The notes below the pieces were generated by a model that was not told where the DNA came from, ran no database searches, and saw nothing but the letters and a program-made list of their open reading frames with translations. From the NCBI GenBank assembly GCA_009835005.1, contig WTFG01000009.1, positions 1 through 64,000 on the forward strand: DNA of 64,000 nucleotides, in the 5' to 3' direction. The stretch comes from Flavobacteriaceae bacterium Ap0902. Its GTDB lineage: Bacteria > Bacteroidota > Bacteroidia > Flavobacteriales > Weeksellaceae. Positions 1-64,000 of this stretch are shown here, piece by piece. A program made the translations under genes and the position numbers. The number at the start of each line of letters is the position of its first letter. The first letter of the stretch is position 1.

Positions 1-1
1 A

Positions 2-244
2 CCAACTGTTCTTCCAAAAGCTGGTAATTTGGGTGTACATCCAAACCCTGCTTATGACATTGCTCAGTTTGACGGTATAATTGTAAAAAGTGTAAAGATT
101 TTTGCAATGCACGGTGGTGTAGTATATTCATCTGATGTTAAAAACAATGAGATTAATATCTCTAATCTTGACCCAGGACAATACATTATACAAATTACTG
201 ATATAGAGGGCAATGTAACCTCTGAAAAATTAATGAAGAAGTAA
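2..244 (+). CDS. C-terminal fragment of a T9SS-secreted protein (type A sorting domain), 5' truncated
   Basis: The frame is open from base 2, so only about the last 80 residues of a larger protein are present. The peptide carries an HPNPA motif, then short beta-strand blocks resembling those of the Por secretion tail (VKIFAMHGG, ISNLDPGQYIIQI) and a Lys-rich end (KLMKK). This is the usual layout of the type A C-terminal domain that sends proteins through the type IX secretion system and is removed by PorU at the surface. PorU is encoded in this window at 49202-53077. The cargo domain lies outside, so its function is unknown. A strong terminator follows, separating it from the polysaccharide locus. 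Confidence 0.8.
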   Translation, partial: PTVLPKAGNLGVHPNPAYDIAQFDGIIVKSVKIFAMHGGVVYSSDVKNNEINISNLDPGQYIIQITDIEGNVTSEKLMKK

Positions 245-263
245 AAATTCTCCCATACCTTAC

Positions 264-296
264 AAGCCGCTTCTTTTATAGAGGCGGCTTTTTCAT
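264..296 (+). terminator. Rho-independent terminator after the T9SS-cargo gene
   Basis: Arms 264-273 and 281-290 pair over 10 bp with one G-U wobble around a 7-nt loop, and the right arm runs directly into T residues. It lies 20 bases after the stop codon and marks the left border of the polysaccharide locus. Confidence 0.85.
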
Positions 297-360
297 TTTA
301 CCCATAATATTATCATCAACCTCATCCTTTTCATAAAAATACATGATTATAATAATTACT

Positions 361-368
361 TACTTTTG
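361..368 (+). promoter_or_regulatory. Bacteroidota -7 promoter element (TACTTTTG) for module 1
   Basis: The sequence matches the TAnnTTTG -7 consensus of Bacteroidota sigma factors exactly. It lies in the 219-base gap before the first flippase gene, leaving a leader of about 90 bases. No clear TTG -33 element is visible. The rest of the gap (297-463) is AT-rich and shows nothing else I can name. Confidence 0.5.
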
Positions 369-463
369 TATATAAGCTTAGTATAAAAAGTGGCACATTA
401 CTTTTATAAATTATCACACCAAAAAATGTTTTATAAAAATTATCTCATATAAATTAACCAATT

Positions 464-1954
464 ATGTCTTTAAAAAAACAGGCCATAAGTGGTATGACTT
501 GGACTGTTATTCAACAGTTTGGGAGTTCTGGTATTAGTTTTATTGTATCTATAATACTTGCAAGATTAATCGCCCCAAAAGAGTTTGGTATTTTCGCTTT
601 ACTATTAGTTTTTAACACCATAGGAAACTCATTATCAGATTCAGGAATGGGAGAAAGTATCATTCGTGGAGACAATCTAGAAGAAGAAGACTATGGAACT
701 ATTTTCTTGACAAATTTCGGGCTTTCTATCACCTTATATTTAGTTATAATCGCTGTAAGTCCCTTCATAGCTTCCTTCTATGAACAACCCATCATTACCA
801 ATTTACTATGGGTATATAGTTTGGCTATTATCTTTAGTTCATTCTCTACAATACAGATGTATAGACTCACCAAAGAGCTAAACTTCAAGAAGCAGGCTTA
901 CATACAAATACCATCAATCATAATATCTGGAATAGTTGGTATAGCGTTGGGCTATATGGGCTACGGGGTATGGGCACTTGTAATTTCCAAAGTGTCACAA
1001 GCATTCGTATTAGCCTTGCAATACTGGACATTCACAGGTTGGAGACCCAAATTCATATTCAGTAAAGAAAAATTTAAATATCATTTTAATTTTGGCTACA
1101 AGTTAACCCTATCTGGTTTATTATCGCAAGTTATATCTAGTATTGTCACGGTAATTATTGGTAAATTCTATTCCCCTGCACAATTAGGATATTATACAAG
1201 AGCAGGAAACATGAGAAACTTCGGTGTCTTGAATATTAGCACTGCTTTAAATAAAGTTACCTATCCGCTTTTCTCTTCTGTTAAATCTGATAAGGTAAGA
1301 CTTCTAGCAGCCTATAAAAAAATTCAAAACCTGGTTGTTTTCATTATGACACCTATCATGCTTCTAGCTATAATTATTGCCAAACCTCTTTTCTTATTAT
1401 TGCTCGGAGAAGAATGGTTACCATCTGTAATATATTTTCAATTATTATGCATAACTGGTATTCTATACCCAATTCACTCATATAATTTAAATGTACTAAA
1501 AGTTTATGGTGAATCAGGTAAATTTTTATTAGCAGAAACCTACAAGAAAATAAACTTGTTGATCATTATAGGAACCACCTCGTGGTTTGGTATGATTCCA
1601 TTAATCATTGGCTTAGTAATACATTCATTTATCTCCTTATTTATAAATATGTACTTTGGTTCAAGGCAATTAAACTATAAAATCTCTGATCAAACCAGAG
1701 ATATGTTGCTTACAATGTTACCTGGTATTATTGTTTTCGCAATACTATCCTGTTTCATAATATTTTATCCAAAGATTGATCAATGGTACTTAATTCTACA
1801 AATTATATTTTTTATCTTTACATATCTTATCGTCTATCTATATTTAAATGCAATATTAAAGACAGAGGCCTTTACAAATTTTAAAGACATCATAGCCAAC
1901 GTACCGCAGCTTTCTAAAATTAATAACTATTTTAAGATAATCGGAATAGAATGA
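464..1954 (+). CDS. Wzx-type lipopolysaccharide/polysaccharide flippase 1
   Basis: This 496-residue protein is almost entirely hydrophobic segments, with about a dozen predicted membrane spans. It has the opening typical of the MOP/PST exporters (KKQAISGMTWTVIQQFGS, then LARLIAPKEFGIFALLL). Members move undecaprenyl-linked oligosaccharide repeat units across the inner membrane. It is the first gene of module 1, and its stop overlaps the start of the next gene by 4 bases, implying translational coupling. It is one of three flippases in the locus, so its glycan is uncertain. It probably serves the sugar made by the adjoining aminotransferase and ATP-grasp/SDR genes. Confidence 0.85.
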   Translation: MSLKKQAISGMTWTVIQQFGSSGISFIVSIILARLIAPKEFGIFALLLVFNTIGNSLSDSGMGESIIRGDNLEEEDYGTIFLTNFGLSITLYLVIIAVSPFIASFYEQPIITNLLWVYSLAIIFSSFSTIQMYRLTKELNFKKQAYIQIPSIIISGIVGIALGYMGYGVWALVISKVSQAFVLALQYWTFTGWRPKFIFSKEKFKYHFNFGYKLTLSGLLSQVISSIVTVIIGKFYSPAQLGYYTRAGNMRNFGVLNISTALNKVTYPLFSSVKSDKVRLLAAYKKIQNLVVFIMTPIMLLAIIIAKPLFLLLLGEEWLPSVIYFQLLCITGILYPIHSYNLNVLKVYGESGKFLLAETYKKINLLIIIGTTSWFGMIPLIIGLVIHSFISLFINMYFGSRQLNYKISDQTRDMLLTMLPGIIVFAILSCFIIFYPKIDQWYLILQIIFFIFTYLIVYLYLNAILKTEAFTNFKDIIANVPQLSKINNYFKIIGIE

Positions 1955-3024
1955 ATGTAACCAAAACCTTTCTTCCTCATATAGAGGAATACGTAAAATA
2001 CTTACAAAAAGCATATGATAAGGCATGGTTGACCAATCGTGGAGAACTTGTATATGAGTTAGAGGCAAAACTAAAAGAATATCTGGTAGTTAAAAATTTG
2101 ACTTTAACCACCAACGGTACATTACCATTACAAATTGCTATCAAAGCGTTGAATTTAAAAAATGAGATTATTACCACACCATTTAGCTATGTTGCTACTA
2201 CATCCTCTATTGTGTGGGAAAGCTGCAGTCCTATTTTTGTAGATATAGAATCAGAATATCTAACCATTGATCCAAATAAAATAGAAAAAGCCATTACGGA
2301 CAAGACATCAGCCATACTTGCCACTCATGTTTTTGGAAATCCATGTGATGTAGAAGCCATAGAAAATATAGCCAAAAGACATAACTTGAAAGTAATATAT
2401 GACGCGGCTCATTGTTTCGCCGTTAAGTATAATGGTGAAAGTATTTTTAATTACGGTGATATAAGCACGTGTTCCTTCCATGCTACAAAAATCTTCCATA
2501 CGGGCGAAGGTGGCTGTTTAATTACCAAAAATGATGAACTACACAAGCGTTTATTTTATCAGCATAACTTCGGTCATAAAACACCTACTAGTTTTCACGA
2601 TGCGGGCATCAATGCAAAAATGAGCGAACTACAAGCGGCTATAGGATTAGCCGTATTTGATCATATAGATGAAATCTTAGAGAATAGAAAAAACATCATA
2701 GCAACGTATAATAAGTTTTTACATGGGCAAGACATTCAATTATTGAAGATTCGCAACAATACAGAATGGAACTATCATTATTATCCTGTCATCTTTAAGA
2801 GTAAGGAGGAATTACTACGCGTACAGAATGCATTGAATAATCATAACATATATCCAAGACGATATTTCTACCCATCATTGAATACACTAGATTATGTTGT
2901 ATATAAACCAATGCCAATATCTGAATCTATTGCAAAGAGAATTTTATGCTTACCTTTGTTCACAGAAATGAATACGGATCAAATAAAAAATATTACGGAT
3001 ATTCTTCTAGAAAATTTATCTTAA
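1951..3024 (+). CDS. vioA: VioA-like DegT/DnrJ/EryC1/StrS sugar aminotransferase (copy 1)
   Basis: A 357-residue PLP-dependent sugar aminotransferase of the DegT family. The opening (NVTKTFLPH..., WLTNRGELV) is the VioA type, which aminates C4 of dTDP-4-keto-6-deoxyglucose to give dTDP-Qui4N. The catalytic lysine is in SFHATKIFHTGEGG and the PLP-binding aspartate in VIYDAAHC. A very close paralog is encoded at 25164-26243. Unlike that copy, this one has no adjacent acetyltransferase and is followed by an ATP-grasp/SDR fusion, so the amino group may receive a different acyl substituent (inference). The next gene starts within the TAATG at its stop. The exact substrate is not provable from sequence. 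Confidence 0.82.
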   Translation: MNVTKTFLPHIEEYVKYLQKAYDKAWLTNRGELVYELEAKLKEYLVVKNLTLTTNGTLPLQIAIKALNLKNEIITTPFSYVATTSSIVWESCSPIFVDIESEYLTIDPNKIEKAITDKTSAILATHVFGNPCDVEAIENIAKRHNLKVIYDAAHCFAVKYNGESIFNYGDISTCSFHATKIFHTGEGGCLITKNDELHKRLFYQHNFGHKTPTSFHDAGINAKMSELQAAIGLAVFDHIDEILENRKNIIATYNKFLHGQDIQLLKIRNNTEWNYHYYPVIFKSKEELLRVQNALNNHNIYPRRYFYPSLNTLDYVVYKPMPISESIAKRILCLPLFTEMNTDQIKNITDILLENLS

Positions 3025-5033
3025 TGAAACAGATTAGAATTGGTATATCATCTATTGGTAGTGGCGTAGGGCAATCTGTAATCAACTCCTGCAACCTTTC
3101 TAGCCTCCCACTTTACACCATAGGATTGGGCACCAATCCACTCGCCTATGGACTATATGAATGTGATGATTATGCGTTTACTAAGAGTTTCTATGATGCT
3201 GATTATATAGATAATATAATCCAACATTGTTTGGCCAAAAAAGTAGATATTTTTTTTCCAGGTCATGATGATGATGCTCATATTGTTTCTAAAAATATAG
3301 AAATATTTGAAAAAAATAATATTCTAGTTGTCGTTTCTAGTAAAGAACTACTTGATTTATGTAGGGACAAAGAGAAGATGAGCAATGTATTAAATGAAAT
3401 TTCTCCAATTTTTGTCAAATCTTTTGATAAGGACGGCTTCATTAAGGCTTATGAGGATAGACAAATCACATTACCCGTAATTTCTAAACCGTCTGATGGT
3501 TATGCATCTAAAGGTATTCGTATTATTGCAGAAGAAGACGATTTCGAAAGGATTAGTGACAATGATGTGATTCAAGAGTTGGCGATACCACACAAAGGTG
3601 ATCCACAACGTGCTTATGTAGATAGATCAATCTCAAAAAAAATTAATCCGCAAGTTGCAGAAGTTTCTATTCAAATAGTTGCAGGCAAAGATGGAGAGAT
3701 CATAGGGAAAATGATTTCTTACAACAAATTAAATAATGGTGTGCCAATTGAAATTATACCCATAGAAAGTGATTTGGTGTGGAAAGAATTAGATAAGTTT
3801 ATTCCAACCTTCAAGAAGTTAGGATTAAAAGGCCCCTTTAACTTACAAGGTAGAATCACAGATAATGGTTTAAAGTTATTTGAAATGAATGCCCGCTTCA
3901 CTGGCATTACTGGACTTAGGGCTTATATGGGCTTTAATGAAGTAGAGGCATGCATCAAGGAATGGCTTGGTATAAGAAGTAAAGATGAAGTTCTAGAAAT
4001 TAATTTAAATAGTTTTGGTATACGCCAGACTGCAGACAAAGCAATCTCTCTAGAATGGAACAAAAAAGTTAAAGATCTTTCCATAAAATTAAATGGCGGC
4101 TCTTTAAAAACAAAGAAAAATATATTAATCACAGGTTCCACAGGATTTATAGGTCAAAATTTAATCAGAGAGTTACATGCAAATTATGCTGGCATTTATG
4201 ACATATGGGCATTTACAAGAGATAAATCAAAGGCTAATGTGACGCTACCATATGAGAATATTCAATTCTTTGATTACAACGATTTCAAGGATGGCAATTT
4301 ATCTATAGGAAATGTAGATATATTATTACATCTTGGGTTTGCAAGACCACATTGCTCAAATTCAGAAATTGCTGCGAGTTTAAAATTCACCAATGAATTA
4401 TTTGCTAAAGCAGTTAAAAATCAGGTCGGCACTATAATTAATATTTCTTCTCAAAGCATTTATGGTCAATCCACTACTCCACTTTGGACAGAAGAAACTC
4501 TAGCGGCACCAGAAATGCCTTACAGTCAAGCCAAGTTTTCTACAGAACTATTATTAGAATCTCTTTTAAACTTTAACCCACACCTTTGCGCAACCTCTTT
4601 GCGTTTAGCAGCGGTAACTGGAGGGCAAGCTGGCGCAGTAATTCAAGATTTACCCTCTAAATTAGTCAATCAATTGCTACAAGGCAATGATTTAAATATT
4701 CAAGGAGGTGATCAGAAATTAGAATTCATAGATATAAGAGATGTAATAACAGCCATTACATCCCTTTTGAGTACAAATCCAAAAGAGTGGGACATCTACT
4801 ACAACCTCGGTATAAATCAAGTATATACTCTGAGAGATATTGCAAATATTACATTAGATAGGTTTAATAACAGATTAGAAAAACAATCCAAAATGATTAT
4901 TAGTGAAAGTAATACTCATTTAAAATTCGGAATGGATTCTAGCAGTTTTATGAAACTAACGAATTGGCAACCTCAATATAAACTAGAAGACATGGTTGAC
5001 TCATTAATTGATTACCATTTAAAAACTAAATAA
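3024..5033 (+). CDS. Fusion protein: ATP-grasp ligase domain plus NAD-dependent epimerase/dehydratase
   Basis: The protein has 669 residues from the ATG at 3024, which overlaps the preceding stop. A 26-residue upstream extension is possible but lies inside vioA, so I reject it. Residues 1-345 form a carbamoyl-phosphate-synthase-like ATP-grasp unit: an N-terminal GISSIGSGVG segment, PVISKPSDGYASKG for nucleotide binding, and LFEMNARFTG with metal-binding Glu/Asn. Residues 365-669 are an extended SDR with the TGSTGFIG Rossmann loop at about 370-377 and a catalytic Tyr500-x3-Lys504 in PYSQAK. ATP-grasp enzymes join a carboxylate to an amine, and SDRs of this class act on nucleotide sugars. The fusion next to VioA suggests making and acylating an unusual amino sugar. 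The substrate is unknown. Confidence 0.8.
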   Translation: MKQIRIGISSIGSGVGQSVINSCNLSSLPLYTIGLGTNPLAYGLYECDDYAFTKSFYDADYIDNIIQHCLAKKVDIFFPGHDDDAHIVSKNIEIFEKNNILVVVSSKELLDLCRDKEKMSNVLNEISPIFVKSFDKDGFIKAYEDRQITLPVISKPSDGYASKGIRIIAEEDDFERISDNDVIQELAIPHKGDPQRAYVDRSISKKINPQVAEVSIQIVAGKDGEIIGKMISYNKLNNGVPIEIIPIESDLVWKELDKFIPTFKKLGLKGPFNLQGRITDNGLKLFEMNARFTGITGLRAYMGFNEVEACIKEWLGIRSKDEVLEINLNSFGIRQTADKAISLEWNKKVKDLSIKLNGGSLKTKKNILITGSTGFIGQNLIRELHANYAGIYDIWAFTRDKSKANVTLPYENIQFFDYNDFKDGNLSIGNVDILLHLGFARPHCSNSEIAASLKFTNELFAKAVKNQVGTIINISSQSIYGQSTTPLWTEETLAAPEMPYSQAKFSTELLLESLLNFNPHLCATSLRLAAVTGGQAGAVIQDLPSKLVNQLLQGNDLNIQGGDQKLEFIDIRDVITAITSLLSTNPKEWDIYYNLGINQVYTLRDIANITLDRFNNRLEKQSKMIISESNTHLKFGMDSSSFMKLTNWQPQYKLEDMVDSLIDYHLKTK

Positions 5034-5038
5034 TTAAC

Positions 5039-6487
5039 ATGAAGATTTTAATTTTTGAAAGTTGGAACAATTCACCTCAATTTGAAACAGGACTAGAGAT
5101 TGCAGAGATTCATGCAGAAAAGGGTGATAAAGTAACTTATGTTAATATAGGCGGTTTTTTACCTTTTGTAGAATGGCAATTCTCACCTAATGCAAAATTT
5201 AGCAAAACTGGCAAAATCCTAAGAAAATTGCTTTTTGATTCTAAAATGGAACGTGCTAAAAAAGTCATAAACAAAAATATTAATTTCAACTACAAAACAT
5301 TACTGTCTGATTCAGAAATAAAAAATGCACTAGAAAAAATATCATTCAAAAGTTTAGAAGAATTAAAGAACTATGAATGGAAAGGGATCGACATCGGTAT
5401 GGCAACAACTTCTTCTCTTATATCAGTAACCAATGATTTAGAACCAGACATACAAAATGAATATATAAGAGGTGTTCAAAACATCATAGATTCCGCTAAA
5501 ATTGTAGCACTTTCTTTTGAAAAATGGTTAGACAAAATTAAACCTGATTTGGTTTACTTTAGAAATGGTAGAGTTGCATTATATAGACCTGTTTTGCGTA
5601 TCTGCGAACAGCGAGATCAAAACTTTCTAATTCATGACAGAGGCAATGACAAGTATCATTATGTGACGAGCCCAGATCTTCGTCATAATTTTGAAATGGT
5701 AAATCAGGAAATAATTGATGCTTGGGAAGCAGAAAAAAACACAGAGAAGAGAGAAAAAATAGCCGCTCAATTTTATCAAGATCGCAGATCTGGAGTAGAA
5801 CAAGCATGGCAATCCTATCTAGATAATCAGAAAAAAGATATTCTACCAGAAAATTGGGATAACGCTAAACATAATATTACATTCTTTAATTCTTCCATTA
5901 GTGAATATGTAGCGATATCAAAAGTTAATAATAAAAAACCAGTATTTGAGGATCAAATAGAAGCCATCAATTACATTATAGAGACTATAAAAAACAAACC
6001 AGAATTTAATTTTTATTTAAGGCTACACCCCAACTTAATGAATCAAAGTCAACGAGAAATTGACTTATGGATGAGTTTAGAGTCTAATCCTCATATAAAT
6101 CTAATACACGCAGACTCCAAAGTTGACACCTATGCCATGATGCTCAATTCCGATTTGAATATTGCATTTCTTTCTAGCACGGCCATAGAATCAGCTTATT
6201 ACAATAAGCCTATTATCCAATTATCTAAGTCTAACTATCATAGATTAGGGAGCACTTACTTTCCACAGAGCAAAGAAGAATTCAAAGATTTATTATTAGA
6301 TAAAGACTTGAAGCCAAAAGATAATCTTGGCGCCAGAAAATTCGGTTATTATATGAATACTTTTGGTACACGTTACCAATATTTTGAGCCCAAAGATTTA
6401 AATACAGGTACTTATAGAGGTACAGACTTACAGCGTATACCGCTTAAGTATAAAATATTAATGAAATTGAAGAATATAATTAGATAG
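5039..6487 (+). CDS. Surface-carbohydrate biosynthesis protein, probable GT-B-fold transferase
   Basis: 482 residues with no signal peptide or membrane spans. I do not recognise a close family. The C-terminal half has an HP motif (LRLHPNL, His330-Pro331) and, about 50 residues later, an SST motif (FLSSTAIES, Ser379-Ser380) followed by NKPIIQL. This arrangement is seen in CMP-sugar transferases such as GT38/GT52/GT80 and in capsule KpsC/KpsS-like and CDP-glycerol-type enzymes. It starts 5 bases after the fusion gene and ends module 1, so it likely transfers a sugar or related group in the same glycan. The transferase assignment is inference from motifs and context. Confidence 0.55.
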   Translation: MKILIFESWNNSPQFETGLEIAEIHAEKGDKVTYVNIGGFLPFVEWQFSPNAKFSKTGKILRKLLFDSKMERAKKVINKNINFNYKTLLSDSEIKNALEKISFKSLEELKNYEWKGIDIGMATTSSLISVTNDLEPDIQNEYIRGVQNIIDSAKIVALSFEKWLDKIKPDLVYFRNGRVALYRPVLRICEQRDQNFLIHDRGNDKYHYVTSPDLRHNFEMVNQEIIDAWEAEKNTEKREKIAAQFYQDRRSGVEQAWQSYLDNQKKDILPENWDNAKHNITFFNSSISEYVAISKVNNKKPVFEDQIEAINYIIETIKNKPEFNFYLRLHPNLMNQSQREIDLWMSLESNPHINLIHADSKVDTYAMMLNSDLNIAFLSSTAIESAYYNKPIIQLSKSNYHRLGSTYFPQSKEEFKDLLLDKDLKPKDNLGARKFGYYMNTFGTRYQYFEPKDLNTGTYRGTDLQRIPLKYKILMKLKNIIR

Positions 6488-6654
6488 TCATTTACTGCAT
6501 TAAAACAGAGTACATAAATCTATCGTGTGCTTACCCAATTGATATTCATTGAGTATATAATATCATTACACAGCAATCAAAGATATTACAACGACTTACA
6601 TTTACACGTAAGGTTTAAATAATCATATCTTTCAATAAGTCATTATAGAATTCA

Positions 6655-6662
6655 TACATTTG
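6655..6662 (+). promoter_or_regulatory. rmlA: -7 promoter element (TACATTTG) for module 2
   Basis: This is an exact TAnnTTTG match 19 bases upstream of the rmlA ATG, in a 194-base gap. No TTG -33 box is obvious. The rest of the gap holds only a weak 5-bp hairpin (CTTAC/GTAAG near 6596-6612) and no T-run terminator. Confidence 0.6.
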
Positions 6663-6681
6663 TATTACTAAATCACATAGC

Positions 6682-7554
6682 ATGAAAGGAATCATACTAG
6701 CAGGAGGATCAGGGACGAGATTACATCCTTTAACATTAGCCGTATCCAAACAGTTACTACCGATATATGATAAACCCATGATATATTATCCTTTATCAGT
6801 TCTCATGCTATCGGGGATTCAAGAAGTATTGATCATTTCTACACCACATGATTTACCAAACTTCAAGAAATTATTAGGCGATGGTAGTCAACTAGGGGTT
6901 AGACTAGAATATGCAGAACAACCCTCACCAGATGGGCTCGCGCAAGCCTTTGTAATTGGTGAGAAATTTATTGGCGATGATGATGTATGCCTTGTTCTTG
7001 GTGACAACATATTCTATGGTGCAGGACTAAGTGAAAAACTTAAATCTGCAGTAAAACTAGTGAAAAACGAAAAATCTGCTGTCATCTTTGGGTACAATGT
7101 TCATGATCCAGAAAGATACGGTGTTGCAGATTTTGATGAAAATGGAGATGTCCTAAGTATAGAGGAAAAACCAGAAAATCCTAAATCTAATTACGCTGTG
7201 GTAGGGTTATATTATTATCCTAATTCAGTTGTAGAAATAGCCAAAAATGTAAAGCCGTCTCATCGTGGCGAGCTGGAAATCACTTCTGTGAATCAAGCAT
7301 ACTTGAATTTAAAAGAGTTAAAATTACAGAAACTAGGTAGAGGGTTTGCTTGGCTAGATACAGGAACCCACGAGTCTTTGGTAGAAGCCACGGAGTTTGT
7401 GAAGGCCGTTGAAAACAGAACGGGTCTTAAAATTGCTGCATTAGAAGAAATTGCATATAAATTAGGGTATATATCTAAGCAAGAATTAATATCATCTGCA
7501 GAAGCGCTAAAGAAAAGTACTTATGGACAATATCTATTGAAACTAGTTAAGTAA
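6682..7554 (+). CDS. rmlA: Glucose-1-phosphate thymidylyltransferase
   Basis: A 290-residue RmlA/RfbA, the usual length for the short family. It makes dTDP-glucose from glucose-1-phosphate and dTTP. The signature [11 protein letters not shown] lies at the N-terminus, followed by DKPMIYYPL and the metal/phosphate site in [18 protein letters not shown] near the C-terminus is also conserved. It heads module 2, whose later genes all act on dTDP sugars. The next pathway enzyme, dTDP-glucose 4,6-dehydratase (RmlB), is not in the window and must be encoded elsewhere. Confidence 0.96.
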
Positions 7555-7556
7555 TA

Positions 7557-7967
7557 ATGAGCAAGCCAAAAATAATTGAACTCCCTAAAATTATAGATAA
7601 AAGAGGGAATTTATCGTTCTTTGAACACCCAAATTATTTACCATTTGAAATCGCTAGAACCTACTGGATATATGATGTCCCTGGAGGTGAAAAGCGAGGC
7701 AGTCATGCTTTTAAGGAGCAACAAGAATTTATAGTTGCACTTTCAGGAAGTTTTGATGTTATTTTAAACGATGGCAAGCAAGATTTAAAATATTCTCTCA
7801 ACAGATCCTACTACGGACTTTATGTTCCTAAAATGATATGGAGAAGTATAGAAAACTTCTCAACGAATGCATTGGCCTTGATCGTTTCAGATAAAGCCTT
7901 TACAGAAAATGATTATATTAGATATTTTGAAGATTTTATAAAATTGAAGAGTGAGCAAAGCGTATAA
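7557..7967 (+). CDS. FdtA/QdtA-like sugar 3,4-ketoisomerase homolog, one active-site His replaced (WxcM-like cupin)
   Basis: A 136-residue single-domain cupin of the WxcM/FdtA family. Enzymes of this family shift the keto group of dTDP-4-keto-6-deoxyglucose from C4 to C3. The core YDVPGGEKRGSHAF retains His50, but the second His of the family HxH motif is Phe52. The adjacent paralog keeps both histidines. This copy may therefore be a non-catalytic or altered partner, perhaps in a heterodimer, or act on another epimer. It starts 2 bases after rmlA and overlaps the next gene by 17 bases. Confidence 0.85.
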   Translation: MSKPKIIELPKIIDKRGNLSFFEHPNYLPFEIARTYWIYDVPGGEKRGSHAFKEQQEFIVALSGSFDVILNDGKQDLKYSLNRSYYGLYVPKMIWRSIENFSTNALALIVSDKAFTENDYIRYFEDFIKLKSEQSV

Positions 7968-8373
7968 AGTTACTGACTGTAAGATTGTTCAATTACCAAT
8001 AGTACACAATCAATCAGGAAACATTACAGTTCTAGAAAATAACTATAATATACCTTTTGATATTAAAAGAGTATATTATCTATACGATGTGCCTATGGGT
8101 AGTGAGCGTGGTGGGCATGCACATTATGAGTTAGAACAATACGTTATTGCAGCAAGTGGATCATTTACATTTGTTCTAGATGATGGGAAAAGTAAAAAAG
8201 AAGTATTTTTAAATCACCCTAATAAAGCCCTACACATTAAACCTGGCATATGGAGAAAGATGAAAGACTTTTCTAGTGGTAGCGTGTGCTTAGTTTTAGC
8301 CTCCCTCCCCTTTAGTGAAGAAGATTACATAAGGGATTATAAAAAATTTATAAGTTACAGAAAGCATGAGTAA
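7951..8373 (+). CDS. fdtA: dTDP-4-keto-6-deoxyhexose 3,4-ketoisomerase, FdtA/QdtA type
   Basis: A 140-residue WxcM-like cupin with a GTG start inside the end of the preceding gene. It has the intact HxH motif (ERGGHAHYE, His56 and His58) and an upstream YLYDVP motif, so it is the likely catalytic ketoisomerase producing the 3-keto sugar that FdtB aminates. FdtA gives the galacto and QdtA the gluco isomer, and the sequence alone does not tell me which. The pair of related genes arose by duplication: both share the PFxIxRxYxxYDVP block. The formyltransferase gene overlaps its 3' end by 8 bases. Confidence 0.88.
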   Translation: MSKAYKVTDCKIVQLPIVHNQSGNITVLENNYNIPFDIKRVYYLYDVPMGSERGGHAHYELEQYVIAASGSFTFVLDDGKSKKEVFLNHPNKALHIKPGIWRKMKDFSSGSVCLVLASLPFSEEDYIRDYKKFISYRKHE

Positions 8374-9571
8374 GACAATCTGTATAGCAGGTAAAAACAA
8401 TATCGCTATTAATATTGCGAAGTACATTGCTTATAAATATCCTGACTATAAATTAATTGCTATTACCAATCAAAATGATTATGGTAATAACAACTTTCAG
8501 TTATCATTCAAACATTATTGTGAGATTAATGATATAGAAGTAGTATCGCTATATGAAGTCTATGAGATAGAAAATCTTTATTTTATTTCTTTAGAATTTG
8601 ATAAAATAATTAAACCTTCTAGGTTCAAATCCAAGGAATTATTTAATATTCATTTTTCTTACTTACCAGCATATAAAGGAATGTACACATCTGCTTTGCC
8701 TATTCTAAATAATGAAGAATATAGTGGCGTGACTTTACATTTGATAGACACAGGAATTGATACTGGAGACATCATCGATCAAGAAAAATTTAAACTTAAT
8801 CCCAGTTGGACTGGTCAAGATTTATACTTAAAATATATAGAGTACGGAACTAGAATCGTTAAGAAAAATTTAGAAAATATACTTACGGGTAAGTATGATG
8901 TAAAAGTCCAATCTCACGTGAAATCAAGTTATTATGACAAGAATTCGATTGACTATGCGAACCTAACAATAAATATCAATAAAACTGCCAATGAAGTGCA
9001 TAATCAGATTAGAGCGTTTTCATTTCCCGCTTACCAATTGCCATTGATCAAAGATTCAGAAATATACAACTCCATTATACTTACCAGCAAGACAGTAGCA
9101 AAGCCAGGTAATATACTTTTTGAAGATGAATTTTCCATTACCATTAGCACGATAGATTTTGATTTAAAATTATTAAAGGATAAAAGATCGGAGTTATTAG
9201 AAGCCAGTAAAAAGGGGGACTTAAAACTGATAAAGAAATTTCACGCCAACCTTTACCCTCTTAACCAAAGAAGCAAGGAAGGGTGGGATATTTTAATTCT
9301 GGCTGCTTATAATGGACACCTAGACATCATCAGGTGGTTGCTAGAAGACGTAGGTTGGGATGTAAACACAACCAATAACAACCTTACAAGTTTCGCTATG
9401 TATGTGATGACACATGCTTCGCTGAATAATGATACATCTATATTAGAATATATATTAAAAAATACAAAAGGCATCCAATGGAATCATAAGGATGCTAGAG
9501 GTCATAATATAAATTATTATGCAAAGAAATTAAATAACATAAACGTAATAAACCTACTCCCATGCCCATAA
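8366..9571 (+). CDS. Sugar N-formyltransferase with C-terminal ankyrin repeats (QdtF-like)
   Basis: 401 residues. The N-terminal formyltransferase domain has the Asn94-x-His96 pair in FNIHFSYLP and Asp132 in IDTGIDTGD, the catalytic triad of N10-formyl-tetrahydrofolate-dependent sugar N-formyltransferases. From about 275 onward lie ankyrin-type repeats ([37 protein letters not shown], then a degenerate repeat). This architecture matches QdtF of Providencia alcalifaciens, where the ankyrin part binds a second dTDP-sugar. With FdtA-like and FdtB-like neighbours the expected reaction is N-formylation of dTDP-3-amino-3,6-dideoxyhexose. The stop overlaps the FdtB start by 10 bases. Confidence 0.88.
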
Positions 9572-10665
9572 AATTCTTGGACCTACAAAAAATTAACCTA
9601 CAGCATCAAGTTGAAATTGAGCATAAACTTTTAGAAGTGTTTAGAAGTGGATGGTATCTATTGGGAAAAGAAGTTAAAACTTTTGAAACTAACCTTTCAG
9701 AATATATCGGAACTCAACATGCTATAGGTGTGAGTAATGGTTTAGATGCATTGAGGTTGATTTTGAGAGCCTACATAGAGATAGGTATTATGAAAAAGGG
9801 TGATGAAATCATTGTCCCAGCCAATACTTATATTGCTTCTATTTTAGCCATTTCAGATAATGGGCTCGTTCCTGTGTTGGTAGAACCCAGTATTGAAGAT
9901 TATAATATTGATATTTCTAAAATAGAAGAAAAGATCACTTCTAAGACCAAAGGCATAATGATTGTCCATTTGTACGGGCGTGTTGTTTTCTCTGATGAAC
10001 TTAAAGAAATTTCAGAACGTTATAATTTAAAGATTATTGAAGATAACGCACAAGCTATAGGTGCAAGTTTTAGTGGAACAAAAACTGGCGCGCTGGGGGA
10101 TGCAGCTGGATTTAGTTTTTACCCTGGCAAGAACCTAGGCGCATTAGGAGATGCTGGTGCTGTAACCACAAGCGACTCTAACCTTGCAGAAACAATTAGA
10201 GCCATTGCTAATTACGGGTCTAAAGAGAAATACGTTAATATTTATCAAGGACTAAATTCAAGATTAGATGAAATACAAGCAGCTGTATTAGGAGTTAAGT
10301 TAAAGTATATAGATAAAGAAAATAATCGCAGAAGAGAGATTGCTGAGAAATATATTAAATCTATTAAAAATGAGAAGATCACCTTGCCTTCCATCCCATT
10401 AGATATGAAAGAACATGTTTGGCATGTTTTCGTGATTAGAACAAAACAAAGAAAAGAATTGCAAGAATATTTAGAAAAAAACAATGTTCAAACATTAATT
10501 CACTATCCTATTCCTCCACACAAGCAAAAAGCATATCCAGAATTACAAGATTTCAGTTTACCTATTACAGAGACAATACATCGGGAAGTTTTAAGTTTAC
10601 CAATTAGTCCTGTAATGACGGATAACGAAGTAGACGAGATAATCGAGTATTTGAATAAATTTTAA
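9562..10665 (+). CDS. fdtB: dTDP-3-keto-6-deoxyhexose C3 aminotransferase, FdtB/QdtB type
   Basis: A 367-residue DegT/DnrJ/EryC1 aminotransferase. The opening [17 protein letters not shown] and [10 protein letters not shown] are of the FdtB/QdtB class, and the PLP lysine lies in [15 protein letters not shown]. The aspartate-containing block is [13 protein letters not shown]. It should convert the 3-keto product of FdtA into dTDP-3-amino-3,6-dideoxyhexose, which the preceding formyltransferase then formylates. Whether the product is Fuc3N or Qui3N cannot be fixed from sequence. It is followed after 3 bases by a flippase. Confidence 0.9.
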
Positions 10666-10668
10666 GAA

Positions 10669-12141
10669 ATGTCTAAGGAGCGCTCTTCGTATCGCCAAAT
10701 TATGAAGGCAACTTCTATTTTTGGAGGTGTCCAAGTATTTGATATTATTCTAAAATTGATAAGATCTAAAATCGTAGCAACCCTTCTTGGCCCTGCAGGA
10801 ATGGGTATAATCGGACTATTAGACTCGACATTAGGGTTAATCTCAACGGCTACCAACTTTGGGTTAGGCACAAGTGCCATCAGAGACATCTCAGAGGCAA
10901 CAAATACCAATAATAAAGATAAGATAGACAGAACTGTTTCTATTATGAAAAAGTTAGTCTGGTTAACTGGGTTATTAGGAATGGTAATTACCATTATATT
11001 ATCGCCGTTGCTTAGTAAAATAACATTTGGCAATTACGATTACACAATCGCTTATATCATCCTATCCTTGGTAGTTTTGGTAAGACAATTAACCTCTGGA
11101 CAAAATATTTTATTAAGGGGTCTACGCAAACTTCCTTGGCTTGCCAAAGCGAATATATTAGGCTCTATCGTTGGTTTAATAATTACAGTCCCCCTATACT
11201 ACAACTTTGGTGTGGATGGGATAGTCCCCTCTCTAGTAATCACTGCTTTAGCAATATTGGGAATTCAATATTTCTATGGCAACAAAGTAAAAATAGACAA
11301 GATCACCCTATCTTTTAAGCAAGCTTTAGCAGAAGGAAAGGGAATGCTAAGGCTTGGAATCATGCTTTCGCTAAGCGGTTTTATTTCTATGTCAGTTTCC
11401 TATTTTGTTCGTGTATTTATTTCGCAAACTGGCGATGTAGATGATGTGGGTTTATATAATGCTGGGTTTTCTATCATAGGAACTTATGTAGGTTTAATAT
11501 TTACAGCAATGGGTACCGATTATTACCCTAGATTATCACAAGTCTCGAATGATAATGTAGAGAGTAAAACCATTATTAATCAACAAGCAGAAATCGCTAT
11601 TTTGATATTAGCTCCGATATTACTACTTTTTTTAGTTTATATAAACTGGATAGTCATACTGCTTTACACAGAAGAATTTACTCCGATCAACGATATGATA
11701 TTATATGCCGCAATAGGTATGTTGTTTAAAGCCGTAAGTTGGTCTATATCCTATGTAATTTTAGCCAAAGGGAACACAAAACTATTTTTCTGGAATGAAC
11801 TCGCATTCAATGCTTATATGCTATTGCTGAATATGATTGGTTATAAATACTATGGATTATCTGGTCTAGGGGTTTCATTTTTAATAACTTACATTTTATA
11901 CCTCGTACAAGTGTATATATTAGCAAGCCGGAAATATGAATTTTCATTTAATACACCTTTTATGAAGATTTTTGGGATACAACTTCTTTTAGCTATAGTT
12001 TGTTACTTGGTTGTAAAGCAATTCAATGAAATTTATGTCTACTTGGTTGGTACCATTTTAATAATTATCTCATCAATATATTCTTATATTGAACTTGACA
12101 AACGACTCAACATCAAGTCTTTTTTAAAACGAAAACAATAA
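10669..12141 (+). CDS. O-antigen translocase, Wzx flippase 2
   Basis: 490 residues with about 12-14 hydrophobic spans. The N-terminus (RQIMKATSIFGGVQVFDIILKLIRSK, LLGPAGMGIIGLL) is that of O-antigen translocases of the WzxE/Wzx branch, a different branch from flippase 1 at 464. It would flip the lipid-linked unit containing the 3-formamido sugar made by the preceding genes (inference). It ends module 2, and a 208-base gap follows. Confidence 0.87.
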   Translation: MSKERSSYRQIMKATSIFGGVQVFDIILKLIRSKIVATLLGPAGMGIIGLLDSTLGLISTATNFGLGTSAIRDISEATNTNNKDKIDRTVSIMKKLVWLTGLLGMVITIILSPLLSKITFGNYDYTIAYIILSLVVLVRQLTSGQNILLRGLRKLPWLAKANILGSIVGLIITVPLYYNFGVDGIVPSLVITALAILGIQYFYGNKVKIDKITLSFKQALAEGKGMLRLGIMLSLSGFISMSVSYFVRVFISQTGDVDDVGLYNAGFSIIGTYVGLIFTAMGTDYYPRLSQVSNDNVESKTIINQQAEIAILILAPILLLFLVYINWIVILLYTEEFTPINDMILYAAIGMLFKAVSWSISYVILAKGNTKLFFWNELAFNAYMLLLNMIGYKYYGLSGLGVSFLITYILYLVQVYILASRKYEFSFNTPFMKIFGIQLLLAIVCYLVVKQFNEIYVYLVGTILIIISSIYSYIELDKRLNIKSFLKRKQ

Positions 12142-12327
12142 ATATTTTAGGATCTTTCTTAATATATTAAGTAGTAGTTATAATGCTTAAATATAATAGT
12201 TTTCACCACTGACATTCAATGATGATTTATTGATTATAGTTTAATTATAAAAAAGCACCTATACCTATCGTATCATATTATTTATATAAATTTTACTGAA
12301 AATAAGTCTTCAGGAGTTCATTTTTAT

Positions 12328-12335
12328 TAGATTTG
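12328..12335 (+). promoter_or_regulatory. legB: -7 promoter element (TAGATTTG) for the nonulosonate operon
   Basis: This is an exact TAnnTTTG match 14 bases before the legB ATG. The 208-base gap upstream (12142-12327) is AT-rich and I see no clear terminator in it. The next ten genes run without a gap larger than 31 bases and are probably one transcript. Confidence 0.6.
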
Positions 12336-12349
12336 CAAAAACATCCACA

Positions 12350-13537
12350 ATGAATATGCTGAACCTTATTGGCAGAGAGCAAGAATTATTTTTATCCGAT
12401 ATTCAAGCACATGAGCAAGAACTTAAGAAGATAGTCTCTAAATCTAATTTTCTAGTGATTGGTGGTGCTGGTTCAATTGGGCAAGCGGTGACGAAAGAGA
12501 TTTTTAAGAGAAATCCTAAAAAGTTGCATGTTGTAGATATTAGCGAGAATAATTTAGTGGAACTCGTGAGAGATCTTAGAAGTTCTTTCGGCTATATTTC
12601 TGGAGAATTCAAAACATTTGCGTTAGATTGTGGTTCTACAATTTATGATGCATTTATCAAATCTGATGGACAATATGATTATGTATTAAACCTTTCTGCC
12701 CTGAAGCATGTACGTAGTGAAAAGGATCCTTTTACTTTAATGCGGATGATTGAAGTAAATATTTTTAATACAGACAAAACCATACAACAGTCCATAGCCA
12801 ATAAAACCTCTAAATATTTTTGCGTGTCTACCGATAAGGCAGCCAACCCTGTGAATATGATGGGAGCCTCTAAACGTATAATGGAAATGTTCCTCATGCG
12901 TCGCAGTGAAGATATTGATATCTCAACTGCCCGATTTGCGAATGTTGCGTTTTCTGATGGTTCTTTATTGCACGGTTTTAATCAGAGGATTCAAAAAAGG
13001 CAACCTATTGTGGCACCTAGCGATATCAAAAGATACTTTGTAATTCCTAAAGAAGCGGGAGAGTTATGCCTGATGTCTACTATTTTTGGGGAAACTAGAG
13101 ATATATTCTTTCCTAAACTAAGCGAACAGCTTCATTTAATCACTTTTGCTGAAATTGCCGAAAAGTATTTAAGACAAATTGGTTATGAACCCCATCTTGT
13201 AGCAACTGAAGATGAAGCAAGATCTAGCGTCGATTCTTTAGCCAAGAATAAAAAATGGCCATGCCTTTTTGTGAAAAGTGATACTACAGGCGAGAAAGAC
13301 TTTGAAGAATTTTTCACAGAGAGTGAAACGTTAGACATGAAGCGTTTTGATAATTTAGGCATCATCAAAAATGATCTAAATATTGAGTATGATAAATTAA
13401 AGATGTTCGAAGACAAAATTAATTCTATCAAAGAAACAGGCGTTTGGGAAAAAGAGGAAATCGTTACCCTATTTAATGAAATGATTCCTAACTTTAACCA
13501 CAAAGAAACAGGTAAATATCTTGATTCAAAAATGTAA
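12350..13537 (+). CDS. legB: UDP/GDP-N-acetylglucosamine 4,6-dehydratase, LegB type (CapD/FlaA1 family)
   Basis: A 395-residue soluble extended SDR of the polysaccharide-biosynthesis CapD family. Its Rossmann loop is VIGGAGSIGQ. The family blocks SALKHVRSEKDPF and STDKAANPVNMMGASKR are present, the latter with the Met-x3-Lys form usual in this family. Residues from 290 onward form a C-terminal substrate domain. It catalyses 4,6-dehydration to the 4-keto-6-deoxy sugar, the first committed step of legionaminic acid synthesis. In Campylobacter the substrate is a GDP-sugar, and the PtmE-like gene downstream favours that route here. It is the first gene of module 3, one base before legC. Confidence 0.87.
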   Translation: MNMLNLIGREQELFLSDIQAHEQELKKIVSKSNFLVIGGAGSIGQAVTKEIFKRNPKKLHVVDISENNLVELVRDLRSSFGYISGEFKTFALDCGSTIYDAFIKSDGQYDYVLNLSALKHVRSEKDPFTLMRMIEVNIFNTDKTIQQSIANKTSKYFCVSTDKAANPVNMMGASKRIMEMFLMRRSEDIDISTARFANVAFSDGSLLHGFNQRIQKRQPIVAPSDIKRYFVIPKEAGELCLMSTIFGETRDIFFPKLSEQLHLITFAEIAEKYLRQIGYEPHLVATEDEARSSVDSLAKNKKWPCLFVKSDTTGEKDFEEFFTESETLDMKRFDNLGIIKNDLNIEYDKLKMFEDKINSIKETGVWEKEEIVTLFNEMIPNFNHKETGKYLDSKM

Positions 13538-13538
13538 T

Positions 13539-14687
13539 ATGGCACAATTTCAAGACACCATAGATTTTATAAAATCTACCTTTAACACCCAAGAATTCAT
13601 ACCACTACATGCCCCCTATTTTGGTGGTAATGAAAAGAAATACTTGAATGAATGTATAGATTCTACGTTTGTATCTTCTGTGGGAGCCTTTGTGGATCAA
13701 TTTGAGAAAGAGTTGGCTTCCTATACGGGTGCTAAATATGCAGTGGCTTGCGTAAACGGAACCAATGCTTTGCATATAGCCATGCTTATTGCTGGCGTAA
13801 AACCACAAGAAGAAGTGATTACGCAGGCACTTACCTTTATTGCTACCACCAATGCTATTTCATATATTGGGGCAAAACCCATCTTCATAGATGTTGATAA
13901 AGAAACGTTAGGATTGTCGGCCAAAGCACTAGAGAATTTTTTAAATAAGAATGCCGAGAAGAAAGCAGATGGCTATACGTATAACAAATCTACAGGTAAA
14001 AGAATAGCCGCTTGTGTTCCTATGCATACTTTTGGATTCCCTGTCGAGATTGATAAAATTATTGCTATATGTGATGAATGGAATATTCCAGTCGTTGAAG
14101 ACGCTGCAGAATCCCTAGGTAGTTCTTTTAAAGGAAAGCATACAGGAAACTTTGGGCAAACAGCCGTTTTCAGTTTTAATGGGAACAAGACCATTACAAG
14201 TGGTGGCGGTGGAGCCATTATCACCAACGATGAACATCTTGCGAAAAGAGCAAAGCATCTAACTACCCAAGCAAAAATTCCGCATAAATGGGAATTCCGT
14301 CATGATGAAATTGGCTATAATTATAGAATGCCTAACATCAATGCTGCCTTGGCTTGTGCTCAACTTGAACAGTTAGATACAATCTTAGAAGGTAAAAGAA
14401 AATTAGCCAACAAATACACTGAATTCTTCAAAGACAAAAACATTAAATACATTACCGAACCTGAAAACTCAACCTCTAATTACTGGCTAAATGCAGTGCT
14501 TTTAGAAAATCGAGAACAAAGAGATTTATTTTTAAAAGAAACCAATGAGAACGGTGTGATGACAAGACCTATTTGGGATCTTATGTCTACCCTACCGATG
14601 TTTAAAGACTGCCAAAATGATGGCTTAAAAAATAGTCAATGGCTAGAAGAAAGAGTAGTTAATATACCAAGTAGTTATATAAAATGA
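13539..14687 (+). CDS. legC: LegC-family 4-keto-6-deoxysugar aminotransferase
   Basis: 382 residues from the ATG at 13539, which lies one base after the legB stop. An upstream TTG at 13521 would overlap legB and is less likely. This DegT-family PLP enzyme has the LegC opening (FIPLHAPYFGGNEKKYL) and the PLP lysine in SFNGNKTITSGGGG. The aspartate block is VVEDAAESLGSSFKGK. It puts an amino group on C4 of the LegB product. Its stop overlaps the GNAT gene start by 4 bases. This tract is clearly less AT-rich than the cassette that follows. Confidence 0.9.
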   Translation: MAQFQDTIDFIKSTFNTQEFIPLHAPYFGGNEKKYLNECIDSTFVSSVGAFVDQFEKELASYTGAKYAVACVNGTNALHIAMLIAGVKPQEEVITQALTFIATTNAISYIGAKPIFIDVDKETLGLSAKALENFLNKNAEKKADGYTYNKSTGKRIAACVPMHTFGFPVEIDKIIAICDEWNIPVVEDAAESLGSSFKGKHTGNFGQTAVFSFNGNKTITSGGGGAIITNDEHLAKRAKHLTTQAKIPHKWEFRHDEIGYNYRMPNINAALACAQLEQLDTILEGKRKLANKYTEFFKDKNIKYITEPENSTSNYWLNAVLLENREQRDLFLKETNENGVMTRPIWDLMSTLPMFKDCQNDGLKNSQWLEERVVNIPSSYIK

Positions 14688-15145
14688 TGGAGATATCTAA
14701 TTTTTATTATCAACCAGAAGATTTTGAATCATTTAAAAACTTTATTCTTAAAACTGAAAAAGAATTCAACCCTCCCATAAGTGATAGAGTAAATATTGAC
14801 GAATACATAAATAAACTAACAAATGAGGCTGTAATTATATTAACAAAAAATAAAAATCATGAAATTATAGGAACTGCTTGTTTTTACTGTAATCCTAAAG
14901 ATTTTGAATATGCGTTTTTAAGTTATATAGCTACAACTTTAAACAATCAAGGTATAGGAAGCCTCCTTGTAAATGATATGATTGCTTATTGTAAAAAATT
15001 AGGCGCAAAAGGAATTGAAACACAAACCTGGGAGAACAACAATAATTCTTTAAAATTATTTAATAAGTTCAATTTTGAAATAGTTGGTAAAAAATCAAAT
15101 CGTTCTACTGAGACAAATAGTATTATTTTAAGATTAATATTTTGA
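14684..15145 (+). CDS. GNAT-family N-acetyltransferase
   Basis: A 153-residue single GNAT domain. The acetyl-CoA loop is in LNNQGIGSLLVNDMIAYCKK (Q/RxxGxG/A type) and the C-terminal motif B region in LKLFNKFNFEIVG. In this position it could be LegH, which acetylates the 4-amino group of the LegC product. No other LegH candidate lies in this operon. It may instead belong functionally to the next three genes. It overlaps both neighbours by 4 bases. Two in-frame ATGs (14684 and 14687) are equally possible starts. Confidence 0.8.
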   Translation: MMEISNFYYQPEDFESFKNFILKTEKEFNPPISDRVNIDEYINKLTNEAVIILTKNKNHEIIGTACFYCNPKDFEYAFLSYIATTLNNQGIGSLLVNDMIAYCKKLGAKGIETQTWENNNNSLKLFNKFNFEIVGKKSNRSTETNSIILRLIF

Positions 15146-15969
15146 AAATACAGAAAATAAATTCATCTCTAATTTTAGATGAAAACCTCAACAATAGTTT
15201 TATTTCAGGTAATAAGTATAGAAAAGTTAAAGCTATTATTGAAGATGAAAAAGAGACTATTCAAGGTATAATTTCATTTGGGTCCAAATACTCAAGTCAT
15301 ATTTTAGCCTGTGCATGGTGGTCTAAGTTATTAGAAATCCCTTTTATAGGAGTTATTATTGATAATAATGACATAATTCTTGATAATTATCCTCACCTTA
15401 AAATGAGTAGGAATTTTGGGGCAAATTTGATTAAAACAAAAAGTGATATAGCATATTCTACTATTGAGAACTGGAAAGGAAGTTATCCTAACTACAAATG
15501 GATACCAGGTGGAGCGCACACACTTGAGGCTGCTAGATCTTATGAAAATTTGTTTGACGAGATAATCGATGAAGGATTATTAAAAGAAATAAAGAAAATA
15601 ATACTACCCTACGGTACGGGAACAACGGCGTATGGTATTTGGAAATCTATTATTAAACATAATTTGGATATAGAAGTAATTGGAGTTTCTGTATCAAGAG
15701 ATAAAAAACATTGCTTTGAGGCGATTAAAGGTCTTGAGAATATTAATTTTTTTAAAAATCTAAAAGTTATAGACACATTCTCAAACAAATATGACTATAC
15801 AGATTCTATAATAGAAGGTTACAGATGGAGGTTTTTTAATGAAACAGGTATTTTGCCAGACCCTATATACAATAGCAAGGTTATCTACCATTATTACGAG
15901 AATAAGATGAAAGATACGCTTATCATTAATACCGGCGGAATGCTGAATAATTTATTAACAAAAATATAG
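15142..15969 (+). CDS. PLP-dependent enzyme of the ACC deaminase/D-cysteine desulfhydrase family
   Basis: 275 residues starting at a TTG that overlaps the GNAT stop. No earlier or nearby ATG fits. The GNKYRK motif (Lys25) corresponds to the PLP-lysine motif GNKxRK of this fold-type II family. LPYGTGTTAYG corresponds to the Gly/Thr-rich loop that holds the PLP phosphate. Known members cleave ACC or D-cysteine or racemise small amino acids. The protein is shorter at the N-terminus than typical members (about 325-340 residues). Such an enzyme is not part of any nonulosonate pathway I know. It may make an unusual amino acid used by the next two genes (inference). Confidence 0.75.
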   Translation: MKIQKINSSLILDENLNNSFISGNKYRKVKAIIEDEKETIQGIISFGSKYSSHILACAWWSKLLEIPFIGVIIDNNDIILDNYPHLKMSRNFGANLIKTKSDIAYSTIENWKGSYPNYKWIPGGAHTLEAARSYENLFDEIIDEGLLKEIKKIILPYGTGTTAYGIWKSIIKHNLDIEVIGVSVSRDKKHCFEAIKGLENINFFKNLKVIDTFSNKYDYTDSIIEGYRWRFFNETGILPDPIYNSKVIYHYYENKMKDTLIINTGGMLNNLLTKI

Positions 15970-15970
15970 T

Positions 15971-17611
15971 ATGAGTAAAAATTTAGAAGTATTGTTAAGT
16001 GGAAAAGATTTCACTAGATTAGAGGTTTTAGATGATTTATTTATCGTATTTAGTATCAATAAAATTGATAAATTAAAGCTGAAAAAATTATTATTATCAG
16101 ATTTTGACGATGATCTTAAAATAATAAGGAAGATAAGTTTAATCTTTGGTGAGTTTTCATTAATACGTATTTCATTTCATGAAGGTATTCCTAAAAAAAT
16201 AAGTGCATTTAGAAGTATAACATCAAGTTTTGAACTTTTCTATTGCCTAAATGATACGCTATATATTTCTAACTCATTTAAAAATATTCTCTCAAAAAAA
16301 GATATTAGTGAAAGGGAAGTATCAGAAAATGCTTTAATAGATTTATTCTTATATCAAAGAAACTTTAGTCAAGAAACATATTTAAAAAATGTATTTAGAC
16401 TTGGGCATGGAGAATATATCAGCTACATGAATAAAACTGATATTATTAAAAAACAACAAATTGAAAAATTAGAATTAGATAGCGTTTTTAATTTATCTAA
16501 AGAAAGTAGTGTATTATTAGATAACTTATTAGAAACTATATCAACTCAATTAAACAATAACCATAATGCAATTAACACTTTGTCGGGGGGAGTGGACTCG
16601 AGCTTGATACAGAGCTACTTAGATAACAATAAGTCTATAAGTATTGCATATGACTCTCCAGAATTTAAAAATGAAATAGAATATGCGAAAAACGCTTCTA
16701 AATTAATAAATACAGAACATGAGTTTATTAATTTAAAAGAAAAAGATTATTTAACTAATCTTATAGAAGCATCAATTATTTTAGGACAGCCATCACCCGA
16801 CTTACCAAACATTATAATTGCAAACGAATTATCTAAAACCAGTAACAATCACTTTATTACATCAATTTATGCTGACTCAATATTTGGGTTATCACAAATC
16901 AAAAATTTAGTAAAATCTAATTTTAATATTGGAGATCTAATAAATAAATCTGTTAGTGATAAATATGGCTATGCCTCAATGAATTTTGTTATTGCACAAA
17001 AGGATAACCTTGGATATGTGGAAAAAATTTTTGGTAAAGAAAAGATTGATTTTCAGTTAGAAAAAAGATCTACATATATAAATAATCTATTAGTTAATCA
17101 AAAAAACACAAGTATTACAGTTTATGACCATATTGAATTTGGTAGTCTAATAGGGTTTTATACAAACAATCTTTTATCAATATTTAGACAAATTGGAGAC
17201 CATTATAACAAATCATTCTCTTCTCCTTTCTTAGATCAATCCATTTTAAAAACTAGTCTTAAAATCCCATTAGAAGAGAGGTATTATAACACGACTTTTG
17301 GCACGAAACCTATTTTAAAAAAAATATTAAGTAATAGGGTGAAAAGTTATGACATATATAACCCCAAATTAGGCGGGGCTCTTCCTAGAACTAGGTTTTG
17401 CATTGATGGTCCTTTAAAAGACTATTTTAAACGTTTTGAATTTCCGGATTTTATAGATAATTCAATGAAAAAGGAAATATCAAACCCAACATGGGAAAAT
17501 AGTTGGATAGTAAGTTATAGTATATTTTATAGTATTTGGGTAGAGAATGTATTAAAAAATAATACATTGAAGTTAACTAAAGACACTTTAGTTTTAAAAT
17601 GGAAATTTTAA
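15971..17611 (+). CDS. Asparagine synthetase-like amide ligase lacking the glutaminase cysteine
   Basis: 546 residues. The C-terminal half is an AsnB-type synthetase with an intact PP-loop (TLSGGVDSS, Ser205-Ser211) and TTFGTKPILKKIL later. The N-terminal 160 residues resemble an Ntn glutaminase domain in outline (FGEFSLIRI, ELFYCLNDTLYISNSF, FRLGHGEYISY). However, the obligatory Cys2 is absent because the protein begins MSKN. It cannot release ammonia from glutamine in the usual way, so it may join an adenylated carboxylate to another amine, as beta-lactam synthetase and related ligases do. The gene is very AT-rich: the line 16501-16560 has 12 G/C in 60 bases. It lies one base after its upstream neighbour. 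Confidence 0.78.
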   Translation: MSKNLEVLLSGKDFTRLEVLDDLFIVFSINKIDKLKLKKLLLSDFDDDLKIIRKISLIFGEFSLIRISFHEGIPKKISAFRSITSSFELFYCLNDTLYISNSFKNILSKKDISEREVSENALIDLFLYQRNFSQETYLKNVFRLGHGEYISYMNKTDIIKKQQIEKLELDSVFNLSKESSVLLDNLLETISTQLNNNHNAINTLSGGVDSSLIQSYLDNNKSISIAYDSPEFKNEIEYAKNASKLINTEHEFINLKEKDYLTNLIEASIILGQPSPDLPNIIIANELSKTSNNHFITSIYADSIFGLSQIKNLVKSNFNIGDLINKSVSDKYGYASMNFVIAQKDNLGYVEKIFGKEKIDFQLEKRSTYINNLLVNQKNTSITVYDHIEFGSLIGFYTNNLLSIFRQIGDHYNKSFSSPFLDQSILKTSLKIPLEERYYNTTFGTKPILKKILSNRVKSYDIYNPKLGGALPRTRFCIDGPLKDYFKRFEFPDFIDNSMKKEISNPTWENSWIVSYSIFYSIWVENVLKNNTLKLTKDTLVLKWKF

Positions 17612-17622
17612 ATTAATTAAGA

Positions 17623-18564
17623 ATGAATTTACTATTTACAAATGCTGGTAGAAGAACTTACTTAATAGAATATGCCCTAGAATTAAAAAATAGAGGATAT
17701 GACTTAAATATTTTTGTTTGTGATACCTCATACGATACTGCTGCAATGAATGTTGATAGTTCCATAAAGAGATTTATTACCCCTATGGTATCTACAAATG
17801 AAGAAGAATACTTAAATATTCTTTTAGAAGAGTCTTTAAAAAACAGTATAGACATAATTATTCCATTGATGGATTTTGAGTTACCTATTTTATCTAAAAA
17901 CATAACTAAATTTGAGAATCATCAAATTAAAGTCTGGGTATCTAATCATGATACAATTATGAATTGTTTGAACAAAGAACTTAATTATTATTTTTGTTTA
18001 GATAATAATATAAATGTTCCTAAAAGTTATTTTAACAATGATATAACTCCTCCATTAATTAAAAAGAAAATATTTGGAAGTGGTAGTGTTGGGCTTGAAA
18101 TAATAAAAGGCAAATCTCAAAACTACTCTTTTATTCAAGGAGAAGATATGTTACAAGAATTAATTGTAGGTACAGAATATGGAATGGACATCTTCAATGA
18201 TTATAACGGAAACTACATTCATTCTTGTGCAAGAAAAAAAATATTAATGCGTGCAGGTGAAACAGATAAAGCAAGTTCCTTTATAGATCCCACTTTAGAA
18301 AATCTTGCGAAAGAAATATCTTCTGTATTTAAGCATAGAGGAAATATGGATATTGATTTTATAAGAGATCCAGATGGAAACATTTACTTCATTGACTTTA
18401 ACCCTAGATTCGGAGGAGGATATCCTTTCACCCATTTATCTGGGGCTAATTACTTAAAATTCATAATCGATTCTCATCAAAATGGAGAAGCCAAACTCCC
18501 TAAATTTAAAAAATCAATAACAGGGATGAAAGGATTAAAACTATATTACCATGGAAACAAATAA
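17623..18564 (+). CDS. ATP-grasp ligase (carbamoyl-phosphate-synthase-like/PylC-like)
   Basis: A 313-residue ATP-grasp protein. The N-terminal pre-ATP-grasp domain begins MNLLFTNAGRRTYL. The lid and metal site are visible in GSGSVGLEI, FIQGEDMLQELIVGTEYGMDI and FIDFNPRFGGGYPFTH (Asp/Asn/Arg). Such enzymes form an acyl-phosphate and couple it to an amine. It is not closely similar to the ATP-grasp half of the fusion protein at 3024. Its 3' end overlaps legI by 14 bases, placing it firmly inside the nonulosonate operon. Substrates are unknown. Confidence 0.8.
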   Translation: MNLLFTNAGRRTYLIEYALELKNRGYDLNIFVCDTSYDTAAMNVDSSIKRFITPMVSTNEEEYLNILLEESLKNSIDIIIPLMDFELPILSKNITKFENHQIKVWVSNHDTIMNCLNKELNYYFCLDNNINVPKSYFNNDITPPLIKKKIFGSGSVGLEIIKGKSQNYSFIQGEDMLQELIVGTEYGMDIFNDYNGNYIHSCARKKILMRAGETDKASSFIDPTLENLAKEISSVFKHRGNMDIDFIRDPDGNIYFIDFNPRFGGGYPFTHLSGANYLKFIIDSHQNGEAKLPKFKKSITGMKGLKLYYHGNK

Positions 18565-19576
18565 AAATCATACATACATAATTGCAGAAATAGGACCAAA
18601 TCATAATGGTGAAATTCAAAGGGCCTTAGATATGATTGAGCAACTGGCAAGGGTTGGCGTGGATGCAGTTAAGTTTCAGATTACAGTACCAGAGAATGCA
18701 TATTCACTAGATGCCTTTAAGGCAGACTATCAGAAAAAAGAATCCAATTCTGGCGAATCCGCCGTTAACATGTCAAAAAGTTATAAACTTTCTTTTGAAG
18801 ACCATTTTACCTTGTACCAACACTGCCTAGAAAACAAAGTAGATTATCTATGCTCTGCCTTTGAAATGGAAAGCCTGAAATTTATAAATGAAAATTTTAA
18901 TTTACCTTTCTATAAAATACCTTCAGGAGAAATTTTCTCTGTAGACTTAATTGAATACATGGCAAAATATGATAAACCTTTCATACTGTCAACAGGAATG
19001 GCTAGTTATGATGAAATTGAAAAATCAATTGAATTAATCAACTCAAATTTCAAGAAAGACATCACAATATTACATTGTATTAGTAATTATCCAGCCCCTT
19101 ATGAGGATGTGAATTTAAATGTAATGCTTGAACTTAAAAAGCGTTTCGATTACCCTATCGGTTTTTCAGATCATACTATCGGTAATGATGCTTCCATTGC
19201 AGCTGTGGCATTAGGTGCTAGTATAATTGAGAAACATGTAACACAAGATAAATCTCTACCAGGACCAGACCACAAAGCATCTATTACAATAGAAGAATTT
19301 GGAGAACTTGTTAAATCCATTAGAAATGTTGAAAAAATGCTAGGTAGTACAGAAAAAAAACTCTCAGAAGAAGAATTAAAAATTAAAAAAGCTGTAAGAA
19401 AAAGTTTTGTTGCAACTAAGGACTTGCCTTCTGGCCATGTGTTAGAAAAAGAAGATATAACTTTTAAAAGACCAGGGATAGGTATTTCACCGCTAGAAAG
19501 AAATAATTACATAGGCAAAATATTAAAAAAAAGTGTGAAAGAAAATAGAGTGATAAAAAAAGAGGATTTTGAATAA
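18551..19576 (+). CDS. legI: N-acetylneuraminate/legionaminate synthase (NeuB family)
   Basis: A 341-residue NeuB-family enzyme that condenses PEP with a 6-carbon amino sugar to make a 9-carbon nonulosonic acid. The N-terminal TIM barrel shows EIGPNHNGE, ILSTGMASYDEIE, HCISNYPAPYEDVNL, GFSDHTIGND and IEKHVTQDK. The C-terminal SAF (antifreeze-like) domain spans about 285-341. With a NeuC-like epimerase next to it and no PseG homolog, a legionaminate-type product is favoured over pseudaminate. The ATG lies inside the end of the ATP-grasp gene. Confidence 0.92.
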   Translation: METNKNHTYIIAEIGPNHNGEIQRALDMIEQLARVGVDAVKFQITVPENAYSLDAFKADYQKKESNSGESAVNMSKSYKLSFEDHFTLYQHCLENKVDYLCSAFEMESLKFINENFNLPFYKIPSGEIFSVDLIEYMAKYDKPFILSTGMASYDEIEKSIELINSNFKKDITILHCISNYPAPYEDVNLNVMLELKKRFDYPIGFSDHTIGNDASIAAVALGASIIEKHVTQDKSLPGPDHKASITIEEFGELVKSIRNVEKMLGSTEKKLSEEELKIKKAVRKSFVATKDLPSGHVLEKEDITFKRPGIGISPLERNNYIGKILKKSVKENRVIKKEDFE

Positions 19577-20684
19577 AAAAATAAAAATAGCTTTTTTTAC
19601 TGGAGCCAGATCAGAGTATGGCATTTTAAGAAAACTATTATTTGAATTACAAGAAAATTCAAACTTTGAAATCTCTTTAATAGTTGGTGGTATGCATTTA
19701 TTGGCTAATTATGGAAATACAATTCAAGAAATACGAAAAGATGGTTTTAAAATAGATGCCGAATTAAATTTTTACAGTAATAATGCCGAACCAACATTTG
19801 ACAATTTCACCAAAGCTATTAATATGATTTCAGAGCATCTAACATTAGATAAATATGATGCATTATTTATTGTAGGGGATAGATTAGAGGCATATTCTGC
19901 AGCTTTAGCGGCACACCTCACTAATACTTCTATCATTCACTCAGGGGGTGGTACCCTTACAAAGGGGGCAAATGATAATATTTACAGATATAATATTTCA
20001 AATCTCGCTAATTATCATTTGACAACTTCAAGAGGAAACTATAATAGGTTAATGAAATTACCAATCTTAAAAAAAGAAAATATTTTTTTTACTGGCTCTG
20101 TAGCAATTGACTCAATTAAAAAGTTTCAAATTGAAAATACAAGAAACATTTCAGATTATTTTGAAAATTTAAAGCCAAATAATTTTGTGTTAATTACATA
20201 TCACTCTGCAACTAATTCTGAGGAAAACATCCCTTTAATGTTAAAGACTTCTGTAAATTTCCTACTAGATAATGGAGTAAAAGTATTAATTACATACCCA
20301 AATAATGATACGGGCTCTAAATCTATCATAAAAGAGATTGAATTATTAGAACAAAACCCAAATGTTATTACTTCAAAAAGTTTAGGTGCTTACAAATACT
20401 ATATTGCACTACAAGATTGTATGTTTGTATTAGGTAATAGCAGTAGTGGTATTATAGAAGCCCCTTACTTCAATAAAATGGTTATTAACGTAGGTTCAAG
20501 ACAAGAAGGTAGAGAGAAAGATAATCTCGTTTTAGATGTTCCAGCAGAGAGACAGAATGTTGAAGATGCAATAATAAAGTTAATCAATAATAAACAAAAT
20601 AATTCTTTGCCAGAAAATATTTATGGCAGTGGTGACTCCATTTCTAAAGTAATTAAGGTTTTATTAATGTTAAAGAACAAATAA
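19569..20684 (+). CDS. legG: Hydrolysing 2-epimerase, LegG/NeuC type
   Basis: 371 residues starting at a TTG that overlaps the legI stop by 8 bases. The next in-frame Met is at residue 42, too late. NeuC/LegG enzymes remove the nucleotide and invert C2 to give the free 2,4-diamino sugar used by LegI. Visible family features are FFTGARSEYGILRKLL, IVGGMHLL, FIVGDRLEAYSAALAAH, and LGNSSSGIIEAPYF near the C-terminus. The gene is AT-rich, like the four-gene cassette upstream. Confidence 0.9.
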   Translation: MNKKIKIAFFTGARSEYGILRKLLFELQENSNFEISLIVGGMHLLANYGNTIQEIRKDGFKIDAELNFYSNNAEPTFDNFTKAINMISEHLTLDKYDALFIVGDRLEAYSAALAAHLTNTSIIHSGGGTLTKGANDNIYRYNISNLANYHLTTSRGNYNRLMKLPILKKENIFFTGSVAIDSIKKFQIENTRNISDYFENLKPNNFVLITYHSATNSEENIPLMLKTSVNFLLDNGVKVLITYPNNDTGSKSIIKEIELLEQNPNVITSKSLGAYKYYIALQDCMFVLGNSSSGIIEAPYFNKMVINVGSRQEGREKDNLVLDVPAERQNVEDAIIKLINNKQNNSLPENIYGSGDSISKVIKVLLMLKNK

Positions 20685-20715
20685 ATTATTACTTAATCAA
20701 ATAAACGTAAAATTT

Positions 20716-21759
20716 ATGCTTGATAAACATATTATACAATCGAATAAAACAGTAAGAGACGCTTTAATAAAGTTAGATAAATTAGCGTCAAATGCCATCT
20801 TGTTTCTTGTAGATATAAATAATAGTTTAATTGGATCTCTAACAGATGGTGATTTAAGACGAGGATTTATTAAAGGGCTAGATTTTGATAGCAACCTATT
20901 AGAGTTCATCCAACCAAATCCAAAATACTTATTTGAAAATGAGTATGATCAGGATAAGTTAGCGTCTTTAAAGAAAAATAAATTTAAGATTATACCAATA
21001 CTTAATAGAGATTATCAGATTATTGATATCTTAAACTTCGATTACAAATCAACTATAATCCCTGCTGACGCAGTTATCATGGCTGGTGGAAAAGGGACTA
21101 GACTTAGACCTCTTACCAACGAAACCCCTAAGCCATTATTGAAAGTCGGAGACAAACCTATCATCGAATATAACATTGATAGATTAGCCAGAGTTGGTAT
21201 CAAAAATATTCATATTAGTATTAACTACCTTGGAGAACAGTTAGAAGATTATTTTGGAAATGGCTCGCATAAGAAATTAAACATATCCTACCTTAGAGAA
21301 GACAAGCCACTAGGTACGATAGGTTCTATTCATTTAGCTAATGAATTTACACATGATGACATATTGGTGATGAACAGTGACTTATTAACCAATATAGACT
21401 TTGCAGATTTCTATAATTCGTTTATTAATTCTGGGGCAGACATGGCTGTTGCTGCGACATCCTATAATGTAGATGTACCCTACGCTGTATTAGAAACTGA
21501 CGTAAATCAAAAGGTAAAATCATTAAAAGAAAAACCAAGATATACTTATTACTCTAATGCTGGTATCTATTTAATGAAAAAAGAATTATTGAACATGATA
21601 CCTAAAGATGAGTTCCATGATATAACAGATTTAATGGAGAATGTCCTAGCAATGGATAAAAAACTAATCACCTACCCTATCAATGGTTATTGGCTGGATA
21701 TTGGAAAACCAGAAGACTTTAAAAAAGCACAAGAAGATATTAAACACATAAAACTTTAA
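20716..21759 (+). CDS. ptmE: CBS-domain nucleotidyltransferase, PtmE-like (GlcN-1-phosphate guanylyltransferase type)
   Basis: 347 residues. Residues 1-115 form a CBS pair (SNAILFLVDINNSLIGSLTDGDLRRG). The rest is a sugar-phosphate nucleotidyltransferase with MAGGKGTRLRPLT, ETPKPLLKVGDKPI and DEFHDITDLM. This architecture is that of PtmE in Campylobacter jejuni, which makes GDP-glucosamine for the legionaminate pathway. It suggests the GDP-linked rather than UDP-linked route here. It lies 31 bases after legG, the largest gap in the operon, and 4 bases before legF. The other early-route enzymes (PtmF, PtmA, PgmL) are not in the window. Confidence 0.82.
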   Translation: MLDKHIIQSNKTVRDALIKLDKLASNAILFLVDINNSLIGSLTDGDLRRGFIKGLDFDSNLLEFIQPNPKYLFENEYDQDKLASLKKNKFKIIPILNRDYQIIDILNFDYKSTIIPADAVIMAGGKGTRLRPLTNETPKPLLKVGDKPIIEYNIDRLARVGIKNIHISINYLGEQLEDYFGNGSHKKLNISYLREDKPLGTIGSIHLANEFTHDDILVMNSDLLTNIDFADFYNSFINSGADMAVAATSYNVDVPYAVLETDVNQKVKSLKEKPRYTYYSNAGIYLMKKELLNMIPKDEFHDITDLMENVLAMDKKLITYPINGYWLDIGKPEDFKKAQEDIKHIKL

Positions 21760-21763
21760 ACGG

Positions 21764-22441
21764 ATGTTAGCAATTATTCCAGCAAGAGGTGGATCTAAAG
21801 GTCTTCCCAGAAAAAATATTAAATTATTGAATGGAAAGCCACTAATCGCATACACCATTGAGGCAGCCTTAGCAGCGAAATATATTAACAGAGTTATAGT
21901 TAATACAGATAATGGTGAAATTGGTGAAATTGCATTAAAATTTGGTGCTGAAGTTCCCTTTATGCGGTCAAAAGAATTAGCGAGTGATACTGCCAAATCT
22001 ATTGATGTATTGAAAGATGCGATTGAAAGATTAGAAAAGTCTAGTGATAAAACAATTGAAGAATTTGTAGTCTTACAGCCTACAAGTCCATTACGCGCAG
22101 CACAACATATAGATGGGGCGATAGAACTATTTCAAAAGAAAAAAGCCGACTCTGTAATAAGTTACTGTCAAGAAGAACATCCCATATTCTGGCATAAATA
22201 TTTAGATGAAGAAGGTAAATTTGAGGACATTTTCGGTAAAACCTTACTGCAAAATAGGCAAGAGATTAGACCTTCTTATTACGCAAATGGAGCTATATAT
22301 ATCTTTAATAAAAATTTAATTTATAAAAACACCTATTATACAGAAAATTCTTACGCATACATTATGGACAAGAAATCTTCTATAGACATTGACACTATTG
22401 ATGACTTTGAATATTGTGAGTATTTAATAACCAGAAAATAA
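21764..22441 (+). CDS. legF: CMP-legionaminate/N-acetylneuraminate cytidylyltransferase
   Basis: A 225-residue NeuA/LegF-type enzyme that activates the nonulosonic acid with CTP. The N-terminus IIPARGGSKGLPRKNIK binds the nucleotide. QPTSPLR and the C-terminal SIDIDTIDDFEYCE block are typical. It is the last gene of module 3, and its stop lies 2 bases from the stop of the convergent transferase gene. That transferase is a good candidate user of its CMP-sugar product. Confidence 0.93.
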   Translation: MLAIIPARGGSKGLPRKNIKLLNGKPLIAYTIEAALAAKYINRVIVNTDNGEIGEIALKFGAEVPFMRSKELASDTAKSIDVLKDAIERLEKSSDKTIEEFVVLQPTSPLRAAQHIDGAIELFQKKKADSVISYCQEEHPIFWHKYLDEEGKFEDIFGKTLLQNRQEIRPSYYANGAIYIFNKNLIYKNTYYTENSYAYIMDKKSSIDIDTIDDFEYCEYLITRK

Positions 22442-22443
22442 AT

Positions 22444-23568
22444 TTAAATAAACTGCTTCACAACTTCGAAGTTAGACATAGGATACTTAGATGATAGTAA
22501 ATAATCGGTTATAAAGTTTTCATAAACCTGGTTGCTAATACTATTGATAATATTCGTATTTCCCTTATATTGATCAATATTAATAGATGACATTTTGAAG
22601 TAGGCCGATTGAAAGAGAATACGATTATATATTCGCTGAAGAGTGTAATTGTTAGAGTCCAAAAATTCGTTCGTGTAAATATATAGAATAGGTTTCTTAA
22701 ATAAGCAGGCAAAACTCATAGTAGAAGAATAATGATTAATCACAAATTGACAATCTTTGACTAAACTTGCTGTTTTACTATATATAATTTTTCTTGACCC
22801 ATATTGTTCACTATAAGTAGATTTTGGATGAGCGGCAATTACTACCTCACAATTAAACGCCTCCTCTAGTTGATCAAAAAATTTGTTCATTTTATCATAA
22901 TATATTTCAGATGAAATGGTTTCCACCCCCGCTCTTAAAAAGTCTGGGTGTGAAGGTAATGCATTGTCAAGAAAAACTATATAATTTTGATCTATAAGTC
23001 TTGGGTTCCTTTTAATCTTTAAATAGGTAAAGACATCGTCAAAAGTTATTGACCTATCATCTGAAAATTTAGCTCCAGTTTGGAACTTGATAATTTTATC
23101 AAGAATACCCTCAGATGATAATCTTCTAAGAGCAAATTTGTTCCTTAAGTTAAAGATTAATTTTCTTGGGTTCTTTATTAAAGACAAATAATAATTTTGA
23201 CTATCATGATAAGCTCCAAAGTTAGATAAGGATTGATTCAAATCTATATTTACGATTTTAGAGGTTTTTCTATCGATTAGTTTAATTAAATTTTCTGTAT
23301 TTATATTGATAGGAAATTGAATAATTGAAACGAACCCACTTTTCTCTTGATCTAGCGCATCTAATAACTGACGCATATTTTGGAAGAATCGAAATTCGTC
23401 ATTTTCTCCCTTTTTAACTTCTGACTTTACATGCCCGAAATATGTCTTCAAATTACCTATATACCAATACTCAAAATCATACCCCGCATTTAAAAAGTCA
23501 TCTTTCATATTTTTATTCAAAGTTTTCTGAGAATATCTTTCAACTGTTATTACTATGACTTTTTTCAT
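22444..23568 (-). CDS. Putative CMP-sugar (nonulosonate) transferase, GT-B-like
   Basis: 374 residues with no membrane spans and no family I recognise with certainty. Two short motifs resemble those shared by bacterial sialyltransferases GT38/GT52/GT80: an HP motif (AAHPKST, His247-Pro248) and an SS motif (NHYSSTMSFA, Ser281-Ser282), followed by KKPILYIYTN. A segment FLDNALPSHPDF around 200 may stand for the acidic catalytic motif. It converges on legF and is coupled to flippase 3 (4-base overlap). Transfer of legionaminate to the glycan is therefore a reasonable inference, not a proven function. Confidence 0.6.
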   Translation of the reverse strand: MKKVIVITVERYSQKTLNKNMKDDFLNAGYDFEYWYIGNLKTYFGHVKSEVKKGENDEFRFFQNMRQLLDALDQEKSGFVSIIQFPININTENLIKLIDRKTSKIVNIDLNQSLSNFGAYHDSQNYYLSLIKNPRKLIFNLRNKFALRRLSSEGILDKIIKFQTGAKFSDDRSITFDDVFTYLKIKRNPRLIDQNYIVFLDNALPSHPDFLRAGVETISSEIYYDKMNKFFDQLEEAFNCEVVIAAHPKSTYSEQYGSRKIIYSKTASLVKDCQFVINHYSSTMSFACLFKKPILYIYTNEFLDSNNYTLQRIYNRILFQSAYFKMSSINIDQYKGNTNIINSISNQVYENFITDYLLSSKYPMSNFEVVKQFI

Positions 23569-24977
23569 TTAACTTGGCGTGTCTTTTTATAAATAAAATA
23601 GAAAACTGGCATTAACAGTATAAATGTAATTAGAAAAATTATAATACGAATATTTAAATCTAATTGACTCATGTAATAACCTAATAAACAAACTACAACA
23701 CTAGCTATCATCCAAAAGTGTTCATAATAAGGTAATGGAGAAAGTTCTTTAAAACTTTTGGGCCAAAAACGTGAATAAGATAATAACATAAATCCTACGA
23801 AAGTAGAAAAAGCTGCAGCTTCAATACCAAAGATTGGAATAAAAATTATATTTAGAAGAATATTGATAATCCCTGCGGCTAAAGAATAAATGGCGAAAAG
23901 TTTAGTCTTTTCGAAATAAAAGTATCTAATAGTCGATGCAATATACATTGGTTTAAAGATTACCGCCATCGCAATTACCACCATTAATGGATACATATTA
24001 TTCAGTTCATCATTACGTATTAAAAATTCCATGAATTCTTTAGCAATTAATGAAAACACAAGTCCAATAAGAAAAAAGGCTATTTGGGAAATAAAGATTA
24101 ATTGTCTTATTTGCCTTTCTTTCTTCTCTTTCAAAAGTTGATAAAAGAACGGTGTAATAGCCTTATTATAACCATTACCAATAGCGTCCACAGTAGACCC
24201 CAAATTATACGCAGCCGTATATACTCCTATTTGATTAGCGCTCACATTCATAAAATCCATCACTACCCTATCAGACTGATTTAAAAGCATTAGAGCGTTG
24301 GCATGAGGAACTAGCGGTAAGCTTACTGACAAACTCCTCTTAATTGTCGTTTTCTTGAAATTATATATGGGTGTAATTTTTTCTTTAATAATTATGGGAT
24401 ATATCCAAGATAATGCTGTTAAACATTTAACTATTGCCAGCGACCAAAACCAGCCCATATAACCCATTTGTAAGTATTTTATAAATATTAAGTTTAATAA
24501 GCCTGTCATCAAACCAAATACTACACTACGTACAACAATAGGAAATGGTTTCTTATTTAATTGATAAAATGACCTCGCTATTAAATCTATAGGTCCAAAT
24601 AGAACAAAAGGTATTACAGTTAATATGGCTATTAGAGAATAATCTGCCATAATTTCTGTAGGCAGAATAAAATATATTATGATAGCAATTATGATACTAA
24701 AGACAAAATTCCAGATATATAAAAAGCCATAGATTTGCCGCCACAACCATTTATATCTAAGTCGGCTATAAAAGAATGAATTATTAAAATTTACATGTAG
24801 TCCCAAATATTGCAAAACATTTAGAAAACCAAGATAGGACATCACAATTCCGAAAACTCCAAAATCAAATGCAGTCAGATGAGGTGTAGTAAGTGGTAAA
24901 ATAAAGATGCTCGCCAAATATGGAATATAAGGAGCTAAGCCATATATTAATGAATGGGAAAAAAGTTTTTTATACAT
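23565..24977 (-). CDS. Wzx-type oligosaccharide flippase 3
   Basis: A 470-residue membrane protein with about 12-14 hydrophobic segments and the PST-exporter opening (HSLIYGLAPYIPYLASIFILPL, FGVFGIVMSYLGF). It would export a lipid-linked repeat unit. It is upstream of the putative nonulosonate transferase in a two-gene minus-strand module between two plus-strand operons. It is clearly different in sequence from flippases 1 and 2, so it is probably not a local duplicate. Confidence 0.85.
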   Translation of the reverse strand: MYKKLFSHSLIYGLAPYIPYLASIFILPLTTPHLTAFDFGVFGIVMSYLGFLNVLQYLGLHVNFNNSFFYSRLRYKWLWRQIYGFLYIWNFVFSIIIAIIIYFILPTEIMADYSLIAILTVIPFVLFGPIDLIARSFYQLNKKPFPIVVRSVVFGLMTGLLNLIFIKYLQMGYMGWFWSLAIVKCLTALSWIYPIIIKEKITPIYNFKKTTIKRSLSVSLPLVPHANALMLLNQSDRVVMDFMNVSANQIGVYTAAYNLGSTVDAIGNGYNKAITPFFYQLLKEKKERQIRQLIFISQIAFFLIGLVFSLIAKEFMEFLIRNDELNNMYPLMVVIAMAVIFKPMYIASTIRYFYFEKTKLFAIYSLAAGIINILLNIIFIPIFGIEAAAFSTFVGFMLLSYSRFWPKSFKELSPLPYYEHFWMIASVVVCLLGYYMSQLDLNIRIIIFLITFILLMPVFYFIYKKTRQVK

Positions 24978-24994
24978 AAAAAGATAACTCCTAG

Positions 24995-25012
24995 ATAATC
25001 ATTTATGATTAT
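24995..25012. repeat. 18-bp perfect palindrome in the leader of the minus-strand module
   Basis: ATAATCAT and ATGATTAT are exact reverse complements separated by TT. The site lies 18 bases upstream of the flippase 3 start and downstream of its predicted promoter. It could be an operator or an mRNA hairpin affecting translation. It has no T-run, so it is not a terminator. Confidence 0.4.
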
Positions 25013-25089
25013 TCATTAAACAAATTAAATATTAATCTTAATTTATAATTTAAGCAATAGCCTAAATCTGACATATTAAATTATAGTCA

Positions 25090-25097
25090 CAAATGTA
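25090..25097 (-). promoter_or_regulatory. -7 promoter element (TACATTTG, minus strand) for flippase 3
   Basis: The plus strand reads CAAATGTA, which is TACATTTG on the minus strand, an exact TAnnTTTG match. It would give a leader of about 105 bases for the minus-strand module. It sits back to back with the plus-strand element at 25139. Confidence 0.5.
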
Positions 25098-25138
25098 TAA
25101 TTTTAGATTTAAATTTCAGCAGGTAAATATTTTATCTA

Positions 25139-25146
25139 TACATTTG
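25139..25146 (+). promoter_or_regulatory. -7 promoter element (TACATTTG) for module 5
   Basis: This exact TAnnTTTG match lies 17 bases before the ATG of the second vioA. With the minus-strand element at 25090-25097 it forms a divergent promoter pair with 41 bases between the boxes. Confidence 0.6.
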
Positions 25147-25163
25147 CAAATATTCGAAACCAT

Positions 25164-26243
25164 ATGTTAAATGTAACCGAAACATTTCTTCCACCTATGG
25201 AAGAATACACAAAATACCTGCAAAAAGCATTTGATAAAAAATGGCTTACCAATCGGGGGGAATTAGTAGTTGAACTTGAGAATAAATTAAAAAAATATTT
25301 ATCTGTTGAAAATTTGACATTAACTACAAATGGAACATTACCTTTACAATTAGCCATTAAAGCTCTAGATTTAACTGGGGAAATTATAACAACTCCTTTC
25401 AGTTATGTTGCTACTACTTCATCTATTGTTTGGGAAAATTGCAACCCTGTTTTCGTGGATATAGAAGAAAACTTTCTTACGATAGATCCTCAGAAAATTG
25501 AGAAGGCAATTACAGAAAGGACATCGGCAATTTTAGCTACACATGTATTTGGAAATCCATGTGAAATAGAAAAAATACAACAGATTGCGAATAGACATAA
25601 CCTAAAAGTTATATATGATGCCGCACATTGTTTTGGTGTAAAGTATAAGGGAGAATGTGTCTTTAACTATGGTGATGTAAGTACTTGCTCATTCCACGCA
25701 ACTAAAATCTTTCATACAGGAGAAGGTGGATGTTTTATAACAAAAGACAAAGAATTACATGATAAGATTTATTATCATCATAACTTTGGGCATAATGGAT
25801 CAACGAAATTTCATGGCTTAGGAATTAACGGAAAAATGAGTGAATTGCAGGCAGCTCTAGGTTTAGCGGTCTTTGACCACATTGATGAAATTTTAAATAG
25901 GCGTAAAACCGCGGTTGCATATTATAATGAGTTATTACATGATGTTTCATCATTAAAATTAATACAAATAAGACCCGAAACTCAATGGAATTATCACTAT
26001 TACCCTATCGTATGTGACAGTGAAAAAACACTTCTAGCCGTTATGGAAAATTTAAATATAGAAAAGATATTTCCACGACGATACTTTTATCCTTCATTAA
26101 ACACGCTTCCTTATGTACAAGAAAGCACAATGCCTATATCAGAATCTATTTCAAAAAGAACATTATGCTTACCTCTATCGGCTAATTTGGATAGGTCATC
26201 TATTGAACTAATTGCATCGATTATAAATAAAACACAAGTATGA
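25164..26243 (+). CDS. vioA: VioA-like sugar aminotransferase (copy 2)
   Basis: 359 residues, closely similar over the whole length to the enzyme at 1951-3024. The two share long identical blocks such as TTPFSYVATTSSIVWE, LATHVFGNPC and CSFHATKIFHTGEGG (PLP lysine). It should make dTDP-4-amino-4,6-dideoxyglucose. Unlike copy 1 it is directly followed, with a 4-base overlap, by a PglD/VioB-like acetyltransferase, so this copy most likely feeds dTDP-Qui4NAc. It heads the plus-strand module that holds most glycosyltransferases. Confidence 0.87.
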   Translation: MLNVTETFLPPMEEYTKYLQKAFDKKWLTNRGELVVELENKLKKYLSVENLTLTTNGTLPLQLAIKALDLTGEIITTPFSYVATTSSIVWENCNPVFVDIEENFLTIDPQKIEKAITERTSAILATHVFGNPCEIEKIQQIANRHNLKVIYDAAHCFGVKYKGECVFNYGDVSTCSFHATKIFHTGEGGCFITKDKELHDKIYYHHNFGHNGSTKFHGLGINGKMSELQAALGLAVFDHIDEILNRRKTAVAYYNELLHDVSSLKLIQIRPETQWNYHYYPIVCDSEKTLLAVMENLNIEKIFPRRYFYPSLNTLPYVQESTMPISESISKRTLCLPLSANLDRSSIELIASIINKTQV

Positions 26244-26863
26244 TTATAATCGGTGCAGGAGGTTTAGCAAAAGAGGTTTTCCAAATCATATCAGAAAGTT
26301 TGGTGAATAAGGAAATCTATTTTTATGATGACTGGAATATGAATAAAAACTTCTTATACGACCATTACCCTATTATTCACGATGATAATAGTCTTTATCA
26401 ACTTTTGCAAACGCATGAGTACACAATAGCTATTGGAGGAGTACTAAATAGGGTAAACTTTCACAAAAAACTCTCGGCTTTAAATGGCAAAATTGCGTCG
26501 ACCATAAGTAGTAGGGCTTATATCGGATCAAAGAATGTATCAATTGGAGGCGGAAGTAATATTTTTGCAAATGTTATGATTTCCAATGATGTAAAGATTG
26601 GTACAGCTTGTTTAATCTATTATAATGCTGTGATAACCCATGATGTGATTATTGGTGACTTTGTAGAGCTTTCCCCGAACTGCACTCTATTAGGTAATTC
26701 AGAAATTGGGAATTTCACCCACATCGGATCTAACGCCGTAATATTACCTAAAATAAAAGTTGGCAATAATTGCATTATAGGAGCAGGTGCAGTTGTAACA
26801 AAAAATGTTCCAGATAATACAATCGTAGCAGGTGTTCCGGCTAAGAAATTGAAAGAAAGATGA
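26240..26863 (+). CDS. Amino-sugar N-acetyltransferase, left-handed beta-helix (PglD/NeuD/VioB type)
   Basis: 207 residues. An N-terminal Rossmann-like sugar-nucleotide domain opens MIIIGAGGLAKEVFQII. From about 85 hexapeptide repeats form a left-handed beta-helix (IGSKNVSIGGGSNIF, IGAGAVVTKNVPDNTIVAGVPAKKL). His134 in AVITHDVIIG matches the catalytic base position of PglD-like enzymes. Placed between VioA copy 2 and a 4-acetamidosugar transferase, it probably acetylates dTDP-Qui4N using acetyl-CoA. It overlaps both neighbours by 4 bases. Confidence 0.87.
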   Translation: MIIIGAGGLAKEVFQIISESLVNKEIYFYDDWNMNKNFLYDHYPIIHDDNSLYQLLQTHEYTIAIGGVLNRVNFHKKLSALNGKIASTISSRAYIGSKNVSIGGGSNIFANVMISNDVKIGTACLIYYNAVITHDVIIGDFVELSPNCTLLGNSEIGNFTHIGSNAVILPKIKVGNNCIIGAGAVVTKNVPDNTIVAGVPAKKLKER

Positions 26864-28014
26864 AAGTATTGCACTTAATAGATGATGAAAAGTTTACTGA
26901 TTTTATTATTGCTGAAAATCTTCAGATCAAATCAATTAATGGATATTCTCTTGAACACACATTCTTAGGGCTTAATACCAAATATAAGTTTACAAAAAAA
27001 CATCAAGATAAATTAATTTTAAAAGCTAATTTTAGTCAATATAAATCAACTCTTCATGAAGGAAAATGGGATATCCTTATAATACACTGTCTCACACAAG
27101 ACAAAGCGTTCGCGTTACAGAATATCTTAAAGAATTTCAAAAAGATTGTTTGGTGTATGTGGGGCGTCGATTTCTATACTCTGAAGTGGTTAGATTTTAA
27201 GCCTTACCAACCAGAGACTGCTAAAAATATTCAAAACACATCATTCAAGACAACTTTCAAATCAAAAGTACGCCCCTTATTTCACTTTTTAAAATATGGA
27301 TCTACATTAAAAAATGCGCAAAGAAATGTAATAAAATATGTTAATTTTTTCAGTCCGATAGTACCGGCAGAATATGATATTGCCAAAAATATTTCATTTT
27401 TCAACGCGAAAGCAGTAAATTATTCTTACGCTAGTCTAAAAACGATAATTGGAGATATACAAGTGACAGGGAATAAATTATATAATAATATCTTTATAGG
27501 AAACTCTGCAACACCAGAATCCAATCATTTTGATGTACTGTATAAACTAAAGGCATTGAAAATTAATGATAGAAAAATTATTGTACCTCTTAGTTATGGG
27601 CAACCAGACACATATGGTCTCAAAGTTAAAAAATTTGGTGAAGAAATATTCCATGAAAACTTTATTGGCATTACAGATTTCATTCCGTTAGAAGAATATG
27701 TGAATAATATTAAGTCTTGTGGCTTTTGCATTATGAATCATAAAAGACAACAAGGTCTTGGCAATGCGCTGTTATTTCTACTACTTGGTAGCAAACTATT
27801 TTTAAGCGAACAAAATCCAATGTTCGAATACTTTAAATCTATTGATGTTAGGGTTTATTCAATAGAAAAGGAATTAAATTCAAATGAATTATCTTCTCTC
27901 TTGGATAATGAAACAATTGCCACAAATAGAAAAATCATAGAAAGATTATATTCTGTACAAAACATTCAAAAAATCTATGAAGAATTTTATATAAAAATTA
28001 TCAATAGCATATGA
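26860..28014 (+). CDS. GT56-type 4-acetamido-4,6-dideoxyhexose transferase (WecF-like)
   Basis: A 384-residue protein of the family that includes WecF (TDP-Fuc4NAc:lipid II transferase) of enterobacterial common antigen. Recognisable blocks are VWCMWGVDFYTL, IFIGNSATPESNH, VPLSYG and CIMNHKRQQGLGNALLFLLLG. WecF transfers a dTDP-linked 4-acetamido-4,6-dideoxy sugar onto a lipid-linked acceptor, which fits the dTDP-Qui4NAc expected from the two preceding genes. It acts at the cytoplasmic face of the inner membrane. It overlaps the next gene by 4 bases. Confidence 0.85.
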   Translation: MKVLHLIDDEKFTDFIIAENLQIKSINGYSLEHTFLGLNTKYKFTKKHQDKLILKANFSQYKSTLHEGKWDILIIHCLTQDKAFALQNILKNFKKIVWCMWGVDFYTLKWLDFKPYQPETAKNIQNTSFKTTFKSKVRPLFHFLKYGSTLKNAQRNVIKYVNFFSPIVPAEYDIAKNISFFNAKAVNYSYASLKTIIGDIQVTGNKLYNNIFIGNSATPESNHFDVLYKLKALKINDRKIIVPLSYGQPDTYGLKVKKFGEEIFHENFIGITDFIPLEEYVNNIKSCGFCIMNHKRQQGLGNALLFLLLGSKLFLSEQNPMFEYFKSIDVRVYSIEKELNSNELSSLLDNETIATNRKIIERLYSVQNIQKIYEEFYIKIINSI

Positions 28015-28991
28015 AACTGTCCATCATTATTCCATGTTATAATGCAGAGAAATATATAGAGCGATGTGTAAATAGTATTCTTAATCAGAAAAATCACTCA
28101 CTAGAATTAGAAATATGGCTTTGTAATGATGGATCTAAAGATCAAACGTTAAGCATTTTAAAAAGATTAAAAAACAAATACCCTAGCCCGATCAACATCA
28201 TAGATCATCCTAATCAGGGCGTTTATAAAACCAGAAATAAGGCATTGGAATTAGTAACTGGAGATTTTATCTGGTTGATTGATGCCGATGATACCGTAGA
28301 AAATAACACGCTAATCAAGATTGAAGGTAAATTATCTAAATCAATAGATGTTCTTAACCTAGGCTACAAGGTAGAGAATGCCAATCATACATTTTCTCAA
28401 ATATTACCCCCAGCCATACGATATCCCACATCTGGTTTAGAATTCCTACAACATAATGATGGGAGACTATACCTATGGTGTAATATCTATCGCAAATCTT
28501 TTATTGATGAAAATCGATTAAGGTTTTTGGGCCAATCGATGAGTTTAGAGGATTCTTTCTTCAACATTCAGGCTTTTACAATGGCAAAAACTGTAGCGGC
28601 ATTCAAGGAGATCGTCTATGTCTATCATTTCAATGAGAATTCTATCTCTAAAAAACCAAGTTTAGAAAACCGCTTAAAACAAGGGGAGAGTTCTGTCAAT
28701 GTACAACTCGCATTACAAAAATATAGAGATAACTTCGATAAGGATTCTAAAATTTATCAAGTCATAGATACTAAATTAAAGCATAGTGTTTTGGGCTTCT
28801 TTTTCAGTTTGTTAAAAGAAAAATATCCAATCGATTATACCAAAAAGATTATAAAATTATATAAACAAAAATCTTTGTATCCGATTTCTATAGACACAAA
28901 TTTAAATCTTAAAGCAAAAGCTTTTAGAATTCTAGTAAATAGCAAACAAATTTTCTTACTTTTGACACAAATCAATTTAATGCGGAAATAA
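28011..28991 (+). CDS. Family 2 glycosyltransferase
   Basis: A 326-residue GT-A fold enzyme. It begins LSIIIPCYNAEKYIERC, has NDGSKDQT at the nucleotide site and the DxD-type motif in LIDADDT at about 90-96. A conserved LEDSFFN follows at about 185. The last 100 residues are basic and may contact the membrane. The sugar donor cannot be told from sequence. The polymerase gene follows after 3 bases. Confidence 0.88.
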   Translation: MKLSIIIPCYNAEKYIERCVNSILNQKNHSLELEIWLCNDGSKDQTLSILKRLKNKYPSPINIIDHPNQGVYKTRNKALELVTGDFIWLIDADDTVENNTLIKIEGKLSKSIDVLNLGYKVENANHTFSQILPPAIRYPTSGLEFLQHNDGRLYLWCNIYRKSFIDENRLRFLGQSMSLEDSFFNIQAFTMAKTVAAFKEIVYVYHFNENSISKKPSLENRLKQGESSVNVQLALQKYRDNFDKDSKIYQVIDTKLKHSVLGFFFSLLKEKYPIDYTKKIIKLYKQKSLYPISIDTNLNLKAKAFRILVNSKQIFLLLTQINLMRK

Positions 28992-28994
28992 TTC

Positions 28995-30095
28995 ATGTTC
29001 CCATACCTAATCATATTCTTAATTGCAGCTATACTTTTCTATTCCATGCCCAAAAGGCGCAGTGGATTAGTTACTGTATTCTTATTGGTTTTTATTGGCT
29101 TGGCGGGGTTTAGAGATATGATAGGTGGGTTTGACGTTTATATTTACTCTGAGGTTTATGAGGTTCTAAAAGGCTCAGACCTTCTTTTATATCCATATTT
29201 TGAAAAGGGATACCTAGGATATTATTATTTGCTTCAATTCATAAGTGGTAAAAGAGAGTTTATGTTCTTTGCGACAGCAGTAATCATGACATTGCTGCAT
29301 TTTAAGAGCATAAAAGAATATTCTCCTAATTTGGGAATGTCCTTGTTTATTTATTTTTGCAAGTTTTTTCTTTTTTCCTTTGTTTATTTAAGACAAGGCC
29401 TGGCCATGGGGGTTATATGGCTTGCTATTTCTTTTTTAATTAATAAAAAGTATTGGCAAGTAGCGTTATTGGCCGCCTTAGCCTTCATGTTTCACAGATC
29501 CTCCATCGTATTTATTCCTTTTCTATTTATAGCACATCGCCAATTCAACAACTTACAGTTAGGGTTAATTGCTTTTCTAATCATTTTTATATCTCTAACA
29601 CCGTTAGGTGATATGGCCTTAGGGTTTGTGGGGGATGTTTCCGAATCGCGAAAGTTTGCTGCTTATGCTTCTAGATCGGGTGGGGTAAATATATTCTATT
29701 TAATAGAGGGTGGAATAGGCGTTTATTTGGCTCTTTTGTTTCAAAAATATTTCTATTATAACAGAAATACCACCGTTATATTCAATGGCTTTTTTATGTA
29801 TTCATTGACGATTTTAGCAGGGCTTACAAATGCCACATTTATACGATTCTCTTGGTACTATTTTATTTTTGTAGTCATTGCGTTGCCTTATATTTATTAT
29901 TTTTATAAGTATCAAAATGCAGGCTTTAAACCTCTATTTAAAAACTTATTATTTATATATTACGCACTAGTCTTTTTTAGGTTATTAATTCTATATGATG
30001 GTGGAGATTTCATGCCTTATAAAAGTATTTTTCAAGACTTTGATAGAGGGGGAATATGGGAATTTATGGAATATAGAAAAAATTACTTCAAATGA
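28995..30095 (+). CDS. EpsG/Wzy-like polysaccharide polymerase
   Basis: A 366-residue integral membrane protein with about 10 hydrophobic spans. The segment LRQGLAMGVIWLAISFL, then KKYWQVALLAALAFMFHRSS, is the hallmark of the EpsG family, which acts as Wzy-type polymerase of flipped repeat units in the periplasm. It is the only polymerase candidate in the window although three flippases are present. It overlaps the next gene by 4 bases. Confidence 0.82.
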   Translation: MFPYLIIFLIAAILFYSMPKRRSGLVTVFLLVFIGLAGFRDMIGGFDVYIYSEVYEVLKGSDLLLYPYFEKGYLGYYYLLQFISGKREFMFFATAVIMTLLHFKSIKEYSPNLGMSLFIYFCKFFLFSFVYLRQGLAMGVIWLAISFLINKKYWQVALLAALAFMFHRSSIVFIPFLFIAHRQFNNLQLGLIAFLIIFISLTPLGDMALGFVGDVSESRKFAAYASRSGGVNIFYLIEGGIGVYLALLFQKYFYYNRNTTVIFNGFFMYSLTILAGLTNATFIRFSWYYFIFVVIALPYIYYFYKYQNAGFKPLFKNLLFIYYALVFFRLLILYDGGDFMPYKSIFQDFDRGGIWEFMEYRKNYFK

Positions 30096-30970
30096 ACCCC
30101 CAAATTTCTATATTAACTCCTACTTATAACAGAGCTCATTTATTAAATAGAGTTTATAATAGTTTATTGAGCCAATCCAATCTAAATTTTGAATGGCTGA
30201 TTATAGATGACGGTAGCATTGATAATACGGAAGAAGTTATAAAGCATTTTAATACTGAAAAATTCCCCATTATATATTTAAAAAAAGAAAATGGTGGAAA
30301 GCATACAGCTTTAAATCTTGGAGTGAAGGAAGCTAGCGGAGAATACATCTTAATGTTAGACTCTGATGATACGTTGCCCCATAACGCAATAACTATTATA
30401 TCCCAAAAAGTTGAGAACTTACCTGCTGAATTAGGCGGTGTTGTGGGTAGAAAATCAGATTTACAGGGTGAAATTATTGGGAATAAAAATCAATTTAATG
30501 ATCTAATTACTAATTCATTGGATATTAGATACAAATATGGTATAGAAGGGGATTTAACAGAAGTATTTAGAACATCAGTTTTTAAACAATTCCTTTTTCC
30601 TGAGATTAAAAATGAAAAATTTTGTCCAGAAATACTCGTATGGAATCGTATAGCTTTCCATTATGATTTATTATTCTTCGACAAGTCTATTTATACTGCT
30701 GATTATCAATCAGGTGGGTTAACAGATCAGATTATAAAAATAAGGATGAATTCACCAAAAGCAAGTATGTTGACCTATAGTGAGTTGGCTAATTATCATA
30801 TTCCATTAAAAGAAAAATTAAAAGCATCTATTAACTTTTGGAGATTCAGTTTTAATGATAAAGATTGGTCTTTAAAGGAGAAAATAAATATGAGTATACG
30901 CTGGATGATTCCCATTACCTATCCACTAGGATTATTAATGCATTTGAAAGATAAAAGAAAAGTATCATGA
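30092..30970 (+). CDS. Family 2 glycosyltransferase
   Basis: A 292-residue GT2 enzyme. It begins ISILTPTYNRAHLLNRV and has IIDDGSIDNTEE and the DxD-type motif in LMLDSDDT near 93. KKENGGKHTALNLGV is a block common in Bacteroidota GT2 proteins of O-antigen loci. Donor and linkage are unknown. The coding region is joined by 4-base overlaps to the polymerase upstream and the GT4 gene downstream. Confidence 0.88.
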   Translation: MNPQISILTPTYNRAHLLNRVYNSLLSQSNLNFEWLIIDDGSIDNTEEVIKHFNTEKFPIIYLKKENGGKHTALNLGVKEASGEYILMLDSDDTLPHNAITIISQKVENLPAELGGVVGRKSDLQGEIIGNKNQFNDLITNSLDIRYKYGIEGDLTEVFRTSVFKQFLFPEIKNEKFCPEILVWNRIAFHYDLLFFDKSIYTADYQSGGLTDQIIKIRMNSPKASMLTYSELANYHIPLKEKLKASINFWRFSFNDKDWSLKEKINMSIRWMIPITYPLGLLMHLKDKRKVS

Positions 30971-32058
30971 AAATACTCCAAGTTATCAATAGTTTAAATA
31001 CAGGTGGAGCAGAAAAATTAATTCTAGACACCTTGCCTAAATATGAGGAAAAAGGAATGGACATAGATCTAGCAGTTCTTGTAGATCATGATTATCCTTT
31101 TTTAAAATCCTTAAAAGAAGACTTTAAGGGTCAAATTTTCATTTTGGGTAGTGGCTCTGTTTATAATCCAAAAACTATTTTGCCACTTGCTAGGTTGATG
31201 AAAAATTATGATTTGGTTCACGTTCACCTTTTCCCTGCACAATATTATGCTCTGGTTGCCAATAAAATCAATAAAAATAAAGCTCAACTTTTATTCACAG
31301 AACATTGTACCTTTAATAGGAGAATGGAGAGTAGACTTTTTAAGCCATTAGAGAAACTTGTATATAACGGGTATGATAAGACCATTTGTATTACACCAGA
31401 AATTCAAGATATTCTTAAAAATCATGTGAATGCAAAAGAGCATCAATTACCTGTCATTCATAATGGTATAGATCTTCAGAAAATTTATACTGCAAAGCCT
31501 CTAGAAAAAAATACAATTGATGATAAGATTCATATTGATGATAAGTTAATCATTCAAGTTGCGGCTTTTCGTTTGCAAAAAGATCAACCAACGGCTATTA
31601 GAGCTATGCAGCATCTACCAGAAAATTTTAAATTAATATTAGTGGGTGATGGTGAGCAAAGAGAGAATTGCGAGCAATTGGCAGAGGATTTAGGGCTAAC
31701 CCATAACGTTATATTCTTAGGTAAACGCAATGATGTACCACGATTATTAAAAAGTACTGATTACGTAGTTTTATCTTCTCATTTTGAAGGCTTATCTTTG
31801 TCTAGTATAGAAGGTATGGCATCTGGTAAACCATTTATAGCTAGTGATGTGCCAGGCTTGACTGAAATTGTGAAGGGCTATGGATTGTTATTTCCTGATA
31901 AGGATGAAAAAGCATTAGCAGATATAATTTTGCAATTAGAAAACGACCCAGTACTATACCAAGAAACTGTAAAAAAATGCCAATTGAGAGCTAGTGAATT
32001 TGATATAGAAAAAATGATCAATCAACACATTGAATTATATGAAGGACTCACGAGCTAA
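30967..32058 (+). CDS. Family 4 glycosyltransferase
   Basis: A 363-residue GT-B enzyme. The N-terminus ILQVINSLNTGGAEKLI has the Gly-rich acceptor-side loop. The C-terminal domain has VGDGEQRENCEQLAEDLGL, VIFLGKRNDVPRLL and the E-x7-E type motif in HFEGLSLSSIEGMASGKP. It adds one sugar of the repeat unit, probably retaining. The last 20 bases overlap the next glycosyltransferase gene. Confidence 0.9.
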   Translation: MKILQVINSLNTGGAEKLILDTLPKYEEKGMDIDLAVLVDHDYPFLKSLKEDFKGQIFILGSGSVYNPKTILPLARLMKNYDLVHVHLFPAQYYALVANKINKNKAQLLFTEHCTFNRRMESRLFKPLEKLVYNGYDKTICITPEIQDILKNHVNAKEHQLPVIHNGIDLQKIYTAKPLEKNTIDDKIHIDDKLIIQVAAFRLQKDQPTAIRAMQHLPENFKLILVGDGEQRENCEQLAEDLGLTHNVIFLGKRNDVPRLLKSTDYVVLSSHFEGLSLSSIEGMASGKPFIASDVPGLTEIVKGYGLLFPDKDEKALADIILQLENDPVLYQETVKKCQLRASEFDIEKMINQHIELYEGLTS

Positions 32059-33205
32059 AATAATTCGTACATCTACTATTGCTCTATCATTAGATGTTCT
32101 GCTGAAAGGACAACTCAGATACCTTAATCAGTTTTATAAGGTTAAAGCAGTTTCTGGAAATGACAGGCATTTACAAAATGTTAAAAAAAGGGAAGGTGTA
32201 GATGTAATTGATCTGCCAATGGAAAGAAAAATTTCTATCTTCAAGGATATTATATCTCTTGTCCGTATGTATCTCCTACTCAGAAAAGAAAAACCAGACA
32301 TAGTACACTCTATTACACCCAAGGCAGGGCTTATCACTATGTTAGCAGCTAAGATGGCTGGTGTCCCCATCCGCATTCATACCTTTACAGGGTTAATCTT
32401 CCCCTATTCAAAGGGAAGCATGAAGAGGTTGCTTATCTTGATGGATAAGTTACTTTGCGCATCTGCGACGAAAATTATACCAGAAGGAGAAGGTGTTAAA
32501 CATGATTTAATTGAATACAATATTACCAGAAAACCTTTGGAGGTATTAGCCAATGGCAATATTAATGGTGTGGACATTAAATTCTTTAGACCTAACACGA
32601 TTCCCTCTGAAACGTTGCAAGAAATTAGAGCAAAGTATAATATCCCTGAAAATCATTTTATCTATTGTTTTGTGGGTCGCATTGGCTTAGAGAAAGGAAT
32701 CAATGAACTTCTTGAATCCTTTAATAATCTTTATGAAGAAAATGATAAGATCAATCTTCTCTTAATAGGTGCTTTGGATGATAGTGAAGAAATCAATGAA
32801 AGACTTAGACAAAAAATTAAACAAAATCCATCTATTATTCATGTAGGTTGGCAGGATGACATCAAAGCCTTTTTAGAGCTCAGTGACTGTTTTGTTTTTC
32901 CTAGCCACAGAGAGGGATTTCCAAACGTTGTATTACAAGCGTGTGCTATGGGACTTCCCTGCATCGTCACAAACATTAGTGGTTCTAATGAAATTATTCA
33001 AAATGAAGAAAATGGGATAATAGTTCCAACTAAAGATAAAGATGCATTATACATCCAGATGGAGAGATTATTAAATCAACCTTTATTAAGAAATAAATTT
33101 GGAAAAGAAGCAAGAAAGACTATTGTGGAAAAGTTCGAACAACAAAAGGTTTGGGATGCTTTGAAAAATGAATATGATCAATTAATTAATAGATATTTAA
33201 ATTAG
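32039..33205 (+). CDS. Family 4 glycosyltransferase
   Basis: 388 residues from the ATG at 32039. A TTG at 32030 would add three residues but is less likely. GT4 features are IHTFTGLIFPY in the N-domain, YCFVGRIGLEKGINELLESF at the start of the C-domain, and HREGFPNVVLQACAMGLPCIV with the E-x7-E type motif. This pattern is common in enzymes acting on undecaprenyl-linked acceptors. It is the last gene of module 5, and the sequence shows no hairpin terminator before the ugd promoter. Confidence 0.9.
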   Translation: MKDSRAKIIRTSTIALSLDVLLKGQLRYLNQFYKVKAVSGNDRHLQNVKKREGVDVIDLPMERKISIFKDIISLVRMYLLLRKEKPDIVHSITPKAGLITMLAAKMAGVPIRIHTFTGLIFPYSKGSMKRLLILMDKLLCASATKIIPEGEGVKHDLIEYNITRKPLEVLANGNINGVDIKFFRPNTIPSETLQEIRAKYNIPENHFIYCFVGRIGLEKGINELLESFNNLYEENDKINLLLIGALDDSEEINERLRQKIKQNPSIIHVGWQDDIKAFLELSDCFVFPSHREGFPNVVLQACAMGLPCIVTNISGSNEIIQNEENGIIVPTKDKDALYIQMERLLNQPLLRNKFGKEARKTIVEKFEQQKVWDALKNEYDQLINRYLN

Positions 33206-33252
33206 TTTTTCATTTCACGATTAATAAAATCTTGAAACAATCACAATCACAT

Positions 33253-33268
33253 TAATTTTGTAATTTTG
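33253..33268 (+). promoter_or_regulatory. ugd: Tandem -7 elements (two TAATTTTG copies) for ugd
   Basis: TAATTTTG occurs twice head to tail (33253-33260 and 33261-33268), each matching TAnnTTTG, 23-31 bases before the ATG. A TTG at 33232-33234 lies 18 bases upstream of the first copy, a fair -33 element. Confidence 0.6.
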
Positions 33269-33291
33269 TTTAACTAGATAGAATTAAATAA

Positions 33292-34602
33292 ATGAAAATA
33301 ACCATAGTAGGAACAGGATATGTAGGGCTTGTAACAGGAGCATGTTTAGCAGATGTGGGCGTGCAGGTAACATGTATAGACATAGATAAAAATAAAATTG
33401 AAGGTTTATTAAATGGGATTATCCCAATTTATGAGCCTGGTTTAGAAACGATTGTAAAAAGAAATGTAGAAGCTGGCAGATTACATTTCTCTACCAAATT
33501 ATCAGAGAATCTAGATGATGTTAAGGCTGTATTCATAGCGGTAGGAACGCCTCCTGGAGAAGATGGAAGCGCTGATTTGCAATATGTGAAGAATGTAGCC
33601 AGAGAAGTTGGCCAGTCCATGAATGGCTATCTAGTAGTAGTCACAAAGAGTACCGTGCCCGTAGGAACTTCTATCATGGTGAGAGACACCATTCAAGAGG
33701 AATTAGATAAAAGAAATGCAGAAATAGAATTTGATGTCGCTTCTAACCCAGAATTCTTAAAAGAAGGTGCTGCGATAGAAGATTTCATGAAACCAGACCG
33801 TGTAGTGATTGGTACTGATAGCCAAAGAGCGAGAGAAGTTTTAGAAAGCATTTATAAACCATTTCAGTTAAATGGATATAGAATCATCCACATGGATATC
33901 ATTTCTGCAGAGCTCACTAAATACGCAGCAAACTCCATGTTGGCGACGCGTATAAGTTTTATGAATGAAATCGCTAACTTGTGTGAGCTGGTAGGTGCAG
34001 ATATTAATTATGTGAGAGCTGGATTAGGATCAGACCCAAGAATTGGTAAAAAGTTTTTATATTCTGGAGTTGGCTATGGTGGTTCATGTTTCCCAAAGGA
34101 TGTGAAGGCATTGGTACGCACTGGGAAGTCATTGGGATATGAACTTAAAATCCTAGAAGCCGTAGAACAGGTAAACAACTTACAGAAAGAAGTCTTAGCA
34201 TATAAAATTAAAGATTACTTTAAAGATGATAAGAAGAAGACGATTGCTATCTGGGGGCTTTCATTCAAACCAAATACAGATGATATGCGTGAGGCGCCAA
34301 GCATAGAAATTATCAATCAATTAGTAGAAGCAGGTTTTACTGTCAAAGTTTTTGACCCTGTCGCCATGGAAGAGGCCAAGCATATTATTGGGGACAAGGT
34401 AATTTGGTGCGAAACCTCTTTTGAGACTGTGAAAGATGCTGATGCCATTGCTCTAGTAACAGAATGGAATGAATTCAAGTTCCCAGAATGGGATAGAATT
34501 AAAGGTTTAATGAAAACTCATGTAGTCTTTGACGGTAGAAATATCTACGAAAGAGAAAGACTAGAAGAAAAAGGATTTACATACTTTGGGATTGGGAGGT
34601 AA
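33292..34602 (+). CDS. ugd: UDP-glucose/UDP-sugar 6-dehydrogenase
   Basis: A 436-residue enzyme that oxidises UDP-glucose to UDP-glucuronate with two NAD+. The N-terminal Rossmann fold is IVGTGYVGLVTGACLADVG. The central helix carries NPEFLKEGAAIEDFMKPDR, and the catalytic cysteine is in GVGYGGSCFPKDVKAL. The C-terminal UDP-binding domain has WGLSFKPNTDDMREAPS. It has its own promoter and terminator, so it is a single-gene unit. A UDP-ManNAc dehydrogenase is a less likely alternative. Confidence 0.93.
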   Translation: MKITIVGTGYVGLVTGACLADVGVQVTCIDIDKNKIEGLLNGIIPIYEPGLETIVKRNVEAGRLHFSTKLSENLDDVKAVFIAVGTPPGEDGSADLQYVKNVAREVGQSMNGYLVVVTKSTVPVGTSIMVRDTIQEELDKRNAEIEFDVASNPEFLKEGAAIEDFMKPDRVVIGTDSQRAREVLESIYKPFQLNGYRIIHMDIISAELTKYAANSMLATRISFMNEIANLCELVGADINYVRAGLGSDPRIGKKFLYSGVGYGGSCFPKDVKALVRTGKSLGYELKILEAVEQVNNLQKEVLAYKIKDYFKDDKKKTIAIWGLSFKPNTDDMREAPSIEIINQLVEAGFTVKVFDPVAMEEAKHIIGDKVIWCETSFETVKDADAIALVTEWNEFKFPEWDRIKGLMKTHVVFDGRNIYERERLEEKGFTYFGIGR

Positions 34603-34628
34603 TGCTAATAGAATCACTTATAATTCAG

Positions 34629-34667
34629 CCTGTATATAAAATATAATTCTATACAGGTTTTTATTTT
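34629..34667 (+). terminator. Rho-independent terminator after ugd
   Basis: CCTGTATA (34629-34636) pairs perfectly with TATACAGG (34650-34657) over a 13-base loop, followed by TTTTTATTTT. Confidence 0.8.
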
Positions 34668-34753
34668 ATCATTTTTACGTCAAATCTCTAAACGTTGAAT
34701 ATTAAAAATGAATTATTTTAGTTTTATCTATATGTTAGAGAATTATTAATTTA

Positions 34754-34761
34754 TACTTTTG
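34754..34761 (+). promoter_or_regulatory. -7 promoter element (TACTTTTG) for the MBOAT gene
   Basis: An exact TAnnTTTG match 26 bases before the ATG, downstream of the ugd terminator. Confidence 0.6.
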
Positions 34762-34787
34762 CTAAATTAAATTATTATAAATAACGA

Positions 34788-36245
34788 ATGCTATTTAATT
34801 CTTTAGATTTTGCCATATTTCTACCTATAGTTTTTATTCTCTATTGGTTTATCACAGATAAGAATTTAAAGCTTCAAAATTTATTAATTGTTGCCGCAAG
34901 TTACCTATTTTATGGCTGGTGGGATTGGCGTTTTCTTTCTTTAATCTTATTCAGCACTATTGTAGATTATACGATTGGGATTAAATTAAAAGGAGAAGAA
35001 AATAAAACTAAAAGAAAGCTTCTGTTATGGATTAGCATCTTAGTTAATTTAGGCTTTTTAGGTTTCTTTAAATACTATAATTTCTTCTTAGACAATTTTA
35101 TAACGGCTTTCACTTTTTTAGGTTATCAAATAGATGCAAGACCTTTGAATATTGTCCTCCCTGTTGGGATTAGTTTTTATACCTTTCAAACTCTAAGTTA
35201 CACTATAGACGTATATAAAAGAAAACTAGAACCCACCAAAGACTTCATTGCTTTTTCTGCATTTGTAAGTTTCTTTCCACAATTAGTTGCAGGGCCTATT
35301 GAAAGAGCGACTCATCTATTGCCACAGTTCTATACCAAAAGAAAATTTGACTATGCTTTGGCTGTAAATGGTATGCGACAAATTCTTTGGGGATTATTTA
35401 AAAAAGTGGTTATTGCAGATAATTGTGCTATGTATGCTAATGAAATATTCAATAATTCTGCAGAAATGAACAGTAGTGCATTGGTACTAGGTGCCATATT
35501 TTTTACCTTTCAGATTTATGGAGATTTTTCTGGTTATTCTGATATAGCCATTGGTACCGCTCGTCTTTTTGGTTTTGATTTAATGCAAAACTTCAATTTC
35601 CCTTATTTCTCTAGAGATATAGCAGAGTTTTGGAGACGCTGGCATATATCTTTATCTACATGGTTTAGAGATTATCTTTATATTCCATTAGGTGGTAGCA
35701 GAGGTGGTACCTGGATGCGCGTAAGAAATACCTTTATCATTTTTATAGTAAGTGGGTTTTGGCATGGTGCCAATTGGACTTTTATTGCCTGGGGTGCACT
35801 AAACGCATTTTTTATTCTCCCTTTAATTGTTACCAAGAACAATAGAAAAAATATGGAGACCGTCGCCCAGGGTAAATCTCTACCCACACTTAGAGAATTG
35901 TACATGATGGCAACAACATTTGCCCTAACTGTTTTTGCATGGATATTTTTTAGAGCAGAAAACATTACGCATGCTTTTAGTTATATTGGTGGTATATTCT
36001 CTAAGTCTATCGCTCAGATACCAAGTATTAATCCAGAGAATAAGTTAGGGGCATTAACTACGATTATTTTAGTGTTTATATTCTTACTAATTGAATGGCA
36101 GGGTAGAGAGAGTCAATTTGCGATTGAGAAATTTGGACAGAAATGGAATAGACCAATGAGGTATATATTTTATTATTTAATTGTATTGTCAATCATGTAT
36201 TTTGGTAATTTTCAGGAAAATCAATTTATATATTTTCAATTTTAG
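34788..36245 (+). CDS. MBOAT-family O-acyltransferase (AlgI-like)
   Basis: A 485-residue membrane protein with about 10-12 hydrophobic spans, the usual MBOAT length. The conserved blocks are YLFYGWWDWRFL, VGISFYTFQTLSYTIDVYK, FPQLVAGPIERA, FWRRWHISLSTWFRDYLYIPLGG and SGFWHGANWTF with the catalytic His326. AlgI-type proteins pass acetyl groups across the inner membrane to exported polysaccharide. The neighbouring SGNH-like gene, 3 bases downstream, would complete the transfer, as with AlgI/AlgJ-type partners. The target glycan is probably the product of the upstream locus (inference). Confidence 0.92.
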   Translation: MLFNSLDFAIFLPIVFILYWFITDKNLKLQNLLIVAASYLFYGWWDWRFLSLILFSTIVDYTIGIKLKGEENKTKRKLLLWISILVNLGFLGFFKYYNFFLDNFITAFTFLGYQIDARPLNIVLPVGISFYTFQTLSYTIDVYKRKLEPTKDFIAFSAFVSFFPQLVAGPIERATHLLPQFYTKRKFDYALAVNGMRQILWGLFKKVVIADNCAMYANEIFNNSAEMNSSALVLGAIFFTFQIYGDFSGYSDIAIGTARLFGFDLMQNFNFPYFSRDIAEFWRRWHISLSTWFRDYLYIPLGGSRGGTWMRVRNTFIIFIVSGFWHGANWTFIAWGALNAFFILPLIVTKNNRKNMETVAQGKSLPTLRELYMMATTFALTVFAWIFFRAENITHAFSYIGGIFSKSIAQIPSINPENKLGALTTIILVFIFLLIEWQGRESQFAIEKFGQKWNRPMRYIFYYLIVLSIMYFGNFQENQFIYFQF

Positions 36246-36248
36246 ATT

Positions 36249-37274
36249 ATGAAATATTTTATAAGAAAAATTATATACTCCGCCCTACCAATTCTGATAT
36301 TATTAGTAGGCATAAACTATATCGGAGATGCTGCAAAGATTTTCAACAAAAAATATGAAAAAGAAATTTCAAAAATTATATTAGACGGAAACTTTGTAAC
36401 GAATATTACAAATTACGATGATCGAATTCTTCAGAGGGAATTAATTAAAGGCATGAGTCAACCTCCTCAATTACTGATTTTGGGGTCTAGTCGAACAATG
36501 CTCATTAACTCTTCTTATTTTTCGAATCAAAATATATTCAATAATTCAGTATCTGGTGCAAGTATGGAGGATATAGTGGCAATATTAAATATTTATAAAA
36601 CGTATCACCATTCGTACCCTAGTAAAATAATTATCGGCATTGATCCATGGCTATTTAATGAAAATAATGGTCAGAATAGATGGAAATCTATCGCATCATT
36701 TTATGAGCCAAGAGATAGGATAAATATAAATTCGCTATATAAGTACAAACAATTATTATCCCTGTCGTATTTCCAAGCATCACTAAAAACATTACCTGAT
36801 GTCCTAGCTAAGAATTCTAGACCATTAATTACAAAAATTAAATATAACCAGACAAATACAAAATTAAATGATGGATCACTAGTATATGGTGAATCATTTC
36901 GAAACGCAACACAGAATGACATTGATGCCAAAATAGATCATTTTATCATTGGTAATATATACAGTTTAGGAAATTTTAATGTCATATCAGAAAAATTATG
37001 GTCAGAATTTGAATCTCTTGTGAAAAATTTAAAAACTAGCAATGTTCAAGTAGAATTCTTTTTAGCACCCTATCCTCCAAAAGTTTATGACAAAGTTTCT
37101 ATTGACTACCCTAACGTATTAAAAACTGAAAGTCAAATAGAAGAATTTGCTATGAATAATAAAATAAAAATTTATGGAACTTTTAATCCATATAAACTAG
37201 GATTTGACAACACATATTTTTATGATGGGATGCACTGTAAAGAGAATGGAATTAGAGAAATCTTAAATAACTAA
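36249..37274 (+). CDS. Membrane-anchored SGNH-like protein, probable O-acetylation partner of the MBOAT
   Basis: 341 residues with one N-terminal membrane segment (residues 5-25) and an extracytoplasmic body. LILGSSRTM (Gly79-Ser80-Ser81) resembles the GDS nucleophile block, and FYDGMHC (Asp326-x2-His329) is a clear SGNH DxxH motif. These features and the position behind an AlgI-like gene suggest an AlgJ/AlgX-like acetyl- or acyltransferase. Overall similarity to named families is low. Its stop lies 4 bases from the convergent cysN stop. Confidence 0.65.
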   Translation: MKYFIRKIIYSALPILILLVGINYIGDAAKIFNKKYEKEISKIILDGNFVTNITNYDDRILQRELIKGMSQPPQLLILGSSRTMLINSSYFSNQNIFNNSVSGASMEDIVAILNIYKTYHHSYPSKIIIGIDPWLFNENNGQNRWKSIASFYEPRDRININSLYKYKQLLSLSYFQASLKTLPDVLAKNSRPLITKIKYNQTNTKLNDGSLVYGESFRNATQNDIDAKIDHFIIGNIYSLGNFNVISEKLWSEFESLVKNLKTSNVQVEFFLAPYPPKVYDKVSIDYPNVLKTESQIEEFAMNNKIKIYGTFNPYKLGFDNTYFYDGMHCKENGIREILNN

Positions 37275-37278
37275 ACCC

Positions 37279-38535
37279 CTAATTAATCATCCCTGCTGCC
37301 ACCGTTTCATTGGTGTCAATATCAATAAGAATGAGTGATCCAGTGATTCTATTTTGACTATATTTATCTATAAAGAGGGGTTGCGTGGTTCTTAGTCTTA
37401 CCCTTGCGATATCATTGATATTTAAAGTTTTGTCATCTTCTATCTTATGCAACGTATTCACATCTACTTTATAGATAATTTCTTTGATGATGGCTTTTAC
37501 CTCATGGGTTGTATGTTTTAAATAAAATTTAGCACTAGGCAATGGGGATGCTTTATTAAACCAGCAAAGCATGACATCAATATCCTGTGTTTGAGTGGGT
37601 TTATTATTCACTTTTACAATCATATCCCCTCTGCTTACATCAATATCATCCTCCAAGGTTAGCGTTACAGACATAGGTGGAAAAGCCTCTTCTAATTCCC
37701 CATCTAAGGTATCAATAGATTTAATTTTAGATTCAAAACCAGAAGGCAACACCACAATATCATCTTGTACGCGGACAGTCCCACTCGCTACCCTACCTGC
37801 ATAGCCCCTAAAATCATGGAATGCATCAGAATGCGGTCTTATAATATGCTGCACAGGAAAGCGCATATCTATAAAATTCCTGTCACTAGAGATATGAATA
37901 GTCTCTAGCATATTCATAAGCGGTCTACCCTCAAACCATGGCATATTGTTACTGCGCTTCACCACATTATCGCCATGCAATGCAGAAATGGGTATATACC
38001 GAACATCCTTCACTGTGAGTTTGGCAGAGAATTCCTCATATTGTTCTACCACTTCATTAAAGGCTTCCTCGCTATAATCCACTAAATCCATTTTATTTAC
38101 GCAGACAATGACATGTGGAATTTGCAAAAGTGACGCAATGAATGAATGCCGTTTGGTCTGTTCTATGATACCATCTCTCACATCAACTAAAATCAATGCT
38201 AAATTAGCAGTAGAAGCACCTGTGACCATGTTTCTGGTATATTGAATATGTCCAGGGGTATCTGCAATGATAAAAGCTCTCTTGGGTGTAGAGAAGTATC
38301 TATAAGCCACATCTATGGTGATACCCTGTGCACGTTCATCTTTTAATCCATCTGTAAATAGGGACAAATCAATATGATCCAATCCTCTTTTCTTAGAAGA
38401 AGATTTTATAGCATTCAACTGATCCTGAAAAATTGATTTGGAATCATATAACAGCCTTCCAATCAAAGTACTTTTACCGTTGTCTACACTACCAGCGGTA
38501 ATAAATCGCAATAAATCTCTCTTCTTATTATTCAT
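37279..38535 (-). CDS. cysN: Sulfate adenylyltransferase subunit 1 (GTPase)
   Basis: A 418-residue EF-Tu-like GTPase subunit of ATP sulfurylase. The P-loop GSVDNGKSTL, the EERAQGITID-like block (KDERAQGITIDVAYRYF), DTPGH and NKMD motifs are all intact. GTP hydrolysis drives formation of APS by CysD. No APS kinase domain is fused to it. The kinase is the separate cysC gene. It is the last gene of a cysQ-cysC-cysD-cysN operon, 38 bases after cysD. Confidence 0.95.
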   Translation of the reverse strand: MNNKKRDLLRFITAGSVDNGKSTLIGRLLYDSKSIFQDQLNAIKSSSKKRGLDHIDLSLFTDGLKDERAQGITIDVAYRYFSTPKRAFIIADTPGHIQYTRNMVTGASTANLALILVDVRDGIIEQTKRHSFIASLLQIPHVIVCVNKMDLVDYSEEAFNEVVEQYEEFSAKLTVKDVRYIPISALHGDNVVKRSNNMPWFEGRPLMNMLETIHISSDRNFIDMRFPVQHIIRPHSDAFHDFRGYAGRVASGTVRVQDDIVVLPSGFESKIKSIDTLDGELEEAFPPMSVTLTLEDDIDVSRGDMIVKVNNKPTQTQDIDVMLCWFNKASPLPSAKFYLKHTTHEVKAIIKEIIYKVDVNTLHKIEDDKTLNINDIARVRLRTTQPLFIDKYSQNRITGSLILIDIDTNETVAAGMIN

Positions 38536-38573
38536 CTTCCCTGATTCTATTGAATAGTAAACTGGCAGATAGA

Positions 38574-39476
38574 TTAAAAATATCCATCTCTCTTTCTGTC
38601 CTCCATTGCGGTTTCCCCTCTTTTATCATCTGCTCTATGCCCACGTTCTGTAGTAGTTATAGCAGAAATTTCTTGGATAACCTCTTCTACCGTATGCGCA
38701 TCAGACTCAATACCTCCCGTTATGGTAATATCCCCTAAAGTTCTAAATCTGATTTTTTTGTTTATCAAAGATTCTCCATTTCTTAAAGTTAAAAATTTTG
38801 AATCTGGTATCCATGAATTATTTCGCCAAAGCACCTTTCTATGATGGGCAAAATACAAGGATGGTAATTCAATTTTTTCTGCTGCAATATAATTCCAAAT
38901 ATCTAATTCCGTCCAATTAGATATAGGAAAAATCCTAAAATGTTCTCCCTGTTTTTTGCGTCCATTAAAGAGCGTCCAAAGTTCTGGTCTTTGATTTCTG
39001 GGATTCCATTGGCCAAACTCATCTCTATGAGAGAAAAACCGCTCTTTGGCTCTGGATTTCTCCTCATCCCTTCTACCACCACCAATGGCAGCATCAAATC
39101 CATGTTCTTCTATGGTATCCAGCAAAGTAGTAGATTGCAAAACATTTCTGCTTGCATAAATTCCTGTTTCCTCTCTCACCCTGCCCTCATCTATTGATTT
39201 CTGAACAGAACCCACTATTAATTCTATATCTAAATCATCTACTATTTGATCTCTAAATTCAATCGTCTCTGGAAAATTATGCCCAGTATCTATATGAATT
39301 AAAGGAAAGGGAATTTTGGCAGGATAAAAAGCTTTTTTGGCCAAATGAATAAGTACGGTAGAGTCTTTACCTCCAGAGAACAAAATAGCAGGCTTATCAA
39401 ATTGAGCATACACTTCCCGAAAGACATAAATAGCCTCTGCTTCTAATTCTTTTAAATGAGATAATTTATAACGCAT
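38574..39476 (-). CDS. cysD: Sulfate adenylyltransferase subunit 2
   Basis: A 300-residue PP-loop catalytic subunit of ATP sulfurylase. FSGGKDSTVLIHLA is the PP-loop. IDTGHNFPETIEFRD, GGRRDEEKSRAKER and the C-terminal ERGHRADDK...MEDRKRDGYF are family signatures. It adenylates sulfate to APS together with CysN. It starts 9 bases after the cysC stop. Confidence 0.96.
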   Translation of the reverse strand: MRYKLSHLKELEAEAIYVFREVYAQFDKPAILFSGGKDSTVLIHLAKKAFYPAKIPFPLIHIDTGHNFPETIEFRDQIVDDLDIELIVGSVQKSIDEGRVREETGIYASRNVLQSTTLLDTIEEHGFDAAIGGGRRDEEKSRAKERFFSHRDEFGQWNPRNQRPELWTLFNGRKKQGEHFRIFPISNWTELDIWNYIAAEKIELPSLYFAHHRKVLWRNNSWIPDSKFLTLRNGESLINKKIRFRTLGDITITGGIESDAHTVEEVIQEISAITTTERGHRADDKRGETAMEDRKRDGYF

Positions 39477-39485
39477 ACCACAGAT

Positions 39486-40097
39486 TTACTTCTCCAGTTT
39501 AATCTTTTGCAAAACTAAGGCTAAAAGATCTTGAACACATTGATTTTTGCTCATTTCTGCTGTTTTTAAAATTAAATCTGCCTTTTTGGGTTTTTCATAA
39601 GGGGCAGATATACCAGTGAACTGATGAATTTCTCCCCTTCTGGCTTTTGCATATAAACCTTTAACATCACGCTGCTCACAAACTTCTATAGGACAATCCA
39701 CAAATATGGTTATAAAATCATCTTTTCCAATGATGGATTGGACCATTTCTCTATCCTTTTCTAAGGGCGATATAAAGGCGGCTAAGACTACGAGCCCAGC
39801 ATCTATAAAGAGTTTTGAAACCTCTGCCACTCTTCTCAGGTTTTCTTGGCGGTCTTCTGGGCTAAATCCCAAACCTTGATTCAATCCTAAACGCAAATTA
39901 TCGCCGTCTAGCACATACGTCTTAATCCCTTGATGAAACAAAACTTCCTCTAACCGATTGCCCAAAGTAGATTTACCAGAACCAGAATATCCAGTCAACC
40001 AAAACACCTTGGCTCTATGCCCGTATGTAGCTTCTCTATCTGTTCTCGTGATTTTAAAATCCTGATTAATTATATTTTCTGAACTATTATCTGACAA
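39486..40097 (-). CDS. cysC: Adenylylsulfate (APS) kinase
   Basis: A 203-residue APS kinase with Walker A GYSGSGKST, LDGDNLRLGLNQGLGFS and FVDCPIEVCEQRDVKGLY, all typical. It phosphorylates APS to PAPS, the donor for sulfotransferases or for PAPS reductase. The gene stands between cysQ (12-base gap) and cysD. Confidence 0.96.
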   Translation of the reverse strand: MSDNSSENIINQDFKITRTDREATYGHRAKVFWLTGYSGSGKSTLGNRLEEVLFHQGIKTYVLDGDNLRLGLNQGLGFSPEDRQENLRRVAEVSKLFIDAGLVVLAAFISPLEKDREMVQSIIGKDDFITIFVDCPIEVCEQRDVKGLYAKARRGEIHQFTGISAPYEKPKKADLILKTAEMSKNQCVQDLLALVLQKIKLEK

Positions 40098-40109
40098 AAT
40101 ATTCCTTTT

Positions 40110-40940
40110 TTAAATATGCAATGATGCTATAATTGAACCAAACCTATCTCCCACTACAAAAGATGGATTCAATAAGTTTTCTTTGTTATACTCTAAAGTA
40201 CCGCCTGTGTCCACATTTAAAACCTCGACACCTGCTGCATTACAAATCGCATGCCCAGCAGCCACATCCCATTCCATGGTGGGTGCAAATCGGGGATAAA
40301 CATCCGCTTTTCCTTCTGCCACCATACAAACCTTTAAAGAACTTCCTGCGGCAATGGTTTCAACCGAATTGATAGTCTTATCTTCTTTAATCTGGTTAAT
40401 AAATATTTCTGTCTCTTTAGATAAATGAGAACGACTCACCACTACCACTATGTCGCTGGTGGTTTTTTTTGGTTTTAAAGATACTTTGGCTGCTAAATTA
40501 AGTTCAGAAAAATTAGAAATATTTTCCACTTTAAATGCACCCTGGTGTGTTCCGTAGAATAGTTCTCTCTTGACAGGAACGTAGATTACGCCTAATACAG
40601 GATTTCCATTTTTTATTAAAGCAATATTCACTGTGAATTCATCATTTTTCTTAATAAACTCTTTGGTCCCATCCAGAGGATCTACAAGCCAAAAAGTATC
40701 CCAATGTTTCCGCTCAAAATAAGGTAATAATTGATTTTCCTCACTTATTATAGGGATGCCTGTAGTATGAAGATAAGACATAATCATCTTGTTAGCAGAT
40801 GCATCCGCCAAAGTCAAGGGGGAGGTATCTTCTTTGAAATTTACCTCAAAATCTGTATGATAAATTTCTAAAATACGCTTCCCAGCCTCAAAGGATGCTT
40901 TCTGTGCCACTTTTAATAAATCCGCAAGTTTATCCGTCAA
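40110..40940 (-). CDS. cysQ: 3'(2'),5'-bisphosphate nucleotidase
   Basis: A 276-residue inositol-monophosphatase-fold enzyme that removes the 3'-phosphate from PAP, the by-product of PAPS use. The metal-binding motif DPLDGTKEF, the upstream EEN of ISEENQLLPY, and WDVAAGHAI are present. The start is a TTG: the next in-frame Met is at residue 51, inside the fold. A weak -7 box (TACATTTA on the minus strand, one mismatch) lies about 12 bases upstream. As first gene of the operon it implies that PAPS is really consumed in this cell. Confidence 0.92.
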   Translation of the reverse strand: MTDKLADLLKVAQKASFEAGKRILEIYHTDFEVNFKEDTSPLTLADASANKMIMSYLHTTGIPIISEENQLLPYFERKHWDTFWLVDPLDGTKEFIKKNDEFTVNIALIKNGNPVLGVIYVPVKRELFYGTHQGAFKVENISNFSELNLAAKVSLKPKKTTSDIVVVVSRSHLSKETEIFINQIKEDKTINSVETIAAGSSLKVCMVAEGKADVYPRFAPTMEWDVAAGHAICNAAGVEVLNVDTGGTLEYNKENLLNPSFVVGDRFGSIIASLHI

Positions 40941-41035
40941 TTTGTTTAAGTTTAAATGTAAAGATAAAACCTTTAATTTATCTAAAGAAAATTCCCTCTC
41001 TAAGCTATAAAATTAAGTTTAGTTAAAAATTAAGC

Positions 41036-44000
41036 TTAATTCGTTCTCGCTTCTTCCAGCTTTTGTTCATACTTCTCTCCATTTTTGCCATAACGCACAC
41101 GGAATTTTAATCTATTGATTAAATATTGCATCACAGGCACAATCACCAAGGTTAAAAAAGTGGCGAAAATTAAACCATAAATCACAGTTTTGGCTAATGG
41201 ACCCCAGAATATGGAGTTATCTCCACCCATATAAATATCTGGATCATAATTAGCTAATAATTCTTCAAAATCAATATTCAACCCAATGGCTAGCGGAACC
41301 AATCCCAATACGGTAGTAATTGCTGTAAGTAATACAGGACGCAATCTGGATGCTCCGCCATTGACCATAGACTCTTTCATTTCATCCACAGGCAACATCA
41401 TGTTTTCTGGCAGATTAAATTTCTTCTTCTTTCTATCTAATAGTAATTGCGTATAATCTATTAGCACAATGGCATTGTTCACCACAATACCAGCCAGCGA
41501 AATTATCCCCATCATGGTCATCATAATGATAAAATCATCTCCATTAACGATTAAACCAAGGAAAACTCCAATAAAACTAAGCACCACGGCAGACATAATG
41601 ATAAACGGTTTAGAAACCGAATTAAATTGAGCTACAATAATTAATAAAATCCCTGCAATCGCAATGAGCAAGGCAGACATTAAAAAGCTCATGTTTTCTG
41701 CTTGTTCTTCTTGTTCACCCGTAAATTGATACGTCATCCCTTTAGGTAATTGATAACCAGAATTCTCTAATTTTTGCTTGATCTGATTGACTGTTTCCGT
41801 TGGATTATAATCACTTAATACATTGGAGTAAATAGTAATCGTACGTTCAAAATCTTGGCGTCTAATCTTATTAAATTGTTTGACTTTAGAATTAGAAGTA
41901 ATCGCAGCAATTGGAATTTGCATAATCTGCCCATTCGCGGGATTGGTATAAGTAATCGGTTGATTAAATACCGTATTCTCATTGTACCGCTGCTCTTCAT
42001 TTAACCTAATATTGATAGGATAATCATCATCATCTCCCTCTGGTCTATACCTTGAAACCTCATAACCATAGATAGATTGGCGCAGTGTCCCACCTACCAT
42101 TTGATTGGTGACTCCCATAGCACCGGCTAATTGACGGTTCACTTCTACCCTTAATTCTGGAATATCTCTAGACACATCAATCTTTAACTCCTCTAGACCC
42201 CGAATACCCGATTCTTCTATAAAAGCCAGCATTTTTTCTGCCTCATCCATCATTTCTTGGTAATCCTCTCCTCTAATTTCAATATTCACGGGGTATCCTG
42301 CTGGAGGACCCACATTGTCTTTTTCCACCGTTATGGAAGCGCCTGCATGACCTCTAACTGCCATTCTGATTTCTTCTAAAAACTCTTGACTATCTACTCC
42401 TCTACGGAATTTATATTCTCTAAGGGATACCGTTACCTTTCCTTTATGCGGAATCTCCGCAGATGAGCCTGCATCTGTTTGTGGATTACCTGCTCCTTCT
42501 CCTACTTGGGAAATACTGGATTCCACCATGTAATTGTAATCCTCTCCGTCTTCTTTAACTACATAATTATCTATAACTTCTCTTACCTCTTGCTCTACTT
42601 CTTGAGTCAATCGATTGGTTTTTTCTATATCTGTTCCTTCTGGATATTCTATATAAACAATCACTTGATTGGGCGCATTCTCTGGGAAAAACAAAACTTT
42701 AGGTTTTACAATAGTTAAGAGAACAATGCTTGCCATGAATAAAACAATCATTCCTATCATTAACCAGATAGGATTTTTGCCTTTTAATCCCCAACTCAAG
42801 AAATTTCTATACTTATCCTCTAACCACGGCAAACCTTGGTCTTGAAACCAAATACTCAAAGGGTATAACACCAATTCATAAACCCAAATCATAATGCCAA
42901 AGAAAATTCCTAGATTTCCAAACACACGCAAAACCGTGTAATCCCAAACATATCCAGATACCACTAGCATAATGCCTAAAACGATTAGAATAGTAGATGA
43001 AATAACCATCTTACGCTTGTTTGGTTCTTTTTTATCTTCTGATTCCGTATGCATAAATTCAGACGTAATCATGGAGTTAATGATTAATGCTACAAATAAA
43101 GAGGAACCTAATACAACAGATAAAGTCATAGGGAAAATCATCATAAACTTACCCATGGTTCCTGGCCATAAAGCAAGGGGCGAGAAAGCTGCTAGCGTAG
43201 TCGCTGTAGAGGCAATAATAGGCCATGCAATCTCTCCAACTCCTTGAATAGCGGCCTGTTTTCTACTATATCCTGCGTTCATCAAAGAATATACATTCTC
43301 CACCACCACAATACCATTATCCACCAACATACCAAGCCCCATTACCAGTCCAAATAAAACCATGGTATTCAAAGTAACGCCCATAAATTGAAGAATCATT
43401 AGAGACATGAGCATAGATAAAGGAATAGCCATCCCCACAAAACTTGCGTTTCTTAATCCTAAGAAAAACAATAAAACACCAACCACCAGAATAACCCCAA
43501 ATATAATGTTGTTAATCAAATCTTTCACCTGATTCTCTGTTTTAGGCGCCTGATTATTGGTGATGGTCACATGTACATCGGTAGGCAGATATTCCATTTT
43601 GGCATTATCTATCAAGTTTTCTACCTCTGTGATAGCAGCTATCATATTCTCTCCACTACGCTTTTTGATGTCCATCATGATTACTGGTTCTCCAGCAGCA
43701 CGTGCATAAGTGGTCTTATCTTGTTCTCTGAAATTAATCTCTGCGATATCTCCCAGATAAGTCACACCCCCTCTTTCTTTGACAGAAATTAAAGCCAATT
43801 CCTGTGGATCCATGATTTCACCCACAACACGGATGTTTAATCTTTGGTCATTGTTAATAATATTACCTCCAGAAATTGTTTTGTTATCACCAGAAATGGA
43901 TTGAGCGATGTCATTAAAACTCACTTGAGCAGCAGCCATTTTATGAACATCTAATGCTACTTCAACTTCCTTGTCATTGACCCCGCGGATGGGCGCTTCT

Positions 44001-44578
44001 TTGATGGCTTGTAACGATTCAAAATCATCCTGTAATTCTTCTGCAAAATCTTTTAATTGCTGTAAAGTATAATTTCCCGTAATGTTAATATTGGCAATCG
44101 GAAATTCCTCTGCGATATTTAAATCAAAAACATTAGGCTCCACTTTAGCACCTGTATCTAACGTAGGCCAGTTAGCATCTGCTTTGACTAAATCTACCTT
44201 GTCCTTCACATCGATTTTGGCTTCTTCTAGGGTCACATCATCTGTAAACTCTACAATCGTCATCCCATAATCATTAAAAGAAATGGATTCTACATCTTTA
44301 ATCCCAGAAATCCCTTGAATTTCTTCTTCTATAGGTTCTGTGATAAATTTCTCTACATCCTCTGCCGTATTTCCTGGATATACAGAAGATATATAAATCT
44401 TATTCTCTATGACTTCTGGAAATGACTCTCTAGGCATAGATATAAAAGCCATGGTACCACCCACCATAATAATGAGCATAATCACATAAACAGTGATTTT
44501 ATTTTGAATCGCCCATGTAGAAATAGAAAAACTTTTGTCATTTTCTGCTGTAACAGGCGCTTTTTTATCTTGATTCAT
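41036..44578 (-). CDS. RND-family efflux permease
   Basis: 1180 residues with the usual RND order: one N-terminal span, a large periplasmic porter domain, five spans, and the same again in the second half. MGLGMLVDNGIVVVENV is the TM4 block with the proton-relay aspartate, and GIISLAGIVVNNAIVLIDY its counterpart in the second half. A loop with two extra hydrophobic segments at about 525-580 makes it longer than AcrB. It is the distal gene of a TetR-TolC-adaptor-permease operon, 2 bases after the adaptor. The substrate (drugs, bile-like or other amphiphiles) is not predictable. Confidence 0.92.
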   Translation of the reverse strand: MNQDKKAPVTAENDKSFSISTWAIQNKITVYVIMLIIMVGGTMAFISMPRESFPEVIENKIYISSVYPGNTAEDVEKFITEPIEEEIQGISGIKDVESISFNDYGMTIVEFTDDVTLEEAKIDVKDKVDLVKADANWPTLDTGAKVEPNVFDLNIAEEFPIANINITGNYTLQQLKDFAEELQDDFESLQAIKEAPIRGVNDKEVEVALDVHKMAAAQVSFNDIAQSISGDNKTISGGNIINNDQRLNIRVVGEIMDPQELALISVKERGGVTYLGDIAEINFREQDKTTYARAAGEPVIMMDIKKRSGENMIAAITEVENLIDNAKMEYLPTDVHVTITNNQAPKTENQVKDLINNIIFGVILVVGVLLFFLGLRNASFVGMAIPLSMLMSLMILQFMGVTLNTMVLFGLVMGLGMLVDNGIVVVENVYSLMNAGYSRKQAAIQGVGEIAWPIIASTATTLAAFSPLALWPGTMGKFMMIFPMTLSVVLGSSLFVALIINSMITSEFMHTESEDKKEPNKRKMVISSTILIVLGIMLVVSGYVWDYTVLRVFGNLGIFFGIMIWVYELVLYPLSIWFQDQGLPWLEDKYRNFLSWGLKGKNPIWLMIGMIVLFMASIVLLTIVKPKVLFFPENAPNQVIVYIEYPEGTDIEKTNRLTQEVEQEVREVIDNYVVKEDGEDYNYMVESSISQVGEGAGNPQTDAGSSAEIPHKGKVTVSLREYKFRRGVDSQEFLEEIRMAVRGHAGASITVEKDNVGPPAGYPVNIEIRGEDYQEMMDEAEKMLAFIEESGIRGLEELKIDVSRDIPELRVEVNRQLAGAMGVTNQMVGGTLRQSIYGYEVSRYRPEGDDDDYPINIRLNEEQRYNENTVFNQPITYTNPANGQIMQIPIAAITSNSKVKQFNKIRRQDFERTITIYSNVLSDYNPTETVNQIKQKLENSGYQLPKGMTYQFTGEQEEQAENMSFLMSALLIAIAGILLIIVAQFNSVSKPFIIMSAVVLSFIGVFLGLIVNGDDFIIMMTMMGIISLAGIVVNNAIVLIDYTQLLLDRKKKKFNLPENMMLPVDEMKESMVNGGASRLRPVLLTAITTVLGLVPLAIGLNIDFEELLANYDPDIYMGGDNSIFWGPLAKTVIYGLIFATFLTLVIVPVMQYLINRLKFRVRYGKNGEKYEQKLEEARTN

Positions 44579-44580
44579 GT

Positions 44581-45819
44581 TTAATTTGCTTTGATTAATT
44601 CAATCTTGTCTCCCTCCTTTAATTTAGATGGAGCCTCTGTGATGATTACCTGCCCTGTTCTGATACCATCTCTAATTTCTATAATTCCGTTGGTTGGAGT
44701 GCCCACTTCTACATGAACTTTTCTGGCAGTTGCCGTATCATTTTGTACATTTTCTGCCACATAGACAAATGTGCCATCTCCATCCTCATGAATTACATTT
44801 TCTTGAACTATAATAGCATTGCTAGACGTATAATCATTTAATCTGAGTTCTGCATTCAAATTGGGTTTAACCATCCCGTCTCTATCCGGAACAGGTACTT
44901 CCACCCTGAATGTCCTGTTGGCAGGGTTTATAGAAGCACTAATTAAAGAGACTTGCGAATCGATGGTTTTCCCTAAAGCTGGCAGCGAAATAATAGCTTT
45001 GGTACCCTCTTTGATTTTTGGTAAATAATTTTCTGGCACATTGGCAACCGCCTTGATATTAGACGGATTCACTAATCTCAAAATCGGGGTCCCAGGCCCA
45101 ACCGCTTGCCCATTTTGGGTGATAACTTGTTCTACTCTACCACTAAAAGGTGCTTTTAACCTGGTTTTCGCTAATTGCGATTCAGAACCAGAGACACCTC
45201 GCTGTGCTGCAGAAACTTGTTGCCGCGCAGCAGAAACCTGTTTTTGAGCGGTTTCATAGTTGGTCTTGGCTTGCAAATATTGAATTTCTGAACCTATGTT
45301 TTTATTCCAAAGACTTTGTTGTTTTTCAAAAGTAATCTTAGCCAAATCTCTTTGAATTTCTGCTTGCTGCAATTGTGCTCTTGCTTGATCCACTTGAATT
45401 TTGGCCTGATTCACTTGATCTGCCAAACCCCCATCAGAAATTCTAGCAATCAATTGTCCTTTTTTTACATATTCTCCTTCTTTGACTAACAAAGAAAGTA
45501 CACCACCAAACTCTGGTGTTACTTGAACGTCCTGATCCGTTTCTATATTGGCTTGCAAATTCACATAATGATAATATAGAGAATCTTTGGCAACCTTATA
45601 CTTAACTAGCTTTGGTGCATCTGGGTTGATATCTGCAATTCTCTCTGAAAGTCTCACAGATAAACTTTGCAAACTATCTGCCTGTTCTTGCAAACGCGAT
45701 TGTTTTTGGCGCAATGCGTCCACATCATTGCTTTCTATGATTTCATCTATGGATTGATCTTTATTCTTTTGACATCCGATGGTTAAAAGGGCGATTGAAA
45801 ATATAAGTAGTTTCTTCAT
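44581..45819 (-). CDS. RND efflux periplasmic adaptor lipoprotein
   Basis: 412 residues with a lipoprotein signal (LLTIGC, Cys16). A coiled coil at about 35-65 is followed by the lipoyl half-motifs (LSLLVKEGEYVKKGQLIARIS and LKAPFSGRVEQ) flanking a long alpha-hairpin rich in Gln/Ala at about 130-210. Beta-barrel and membrane-proximal domains follow. It bridges the permease and the TolC-like channel. The gene lies 65 bases after the TolC gene. Confidence 0.92.
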   Translation of the reverse strand: MKKLLIFSIALLTIGCQKNKDQSIDEIIESNDVDALRQKQSRLQEQADSLQSLSVRLSERIADINPDAPKLVKYKVAKDSLYYHYVNLQANIETDQDVQVTPEFGGVLSLLVKEGEYVKKGQLIARISDGGLADQVNQAKIQVDQARAQLQQAEIQRDLAKITFEKQQSLWNKNIGSEIQYLQAKTNYETAQKQVSAARQQVSAAQRGVSGSESQLAKTRLKAPFSGRVEQVITQNGQAVGPGTPILRLVNPSNIKAVANVPENYLPKIKEGTKAIISLPALGKTIDSQVSLISASINPANRTFRVEVPVPDRDGMVKPNLNAELRLNDYTSSNAIIVQENVIHEDGDGTFVYVAENVQNDTATARKVHVEVGTPTNGIIEIRDGIRTGQVIITEAPSKLKEGDKIELIKAN

Positions 45820-45884
45820 TATTTAAAGTTTAAGTAAAATGACCGCCTCTAAAGCGCAGTAATTTTGAATCTAATATGTTTTAA

Positions 45885-47234
45885 TTAATATCTACCCAAG
45901 GCTTGATAAAATTCTGTTTTGGCTGTTATGAGTTCCAAAGCAGACGTGATATATTGATTTTCTGCCTCATACATTTGCACTTCTGTATTAGATAAATCTA
46001 TGTTAGAGGATAGACCCTCAAAATATTTGATTTGTTCTTTCTCATAGATTTTGCGCGTTAGAGCAACCCTCTCTTGATTGGTTTGATAATTCTCTACCGC
46101 ATTTTCATAATTCAGGTAAGCATTCTTGACCTCTTGTACCAAACGCTGTTCTGTCCTTTGACGTTCTATCTCTGCAATTTCTAAATCGTATTGTGCCTGT
46201 TGTGTAATGGCAGAACGTTGCAGGGAACTAAAAATCGGAATCTGTAAAGAAACGCCCCAGATTGTAGCAGGATAGTGATTGCTCATTTCCTCAAATAACG
46301 GGTCATAGTCTGTGGACCAATTCTCTGAATGTTGTAGAAATGTGGTTAGGGTAGGGAGCGCCATTGATTTTTGATATTTAACCTGGAGTTCATTGATTGT
46401 CACCTGATGTGCTGCAATTTTATAATCTATATGATTATCTATGACAGTAGACTCCTCTATTTGATCTGCAGGCAATAATAAATCTTCTTCTACAATTTCC
46501 TGCATCGTAGTGGTTAAAACCAAAGCGTCTTTTTGATCTAATCCCATGATAAATTTAAGGGAATTCAGTGCATTTTGTCTTTGTCTTTCTGCATAATTCT
46601 TAGCTGCTTCTAGACTTAAAAGATTATAACTCATCTGATCCACAGATTGTTCATCCCCTAAACCTACTTTATAAATCTCTGTAATTTCATAAAGATTTTT
46701 ACTAGCAGTTTCTAAGTTTTTATTCAAAATCACTAGGTTTTCATCTGCAACCACTACAGCAGCATAGGCATTAGTGACCGCTTCTTTTAATACAGCTTTT
46801 GCTTTTTCTTTGGACATAAGAGAAATTTGCTTAAAAGCTTTGGCAGACTGTAGACCTACAAGATAGGATCCACTAAAAACCAATTGGGAAACTTGTGCTT
46901 TTGCAGATAGTGTTTGCCTTTGTCCTATCTCTATAGCCGTTAAAGGAGCATCTGCTGGGATATTAGGATTAAATGCGGATTGATCCAAGAACATCGTTCC
47001 TTTTTGAATATTATACATATAATCAACAGTTCCATCAATTTGTGGCAATCCAGCCGCCGTGGTTTCCCAAATTTTCTTTTGTGCTTTTTCTATTTCATTT
47101 TCTGCAACCAGAATATCATAATTATGTACCAGAGTATATTCTATCGCTTCTTCTAAGGTATAATGCGATGGTCTTTCCTGTGCTATGGACCATACAACTA
47201 TACTTAATAACATGAGGGTGATTTGTCTTTTCAT
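45885..47234 (-). CDS. TolC-family outer-membrane efflux protein
   Basis: 449 residues with a signal peptide ending at about SIAQ (residue 19). Two repeated helical regions with conserved HYTLEEAIEYTLVHNYDI and LINE-like VEENAYLNYENAVENY-type helices show the OEP fold. The C-terminus carries SSNIDLSNTEVQMYEAENQY. It forms the outer-membrane exit duct for the RND pump. Its start overlaps the TetR gene stop by 4 bases. Confidence 0.9.
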   Translation of the reverse strand: MKRQITLMLLSIVVWSIAQERPSHYTLEEAIEYTLVHNYDILVAENEIEKAQKKIWETTAAGLPQIDGTVDYMYNIQKGTMFLDQSAFNPNIPADAPLTAIEIGQRQTLSAKAQVSQLVFSGSYLVGLQSAKAFKQISLMSKEKAKAVLKEAVTNAYAAVVVADENLVILNKNLETASKNLYEITEIYKVGLGDEQSVDQMSYNLLSLEAAKNYAERQRQNALNSLKFIMGLDQKDALVLTTTMQEIVEEDLLLPADQIEESTVIDNHIDYKIAAHQVTINELQVKYQKSMALPTLTTFLQHSENWSTDYDPLFEEMSNHYPATIWGVSLQIPIFSSLQRSAITQQAQYDLEIAEIERQRTEQRLVQEVKNAYLNYENAVENYQTNQERVALTRKIYEKEQIKYFEGLSSNIDLSNTEVQMYEAENQYITSALELITAKTEFYQALGRY

Positions 47235-47836
47235 GAAGTTTGTCTTAATTTTTCATATTGCGTTAATCCTTCTGGACTCAGAATACCACGCATAAATATA
47301 TCTGAATGTAAATCCATCAAAGCTAATTGCTGTTCTATATTTTGATTGAAATCTGGATTAGATTTTAATGTATTTTGTATTTCTATCAATAATAATGCAG
47401 AAAACACTGGCTCTATATCTTCTCTATATAATCCTTCTTTTTGTCCTTTTATAAAATTATGTGTGAGCCTATCTCTGATTTCATGAATCTGTGTCACAAA
47501 AATCTTCCTATACAATTTGCCATAATAGCGTTGTAATTGGTACAGAGAATTTTGTCTTTGTATCGCATAAAACTTTCTATCTACATAATTTTTTAGAATT
47601 AACAACTCTTCTATAGCATTCAATTCCCTTTGCTGAATGTTAGAAAAATAGTCTTGAATATCCTTAAAATTATGATGGAGGACTTCTGATATTAATTTTT
47701 CTTTGCTACCAAAATGTTCATATAAAGTCTTTTTAGATATGGCCAACGAATTCGCAATATCATCCATCGTGAGGTTTTTAAACCCAACTTGATAAAACAT
47801 TTCGCTGATGGCTTGTATCATTTGTTCTCTAACCAT
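47231..47836 (-). CDS. TetR/AcrR-family transcriptional regulator
   Basis: 201 residues. The N-terminal helix-turn-helix is LTMDDIANSLAISKKTLYEHFGSKEKL, within the first 50 residues. The all-helical C-terminal ligand domain has no motif that tells the ligand. As first gene of the efflux operon it most likely represses its own promoter and the pump, being released by a pump substrate (inference from operon order). A candidate operator lies just upstream at 47866-47893. Confidence 0.9.
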   Translation of the reverse strand: MVREQMIQAISEMFYQVGFKNLTMDDIANSLAISKKTLYEHFGSKEKLISEVLHHNFKDIQDYFSNIQQRELNAIEELLILKNYVDRKFYAIQRQNSLYQLQRYYGKLYRKIFVTQIHEIRDRLTHNFIKGQKEGLYREDIEPVFSALLLIEIQNTLKSNPDFNQNIEQQLALMDLHSDIFMRGILSPEGLTQYEKLRQTS

Positions 47837-47853
47837 GATTGTATAAAGAGCGG

Positions 47854-47861
47854 CAAATTTA
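47854..47861 (-). promoter_or_regulatory. -7 promoter element (TAAATTTG, minus strand) of the tetR-efflux operon
   Basis: The plus strand reads CAAATTTA, an exact TAnnTTTG match on the minus strand, 17 bases before the tetR ATG. The candidate operator at 47866-47893 overlaps the region where the -33 element would lie. Confidence 0.55.
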
Positions 47862-47865
47862 ATAA

Positions 47866-47893
47866 GAAAACTTTTAAAACGAAATAAGTTTCC
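47866..47893. promoter_or_regulatory. Imperfect inverted repeat, candidate TetR operator
   Basis: GAAAACTT (47866-47873) and AAGTTTCC (47886-47893) pair at 7 of 8 positions around a 12-base AT-rich centre. The site is immediately upstream of the -7 box, where a TetR dimer would block polymerase. The match is modest and the region is AT-rich, so chance is possible. Confidence 0.35.
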
Positions 47894-47904
47894 TATTTTT
47901 AACT

Positions 47905-47939
47905 AAATAAAAAACCACTCCTGAATCAGAAGCGGTTGG
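47905..47939 (-). terminator. Rho-independent terminator of porU-porV (minus strand)
   Basis: Arms 47913-47923 and 47927-47937 form an 11-bp stem with two G-U wobbles and a 3-base loop. On the minus strand it runs into T residues. It lies 23 bases after the porV stop and separates it from the efflux operon. Confidence 0.8.
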
Positions 47940-47961
47940 CTATTAAATAAATTGAATTCTC

Positions 47962-49155
47962 TTAATAATTGCTATTGTAAGTTTCTCCACCAAAGTCCCA
48001 TGTCAATGCAAATCTCAGGGTATTTTCCAGTGCATTGTTATATTGGTTGGTTGGGAATAAATAAGATACATCTAGACCAAATGCATTAAATTTGAGCCCC
48101 GCACCTAAAGTAGCGTATTGTCTGCCCCCTTTCTCTAAACTCTCATGGAAGTAACCAGTACGGAAGGCAAAGGCATTGTTATATACATATTCTCCAGATA
48201 CAGCCCATGTAAATTCTTTTAATTCTTCTGAAAACCCATCTGGTGCATCACTAAATGAGTTGAAGATTCCAGATACCACACCATCATCTGGGGTCTGGTA
48301 GGCAATGATATTACCATCTGCATCTTCAACGGGAACACTTGGTGTTGGAACCAATAGTTTATTCACCTCTAAACCTGCAGTTACCCTATTATAATCATCT
48401 AAGATAAAATCAAAAGCACCCCCAACACGCAAGTTTGTTGGTAAGAAATTTTCTGCATCTTCTGAATCAGAATAGCTTAATTTAGGACCTATATTACTTA
48501 CATTGAACCCTGCACGTACTCTACCATCAAAGCTATTCATATTCAATCTCTCTGATTCGTAGTAACCTGCTACATCCACTGCAAAACTACTAGCAGCATC
48601 TGTTAAGGCATCTCCATCATTATTGAACAAATCAGATCTAATGTACCTGGCGGCTACAGCCATACCATAGCTATCACTTAGTTTTAGTCCATAAGAAACA
48701 TCTACTGCAAATTCATTTGGCTTGGCAATACCCGTTTCTTGAATTTGCCCAGCCTGGATTTGAGACAAATTCACTTCTCCCATATTGAAGTAATAGATAC
48801 TCGCTGCAACGGTACTACGTTCCTCATCTCCTAGATAGGTATAAAATGCCGCATTCATAAGGAATACATCATCTGTAATATTGCTCAAATAGGGCGTATA
48901 AGAAACTCCCACACCAGAATAACTTCTAGAGAAAACAAACTTAGCTGGGTTCCAATACTGGGAAAATGCATCTGGTGAGGTTGCTACTCCCATATCTCCT
49001 AATCCACCTGCACGGGCATCTGGTGAAATTCTTAAAAATGGTGCTCCTGTGATAACGGGTCTATCAGATGGAGTCGTATTGTTGACAGGCTCTTCTTGAG
49101 CCGTTGTCCATACGCAGGCTCCAGCCAAAAATAACGTAATTGCAAGTTTTTTCAT
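47962..49155 (-). CDS. porV: T9SS outer-membrane protein PorV (LptO)
   Basis: A 397-residue FadL-like outer-membrane barrel with a signal peptide (cleavage near VWTTAQ). The N-terminal FLRISPDARAGGLGDMGVATSPDAFSQYWNP is the PorV signature. PorV shuttles cargo carrying the C-terminal domain from the SprA translocon to the PorU protease. The gene follows porU after 46 bases, probably in one transcript ended by the hairpin at 47905-47939. Confidence 0.95.
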   Translation of the reverse strand: MKKLAITLFLAGACVWTTAQEEPVNNTTPSDRPVITGAPFLRISPDARAGGLGDMGVATSPDAFSQYWNPAKFVFSRSYSGVGVSYTPYLSNITDDVFLMNAAFYTYLGDEERSTVAASIYYFNMGEVNLSQIQAGQIQETGIAKPNEFAVDVSYGLKLSDSYGMAVAARYIRSDLFNNDGDALTDAASSFAVDVAGYYESERLNMNSFDGRVRAGFNVSNIGPKLSYSDSEDAENFLPTNLRVGGAFDFILDDYNRVTAGLEVNKLLVPTPSVPVEDADGNIIAYQTPDDGVVSGIFNSFSDAPDGFSEELKEFTWAVSGEYVYNNAFAFRTGYFHESLEKGGRQYATLGAGLKFNAFGLDVSYLFPTNQYNNALENTLRFALTWDFGGETYNSNY

Positions 49156-49201
49156 ATGATTAATTGATTATTTTTTAATTCTTAATATTCAAAAATATAA
49201 T

Positions 49202-52200
49202 TTATTTTAATATAACTAACTTTTCTGTGGCAGAAACTTGCCCTTTGCAAGATTCTCCATTGGCACCCCTTACTGTGGTTCTATAAATATAGACACCTTT
49301 TCCGATTTTATTGCCATAATCATCCAATCCATCCCAAGGAATGGCAAATTTATCTGTTCTATATCCTTCTCTAAAAGGTGCAGAAGTAACCGTTTGTCTT
49401 ATGGTTTTTACCAATTTTCCAGCCACGGAAAATACTTGTACCTGCACTTCTAGTATATCTGGGCAATTATGTTCAAAATGAAAATATGTCTGGGTGGTAA
49501 AGGGATTAGGCCAGTTAAGCAATCGGTTGATATGTAATTGCTGCTCTCCGTCCTCCATCACCATAAAGTCTAACGATTCTGTGGTAGAATTATTATTGAT
49601 ATCCCAAACTCTAAAAGTAATGCTATGTTCTCCTAAATCTAAATCATTTAATTTATACAAGACTCGTCCTTTCTGGAAATCCTTCACATTGGGGTTTAAA
49701 CAAGGGGAGGCATCACCTCCTTCAAAGAAATCGTTTAATACCGTGGTAGAATTAATATTGGCATCTAACAGTTGGGTAATATCATGGCCAATTCCAGAAC
49801 CTGTAGCATTAATCCCAGTGCTATCTGTCACACAAGCTAACAAGTAGGGACTTCTATCCGTAATTCCACCGTTAGCAAAGTTTAAATTATTCATATATAA
49901 TCCAACTACTGGACCTTCATCGTCATCCAGCACTTCACTATTCTCATTAAGTCCCCCTATTTTAATATCATTTTTAAAAGTTACGCCGTCTTCTCTGCCA
50001 TTTTCTACATATAATAATAATTTACCAGAGTCTCCCACGTCATAATTAATATCCTTGGGCACATAAAATTCAAAGGTAAATTCTCCATTTTCTATGGTAG
50101 AACTTCCTTTATATACCGCATTGGTTTGTTCTTCATAAGTCAAAACATCTATATTGCCATCGTTGTTCAAAGTAGTTTTTTCCTCCACTTTATCAAACAA
50201 AGTTCCCGCAACTTTCCCATTAAAAGAGGTATCAACCATGTTATCATTATCTCTGAGTACACTTCCCTCTATGGTCACAAAATCCAATGCACTGATGGTA
50301 CCATCAAATAGATTGGCATCTTGCCCATTAATTTTATCTATGTTGACTTTTCTATTAGGGCGAGGCAAAGATATCAATGGATCGCCTAACAAATTAATCT
50401 TCAGGGCCTGTGATCCGCCATTAGCCACCTTAGATTGGCGCATTGCTTCACCAATAGAAATATACTTATCACCTTGCTGTTGAAACAGATTTTCTACTAC
50501 TACATGATTCATGCTTAATCCATAGAAAACACTTAGTTTTCTACTGGTTGTTAGCATGGCTACTGCTCCCCCCTCTGGATTTTTGAGCATTAATTCCCCC
50601 GCAGACGTAAGCTGCGGAACATCCCATACAGTAAATTCACAAGTAATGGTCAACATTATGGGCAATCGTGCATATTCTCTATTATAATTAGTTAATTCTT
50701 GTACATGGTTTTGAGTAAATATGCGTTCTTGTGCCAAACCATTGACTCCTCCATGACCAAAATAATTAAACAAAACAGTTCCAGATTCAACTGAATTCAC
50801 CAAGGTTCTTTCCAATACAGGGAACCTGTTTCCGCCAGAGGTTCCAACCTGTTCAAAAGCATCTGCATATAATTTTTCTATCGTATAAAAAGGTCTTTCA
50901 CGCGCCAACCATTGTGCGGTATTGGCCTCCACCGTATGATGAAAAGCATTACCAGGTCCTGGGTTATCATCATCTACCAATAACGTAATTTTTGTACGCC
51001 AATCCCCAAATGGTGATCCATAAGATGAATTACTATTGATATAACTTAAAGTTTTACCAATCAATAGTTCTGCCTCATTGACACTCCTCGCAGGCAAACG
51101 CCCCACAGCAATATCTAATTGAGATAAATTTAGACCACTATCTGTCTCCCCTACTATGCCAAAAAAGTCATCTGTAACAAAGGTAGAGGATAAACCTACA
51201 CTTGCCTTACTCTGATAAGATGGTACATAATTCTCATTATTTGGGATTCTATCTTTGAAATCATAACTCGTATCGCCTAATAGCAAGGCATGACCAAAAT
51301 TAGGATTATCTTCATACAAAAATTTAAAAAAATCCCTGATAGCAGCAATATCTTGAGAACCAGAACTAAATTCATTATAAATCTGTTCTGTTGTCACTAC
51401 GGCTGCTTTTATATTAGATCTTCTTTCATGAGCATTCGCCAAACGTTGTGCTTGTGATATAAAATCTGGATGTGTGACAATTACATAATCTATGCCCGAA
51501 AGTGATGCTAAGGATTGGTTAGGTACAGACCCTACAAAATCTGGAATCATAGCTTGATTTGCATTAAATGCAATAAATTCATTGGGGTAATACGGCCTAC
51601 CATCTTCCAAAGTAGCATTTGATTTGGCACGGAAAGCATAGCGATTACCACTTTGCGCAATCATTTGTTCTGCATTGATCCTATCAGAAACATCCCAAAC
51701 AAATTCTGGATTCCCGTTTAGAATAAAACCATAATTACTATCTCTATTGATTCCTTGAAGCCATCTAAAACCAAGTTGGCTATCATTAAATGTTAAATCC
51801 TGAGTGAAGTTAAGTCTCAAATAATCTAAATATACTCCTGCGGCAGGATTGTTAACATTATTTACATTGACTTGAATGGTCAAGGGATAACTGGTATTGG
51901 ATATATTCTGAGTACCTGCGTTTAATTTTAATTCACCGCCTGCAAAGGCACCTTGAGCGGCTTGCTCTCCATTCACTACCATGTCAAATGAAACACCCGC
52001 AGCATTGGTGCCAGCCATTTGATAAGACAACGTGGGGTTTGAAACGGAACCTATTCCTGCAAATTGAACCTGAAAAGACGGTTCCTCATAAAAAGCTTCC
52101 CCTACCCAAAGCCTACCGATATTATATAAATTCAAGGAATCATTTTCATAAAATAAGACTTGATCAAAATCATTAAATACCTGTACTGGGTTAGCAGGAA

Positions 52201-53077
52201 TCGCCACTTGTTCTTGTATTCTTTTACCCGTAGAACCCTCAAAGTTGATAAAATAATAGGCTTTTTCTTCATATAAATTTTTGGAATGATCTCCCACCTT
52301 ATCACCAGGTAACAATGGCTGCCTTACAATACCATGTGGTCCTTGTGCGTAAAAAAGAAAATAATCCCCCTCATCAAAACTACCATCCTCTACTCCTACC
52401 GCCTGGATAGCAACCTCTTGTAATTCATTGTACCTAAAAGCACCTGGTCTTTCTGGTAACATCATTCCTCCATTTCCATATATTTTAAATAAAGCAGGAT
52501 CAAATGTTGTGGGTAAATTATTAGTTCTCAAAAATTGTCTATCTATTTTAAAAACACCAGTAGTATCTACACTAATTTTATAAAATTGCCCATTCGCCCT
52601 GTCTAAAACTGGAGTTATGACCTGCCTTGTATTAGAAGTCCTTTGATTAGAGCGATTAGAAGCTGTAATCTCGAAAGACAATATTTGTTTTATAGTGCTT
52701 TTCTCTCTATAAAAGCCCGTCACATCAATGACTTGATAGTACGTATTTCTACTTTTATAAACCCCAACATCAAAAGTCGGTTCATTGGGAATATCCTCTG
52801 GTTTAACGTCACCTAATTGACTTACTGCAACGTTTTTTTCTGTTAAAATATTTAAATCTAGTTTTGCATTAGCTGAAACCACTTCATTTTTATAAAAATG
52901 TGGTAAATTAGCGCCATCATGATAAGAGGTTTCATTAGAAATGTTAGGCACAAAATAATTAACACCCCCTACTGATTGGGCGCTCAGTTGGCTGTCCCAC
53001 TGGATTTGAAATACCTGAGCATGCATGACACTCAAAAGTAAAATTTGAGAAACTATTAATAGAAAACCTTTCATCAT
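49202..53077 (-). CDS. porU: T9SS C-terminal signal peptidase PorU
   Basis: 1291 residues with a signal peptide (LLLSVMHAQ). The centre is a gingipain-like C25 cysteine peptidase domain with the catalytic pair His775 (NYFGHGG) and Cys813 (TITCEFTVWD). DDFFGIVGE and ALLLGDTSYDFKDR are further family blocks. PorU cleaves the sorting domain of T9SS cargo at the cell surface. It carries its own CTD-like end (LNWPNPFTTQT ... GKGVYIYRTTV). It is divergent from gldJ. Confidence 0.95.
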   Translation of the reverse strand: MMKGFLLIVSQILLLSVMHAQVFQIQWDSQLSAQSVGGVNYFVPNISNETSYHDGANLPHFYKNEVVSANAKLDLNILTEKNVAVSQLGDVKPEDIPNEPTFDVGVYKSRNTYYQVIDVTGFYREKSTIKQILSFEITASNRSNQRTSNTRQVITPVLDRANGQFYKISVDTTGVFKIDRQFLRTNNLPTTFDPALFKIYGNGGMMLPERPGAFRYNELQEVAIQAVGVEDGSFDEGDYFLFYAQGPHGIVRQPLLPGDKVGDHSKNLYEEKAYYFINFEGSTGKRIQEQVAIPANPVQVFNDFDQVLFYENDSLNLYNIGRLWVGEAFYEEPSFQVQFAGIGSVSNPTLSYQMAGTNAAGVSFDMVVNGEQAAQGAFAGGELKLNAGTQNISNTSYPLTIQVNVNNVNNPAAGVYLDYLRLNFTQDLTFNDSQLGFRWLQGINRDSNYGFILNGNPEFVWDVSDRINAEQMIAQSGNRYAFRAKSNATLEDGRPYYPNEFIAFNANQAMIPDFVGSVPNQSLASLSGIDYVIVTHPDFISQAQRLANAHERRSNIKAAVVTTEQIYNEFSSGSQDIAAIRDFFKFLYEDNPNFGHALLLGDTSYDFKDRIPNNENYVPSYQSKASVGLSSTFVTDDFFGIVGETDSGLNLSQLDIAVGRLPARSVNEAELLIGKTLSYINSNSSYGSPFGDWRTKITLLVDDDNPGPGNAFHHTVEANTAQWLARERPFYTIEKLYADAFEQVGTSGGNRFPVLERTLVNSVESGTVLFNYFGHGGVNGLAQERIFTQNHVQELTNYNREYARLPIMLTITCEFTVWDVPQLTSAGELMLKNPEGGAVAMLTTSRKLSVFYGLSMNHVVVENLFQQQGDKYISIGEAMRQSKVANGGSQALKINLLGDPLISLPRPNRKVNIDKINGQDANLFDGTISALDFVTIEGSVLRDNDNMVDTSFNGKVAGTLFDKVEEKTTLNNDGNIDVLTYEEQTNAVYKGSSTIENGEFTFEFYVPKDINYDVGDSGKLLLYVENGREDGVTFKNDIKIGGLNENSEVLDDDEGPVVGLYMNNLNFANGGITDRSPYLLACVTDSTGINATGSGIGHDITQLLDANINSTTVLNDFFEGGDASPCLNPNVKDFQKGRVLYKLNDLDLGEHSITFRVWDINNNSTTESLDFMVMEDGEQQLHINRLLNWPNPFTTQTYFHFEHNCPDILEVQVQVFSVAGKLVKTIRQTVTSAPFREGYRTDKFAIPWDGLDDYGNKIGKGVYIYRTTVRGANGESCKGQVSATEKLVILK

Positions 53078-53146
53078 TTAAAAAAACGTTAAAAAACAAT
53101 TTTTATTTCATTACAATATTAAACTTAATTATACGTTGTTAAGACA

Positions 53147-53155
53147 CAAAGTAAA
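53147..53155 (-). promoter_or_regulatory. porU: Probable -7 element (TTTACTTTG, minus strand) of porU
   Basis: The plus strand reads CAAAGTAAA. The minus-strand TTTACTTTG is close to TAnnTTTG, with one base fewer between TA and TTTG. It is mirrored exactly by the plus-strand copy before gldJ, forming a divergent pair. Confidence 0.4.
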
Positions 53156-53178
53156 ATTGCAAATCTAAATGTAAATAA

Positions 53179-53187
53179 TTTACTTTG
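53179..53187 (+). promoter_or_regulatory. gldJ: Probable -7 element (TTTACTTTG) of gldJ
   Basis: This is the same nine bases as the minus-strand copy at 53147-53155, in mirror orientation with 23 bases between them. It lies 35 bases before the likely gldJ ATG. Confidence 0.4.
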
Positions 53188-53222
53188 CACAATATACATT
53201 ACGAATGGAAATATATAATCAA

Positions 53223-54851
53223 ATGAATAAAACTAAATTCATTTTATCTTTTGGTATCATGCTGTCTCTAATTCTAACTAGCTGCGGAGGCGGATCTGGA
53301 CAAGGTGGAGGTACCAAAAACTTCACAAGTAGAACGGGTTGGAAACCAAACGATTCCAAAGGTTGGATGTTCACAGGTAAAAAAGAGAAAGAAAAGGCTT
53401 GGGTAGGAATGGTACATGTAGAAGGTGGGTCATTTACCATGGGTCAAGTGAAAACAGATGTGATGCGGGATTGGAATAATACCCCGCGTAGAATGCAAGT
53501 TCGTTCTTTCTATATGGGTGATGCGGAAGTCACTAACTTTGATTATCGCCTTTATTTAACTTGGATGACCTACGTTTTCCCACCTAATAATGAGGAAAAT
53601 AGAATTATTAATGAAGGAATTTTGCCAGATACCTTGGTCTGGGGAAATAAACTCTCTAGAAATGACATCTTTGTAGATGAATATTTGAGAAATCCTTCTT
53701 TTGATTATTATCCAGTAGTAGGCGTTTCATGGTTGCAGGCAGATAGGTATTGTGATTGGCTAACAGATAGAGCCAATGAAAAAGCGATGATGGACAAAGG
53801 ATACATTAGCGATGATTTATATTTAAATCCAGATATAAATATAGGATCCAACCATTTTAATACAGAGAGGTTCCAACAAACACCAAATGAGGTGTTTGAA
53901 GGTGCTAATGTCATTGATACGGCAAGAATTTTAAAGAATGTGAAGGTTAAGAATCCAAACCCTAGAATTAATTACCGTGCTTCTATGAACTCTAATCTTG
54001 TAACCAAGTTTAGACTACCTACAGAGGCAGAGTGGGAATATGCGGCTTTAGCTTTACCTGCTGATAGAGAATATAACCAATACGAGGGGAAAGACATAGC
54101 AGGATATAATCTTAGAAAAGAGAAAGGTAGAGGACGTGGTGACTTCATGGCTAACTTTAAACAAGGACGTGGTGATTATTCTGGCATTGGTGGCTGGGGG
54201 AATGACGGTTCTGCTATCACCAATGATGTTAAAAAATTCCCTGCTAATCCATTTGGATTGTATGGAATGTTGGGCAATGTTGCAGAATGGACCGCAGATG
54301 TTTACCGCCCTATTATAGATGATGAGGCCAATGATTTCAACTATTACCGTGGGAATATTTATACAAAGAGAATAGAAAATGGACAAGGTGGTTTTGAGGT
54401 TTATGAAGAAAACGACTTAGTATATGACACACTAGATAGTGGACAGCTATTAGCAAGAGGCTTACCTGGGCAATACAAGAGAGAAGTGATAGAAGATGCT
54501 AGAGATTACCGTGATGGCGATTATAGATCATCTCTAGAGATGGCTGTTACAGATAAAGATCCTAACGCTACCAACCAAAGCATGTATAATTCTCCCGTCA
54601 AAGATTTTACAGTTTCTGATGATGGTAGAGTAGTTTTGAAGAAAGATACAGAAAAGAGAACTTCTGATATTGATAATTCCATGCGTGTAGTGAAAGGTGG
54701 TTCTTGGAAAGATGATATCTACTGGTTAGATCCAGGTCAAAGAAGGTACATGAGTGAGGGTACTGGTGCAGCTTGGGTTGGTTTCCGTGTAGCACAAGAT
54801 TATACAGGTAATGAGGAAATGGGAAGCAAGAGAAAGAAACGTGGTTTGTAA
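53223..54851 (+). CDS. gldJ: Gliding motility lipoprotein GldJ
   Basis: 542 residues from the ATG at 53223. This start gives a clean lipoprotein signal (NKTKFILSFGIMLSLILTSC). The ATG at 53205 would add six polar residues. The body has a formylglycine-generating-enzyme-like fold: VHVEGGSFTMGQ, EVTNFDYRLYLTWM, FRLPTEAEWEYAAL, GLYGMLGNVAEWTADVY and VVKGGSWKDDIYWL. GldJ is required for gliding and for stability of the GldK/T9SS ring parts. A hairpin terminator follows and then murF, an order common in flavobacteria. Confidence 0.95.
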   Translation: MNKTKFILSFGIMLSLILTSCGGGSGQGGGTKNFTSRTGWKPNDSKGWMFTGKKEKEKAWVGMVHVEGGSFTMGQVKTDVMRDWNNTPRRMQVRSFYMGDAEVTNFDYRLYLTWMTYVFPPNNEENRIINEGILPDTLVWGNKLSRNDIFVDEYLRNPSFDYYPVVGVSWLQADRYCDWLTDRANEKAMMDKGYISDDLYLNPDINIGSNHFNTERFQQTPNEVFEGANVIDTARILKNVKVKNPNPRINYRASMNSNLVTKFRLPTEAEWEYAALALPADREYNQYEGKDIAGYNLRKEKGRGRGDFMANFKQGRGDYSGIGGWGNDGSAITNDVKKFPANPFGLYGMLGNVAEWTADVYRPIIDDEANDFNYYRGNIYTKRIENGQGGFEVYEENDLVYDTLDSGQLLARGLPGQYKREVIEDARDYRDGDYRSSLEMAVTDKDPNATNQSMYNSPVKDFTVSDDGRVVLKKDTEKRTSDIDNSMRVVKGGSWKDDIYWLDPGQRRYMSEGTGAAWVGFRVAQDYTGNEEMGSKRKKRGL

Positions 54852-54875
54852 TCCATTTCTATCAAATTTCATATA

Positions 54876-54906
54876 AGAGACTCTAAATTAGAGTCTCTTT
54901 TTTTAT
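54876..54906 (+). terminator. Rho-independent terminator after gldJ
   Basis: AGAGACTCT (54876-54884) pairs perfectly with AGAGTCTCT (54890-54898) around AAATT and is followed by seven or more T residues. Confidence 0.88.
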
Positions 54907-54927
54907 TTAATTTTTTATCTTTAGCGC

Positions 54928-56205
54928 ATGAATTTAGAGAAACTATATAACCTATTTTTAAAGTCTACAGGCGTATGTACAGACACCAGACAATTAAAAA
55001 AAGGTAATTTATACATTGCCCTAAAAGGGGATCATTTTGATGGAAATAAATTTGCACAATCTGCTATTGAAAAAGGAGCCATTGCAGCCATTGTAGATGA
55101 AGAGAATGATGCGATTAAAACGAGCAAGATATATTTAGTAGAAGACGGTTTGGTATTTTTACAATTGCTTGCCCAACACCATAGAAGACAATTAAAGACA
55201 CCCATTATTAGCCTCACGGGGAGTAATGGGAAAACTACCACGAAGGAACTCATTGCCACCTGCCTTTCTCAAAAATTTACAGTAGCTTATACCCAAGGAA
55301 ACCTCAACAATCACATCGGGGTACCCTTAACCTTATTAAAGATTACAAAAGAACATGATTTTGCCATTGTAGAAATGGGAGCGAATCATCAAAAAGAGAT
55401 TGAATTGTTATGCGCTATCGCGGAACCTGATTATGGCTATATCACGAACTTCGGGAAAGCACATTTAGAAGGATTCGGTGGGTTTGAAGGTGTAGTAAAG
55501 GGTAAATCAGAATTATATGATTATTTAAGAGCCCATAATAAAACTGCTATTGTAAATCTGGATGACCCTATCCAAATAGAAAAATCAGAAGGATTGGATC
55601 AGATAACATTTGGTTTTGATACGGAAGCACAATATAATTTTAAGCAAAACAGTAAGCATGGCTATGCTGGAATTTCATATCATGGAAAAGAATTAGAATC
55701 TCATCTTTCTGGCGCTTATAATGAGACTAATATCGCTGCAGCAGTAACGATAGCATTATATTTTGGCATTGAAATAGAGAAAATCCAAAAGGGCTTAAGT
55801 CAATATATTCCAAAGATTAACCGTTCACAAGAAATAGAAAAATCTGGTTTTCTAATTTTATTAGATGCCTACAATGCCAATCCTAGTTCTATGGAAGTGG
55901 CATTGTCCAATTTCTCCCAAAAATCAGGAACTAAAACAGCTATTCTGGGTGATATGTTTGAACTTGGGATATCCTCTGCAAAAGAACATCAGCGTATAAG
56001 TGACTTAGCAGCGTCTTTGAATTTTGAACAAATATTCCTAATAGGAGAAAATTTCCATCACGTCCAGGCTCCTTCTTCTATTCTAAAATTTAAAACCAGA
56101 GAAGATTACATCAAATATCTTAAAAATAACCCACCAAAAACAGAAAATATATTAATCAAGGGATCTCGTGGAATGGCATTAGAAAAGATATTAGAGTTTA
56201 TTTAA
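54928..56205 (+). CDS. murF: UDP-N-acetylmuramoyl-tripeptide--D-alanyl-D-alanine ligase
   Basis: A 425-residue Mur ligase. The N-terminal domain has GVCTDTRQLKKGNLYIALKG, the ATP loop is LTGSNGKTTTKEL, and NLNNHIGVPLTLL and LLDAYNANPSSM are MurF-specific. It adds D-Ala-D-Ala to the peptidoglycan precursor in the cytoplasm. It starts 22 bases after the gldJ terminator, so read-through or an unrecognised promoter must drive it. Its last 8 bases overlap the convergent TatD gene. Confidence 0.95.
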   Translation: MNLEKLYNLFLKSTGVCTDTRQLKKGNLYIALKGDHFDGNKFAQSAIEKGAIAAIVDEENDAIKTSKIYLVEDGLVFLQLLAQHHRRQLKTPIISLTGSNGKTTTKELIATCLSQKFTVAYTQGNLNNHIGVPLTLLKITKEHDFAIVEMGANHQKEIELLCAIAEPDYGYITNFGKAHLEGFGGFEGVVKGKSELYDYLRAHNKTAIVNLDDPIQIEKSEGLDQITFGFDTEAQYNFKQNSKHGYAGISYHGKELESHLSGAYNETNIAAAVTIALYFGIEIEKIQKGLSQYIPKINRSQEIEKSGFLILLDAYNANPSSMEVALSNFSQKSGTKTAILGDMFELGISSAKEHQRISDLAASLNFEQIFLIGENFHHVQAPSSILKFKTREDYIKYLKNNPPKTENILIKGSRGMALEKILEFI

Positions 56206-56959
56206 AAATTCTTTTGGCATTTTGGGTTGTAATTTCTTCTATTTCTTTGGGTGAAACCTGATATATAGAAGATAGTTTTTCCACTACCAGCGGAATATAA
56301 GCAGGTTCATTTCTTTTGCCACGGTATGGAACTGGCGCCAAATAAGGCGCATCCGTTTCTAATACGATATGTTCTAGATCTATCTCATCCAAGAATTTAT
56401 CTATTTTCCCATTTTTAAAGGTAACCACGCCCCCAATACCCAAGGCGAATCCCAAATCAATGGCACGCTTAGCATCCTCTATAGTTCCTGTGAAGCAATG
56501 GAATATACCAAATAAATCCGCTGAGTTTTTGTTTTCTAAAACTTCAAAAGTTTCTAAAAAGCTGTTTCTAGTATGGATGACAATCGGCAGTTTTTTCTCT
56601 TTTGCCCAATCAATTTGAATGGAAAAAGCTTCTTGTTGTTGATTCAAAAATGTTTTGTCCCAATATAGATCAATGCCAATTTCACCTACTGCAGCAAAGG
56701 AACGCCTATCTAACCATGTTTTCACTTTTTCTAATTCTTCTAGGTAGTTTTCTGTGACAGAAGTTGGATGCAACCCCATCATGAGATGCATTATTTCTGG
56801 ATATTTTTGCTCTACATCTAACATTCTTTCTGTATAGGTGGAATCAATCGCAGGCAGATAAAACTCCCCCACTCCACTATCTAAGGCTCTTTGTATGACC
56901 TTGTCTCTATCTTCATCAAACTTTTCAGAATATATATGGTTATGCGTATCAATCAACAT
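56198..56959 (-). CDS. TatD-family metal-dependent hydrolase
   Basis: A 253-residue TIM-barrel hydrolase. The metal ligands are in LIDTHNHIYSEKF, VGEIGIDLYWD, VIHTRNS, FHCFTGT and ETDAPYLAPVPYRGKRNEP. Members are Mg-dependent 3'-5' DNases or amidohydrolases of broad role. It is the last gene of a three-gene minus-strand unit and overlaps the GSCFA gene by 11 bases. Confidence 0.93.
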   Translation of the reverse strand: MLIDTHNHIYSEKFDEDRDKVIQRALDSGVGEFYLPAIDSTYTERMLDVEQKYPEIMHLMMGLHPTSVTENYLEELEKVKTWLDRRSFAAVGEIGIDLYWDKTFLNQQQEAFSIQIDWAKEKKLPIVIHTRNSFLETFEVLENKNSADLFGIFHCFTGTIEDAKRAIDLGFALGIGGVVTFKNGKIDKFLDEIDLEHIVLETDAPYLAPVPYRGKRNEPAYIPLVVEKLSSIYQVSPKEIEEITTQNAKRIFK

Positions 56960-57944
56960 GAATTTGGTTTTTTAATATTTGTATTTCCTCGTTTAAAGCA
57001 CTAGCGTTTAAATGTTTTTTTAATTCCAGCGCTTTTTTAAGTGTTTCATATAAAAACTTCTTATGATGCATAGAGGTTGGATTAACTGGCTTATGTGCAA
57101 CTGCTTTTTGAATTTTTTCAATCTGATTATTGAATGAAATCGTTTCTTCTGAGAAATAAGATGCACTAAATTTATTCCAAACATATTGCAATCCCAAATC
57201 ATTTAAATGCGCTAAACCATCTGCATAATAACGATAATCCCGTAACTCATCTAATACAACTTCATAAGATGGAAAGTATTGAACCTCTGAAAACTCTTGT
57301 AAAACCTGGTGTAAAGCTGTATGTAAAATACCCTTACTCACATTATTTTCTCTGAATCCATCCCTAATATGACGAACGGGACTTATTGTAAAAATAATCT
57401 TCGCATGCGGTAGAACATCAAAAACCTTTAGGATTAATTTTTTGATTGAATCATAAACCTCTTTTGGGCTAAGCAATCTTTTTTCAAAATTAACTTGCGG
57501 AATCTTATGGCAGTTACTCACAAAAAACGCTCCTTGTGTTAAATAATATGCCCAAGCCGTGCCAAAGGTGAAAATCAATACATCAGTTTCTGACAAAAAA
57601 GAATTAGCCTCATCTATCTTCTCATTAATTGTCGTGAGTATAATCTCTTTTTTAGGGTTAGAAAATAGTGTACTGTGATCCCAACTAAAGTATAACCCTT
57701 GATGATGAAAAATTTCTGTTTCTAGATAATGCTCTCTTGCATAAATACGATTGAATGTATTCTCTATGGCCATAGGGTGAAATTGAGTCCCAAAAGGATT
57801 CACCATCGCTTGAAATTCAGCATCCATTAAACGTTGCCCCATTTCTGCAGCAAAGCAAGATCCTATACAGAGAATCTTGCTTTGATGATTAATTTTATAA
57901 ATAGACGGCTGAATAGGAACTTCAGAAAAAAGTTTCATTTTCAT
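56949..57944 (-). CDS. GSCFA-domain protein
   Basis: A 331-residue protein with the name-giving motif in ILCIGSCFAAEMGQRL, then NPFGTQFHP and FTISPVRHIRDG. GSCFA proteins are SGNH-like hydrolases of unknown substrate that are common in Bacteroidota. It has no signal peptide. It is translationally coupled to the polyprenyl synthetase upstream (shared TAATG) and to tatD downstream. Confidence 0.88.
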   Translation of the reverse strand: MKMKLFSEVPIQPSIYKINHQSKILCIGSCFAAEMGQRLMDAEFQAMVNPFGTQFHPMAIENTFNRIYAREHYLETEIFHHQGLYFSWDHSTLFSNPKKEIILTTINEKIDEANSFLSETDVLIFTFGTAWAYYLTQGAFFVSNCHKIPQVNFEKRLLSPKEVYDSIKKLILKVFDVLPHAKIIFTISPVRHIRDGFRENNVSKGILHTALHQVLQEFSEVQYFPSYEVVLDELRDYRYYADGLAHLNDLGLQYVWNKFSASYFSEETISFNNQIEKIQKAVAHKPVNPTSMHHKKFLYETLKKALELKKHLNASALNEEIQILKNQIHVD

Positions 57945-58915
57945 TAAAAACTTCTACCAATTAAATTTGCATTAAACTCCTCTAAAACGCTAAGATCCAT
58001 TTTATTTCCTTTGACTTCATGAAGTTCTTCATTAGCGATTCTCGTATACTTTTCTATTTCAAACTCTACAATTTTATCTATGCGTAAAGCTTTAAATATA
58101 TTTTCTACGCTATATATTTTATCTATGTTATCTGTCTGGCTATTATACCAATAAGTCAATTCTTCTTTTTGTTCTGTGTTTGACAATTCCATGGCTTTAA
58201 TATATAGAATCGTCTTCTTATTTTCAAAAATATCTCCTGCATGTTTTTTTCCTACTAAATCCTTGTCCCCATATACATCTAGTAAATCATCTTTTAATTG
58301 AAAAGCAATTCCCAAGTTTTTACCAAAGTTATAAATGTGCTCAACATCCTCATCTGATGCATTGGCAATTACAGCCCCAATTTTGAAAGCTGTTGCAGCA
58401 AGCGAACCAGTTTTATAATAAATCATCTGTAGATACTCCTCTTCTGTAACCTTTTCTTGGGTTTCAAAATTTAAATCATATTGTTGTCCTTCACAAACTT
58501 TGATGGCCGCTTCAGAGAATATTTGGCAAACCTTCTTAAACTTATCGGCTGGCAAATCTTCTAAGTATTGATAGGCTTTGATTAATAAAGCATCACCAGA
58601 AAGAATAGCACTATCCACGGTATATTTCTCATGCACGGTAGTTTTACCCCTTCTTAAAGGTGCCTTATCCATAATATCATCATGCATAAGTGTGAAATTA
58701 TGGAAGAATTCTATGGCCAAACTTGGTTTAATAGCCTCTTGTAAATCCCCACCAAAAAAGTCGCAAGTCAATAGCGTTATAATGGGCCTTAATCGCTTGC
58801 CCCCAAGATTTAATATATAATTAATAGGTTCGTACAATTTCTGAGGTTCTTGTTGAAACTCGTGTTTTTGCAAATTCTTTTGAAATAAATCTAAATATTG
58901 ATTCAGGTTTTCCAT
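57944..58915 (-). CDS. Polyprenyl (isoprenoid) diphosphate synthase
   Basis: A 323-residue trans-prenyltransferase. The first Asp-rich motif is LMHDDIMDKAPLRRGKTTVH and the second is FQLKDDLLDVYGDKDLVGKK. GGKRLRP at the N-terminus binds IPP. Chain length is not predictable with confidence. The small residues before the first motif allow a C15-C20 or longer product. It probably supplies quinone or carrier-lipid precursors and heads the operon with GSCFA and tatD. Confidence 0.9.
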   Translation of the reverse strand: MENLNQYLDLFQKNLQKHEFQQEPQKLYEPINYILNLGGKRLRPIITLLTCDFFGGDLQEAIKPSLAIEFFHNFTLMHDDIMDKAPLRRGKTTVHEKYTVDSAILSGDALLIKAYQYLEDLPADKFKKVCQIFSEAAIKVCEGQQYDLNFETQEKVTEEEYLQMIYYKTGSLAATAFKIGAVIANASDEDVEHIYNFGKNLGIAFQLKDDLLDVYGDKDLVGKKHAGDIFENKKTILYIKAMELSNTEQKEELTYWYNSQTDNIDKIYSVENIFKALRIDKIVEFEIEKYTRIANEELHEVKGNKMDLSVLEEFNANLIGRSF

Positions 58916-59040
58916 AATGATATCTTGATATGTAAATATACATGATGGTATTAAATTACGCTAAACAAAATTTGATAATTATTGATTGTGCTTATAATTT
59001 CATCTCTAATTTCAAGATTTTATAAGAAAAGAATGCTTTG

Positions 59041-59048
59041 TACTTTTG
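59041..59048 (+). promoter_or_regulatory. -7 promoter element (TACTTTTG)
   Basis: An exact TAnnTTTG match 41 bases before the ArsC/Spx-like ATG, in the gap divergent from the polyprenyl synthetase gene. A weaker minus-strand box (TATATTTA) occurs near 58933 for the synthetase. Confidence 0.5.
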
Positions 59049-59089
59049 CGTACTGAATTTGCAATGCATTGTTTCTTAAAAAAATAATT

Positions 59090-59440
59090 ATGAAGAAGTT
59101 TTTCTATTTATCTACCTGTACTACTTGCAAAAATATAATGAAAGAATTGGATCTATCTGATTTTGAGTTACAAGATATTAAATCTAATCCGTTGACAGCG
59201 GAACAATTAGAATATTTAAAAAATCTTGCGGGTAGTTATGAATCTCTATTTTCTCGCAGAGCACAACTTTATAAAAAACTAGGATTAAAAGATCAAGCGT
59301 TGACAGAAGATGATTATAAAAAATATTTACTAGAACATTACACTTTTTTAAAGCGCCCTGTTCTAGTAAATAATACTGAAATCTTCATTGGCAGTAGCTC
59401 TAAGACGAAAGAATCTTTAAAAGAGCATTTCGGAAAATAA
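59090..59440 (+). CDS. ArsC/Spx-family thioredoxin-fold protein
   Basis: 116 residues from the ATG at 59090 (a TTG at 59069 is less likely). The N-terminus FFYLSTCTTCKNIM has a Cys-x2-Cys motif in the place of the ArsC Cys. SLFSRRAQLYKKL and FLKRPVLV are the conserved central and C-terminal blocks of the YffB/ArsC/Spx family. Function in arsenate reduction is not certain, and a general redox or regulatory role is equally possible. It converges on gldC with one base between the stops. Confidence 0.85.
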   Translation: MKKFFYLSTCTTCKNIMKELDLSDFELQDIKSNPLTAEQLEYLKNLAGSYESLFSRRAQLYKKLGLKDQALTEDDYKKYLLEHYTFLKRPVLVNNTEIFIGSSSKTKESLKEHFGK

Positions 59441-59441
59441 A

Positions 59442-59768
59442 TCACTCTCTTAATCCTGCTTCCACTGCAAATTCCTCTGCAAACAATCTAATTTTATGTG
59501 CCACGTCATCCTCTGAAGTTGCTCGTGCATAGGTATTGGCCATGGTTGCAAACATTTGGTGAAAGAATATCTTCATATCATCCATAGGCATTTCCTTGGT
59601 CCATAAGTCTATGCGTAATGCCTCTTTTTTTTCCTCATCCCAGACGGTGAGCATTAGCGCTTTGGTTTCTTGCTTCTCTATGCCCCCATCCTTAGCAGAC
59701 CAATGTAATTCCTCTGGCACATGATTCTCATCTAAAGTTACTTCTATATTGATATTTGATTTCTTCAT
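59442..59768 (-). CDS. gldC: Gliding motility protein GldC
   Basis: A 108-residue soluble protein. INIEVTLDENHVPEELHWSA and EALRIDLWTKEMPMDDMKIFFHQMF are characteristic of GldC. It is known to be found next to gldB and to enhance gliding without being essential. It lies 34 bases downstream of gldB on the same strand. Confidence 0.93.
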   Translation of the reverse strand: MKKSNINIEVTLDENHVPEELHWSAKDGGIEKQETKALMLTVWDEEKKEALRIDLWTKEMPMDDMKIFFHQMFATMANTYARATSEDDVAHKIRLFAEEFAVEAGLRE

Positions 59769-59802
59769 ATATTTTAATTTAATAAGTGTTTTTATTTACA
59801 TA

Positions 59803-60783
59803 TTATTTCGTAGGCTTATAACCAGATGCTGTGAATATCGCTTGATAATCTTCATCGGCTAAAAATTCTTGTAGCGTAATCTCCTCATGTTTTTCTAAAT
59901 AAACACGGCAAATTTGCCACCCCATCCAAGCACCGATTTTACCTGGCGTTTCCGCATCATTATCTGCATAAAATTTAGAGAATGGCGTTTCATCTATAAA
60001 CCTCGCATCTAATTTTTTATCATCGCTGTAGAATAACTCTTGTTCTGTGAAGTACATATAGACATTCGCTTCATTGGTCCTAGCCCAATCTATTTGTTCT
60101 TGGGTATAACCTATCTTTAAAGCATCGGAAGTTTTGGGTAATAAAGCATCCTGAACTATCAATAATTTACCTTCATAAATCATTTTTTCTATGAACCGTC
60201 TTTTGCGTATATCATAATTCACCATGTGATCTGCTATGCTTCTCACTACTTTTGGTTTAAAATCTGCAGGATTCATCTGCTGCCTAAAATATCCAGGAAT
60301 ATTCATTTGATTATATGCTTCTGCTTTTTCTCCCAAAAACCAATCAAGACCAATCACCATTTCTTTGGTTTTGGGATAATACAAAACAGGATTTTGGTAA
60401 TCTAATTCTCCCGTGAATAAATATACTTGAGGTAGCTCAAAGGTTGGATAATAATGTTTGAGCCGAACAAATATATCTTGCAAAGAATCTTGAATACTTT
60501 CTTCTTTAAAGATTAGATTCACCTCCTCATTTAATGTATGACTAAATTCATCCCTTCTGCGCTCATTCAAAAGTGAATCTGGTGCGTTCAAGAAAAATTC
60601 TGGGAATTGATTTTTCAAATACGCATTAGATACCTCTAAATTATAATAGGATTTTGATACATTCTTCAATACCACATCTTCTGTCAATGGTTCTACTTCT
60701 ATATCCCATCGCTCTTTGGAATTGTTTGAGCAACTCCACGTTAAGATTAAAATAAATAAAACTAAAACTTTATTTACATTCAT
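59803..60783 (-). CDS. gldB: Gliding motility lipoprotein GldB
   Basis: 326 residues from the ATG at 60783, which gives a lipoprotein signal (VNKVLVLFILILTWSC). A TTG at 60807 would add eight residues before it and is unlikely. The body contains FPEFFLNAPD, YFRQQMNPADF and IGAWMGWQICRVYLEKH, typical of GldB. It is a cell-envelope lipoprotein needed for gliding and T9SS function. It shares a short divergent promoter region with nadE. Confidence 0.93.
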   Translation of the reverse strand: MNVNKVLVLFILILTWSCSNNSKERWDIEVEPLTEDVVLKNVSKSYYNLEVSNAYLKNQFPEFFLNAPDSLLNERRRDEFSHTLNEEVNLIFKEESIQDSLQDIFVRLKHYYPTFELPQVYLFTGELDYQNPVLYYPKTKEMVIGLDWFLGEKAEAYNQMNIPGYFRQQMNPADFKPKVVRSIADHMVNYDIRKRRFIEKMIYEGKLLIVQDALLPKTSDALKIGYTQEQIDWARTNEANVYMYFTEQELFYSDDKKLDARFIDETPFSKFYADNDAETPGKIGAWMGWQICRVYLEKHEEITLQEFLADEDYQAIFTASGYKPTK

Positions 60784-60804
60784 TACCTTTACATTTCTAA
60801 GAGA

Positions 60805-60812
60805 CAAACTTA
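60805..60812 (-). promoter_or_regulatory. gldB: -7 promoter element (TAAGTTTG, minus strand) of gldB-gldC
   Basis: The plus strand reads CAAACTTA, giving TAAGTTTG on the minus strand, 21 bases before the gldB ATG. On the plus strand TACATTTC (60790-60797, last base off consensus) may serve nadE, so the two promoters would overlap. Confidence 0.45.
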
Positions 60813-60817
60813 CAAAA

Positions 60818-61606
60818 ATGCAGACGAAAGAAGTGATAAAATATATTGTCCAGTGGTTGGATGACTATGTAAACAATGCGCAAATGAATGGTTTTGTGAT
60901 TGGTATATCTGGTGGTATAGACTCCGCAGTTACCTCTACCCTAGCCGCTATGACAGGAAAACCCTTGCTGGTACTAGAAATGCCCATTCATCAAGCGCAA
61001 GATCAAGTTACACGTGGACAAGAACATATCGCATGGCTTAAATCTAAATTTGATAATGTACGCGATGCGAAAATAGATCTTACAGCAACTTTTGATGAGT
61101 TGGTGAAGGCAGTAGACGTGGATGAGAATGACCCAGAGTGGGAATTATCTTTGGCCAACACCAGAGCGCGGCTACGCATGACTACCTTATACTATTTTGC
61201 GGGACTTCACCGTTATTTAGTTACGGGTACAGGAAACAAAATAGAGGATTTTGGCGTTGGATTCTTCACCAAATATGGTGATGGCGGCGTAGATATTTCA
61301 CCTATTGCAGATTTGCTGAAAAGTGAAGTTTTTGCCTTGGCCAGAGAATTAAACATTGTAGAATCTATCCAACAGGCACAGCCCACAGACGGGCTTTGGG
61401 CAGATGAGAGAACAGATGAGGAGCAGATGGGTGCCACTTATGATGAATTAGAATGGGCCCAGAAGATTTATAAAGAAAAAAAACCAGCGGATTTCACAGG
61501 CAGAAAAAGAGAAGTTTTAGAAATATTCAATAGACTTAATCGCGCCATGCAACATAAAATTAAACCCATCCCTGTCGCAGAAATCCCACAAGAATTGAAA
61601 GATTAA
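60818..61606 (+). CDS. nadE: NH3-dependent NAD+ synthetase
   Basis: 262 residues from the ATG at 60818. An upstream extension to 60716 is open but overlaps gldB and lacks homology. The PP-loop is VIGISGGIDSAV. GTGNKIEDFGVGFFTKYGDGGVDI and AQPTDGLWADERTDEEQMGATYDELE are NadE signatures. It amidates nicotinate adenine dinucleotide to NAD+ and has no glutaminase domain. It is followed one base later by rlmD. Confidence 0.95.
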   Translation: MQTKEVIKYIVQWLDDYVNNAQMNGFVIGISGGIDSAVTSTLAAMTGKPLLVLEMPIHQAQDQVTRGQEHIAWLKSKFDNVRDAKIDLTATFDELVKAVDVDENDPEWELSLANTRARLRMTTLYYFAGLHRYLVTGTGNKIEDFGVGFFTKYGDGGVDISPIADLLKSEVFALARELNIVESIQQAQPTDGLWADERTDEEQMGATYDELEWAQKIYKEKKPADFTGRKREVLEIFNRLNRAMQHKIKPIPVAEIPQELKD

Positions 61607-61607
61607 T

Positions 61608-63023
61608 ATGAGTAGAAAGAATAGAGGACCCTTTATTATCCAAGATATAGAACTATTTACCGCTGGCTCTAAAGGTGCGGCTATTGGCAAAACCAAGGAA
61701 GGCAAAACCGTATTGGTGAAAAACGGTGTGCCTGGGGATGTAGTGGATATACGCGTCACCAAAAAGAACAGAAAATATATACAGGGAACTGTAGTAGCCA
61801 TACACAAAAAATCTGAATACAGAAAACAACCAGAATGTCATCATTTTGGCATCTGTGGCGGATGCAAGTGGCAGAATATGCGCTATGACATACAATTACA
61901 TTACAAACATAAAGAAGTCAAAGATCACCTGGAGCGTATTGGGAAAGTTTCTACAGAAAATATGGCACCTATTATAGGTTCAGAGGAAATCTATTTTTAT
62001 AGAAACAAGATGGAATTTTCTTTTTCTAACCAAAGTTGGATAACAGAAGAGGAAATCAAAAGTGGTAAAGAAATAAAAGACCGTGATGCATTAGGTTTTC
62101 ATATCCCTGGAATGTGGAGCAAAATTTTAGACATAGAAAAATGTTGGTTACAGACAGATCCCTCTAATACAATTAGAAATGAGGTGAAAAATTATGCCAA
62201 AGCCAATGATTTGGAATTCTTTGATCCCGTAGCGCAAAGTGGTTTTTTGAGAACGCTAATGATCAGAACTTCCACCACTGGAGAAGTGATGGTTCTATTT
62301 CAATTATTTAAAGAGGACCAGGATGCACGTGAGGCTTTATTGAATCATATTCAGTCTAAATTCCCAGCGATTACAAGTATTTTATATGCGATTAATCCCA
62401 AAGGAAATGATTCTGTATATGATTTGGATATCCAGACTTATGCTGGCCAAGACTATATCACAGAGGAAATGGAAGGGTTAAAGTTTAAAATTGGGCCTAA
62501 AAGTTTTTATCAAACCAATCCTAAACAAGCGGAAACTTTGTATAATGTGGCTAGGGATTTTGCTGATTTAAAGGGAGATGAAGTGGTGTATGATTTATAT
62601 ACGGGCACTGGAACCATTGCACAATTTGTATCTAAAAAGGCGAAGAAAGTAGTAGGTGTAGAATCTGTACAAGAAGCCATAAATGCAGCCAAAGAAAATG
62701 CCAAAGCCAATGGTATAGAAAATACGGCATTCATTTGTGGAGACATGAAAGATGTTTTCACCCATGAATTTGTACAATTACACGGGAGACCAAATGTGAT
62801 TATCACAGATCCGCCAAGAGATGGAATGCACCAAAAGGTAATTGAAAACATTTTGAATATTGCACCAGAAAAAGTGGTTTATGTAAGTTGTAATTCTGCA
62901 ACCCAAGCAAGAGATTTAGCCTTAATGAAAGAACATTATGCTATAGAGAAAATTCAACCTGTGGATATGTTTCCACAAACGCATCATGTAGAAAATGTGG
63001 CTTTATTAACTAAAAAGAAATAA
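61608..63023 (+). CDS. rlmD: 23S rRNA (uracil-C5)-methyltransferase RlmD/RumA
   Basis: 471 residues. The N-terminal TRAM domain (about 12-65) has TKEGKTVLVKNGVPGDVV. The iron-sulfur cysteines are in CHHFGICGGCKW with a later Cys in IEKCWLQ. The SAM motif is VYDLYTGTGTIAQF, followed by ITDPPRDGMHQKV. The catalytic Cys is in VVYVSCNSATQARDL. It methylates U1939-type uridine of 23S rRNA. The DUF6452 gene starts directly after its stop. Confidence 0.94.
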   Translation: MSRKNRGPFIIQDIELFTAGSKGAAIGKTKEGKTVLVKNGVPGDVVDIRVTKKNRKYIQGTVVAIHKKSEYRKQPECHHFGICGGCKWQNMRYDIQLHYKHKEVKDHLERIGKVSTENMAPIIGSEEIYFYRNKMEFSFSNQSWITEEEIKSGKEIKDRDALGFHIPGMWSKILDIEKCWLQTDPSNTIRNEVKNYAKANDLEFFDPVAQSGFLRTLMIRTSTTGEVMVLFQLFKEDQDAREALLNHIQSKFPAITSILYAINPKGNDSVYDLDIQTYAGQDYITEEMEGLKFKIGPKSFYQTNPKQAETLYNVARDFADLKGDEVVYDLYTGTGTIAQFVSKKAKKVVGVESVQEAINAAKENAKANGIENTAFICGDMKDVFTHEFVQLHGRPNVIITDPPRDGMHQKVIENILNIAPEKVVYVSCNSATQARDLALMKEHYAIEKIQPVDMFPQTHHVENVALLTKKK

Positions 63024-63491
63024 ATGATTCGGTATTTATTAATCTTAACCGTTTTCTGTTTCCTTCTATTGAATTGTGAGGACGATGATATTTGTGTAGA
63101 GCAAACTACGCCCAGATTAAACCTTAGATTCAATCAAATAACGCCAGACAAAGTCATGGACTCCTTGATTATTTATAGAGAAAACAGGGAAGGAGAATTT
63201 GATTTAATAACTAGAAGATTGGTCATAGATTCTATACAAGTGTCGCTTCCTGTAGAAGAGCGAAGCCAAGCTAGATTCATTATTGGCACTAGGACTTTTG
63301 ACTCTAGTAATCAGGATACGCTCACTATAAATTATGAATATACTTTGCAGTTTATTTCTAAAGCCTGTGGTTATGGAGTTAACTATTTAAATACTTCCTA
63401 TGATATTACAAACCATTATTTTAATTCTATAGATACCTTACAAAATGAAATTACCAGTGAAACTGCTGATCATATTATGCTTAATTATTAG
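63024..63491 (+). CDS. DUF6452-type lipoprotein
   Basis: A 155-residue small secreted protein with a lipoprotein signal (FCFLLLNC, Cys18). A conserved Cys of EDDDICVEQTTPRLNLRF and a later SKACGYGVNY follow. It matches the DUF6452 family found beside rlmD and DUF6048 in flavobacteria. No function is known. It starts immediately after the rlmD stop, and its end overlaps the next gene by 47 bases in another frame. Confidence 0.8.
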   Translation: MIRYLLILTVFCFLLLNCEDDDICVEQTTPRLNLRFNQITPDKVMDSLIIYRENREGEFDLITRRLVIDSIQVSLPVEERSQARFIIGTRTFDSSNQDTLTINYEYTLQFISKACGYGVNYLNTSYDITNHYFNSIDTLQNEITSETADHIMLNY

Positions 63492-64000
63492 TCCTTATAT
63501 GCTCTATGGGCAAATAAATGAGGCGTTAGATAGTATTGATATCAAGATGCAGAAAGAACCTTCTGCCTTTATTGCACTCGATTTATTTTCACCTATTTAT
63601 GGATTGTTTACAGATAAAAAGGGCTTAGAAATCTTAGCCACGTATCCTTTAAAAAGAAAGTTACATTTGGCCGCAGAAGTAGGATATGAGCAAAATAGAT
63701 ACATGGAGAATAGTTGGGATGCAGAAGTTTCGGGACCTTTTGCCAGATTGGGAGCTCAATATTTCATATCTTTAGATAATAAAGACTCCCAGATGGGTTT
63801 CTATTTAGGAAGTAGGTTTGCGTATGCGAATTATCAACAAACTATCCATTCCTTTTTAGTTCAAGGAAGTGATGGGAATAACACCACCTCATCTCTTCCA
63901 GAACATAAGGCGTCTGCTTGGTGGTTTGAACCACTAGCTGGAGGTAGGGTGTCCATATTCCAATCTCCTTTTTATATTGACGCCAGCATTAGACTTAAAA
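63445..64000 (+). CDS. DUF6048-type outer-membrane protein, 3' truncated
   Basis: The ATG at 63445 opens a frame that runs without a stop to the window end (185 codons). It starts with a signal peptide (KLLIILCLIISPYMLYGQ). The mature part has beta-barrel-like segments such as KLHLAAEVGYEQNRYM, ARLGAQYFI and QMGFYLGSRFAYANYQQ. This fits the DUF6048 outer-membrane family, normally encoded next to DUF6452. Function is unknown. The 47-base overlap with DUF6452 suggests coupled translation. Confidence 0.8.
   Translation, partial: MKLPVKLLIILCLIISPYMLYGQINEALDSIDIKMQKEPSAFIALDLFSPIYGLFTDKKGLEILATYPLKRKLHLAAEVGYEQNRYMENSWDAEVSGPFARLGAQYFISLDNKDSQMGFYLGSRFAYANYQQTIHSFLVQGSDGNNTTSSLPEHKASAWWFEPLAGGRVSIFQSPFYIDASIRLK

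Follow-up and report, generated by a model that had tools for sequence, protein, structure and literature searches.

A candidate N-acetyl-aminoacylation module in the legC-legI slot of a legionaminate operon of Flavobacteriaceae bacterium Ap0902

What role would genes for a GNAT acetyltransferase, a PLP enzyme, an AsnB-like amide synthetase and an ATP-grasp ligase play between legC and legI of a legionaminate operon? The question is raised by Flavobacteriaceae bacterium Ap0902 (GCA_009835005.1); the window, meaning the whole 64,000-nt stretch of DNA that was analysed (contig WTFG01000009.1, positions 1 to 64,000, forward strand), contains the following operon:

12350..13537, + strand: legB-like sugar-nucleotide 4,6-dehydratase (Pfam Polysacc_synt_2, 4e-43; below the FnlA and PseB cut-offs)
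13521..14687, + strand: legC aminotransferase (NCBIfam LegC TIGR04181, 566.5 bits vs. a cut-off of 420)
14684..15145, + strand: GNAT acetyltransferase, proposed N-acetyl cap enzyme for the aminoacyl group (PF00583, 2.6e-10)
15142..15969, + strand, TTG start: diverged fold-type-II PLP enzyme, proposed amino-acid supplier (PF00291, 8.5e-14)
15971..17611, + strand: Cys-less AsnB / beta-lactam-synthetase-like amide synthetase (PF00733 Asn_synthase, without glutaminase domain)
17623..18564, + strand: ATP-grasp carboxylate-amine ligase, proposed acyl-to-sugar-amine coupler (PylC-like_N and ATP-grasp_3)
18551..19576, + strand: legI / NeuB-family nonulosonate synthase (Pfam NeuB, 1.5e-85, and SAF; 389 bits, just below the NeuB cut-off of 400)
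19569..20684, + strand: legG / NeuC-family hydrolysing 2-epimerase (TIGR03568, 324 bits vs. a cut-off of 236)
20716..21759, + strand: ptmE-like nucleotidyltransferase (PF00483, 6e-44, residues 119-343)
21764..22441, + strand: legF-like CMP-nonulosonate synthetase (PF02348 CTP_transf_3; PseF model 179 bits, cut-off 206)

LegC exceeds its curated cut-off, and a NeuB-family synthase, a NeuC-family hydrolase and a CMP-transferase are all encoded in the operon, which identifies it as a legionaminate operon; the ptmE-like gene is also found in other leg operons. The ORF coordinates and family assignments bear out the preliminary description, which had placed the four cassette genes in close packing between legC and legI: legC and the GNAT gene overlap by 4 bases, the GNAT and PLP genes by 4, and the ATP-grasp gene and legI by 14, and gaps of 1 and 11 bases separate the AsnB-like gene from the PLP gene before it and the ATP-grasp gene after it. 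Its hand-counted G/C numbers for five 60-base lines (12, 16, 12, 25 and 21) proved exact on recount. The G+C dip that it had noted is real (GNAT 0.249, PLP 0.296, AsnB-like 0.256 and ATP-grasp 0.280, with legC at 0.367, legI at 0.320, and a mean of 0.318 and SD of 0.029 for the window genes), but it is not exclusive to the cassette, as legG is also low (0.285). Two genus mates and the remaining family genomes searched lack the AsnB-like gene, which fits a late gain.

The position of the cassette gives a first indication of its role. Among 28 Bacteroidia operons in which legC is followed by legI, a NeuD-type acetyltransferase gene lies between the two in 17, and an ATP-grasp gene together with a gene for a HAD-like protein of ~105 amino acids, without NeuD, takes this place in five; the legC-legI slot is thus a place where the enzymes of N-acylation are exchanged. 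No LegH of the NeuD/LbH type was found in the slot of the window operon, which contains the GNAT instead. Since the window ATP-grasp falls outside the clade formed by those of the other leg operons, the slot argument applies to the cassette only by analogy. The comparison suggests a rule by which the gene between legC and legI would predict the N-acyl group of the nonulosonate.

In the ATP-grasp tree, the window copy groups (100/99) with aminotransferase-linked ATP-grasps of an E. coli plasmid, of Sphingobium, and of loci L076 and L126; the partners from E. coli, Sphingobium and a bacteroidote belong to amino-sugar clusters with modules of GNAT or formyltransferase, PLP enzyme and aminotransferase, in the gene orders aminotransferase-GNAT-PLP-ATP-grasp, PLP-GNAT-ATP-grasp-aminotransferase, and aminotransferase-formyltransferase-PLP-ATP-grasp. 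Nucleotide matches to annotated vioA genes mark the aminotransferase of the E. coli plasmid module as VioA-like. Because PLP, ATP-grasp and GNAT (or formyltransferase) genes also occur together at L032, L049 and L076 without nonulosonate genes, this part of the cassette is a general amino-sugar module. The GNAT points in the same direction; among 3,321 ORFs of 158 loci, its nearest match outside the copies of its own genome is the GNAT of E. coli O121 (35%, 61 bits), followed by that of the E. coli plasmid module. According to a passage in PMC3210612 (its ref. 147), the E. coli O121 antigen contains N-acetylglycyl-Qui4N. Judged by these sequence relationships, a role in capping the amino acid fits the GNAT better than the role of LegH, although it could still be a LegH. 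Given the ATP-grasp clade and the kinship with the O121 GNAT, the cassette is best read as a putative N-acetyl-aminoacylation module that has moved into the LegH slot.

The PLP enzyme scores 31.7 bits against the ACC-deaminase-related model TIGR01275, far below the curated cut-off of 289.4; the lysine of the GNKxRK motif and the TGG motif are retained, SNH is changed to SSH, and the RDD motif is lost. In the tree it joins the PLP enzymes of the modules at 99/96, but on a long branch (3.79), and this placement may be a long-branch artefact. A single-sequence AlphaFold2 model (pLDDT 36.5) was of no use. Its identity with the housekeeping ACC-deaminase paralogue was considered and rejected, since that paralogue is encoded separately on contig 1 of the genome. 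As a caveat, the high divergence of the window PLP enzyme would leave its chemistry, and even its activity, in doubt.

The AsnB-like protein was correctly described as Cys-less: PF00733 is present without a glutaminase domain, the protein begins MSKNLEV, and the Met-Cys start occurs in no aligned family member, so that the N-terminal catalytic Cys of glutaminase-type asparagine synthetase B is lacking. Its sequence features, a PP-loop and a conserved C-terminal lysine without the glutaminase Cys, are those of beta-lactam-synthetase-type enzymes; the SGG.DS loop (205-210) and K466 are invariant across 17 sequences, and K466 lies within PKLG, in the same setting as the beta-lactam synthetase lysine. 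Profile comparison placed beta-lactam synthetase on top, and the AlphaFold2 model (pLDDT 89) matched TsnB9 (Z 26.5) and beta-lactam synthetase (Z 22.3). These features assign the protein to a rare, uncharacterised, Cys-less, beta-lactam-synthetase-like family. Of the AsnB homologues encoded near other ATP-grasps, the canonical Met-Cys AsnBs at L065, L066, L070 and L143 were rejected as members (50-89 vs. >320 bits), as was the L126 homologue, which begins with Met-Ser but does not score with the family. Besides the loci at the centre of the comparison, no further members were found in 296 phylum, 197 family, 200 Lachnospiraceae and 81 Synergistota genomes, and a scan of viral contigs with the AsnB-like profile found no relatives.

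The preliminary description had suggested looking for the trio of PLP, AsnB-like and ATP-grasp genes beside neuB or legI across genomes, and had counted a trio common outside nonulosonate loci against its own reading. The complete trio, and likewise the four-gene combination, was found nowhere else in what was searched; the PLP, ATP-grasp and GNAT/formyltransferase part does occur without nonulosonate genes, and to that extent the result counts against the earlier reading. At each of the seven bacterial loci with a strong match (Bacteroidota, Lachnospiraceae and Synergistales), the AsnB-like gene by itself lies beside nonulosonate genes, adjoining NeuB genes in three lineages. Together with the ATP-grasp swap site, two kinds of amide-forming enzyme are tied to nonulosonate loci, and the AsnB-like kind has gone unrecognised so far. 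No PLP/ATP-grasp partner was detected at the Lachnospiraceae and Synergistales loci, which indicates that the role of the AsnB-like protein is independent and could concern a sugar carboxylate. The Synergistales carry tandem AsnB-like genes, in up to six copies. It is conceivable, if speculative, that the Cys-less AsnB-like proteins constitute a new nonulosonate-specific amide synthetase family, represented in Bacteroidota, Bacillota and Synergistota, in which every copy makes a single amide bond. In that case the Synergistales would assemble a chain resembling a peptide on a sugar of the sialic-acid type, and in the window organism the ATP-grasp and AsnB-like ligases of one operon would give a legionaminate with two such substituents.

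Taken as a full scheme, the cassette is probably a module for N-acylation that takes over from the LegH acetylation usual in legionaminate synthesis. The nucleotide-activated 4-amino sugar would come from LegB and LegC, as in the standard pathway; the PLP enzyme may supply an unusual or D-amino acid. The ATP-grasp enzyme would convert a carboxylate to an acyl phosphate and then to an amide on an amine of the sugar, most likely the one at C4, which later becomes N7, a preference suggested by slot, phylogeny and precedent. The GNAT may acetylate the amino acid on its amino group to yield an N-acetyl-aminoacyl amide, a role proposed on account of its kinship with the O121 GNAT and of the formyltransferase that takes its place in a sister module. 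The AsnB-like enzyme may adenylate a second carboxylate and, as in beta-lactam synthetase, use an amine acceptor other than glutamine-derived ammonia; either the acyl side chain would be lengthened or amidated, or the other sugar amine acylated. LegG, LegI and LegF would then complete CMP-legionaminate carrying the acyl group. Of the earlier proposal that the cassette builds and attaches an amino-acid-like acyl group, an aminoacyl-type N-acylation module acting on a sugar amine is supported by the slot comparison, the ATP-grasp tree and the O121 GNAT match, with the qualification that its PLP/ATP-grasp/GNAT part is not nonulosonate-specific.

Alternatively, the GNAT could be an ordinary LegH and the nonulosonate di-N-acetylated, with PLP, AsnB-like and ATP-grasp enzymes forming an amide between an amino acid or amine and a carboxylate (that of a uronic acid or C1 of legionaminate) and leaving N5 and N7 untouched. 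The GNAT gene directly follows legC, and the protein has weak similarity to the PseH model (30 bits); canonical AsnB homologues occur in polysaccharide clusters, such as the O121 asnB with its uronamide role, and UDP-sugar dehydrogenases are encoded near the AsnB-like loci of Synergistales and near two from haloarchaea. Yet the O121 and plasmid-module GNATs resemble the window GNAT far more closely than do the PseH-like GNATs of the compared loci, the ATP-grasp clade is associated with amino-sugar aminotransferases, and the five other leg operons with an ATP-grasp lack NeuD in the slot; this alternative is unlikely, and the best placed of those considered.

Next in rank, and also improbable, is that the cassette merely resides in the leg operon and serves to acylate a different amino sugar from the same polysaccharide, such as the VioA-type Qui4N or the Qui3N for which neighbouring genes code. 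Homologous modules do operate in amino-sugar clusters without nonulosonate genes, and the window encodes, at 25164-26863, a VioA-like aminotransferase together with a NeuD/VioB acetyltransferase and, at 6682-10665, what is probably a Qui3N-formyl set; however, both of these amino sugars have their own acyltransferase beside the aminotransferase, the leg operon is the one without its own NeuD, and the cassette occupies the usual N-acylation slot in frames that overlap legC and legI. A decaying or silent insert, with ordinary legionaminate made by means of an acetyltransferase encoded elsewhere, is very improbable: the diverged PLP enzyme, the low G+C, relatives without the AsnB-like gene and two more NeuD-type genes on contig 3 are countered by four intact overlapping ORFs, preserved catalytic motifs in AsnB-like and ATP-grasp proteins, and a confident AsnB-like fold.

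The preferred reading as an N-acetyl-aminoacylation module finds partial counterparts in known systems. The E. coli O121 cluster shares with the window a VioA-like aminotransferase and the nearest GNAT; it differs in encoding a WbqC-family protein but neither an ATP-grasp nor a PLP enzyme, and its AsnB retains the glutaminase Met-Cys start. An ATP-grasp origin of the O121 N-acetylglycyl group was rejected, since O121 has WbqC and GNAT instead. Beta-lactam synthetase, carbapenam synthetase, TsnB9 and AsnB share with the AsnB-like protein the two-domain fold, the SGGxDS PP-loop and the lysine in a PKLG-like motif; like beta-lactam synthetase and in contrast to AsnB, it has no glutaminase Cys, and it differs from all four in its own C-terminal motif, KxGGxLPRTRF....GPLKDFF, at only 11-16% identity. 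The peptidylamido-Fuc3N locus for type B flagellin of C. difficile (CDR20291_0244-0247) likewise combines an aminotransferase, an ATP-grasp and an amino-acid enzyme for an aminoacyl amino sugar, which is lost in mutants in CDR20291_0245 (the ATP-grasp) and 0246 (the amino-acid enzyme; PMC5207246); FemAB-like and ornithine-cyclodeaminase-like enzymes take the place of AsnB-like and PLP enzymes, and the sugar is Fuc3N. Finally, Leg5Ac7AcAla of Vibrio vulnificus CMCP6 and Leg5GluNMe7Ac of Clostridium botulinum flagellin are published aminoacyl-legionaminates (PMC7371886, PMC5207245) that resemble the proposed product in that the acyl group on N7 or N5 derives from an amino acid; as a difference, these two papers neither describe the acylation genes nor mention an AsnB-like or PLP enzyme. 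Calling the product an undescribed nonulosonate variant was therefore too strong chemically, and what stands is the novelty of the gene set and of the AsnB-like family, for which no description was found in the literature consulted. The window locus is a new genetic variant, aminoacyl-legionaminates being chemically already known, and together with the exchange of LegH for ATP-grasp in other leg operons it provides candidate enzymes for placing an amino acid on nonulosonates.

Each of the six open reading frames lay where the preliminary description had placed it; neighbors overlap by 4, 4 and 14 bases or stand 1 and 11 bases apart. Domain searches bore out the four cassette genes between legC and legI: a GNAT, a PALP-type PLP enzyme, an AsnB-like protein (Asn_synthase domain, no glutaminase domain) and an ATP-grasp protein (PylC-like_N/ATP-grasp). 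Since the LegC model (566 bits, cut-off 420) and the LegG/NeuC model (324 bits, cut-off 236) scored above their cut-offs, this is a legionaminate operon; its LegI is a NeuB-family protein slightly below the NeuB cut-off. The hand-counted G+C lines were exact, and the cassette genes range from 0.25 to 0.30 G+C versus a mean of 0.318 for genes of the window. The AsnB-like gene was absent from two genus mates and every other genome of the family that was searched.

The LegC model was run on 395 Bacteroidia genomes, 56 of which, including the window's own, scored above cut-off; the neighborhoods of the remaining 55 were fetched and read with small HMMs, yielding 28 operons with legI contiguous after legC. 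The slot between these genes held a NeuD-type acetyltransferase in 17 of the 28, an ATP-grasp followed by a HAD-like protein of ~105 amino acids, without NeuD there, in five (L079, L110, L112, L113, L122), a glycosyltransferase-like or unassigned gene in two, a mixed insert in one (L108) and nothing in three; an AsnB-like or PLP gene occurred there in none of these operons. By these counts, the slot is one where an ATP-dependent ligase can replace an acetyl-CoA-dependent acyltransferase; the chance of all five ATP-grasp operons falling among the ten NeuD-less ones, with L108 excluded, is 252/80730 (~0.003), as a guide only, the operons being related. The order legC, ATP-grasp, HAD-like protein, legI of the same five loci is a recurrent leg operon variant.

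The window ATP-grasp grouped at 100/99 in a maximum-likelihood tree with the ATP-grasps of amino-sugar modules, and those of other leg operons formed a separate clade (100/100). PLP enzyme, GNAT or formyltransferase, and ATP-grasp also occur together in clusters without nonulosonate genes:

L032, E. coli IncR plasmid: aminotransferase, GNAT, PLP enzyme, ATP-grasp, with rmlA/rmlB
L049, Sphingobium: PLP enzyme, GNAT, ATP-grasp, aminotransferase
L076, a bacteroidote: aminotransferase, formyltransferase, PLP enzyme, ATP-grasp

The three module PLP enzymes form a clade (100/99). The window PLP enzyme joins it with support of 99/96, but its branch is 3.79 long, which makes the link unsure; of its motifs, the PLP lysine motif and TGG are intact, SNH reads SSH, and RDD is lost. 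Among 3,321 ORFs from 158 loci, own copies aside, the closest match to the window GNAT was the one in the E. coli O121 antigen cluster (35%, 61 bits), followed by that of the E. coli plasmid module; no PseH-like GNAT matched. A formyltransferase takes the GNAT position in a sister module, which points to a shared role for the two enzymes, the capping of an amino group that presumably belongs to the amino acid. The plasmid cluster, with O-antigen-like amino-sugar aminoacylation genes, is transposase-flanked on near-identical small E. coli IncR plasmids (4 of 5,426 genomes). Another comparison locus (L126:2177-3898, minus strand) encodes an AsnB homologue of a different lineage, starting MSGFSG with Ser replacing the usual Cys, clustered with a VioA-like aminotransferase and a module-clade ATP-grasp. 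The window itself carries further sugar genes:

2946-5033: an ATP-grasp-like N-terminal half fused to an SDR epimerase half; an aminotransferase (1951-3024) directly precedes this gene
6682-10665: dTDP-sugar set (by eye, two small isomerase-like ORFs, a formyltransferase with ankyrin-like tail, an aminotransferase), probably for dTDP-Qui3N-formyl synthesis
25164-26863: VioA-like aminotransferase and NeuD/VioB acetyltransferase (TIGR03570 above cut-off), probably for dTDP-Qui4NAc synthesis

A scan for the AsnB-like protein across 84,980 species genomes returned 13 loci. Six were strong bacterial matches (E <= 7e-47; L036, L037, L038, L040, L041, L043), and in all seven loci, the window counted, a NeuB-family gene lay within ~10 kb; the four Synergistales loci (L038, L040, L041, L043) form one clade, and the independent bacterial lineages therefore number three. 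No NeuB was detected near haloarchaeal members, and L048 (Chloroflexi) matched weakly. The Synergistales loci carry several tandem Cys-less copies beside a legI-like/legG region and legF-like, UDP-sugar dehydrogenase, GNAT, deacetylase and polysialyltransferase-like genes; the L041 genome has a sixth copy elsewhere. Both Lachnospiraceae loci (L036, L037) encode a PseG-like protein, a PseH-like GNAT, a glutamate symporter and an amidohydrolase, L036 also a Maf-like (MptE-like) protein; symporter and amidohydrolase, in these nonulosonate loci, hint at a glutamate-like acyl donor, compare Leg5GluNMe7Ac of C. botulinum. The family lacks the Met-Cys start, and SGG.DS (205-210), E235, K446 and K466 are invariant, K466 within PKLG like the beta-lactam-synthetase lysine. 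Over most of its length, the AlphaFold2 model of the window's protein (pLDDT 89) matched TsnB9 (Z 26.5), beta-lactam synthetase (22.3) and asparagine synthetases (22.2). Motifs and modeled fold predict that the protein activates a carboxylate by adenylation and that the amine it uses is not ammonia derived from glutamine.

The best reading of the cassette is an N-acetyl-aminoacyl amide module that was moved to the position of LegH and is accompanied by a second amide synthetase. The analysis establishes the genes and their order, the exchange at the slot, the phylogeny, the fold and the motifs; we infer the substrates, step order and acylated position of this pathway. Of the proposed "undescribed nonulosonate variant", novelty may hold for the genes: none of the papers found describes the gene set or the AsnB-like family, and among the matches listed on nonulosonic acid or flagellin glycosylation none mentions asparagine synthase. 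As a class the product is known already, since the chemistry of aminoacyl-legionaminates has been published (PMC7371886, PMC5207245). Besides the GNAT nearest to the window's, the E. coli O121 cluster has a VioA-like aminotransferase and a WbqC-family protein, and its antigen bears N-acetylglycyl-Qui4N (PMC3210612, citing its reference 147); in C. difficile, an aminoacyl amino sugar is lost in mutants of an ATP-grasp gene and of an amino-acid-enzyme gene (PMC5207246, PMC5207245).
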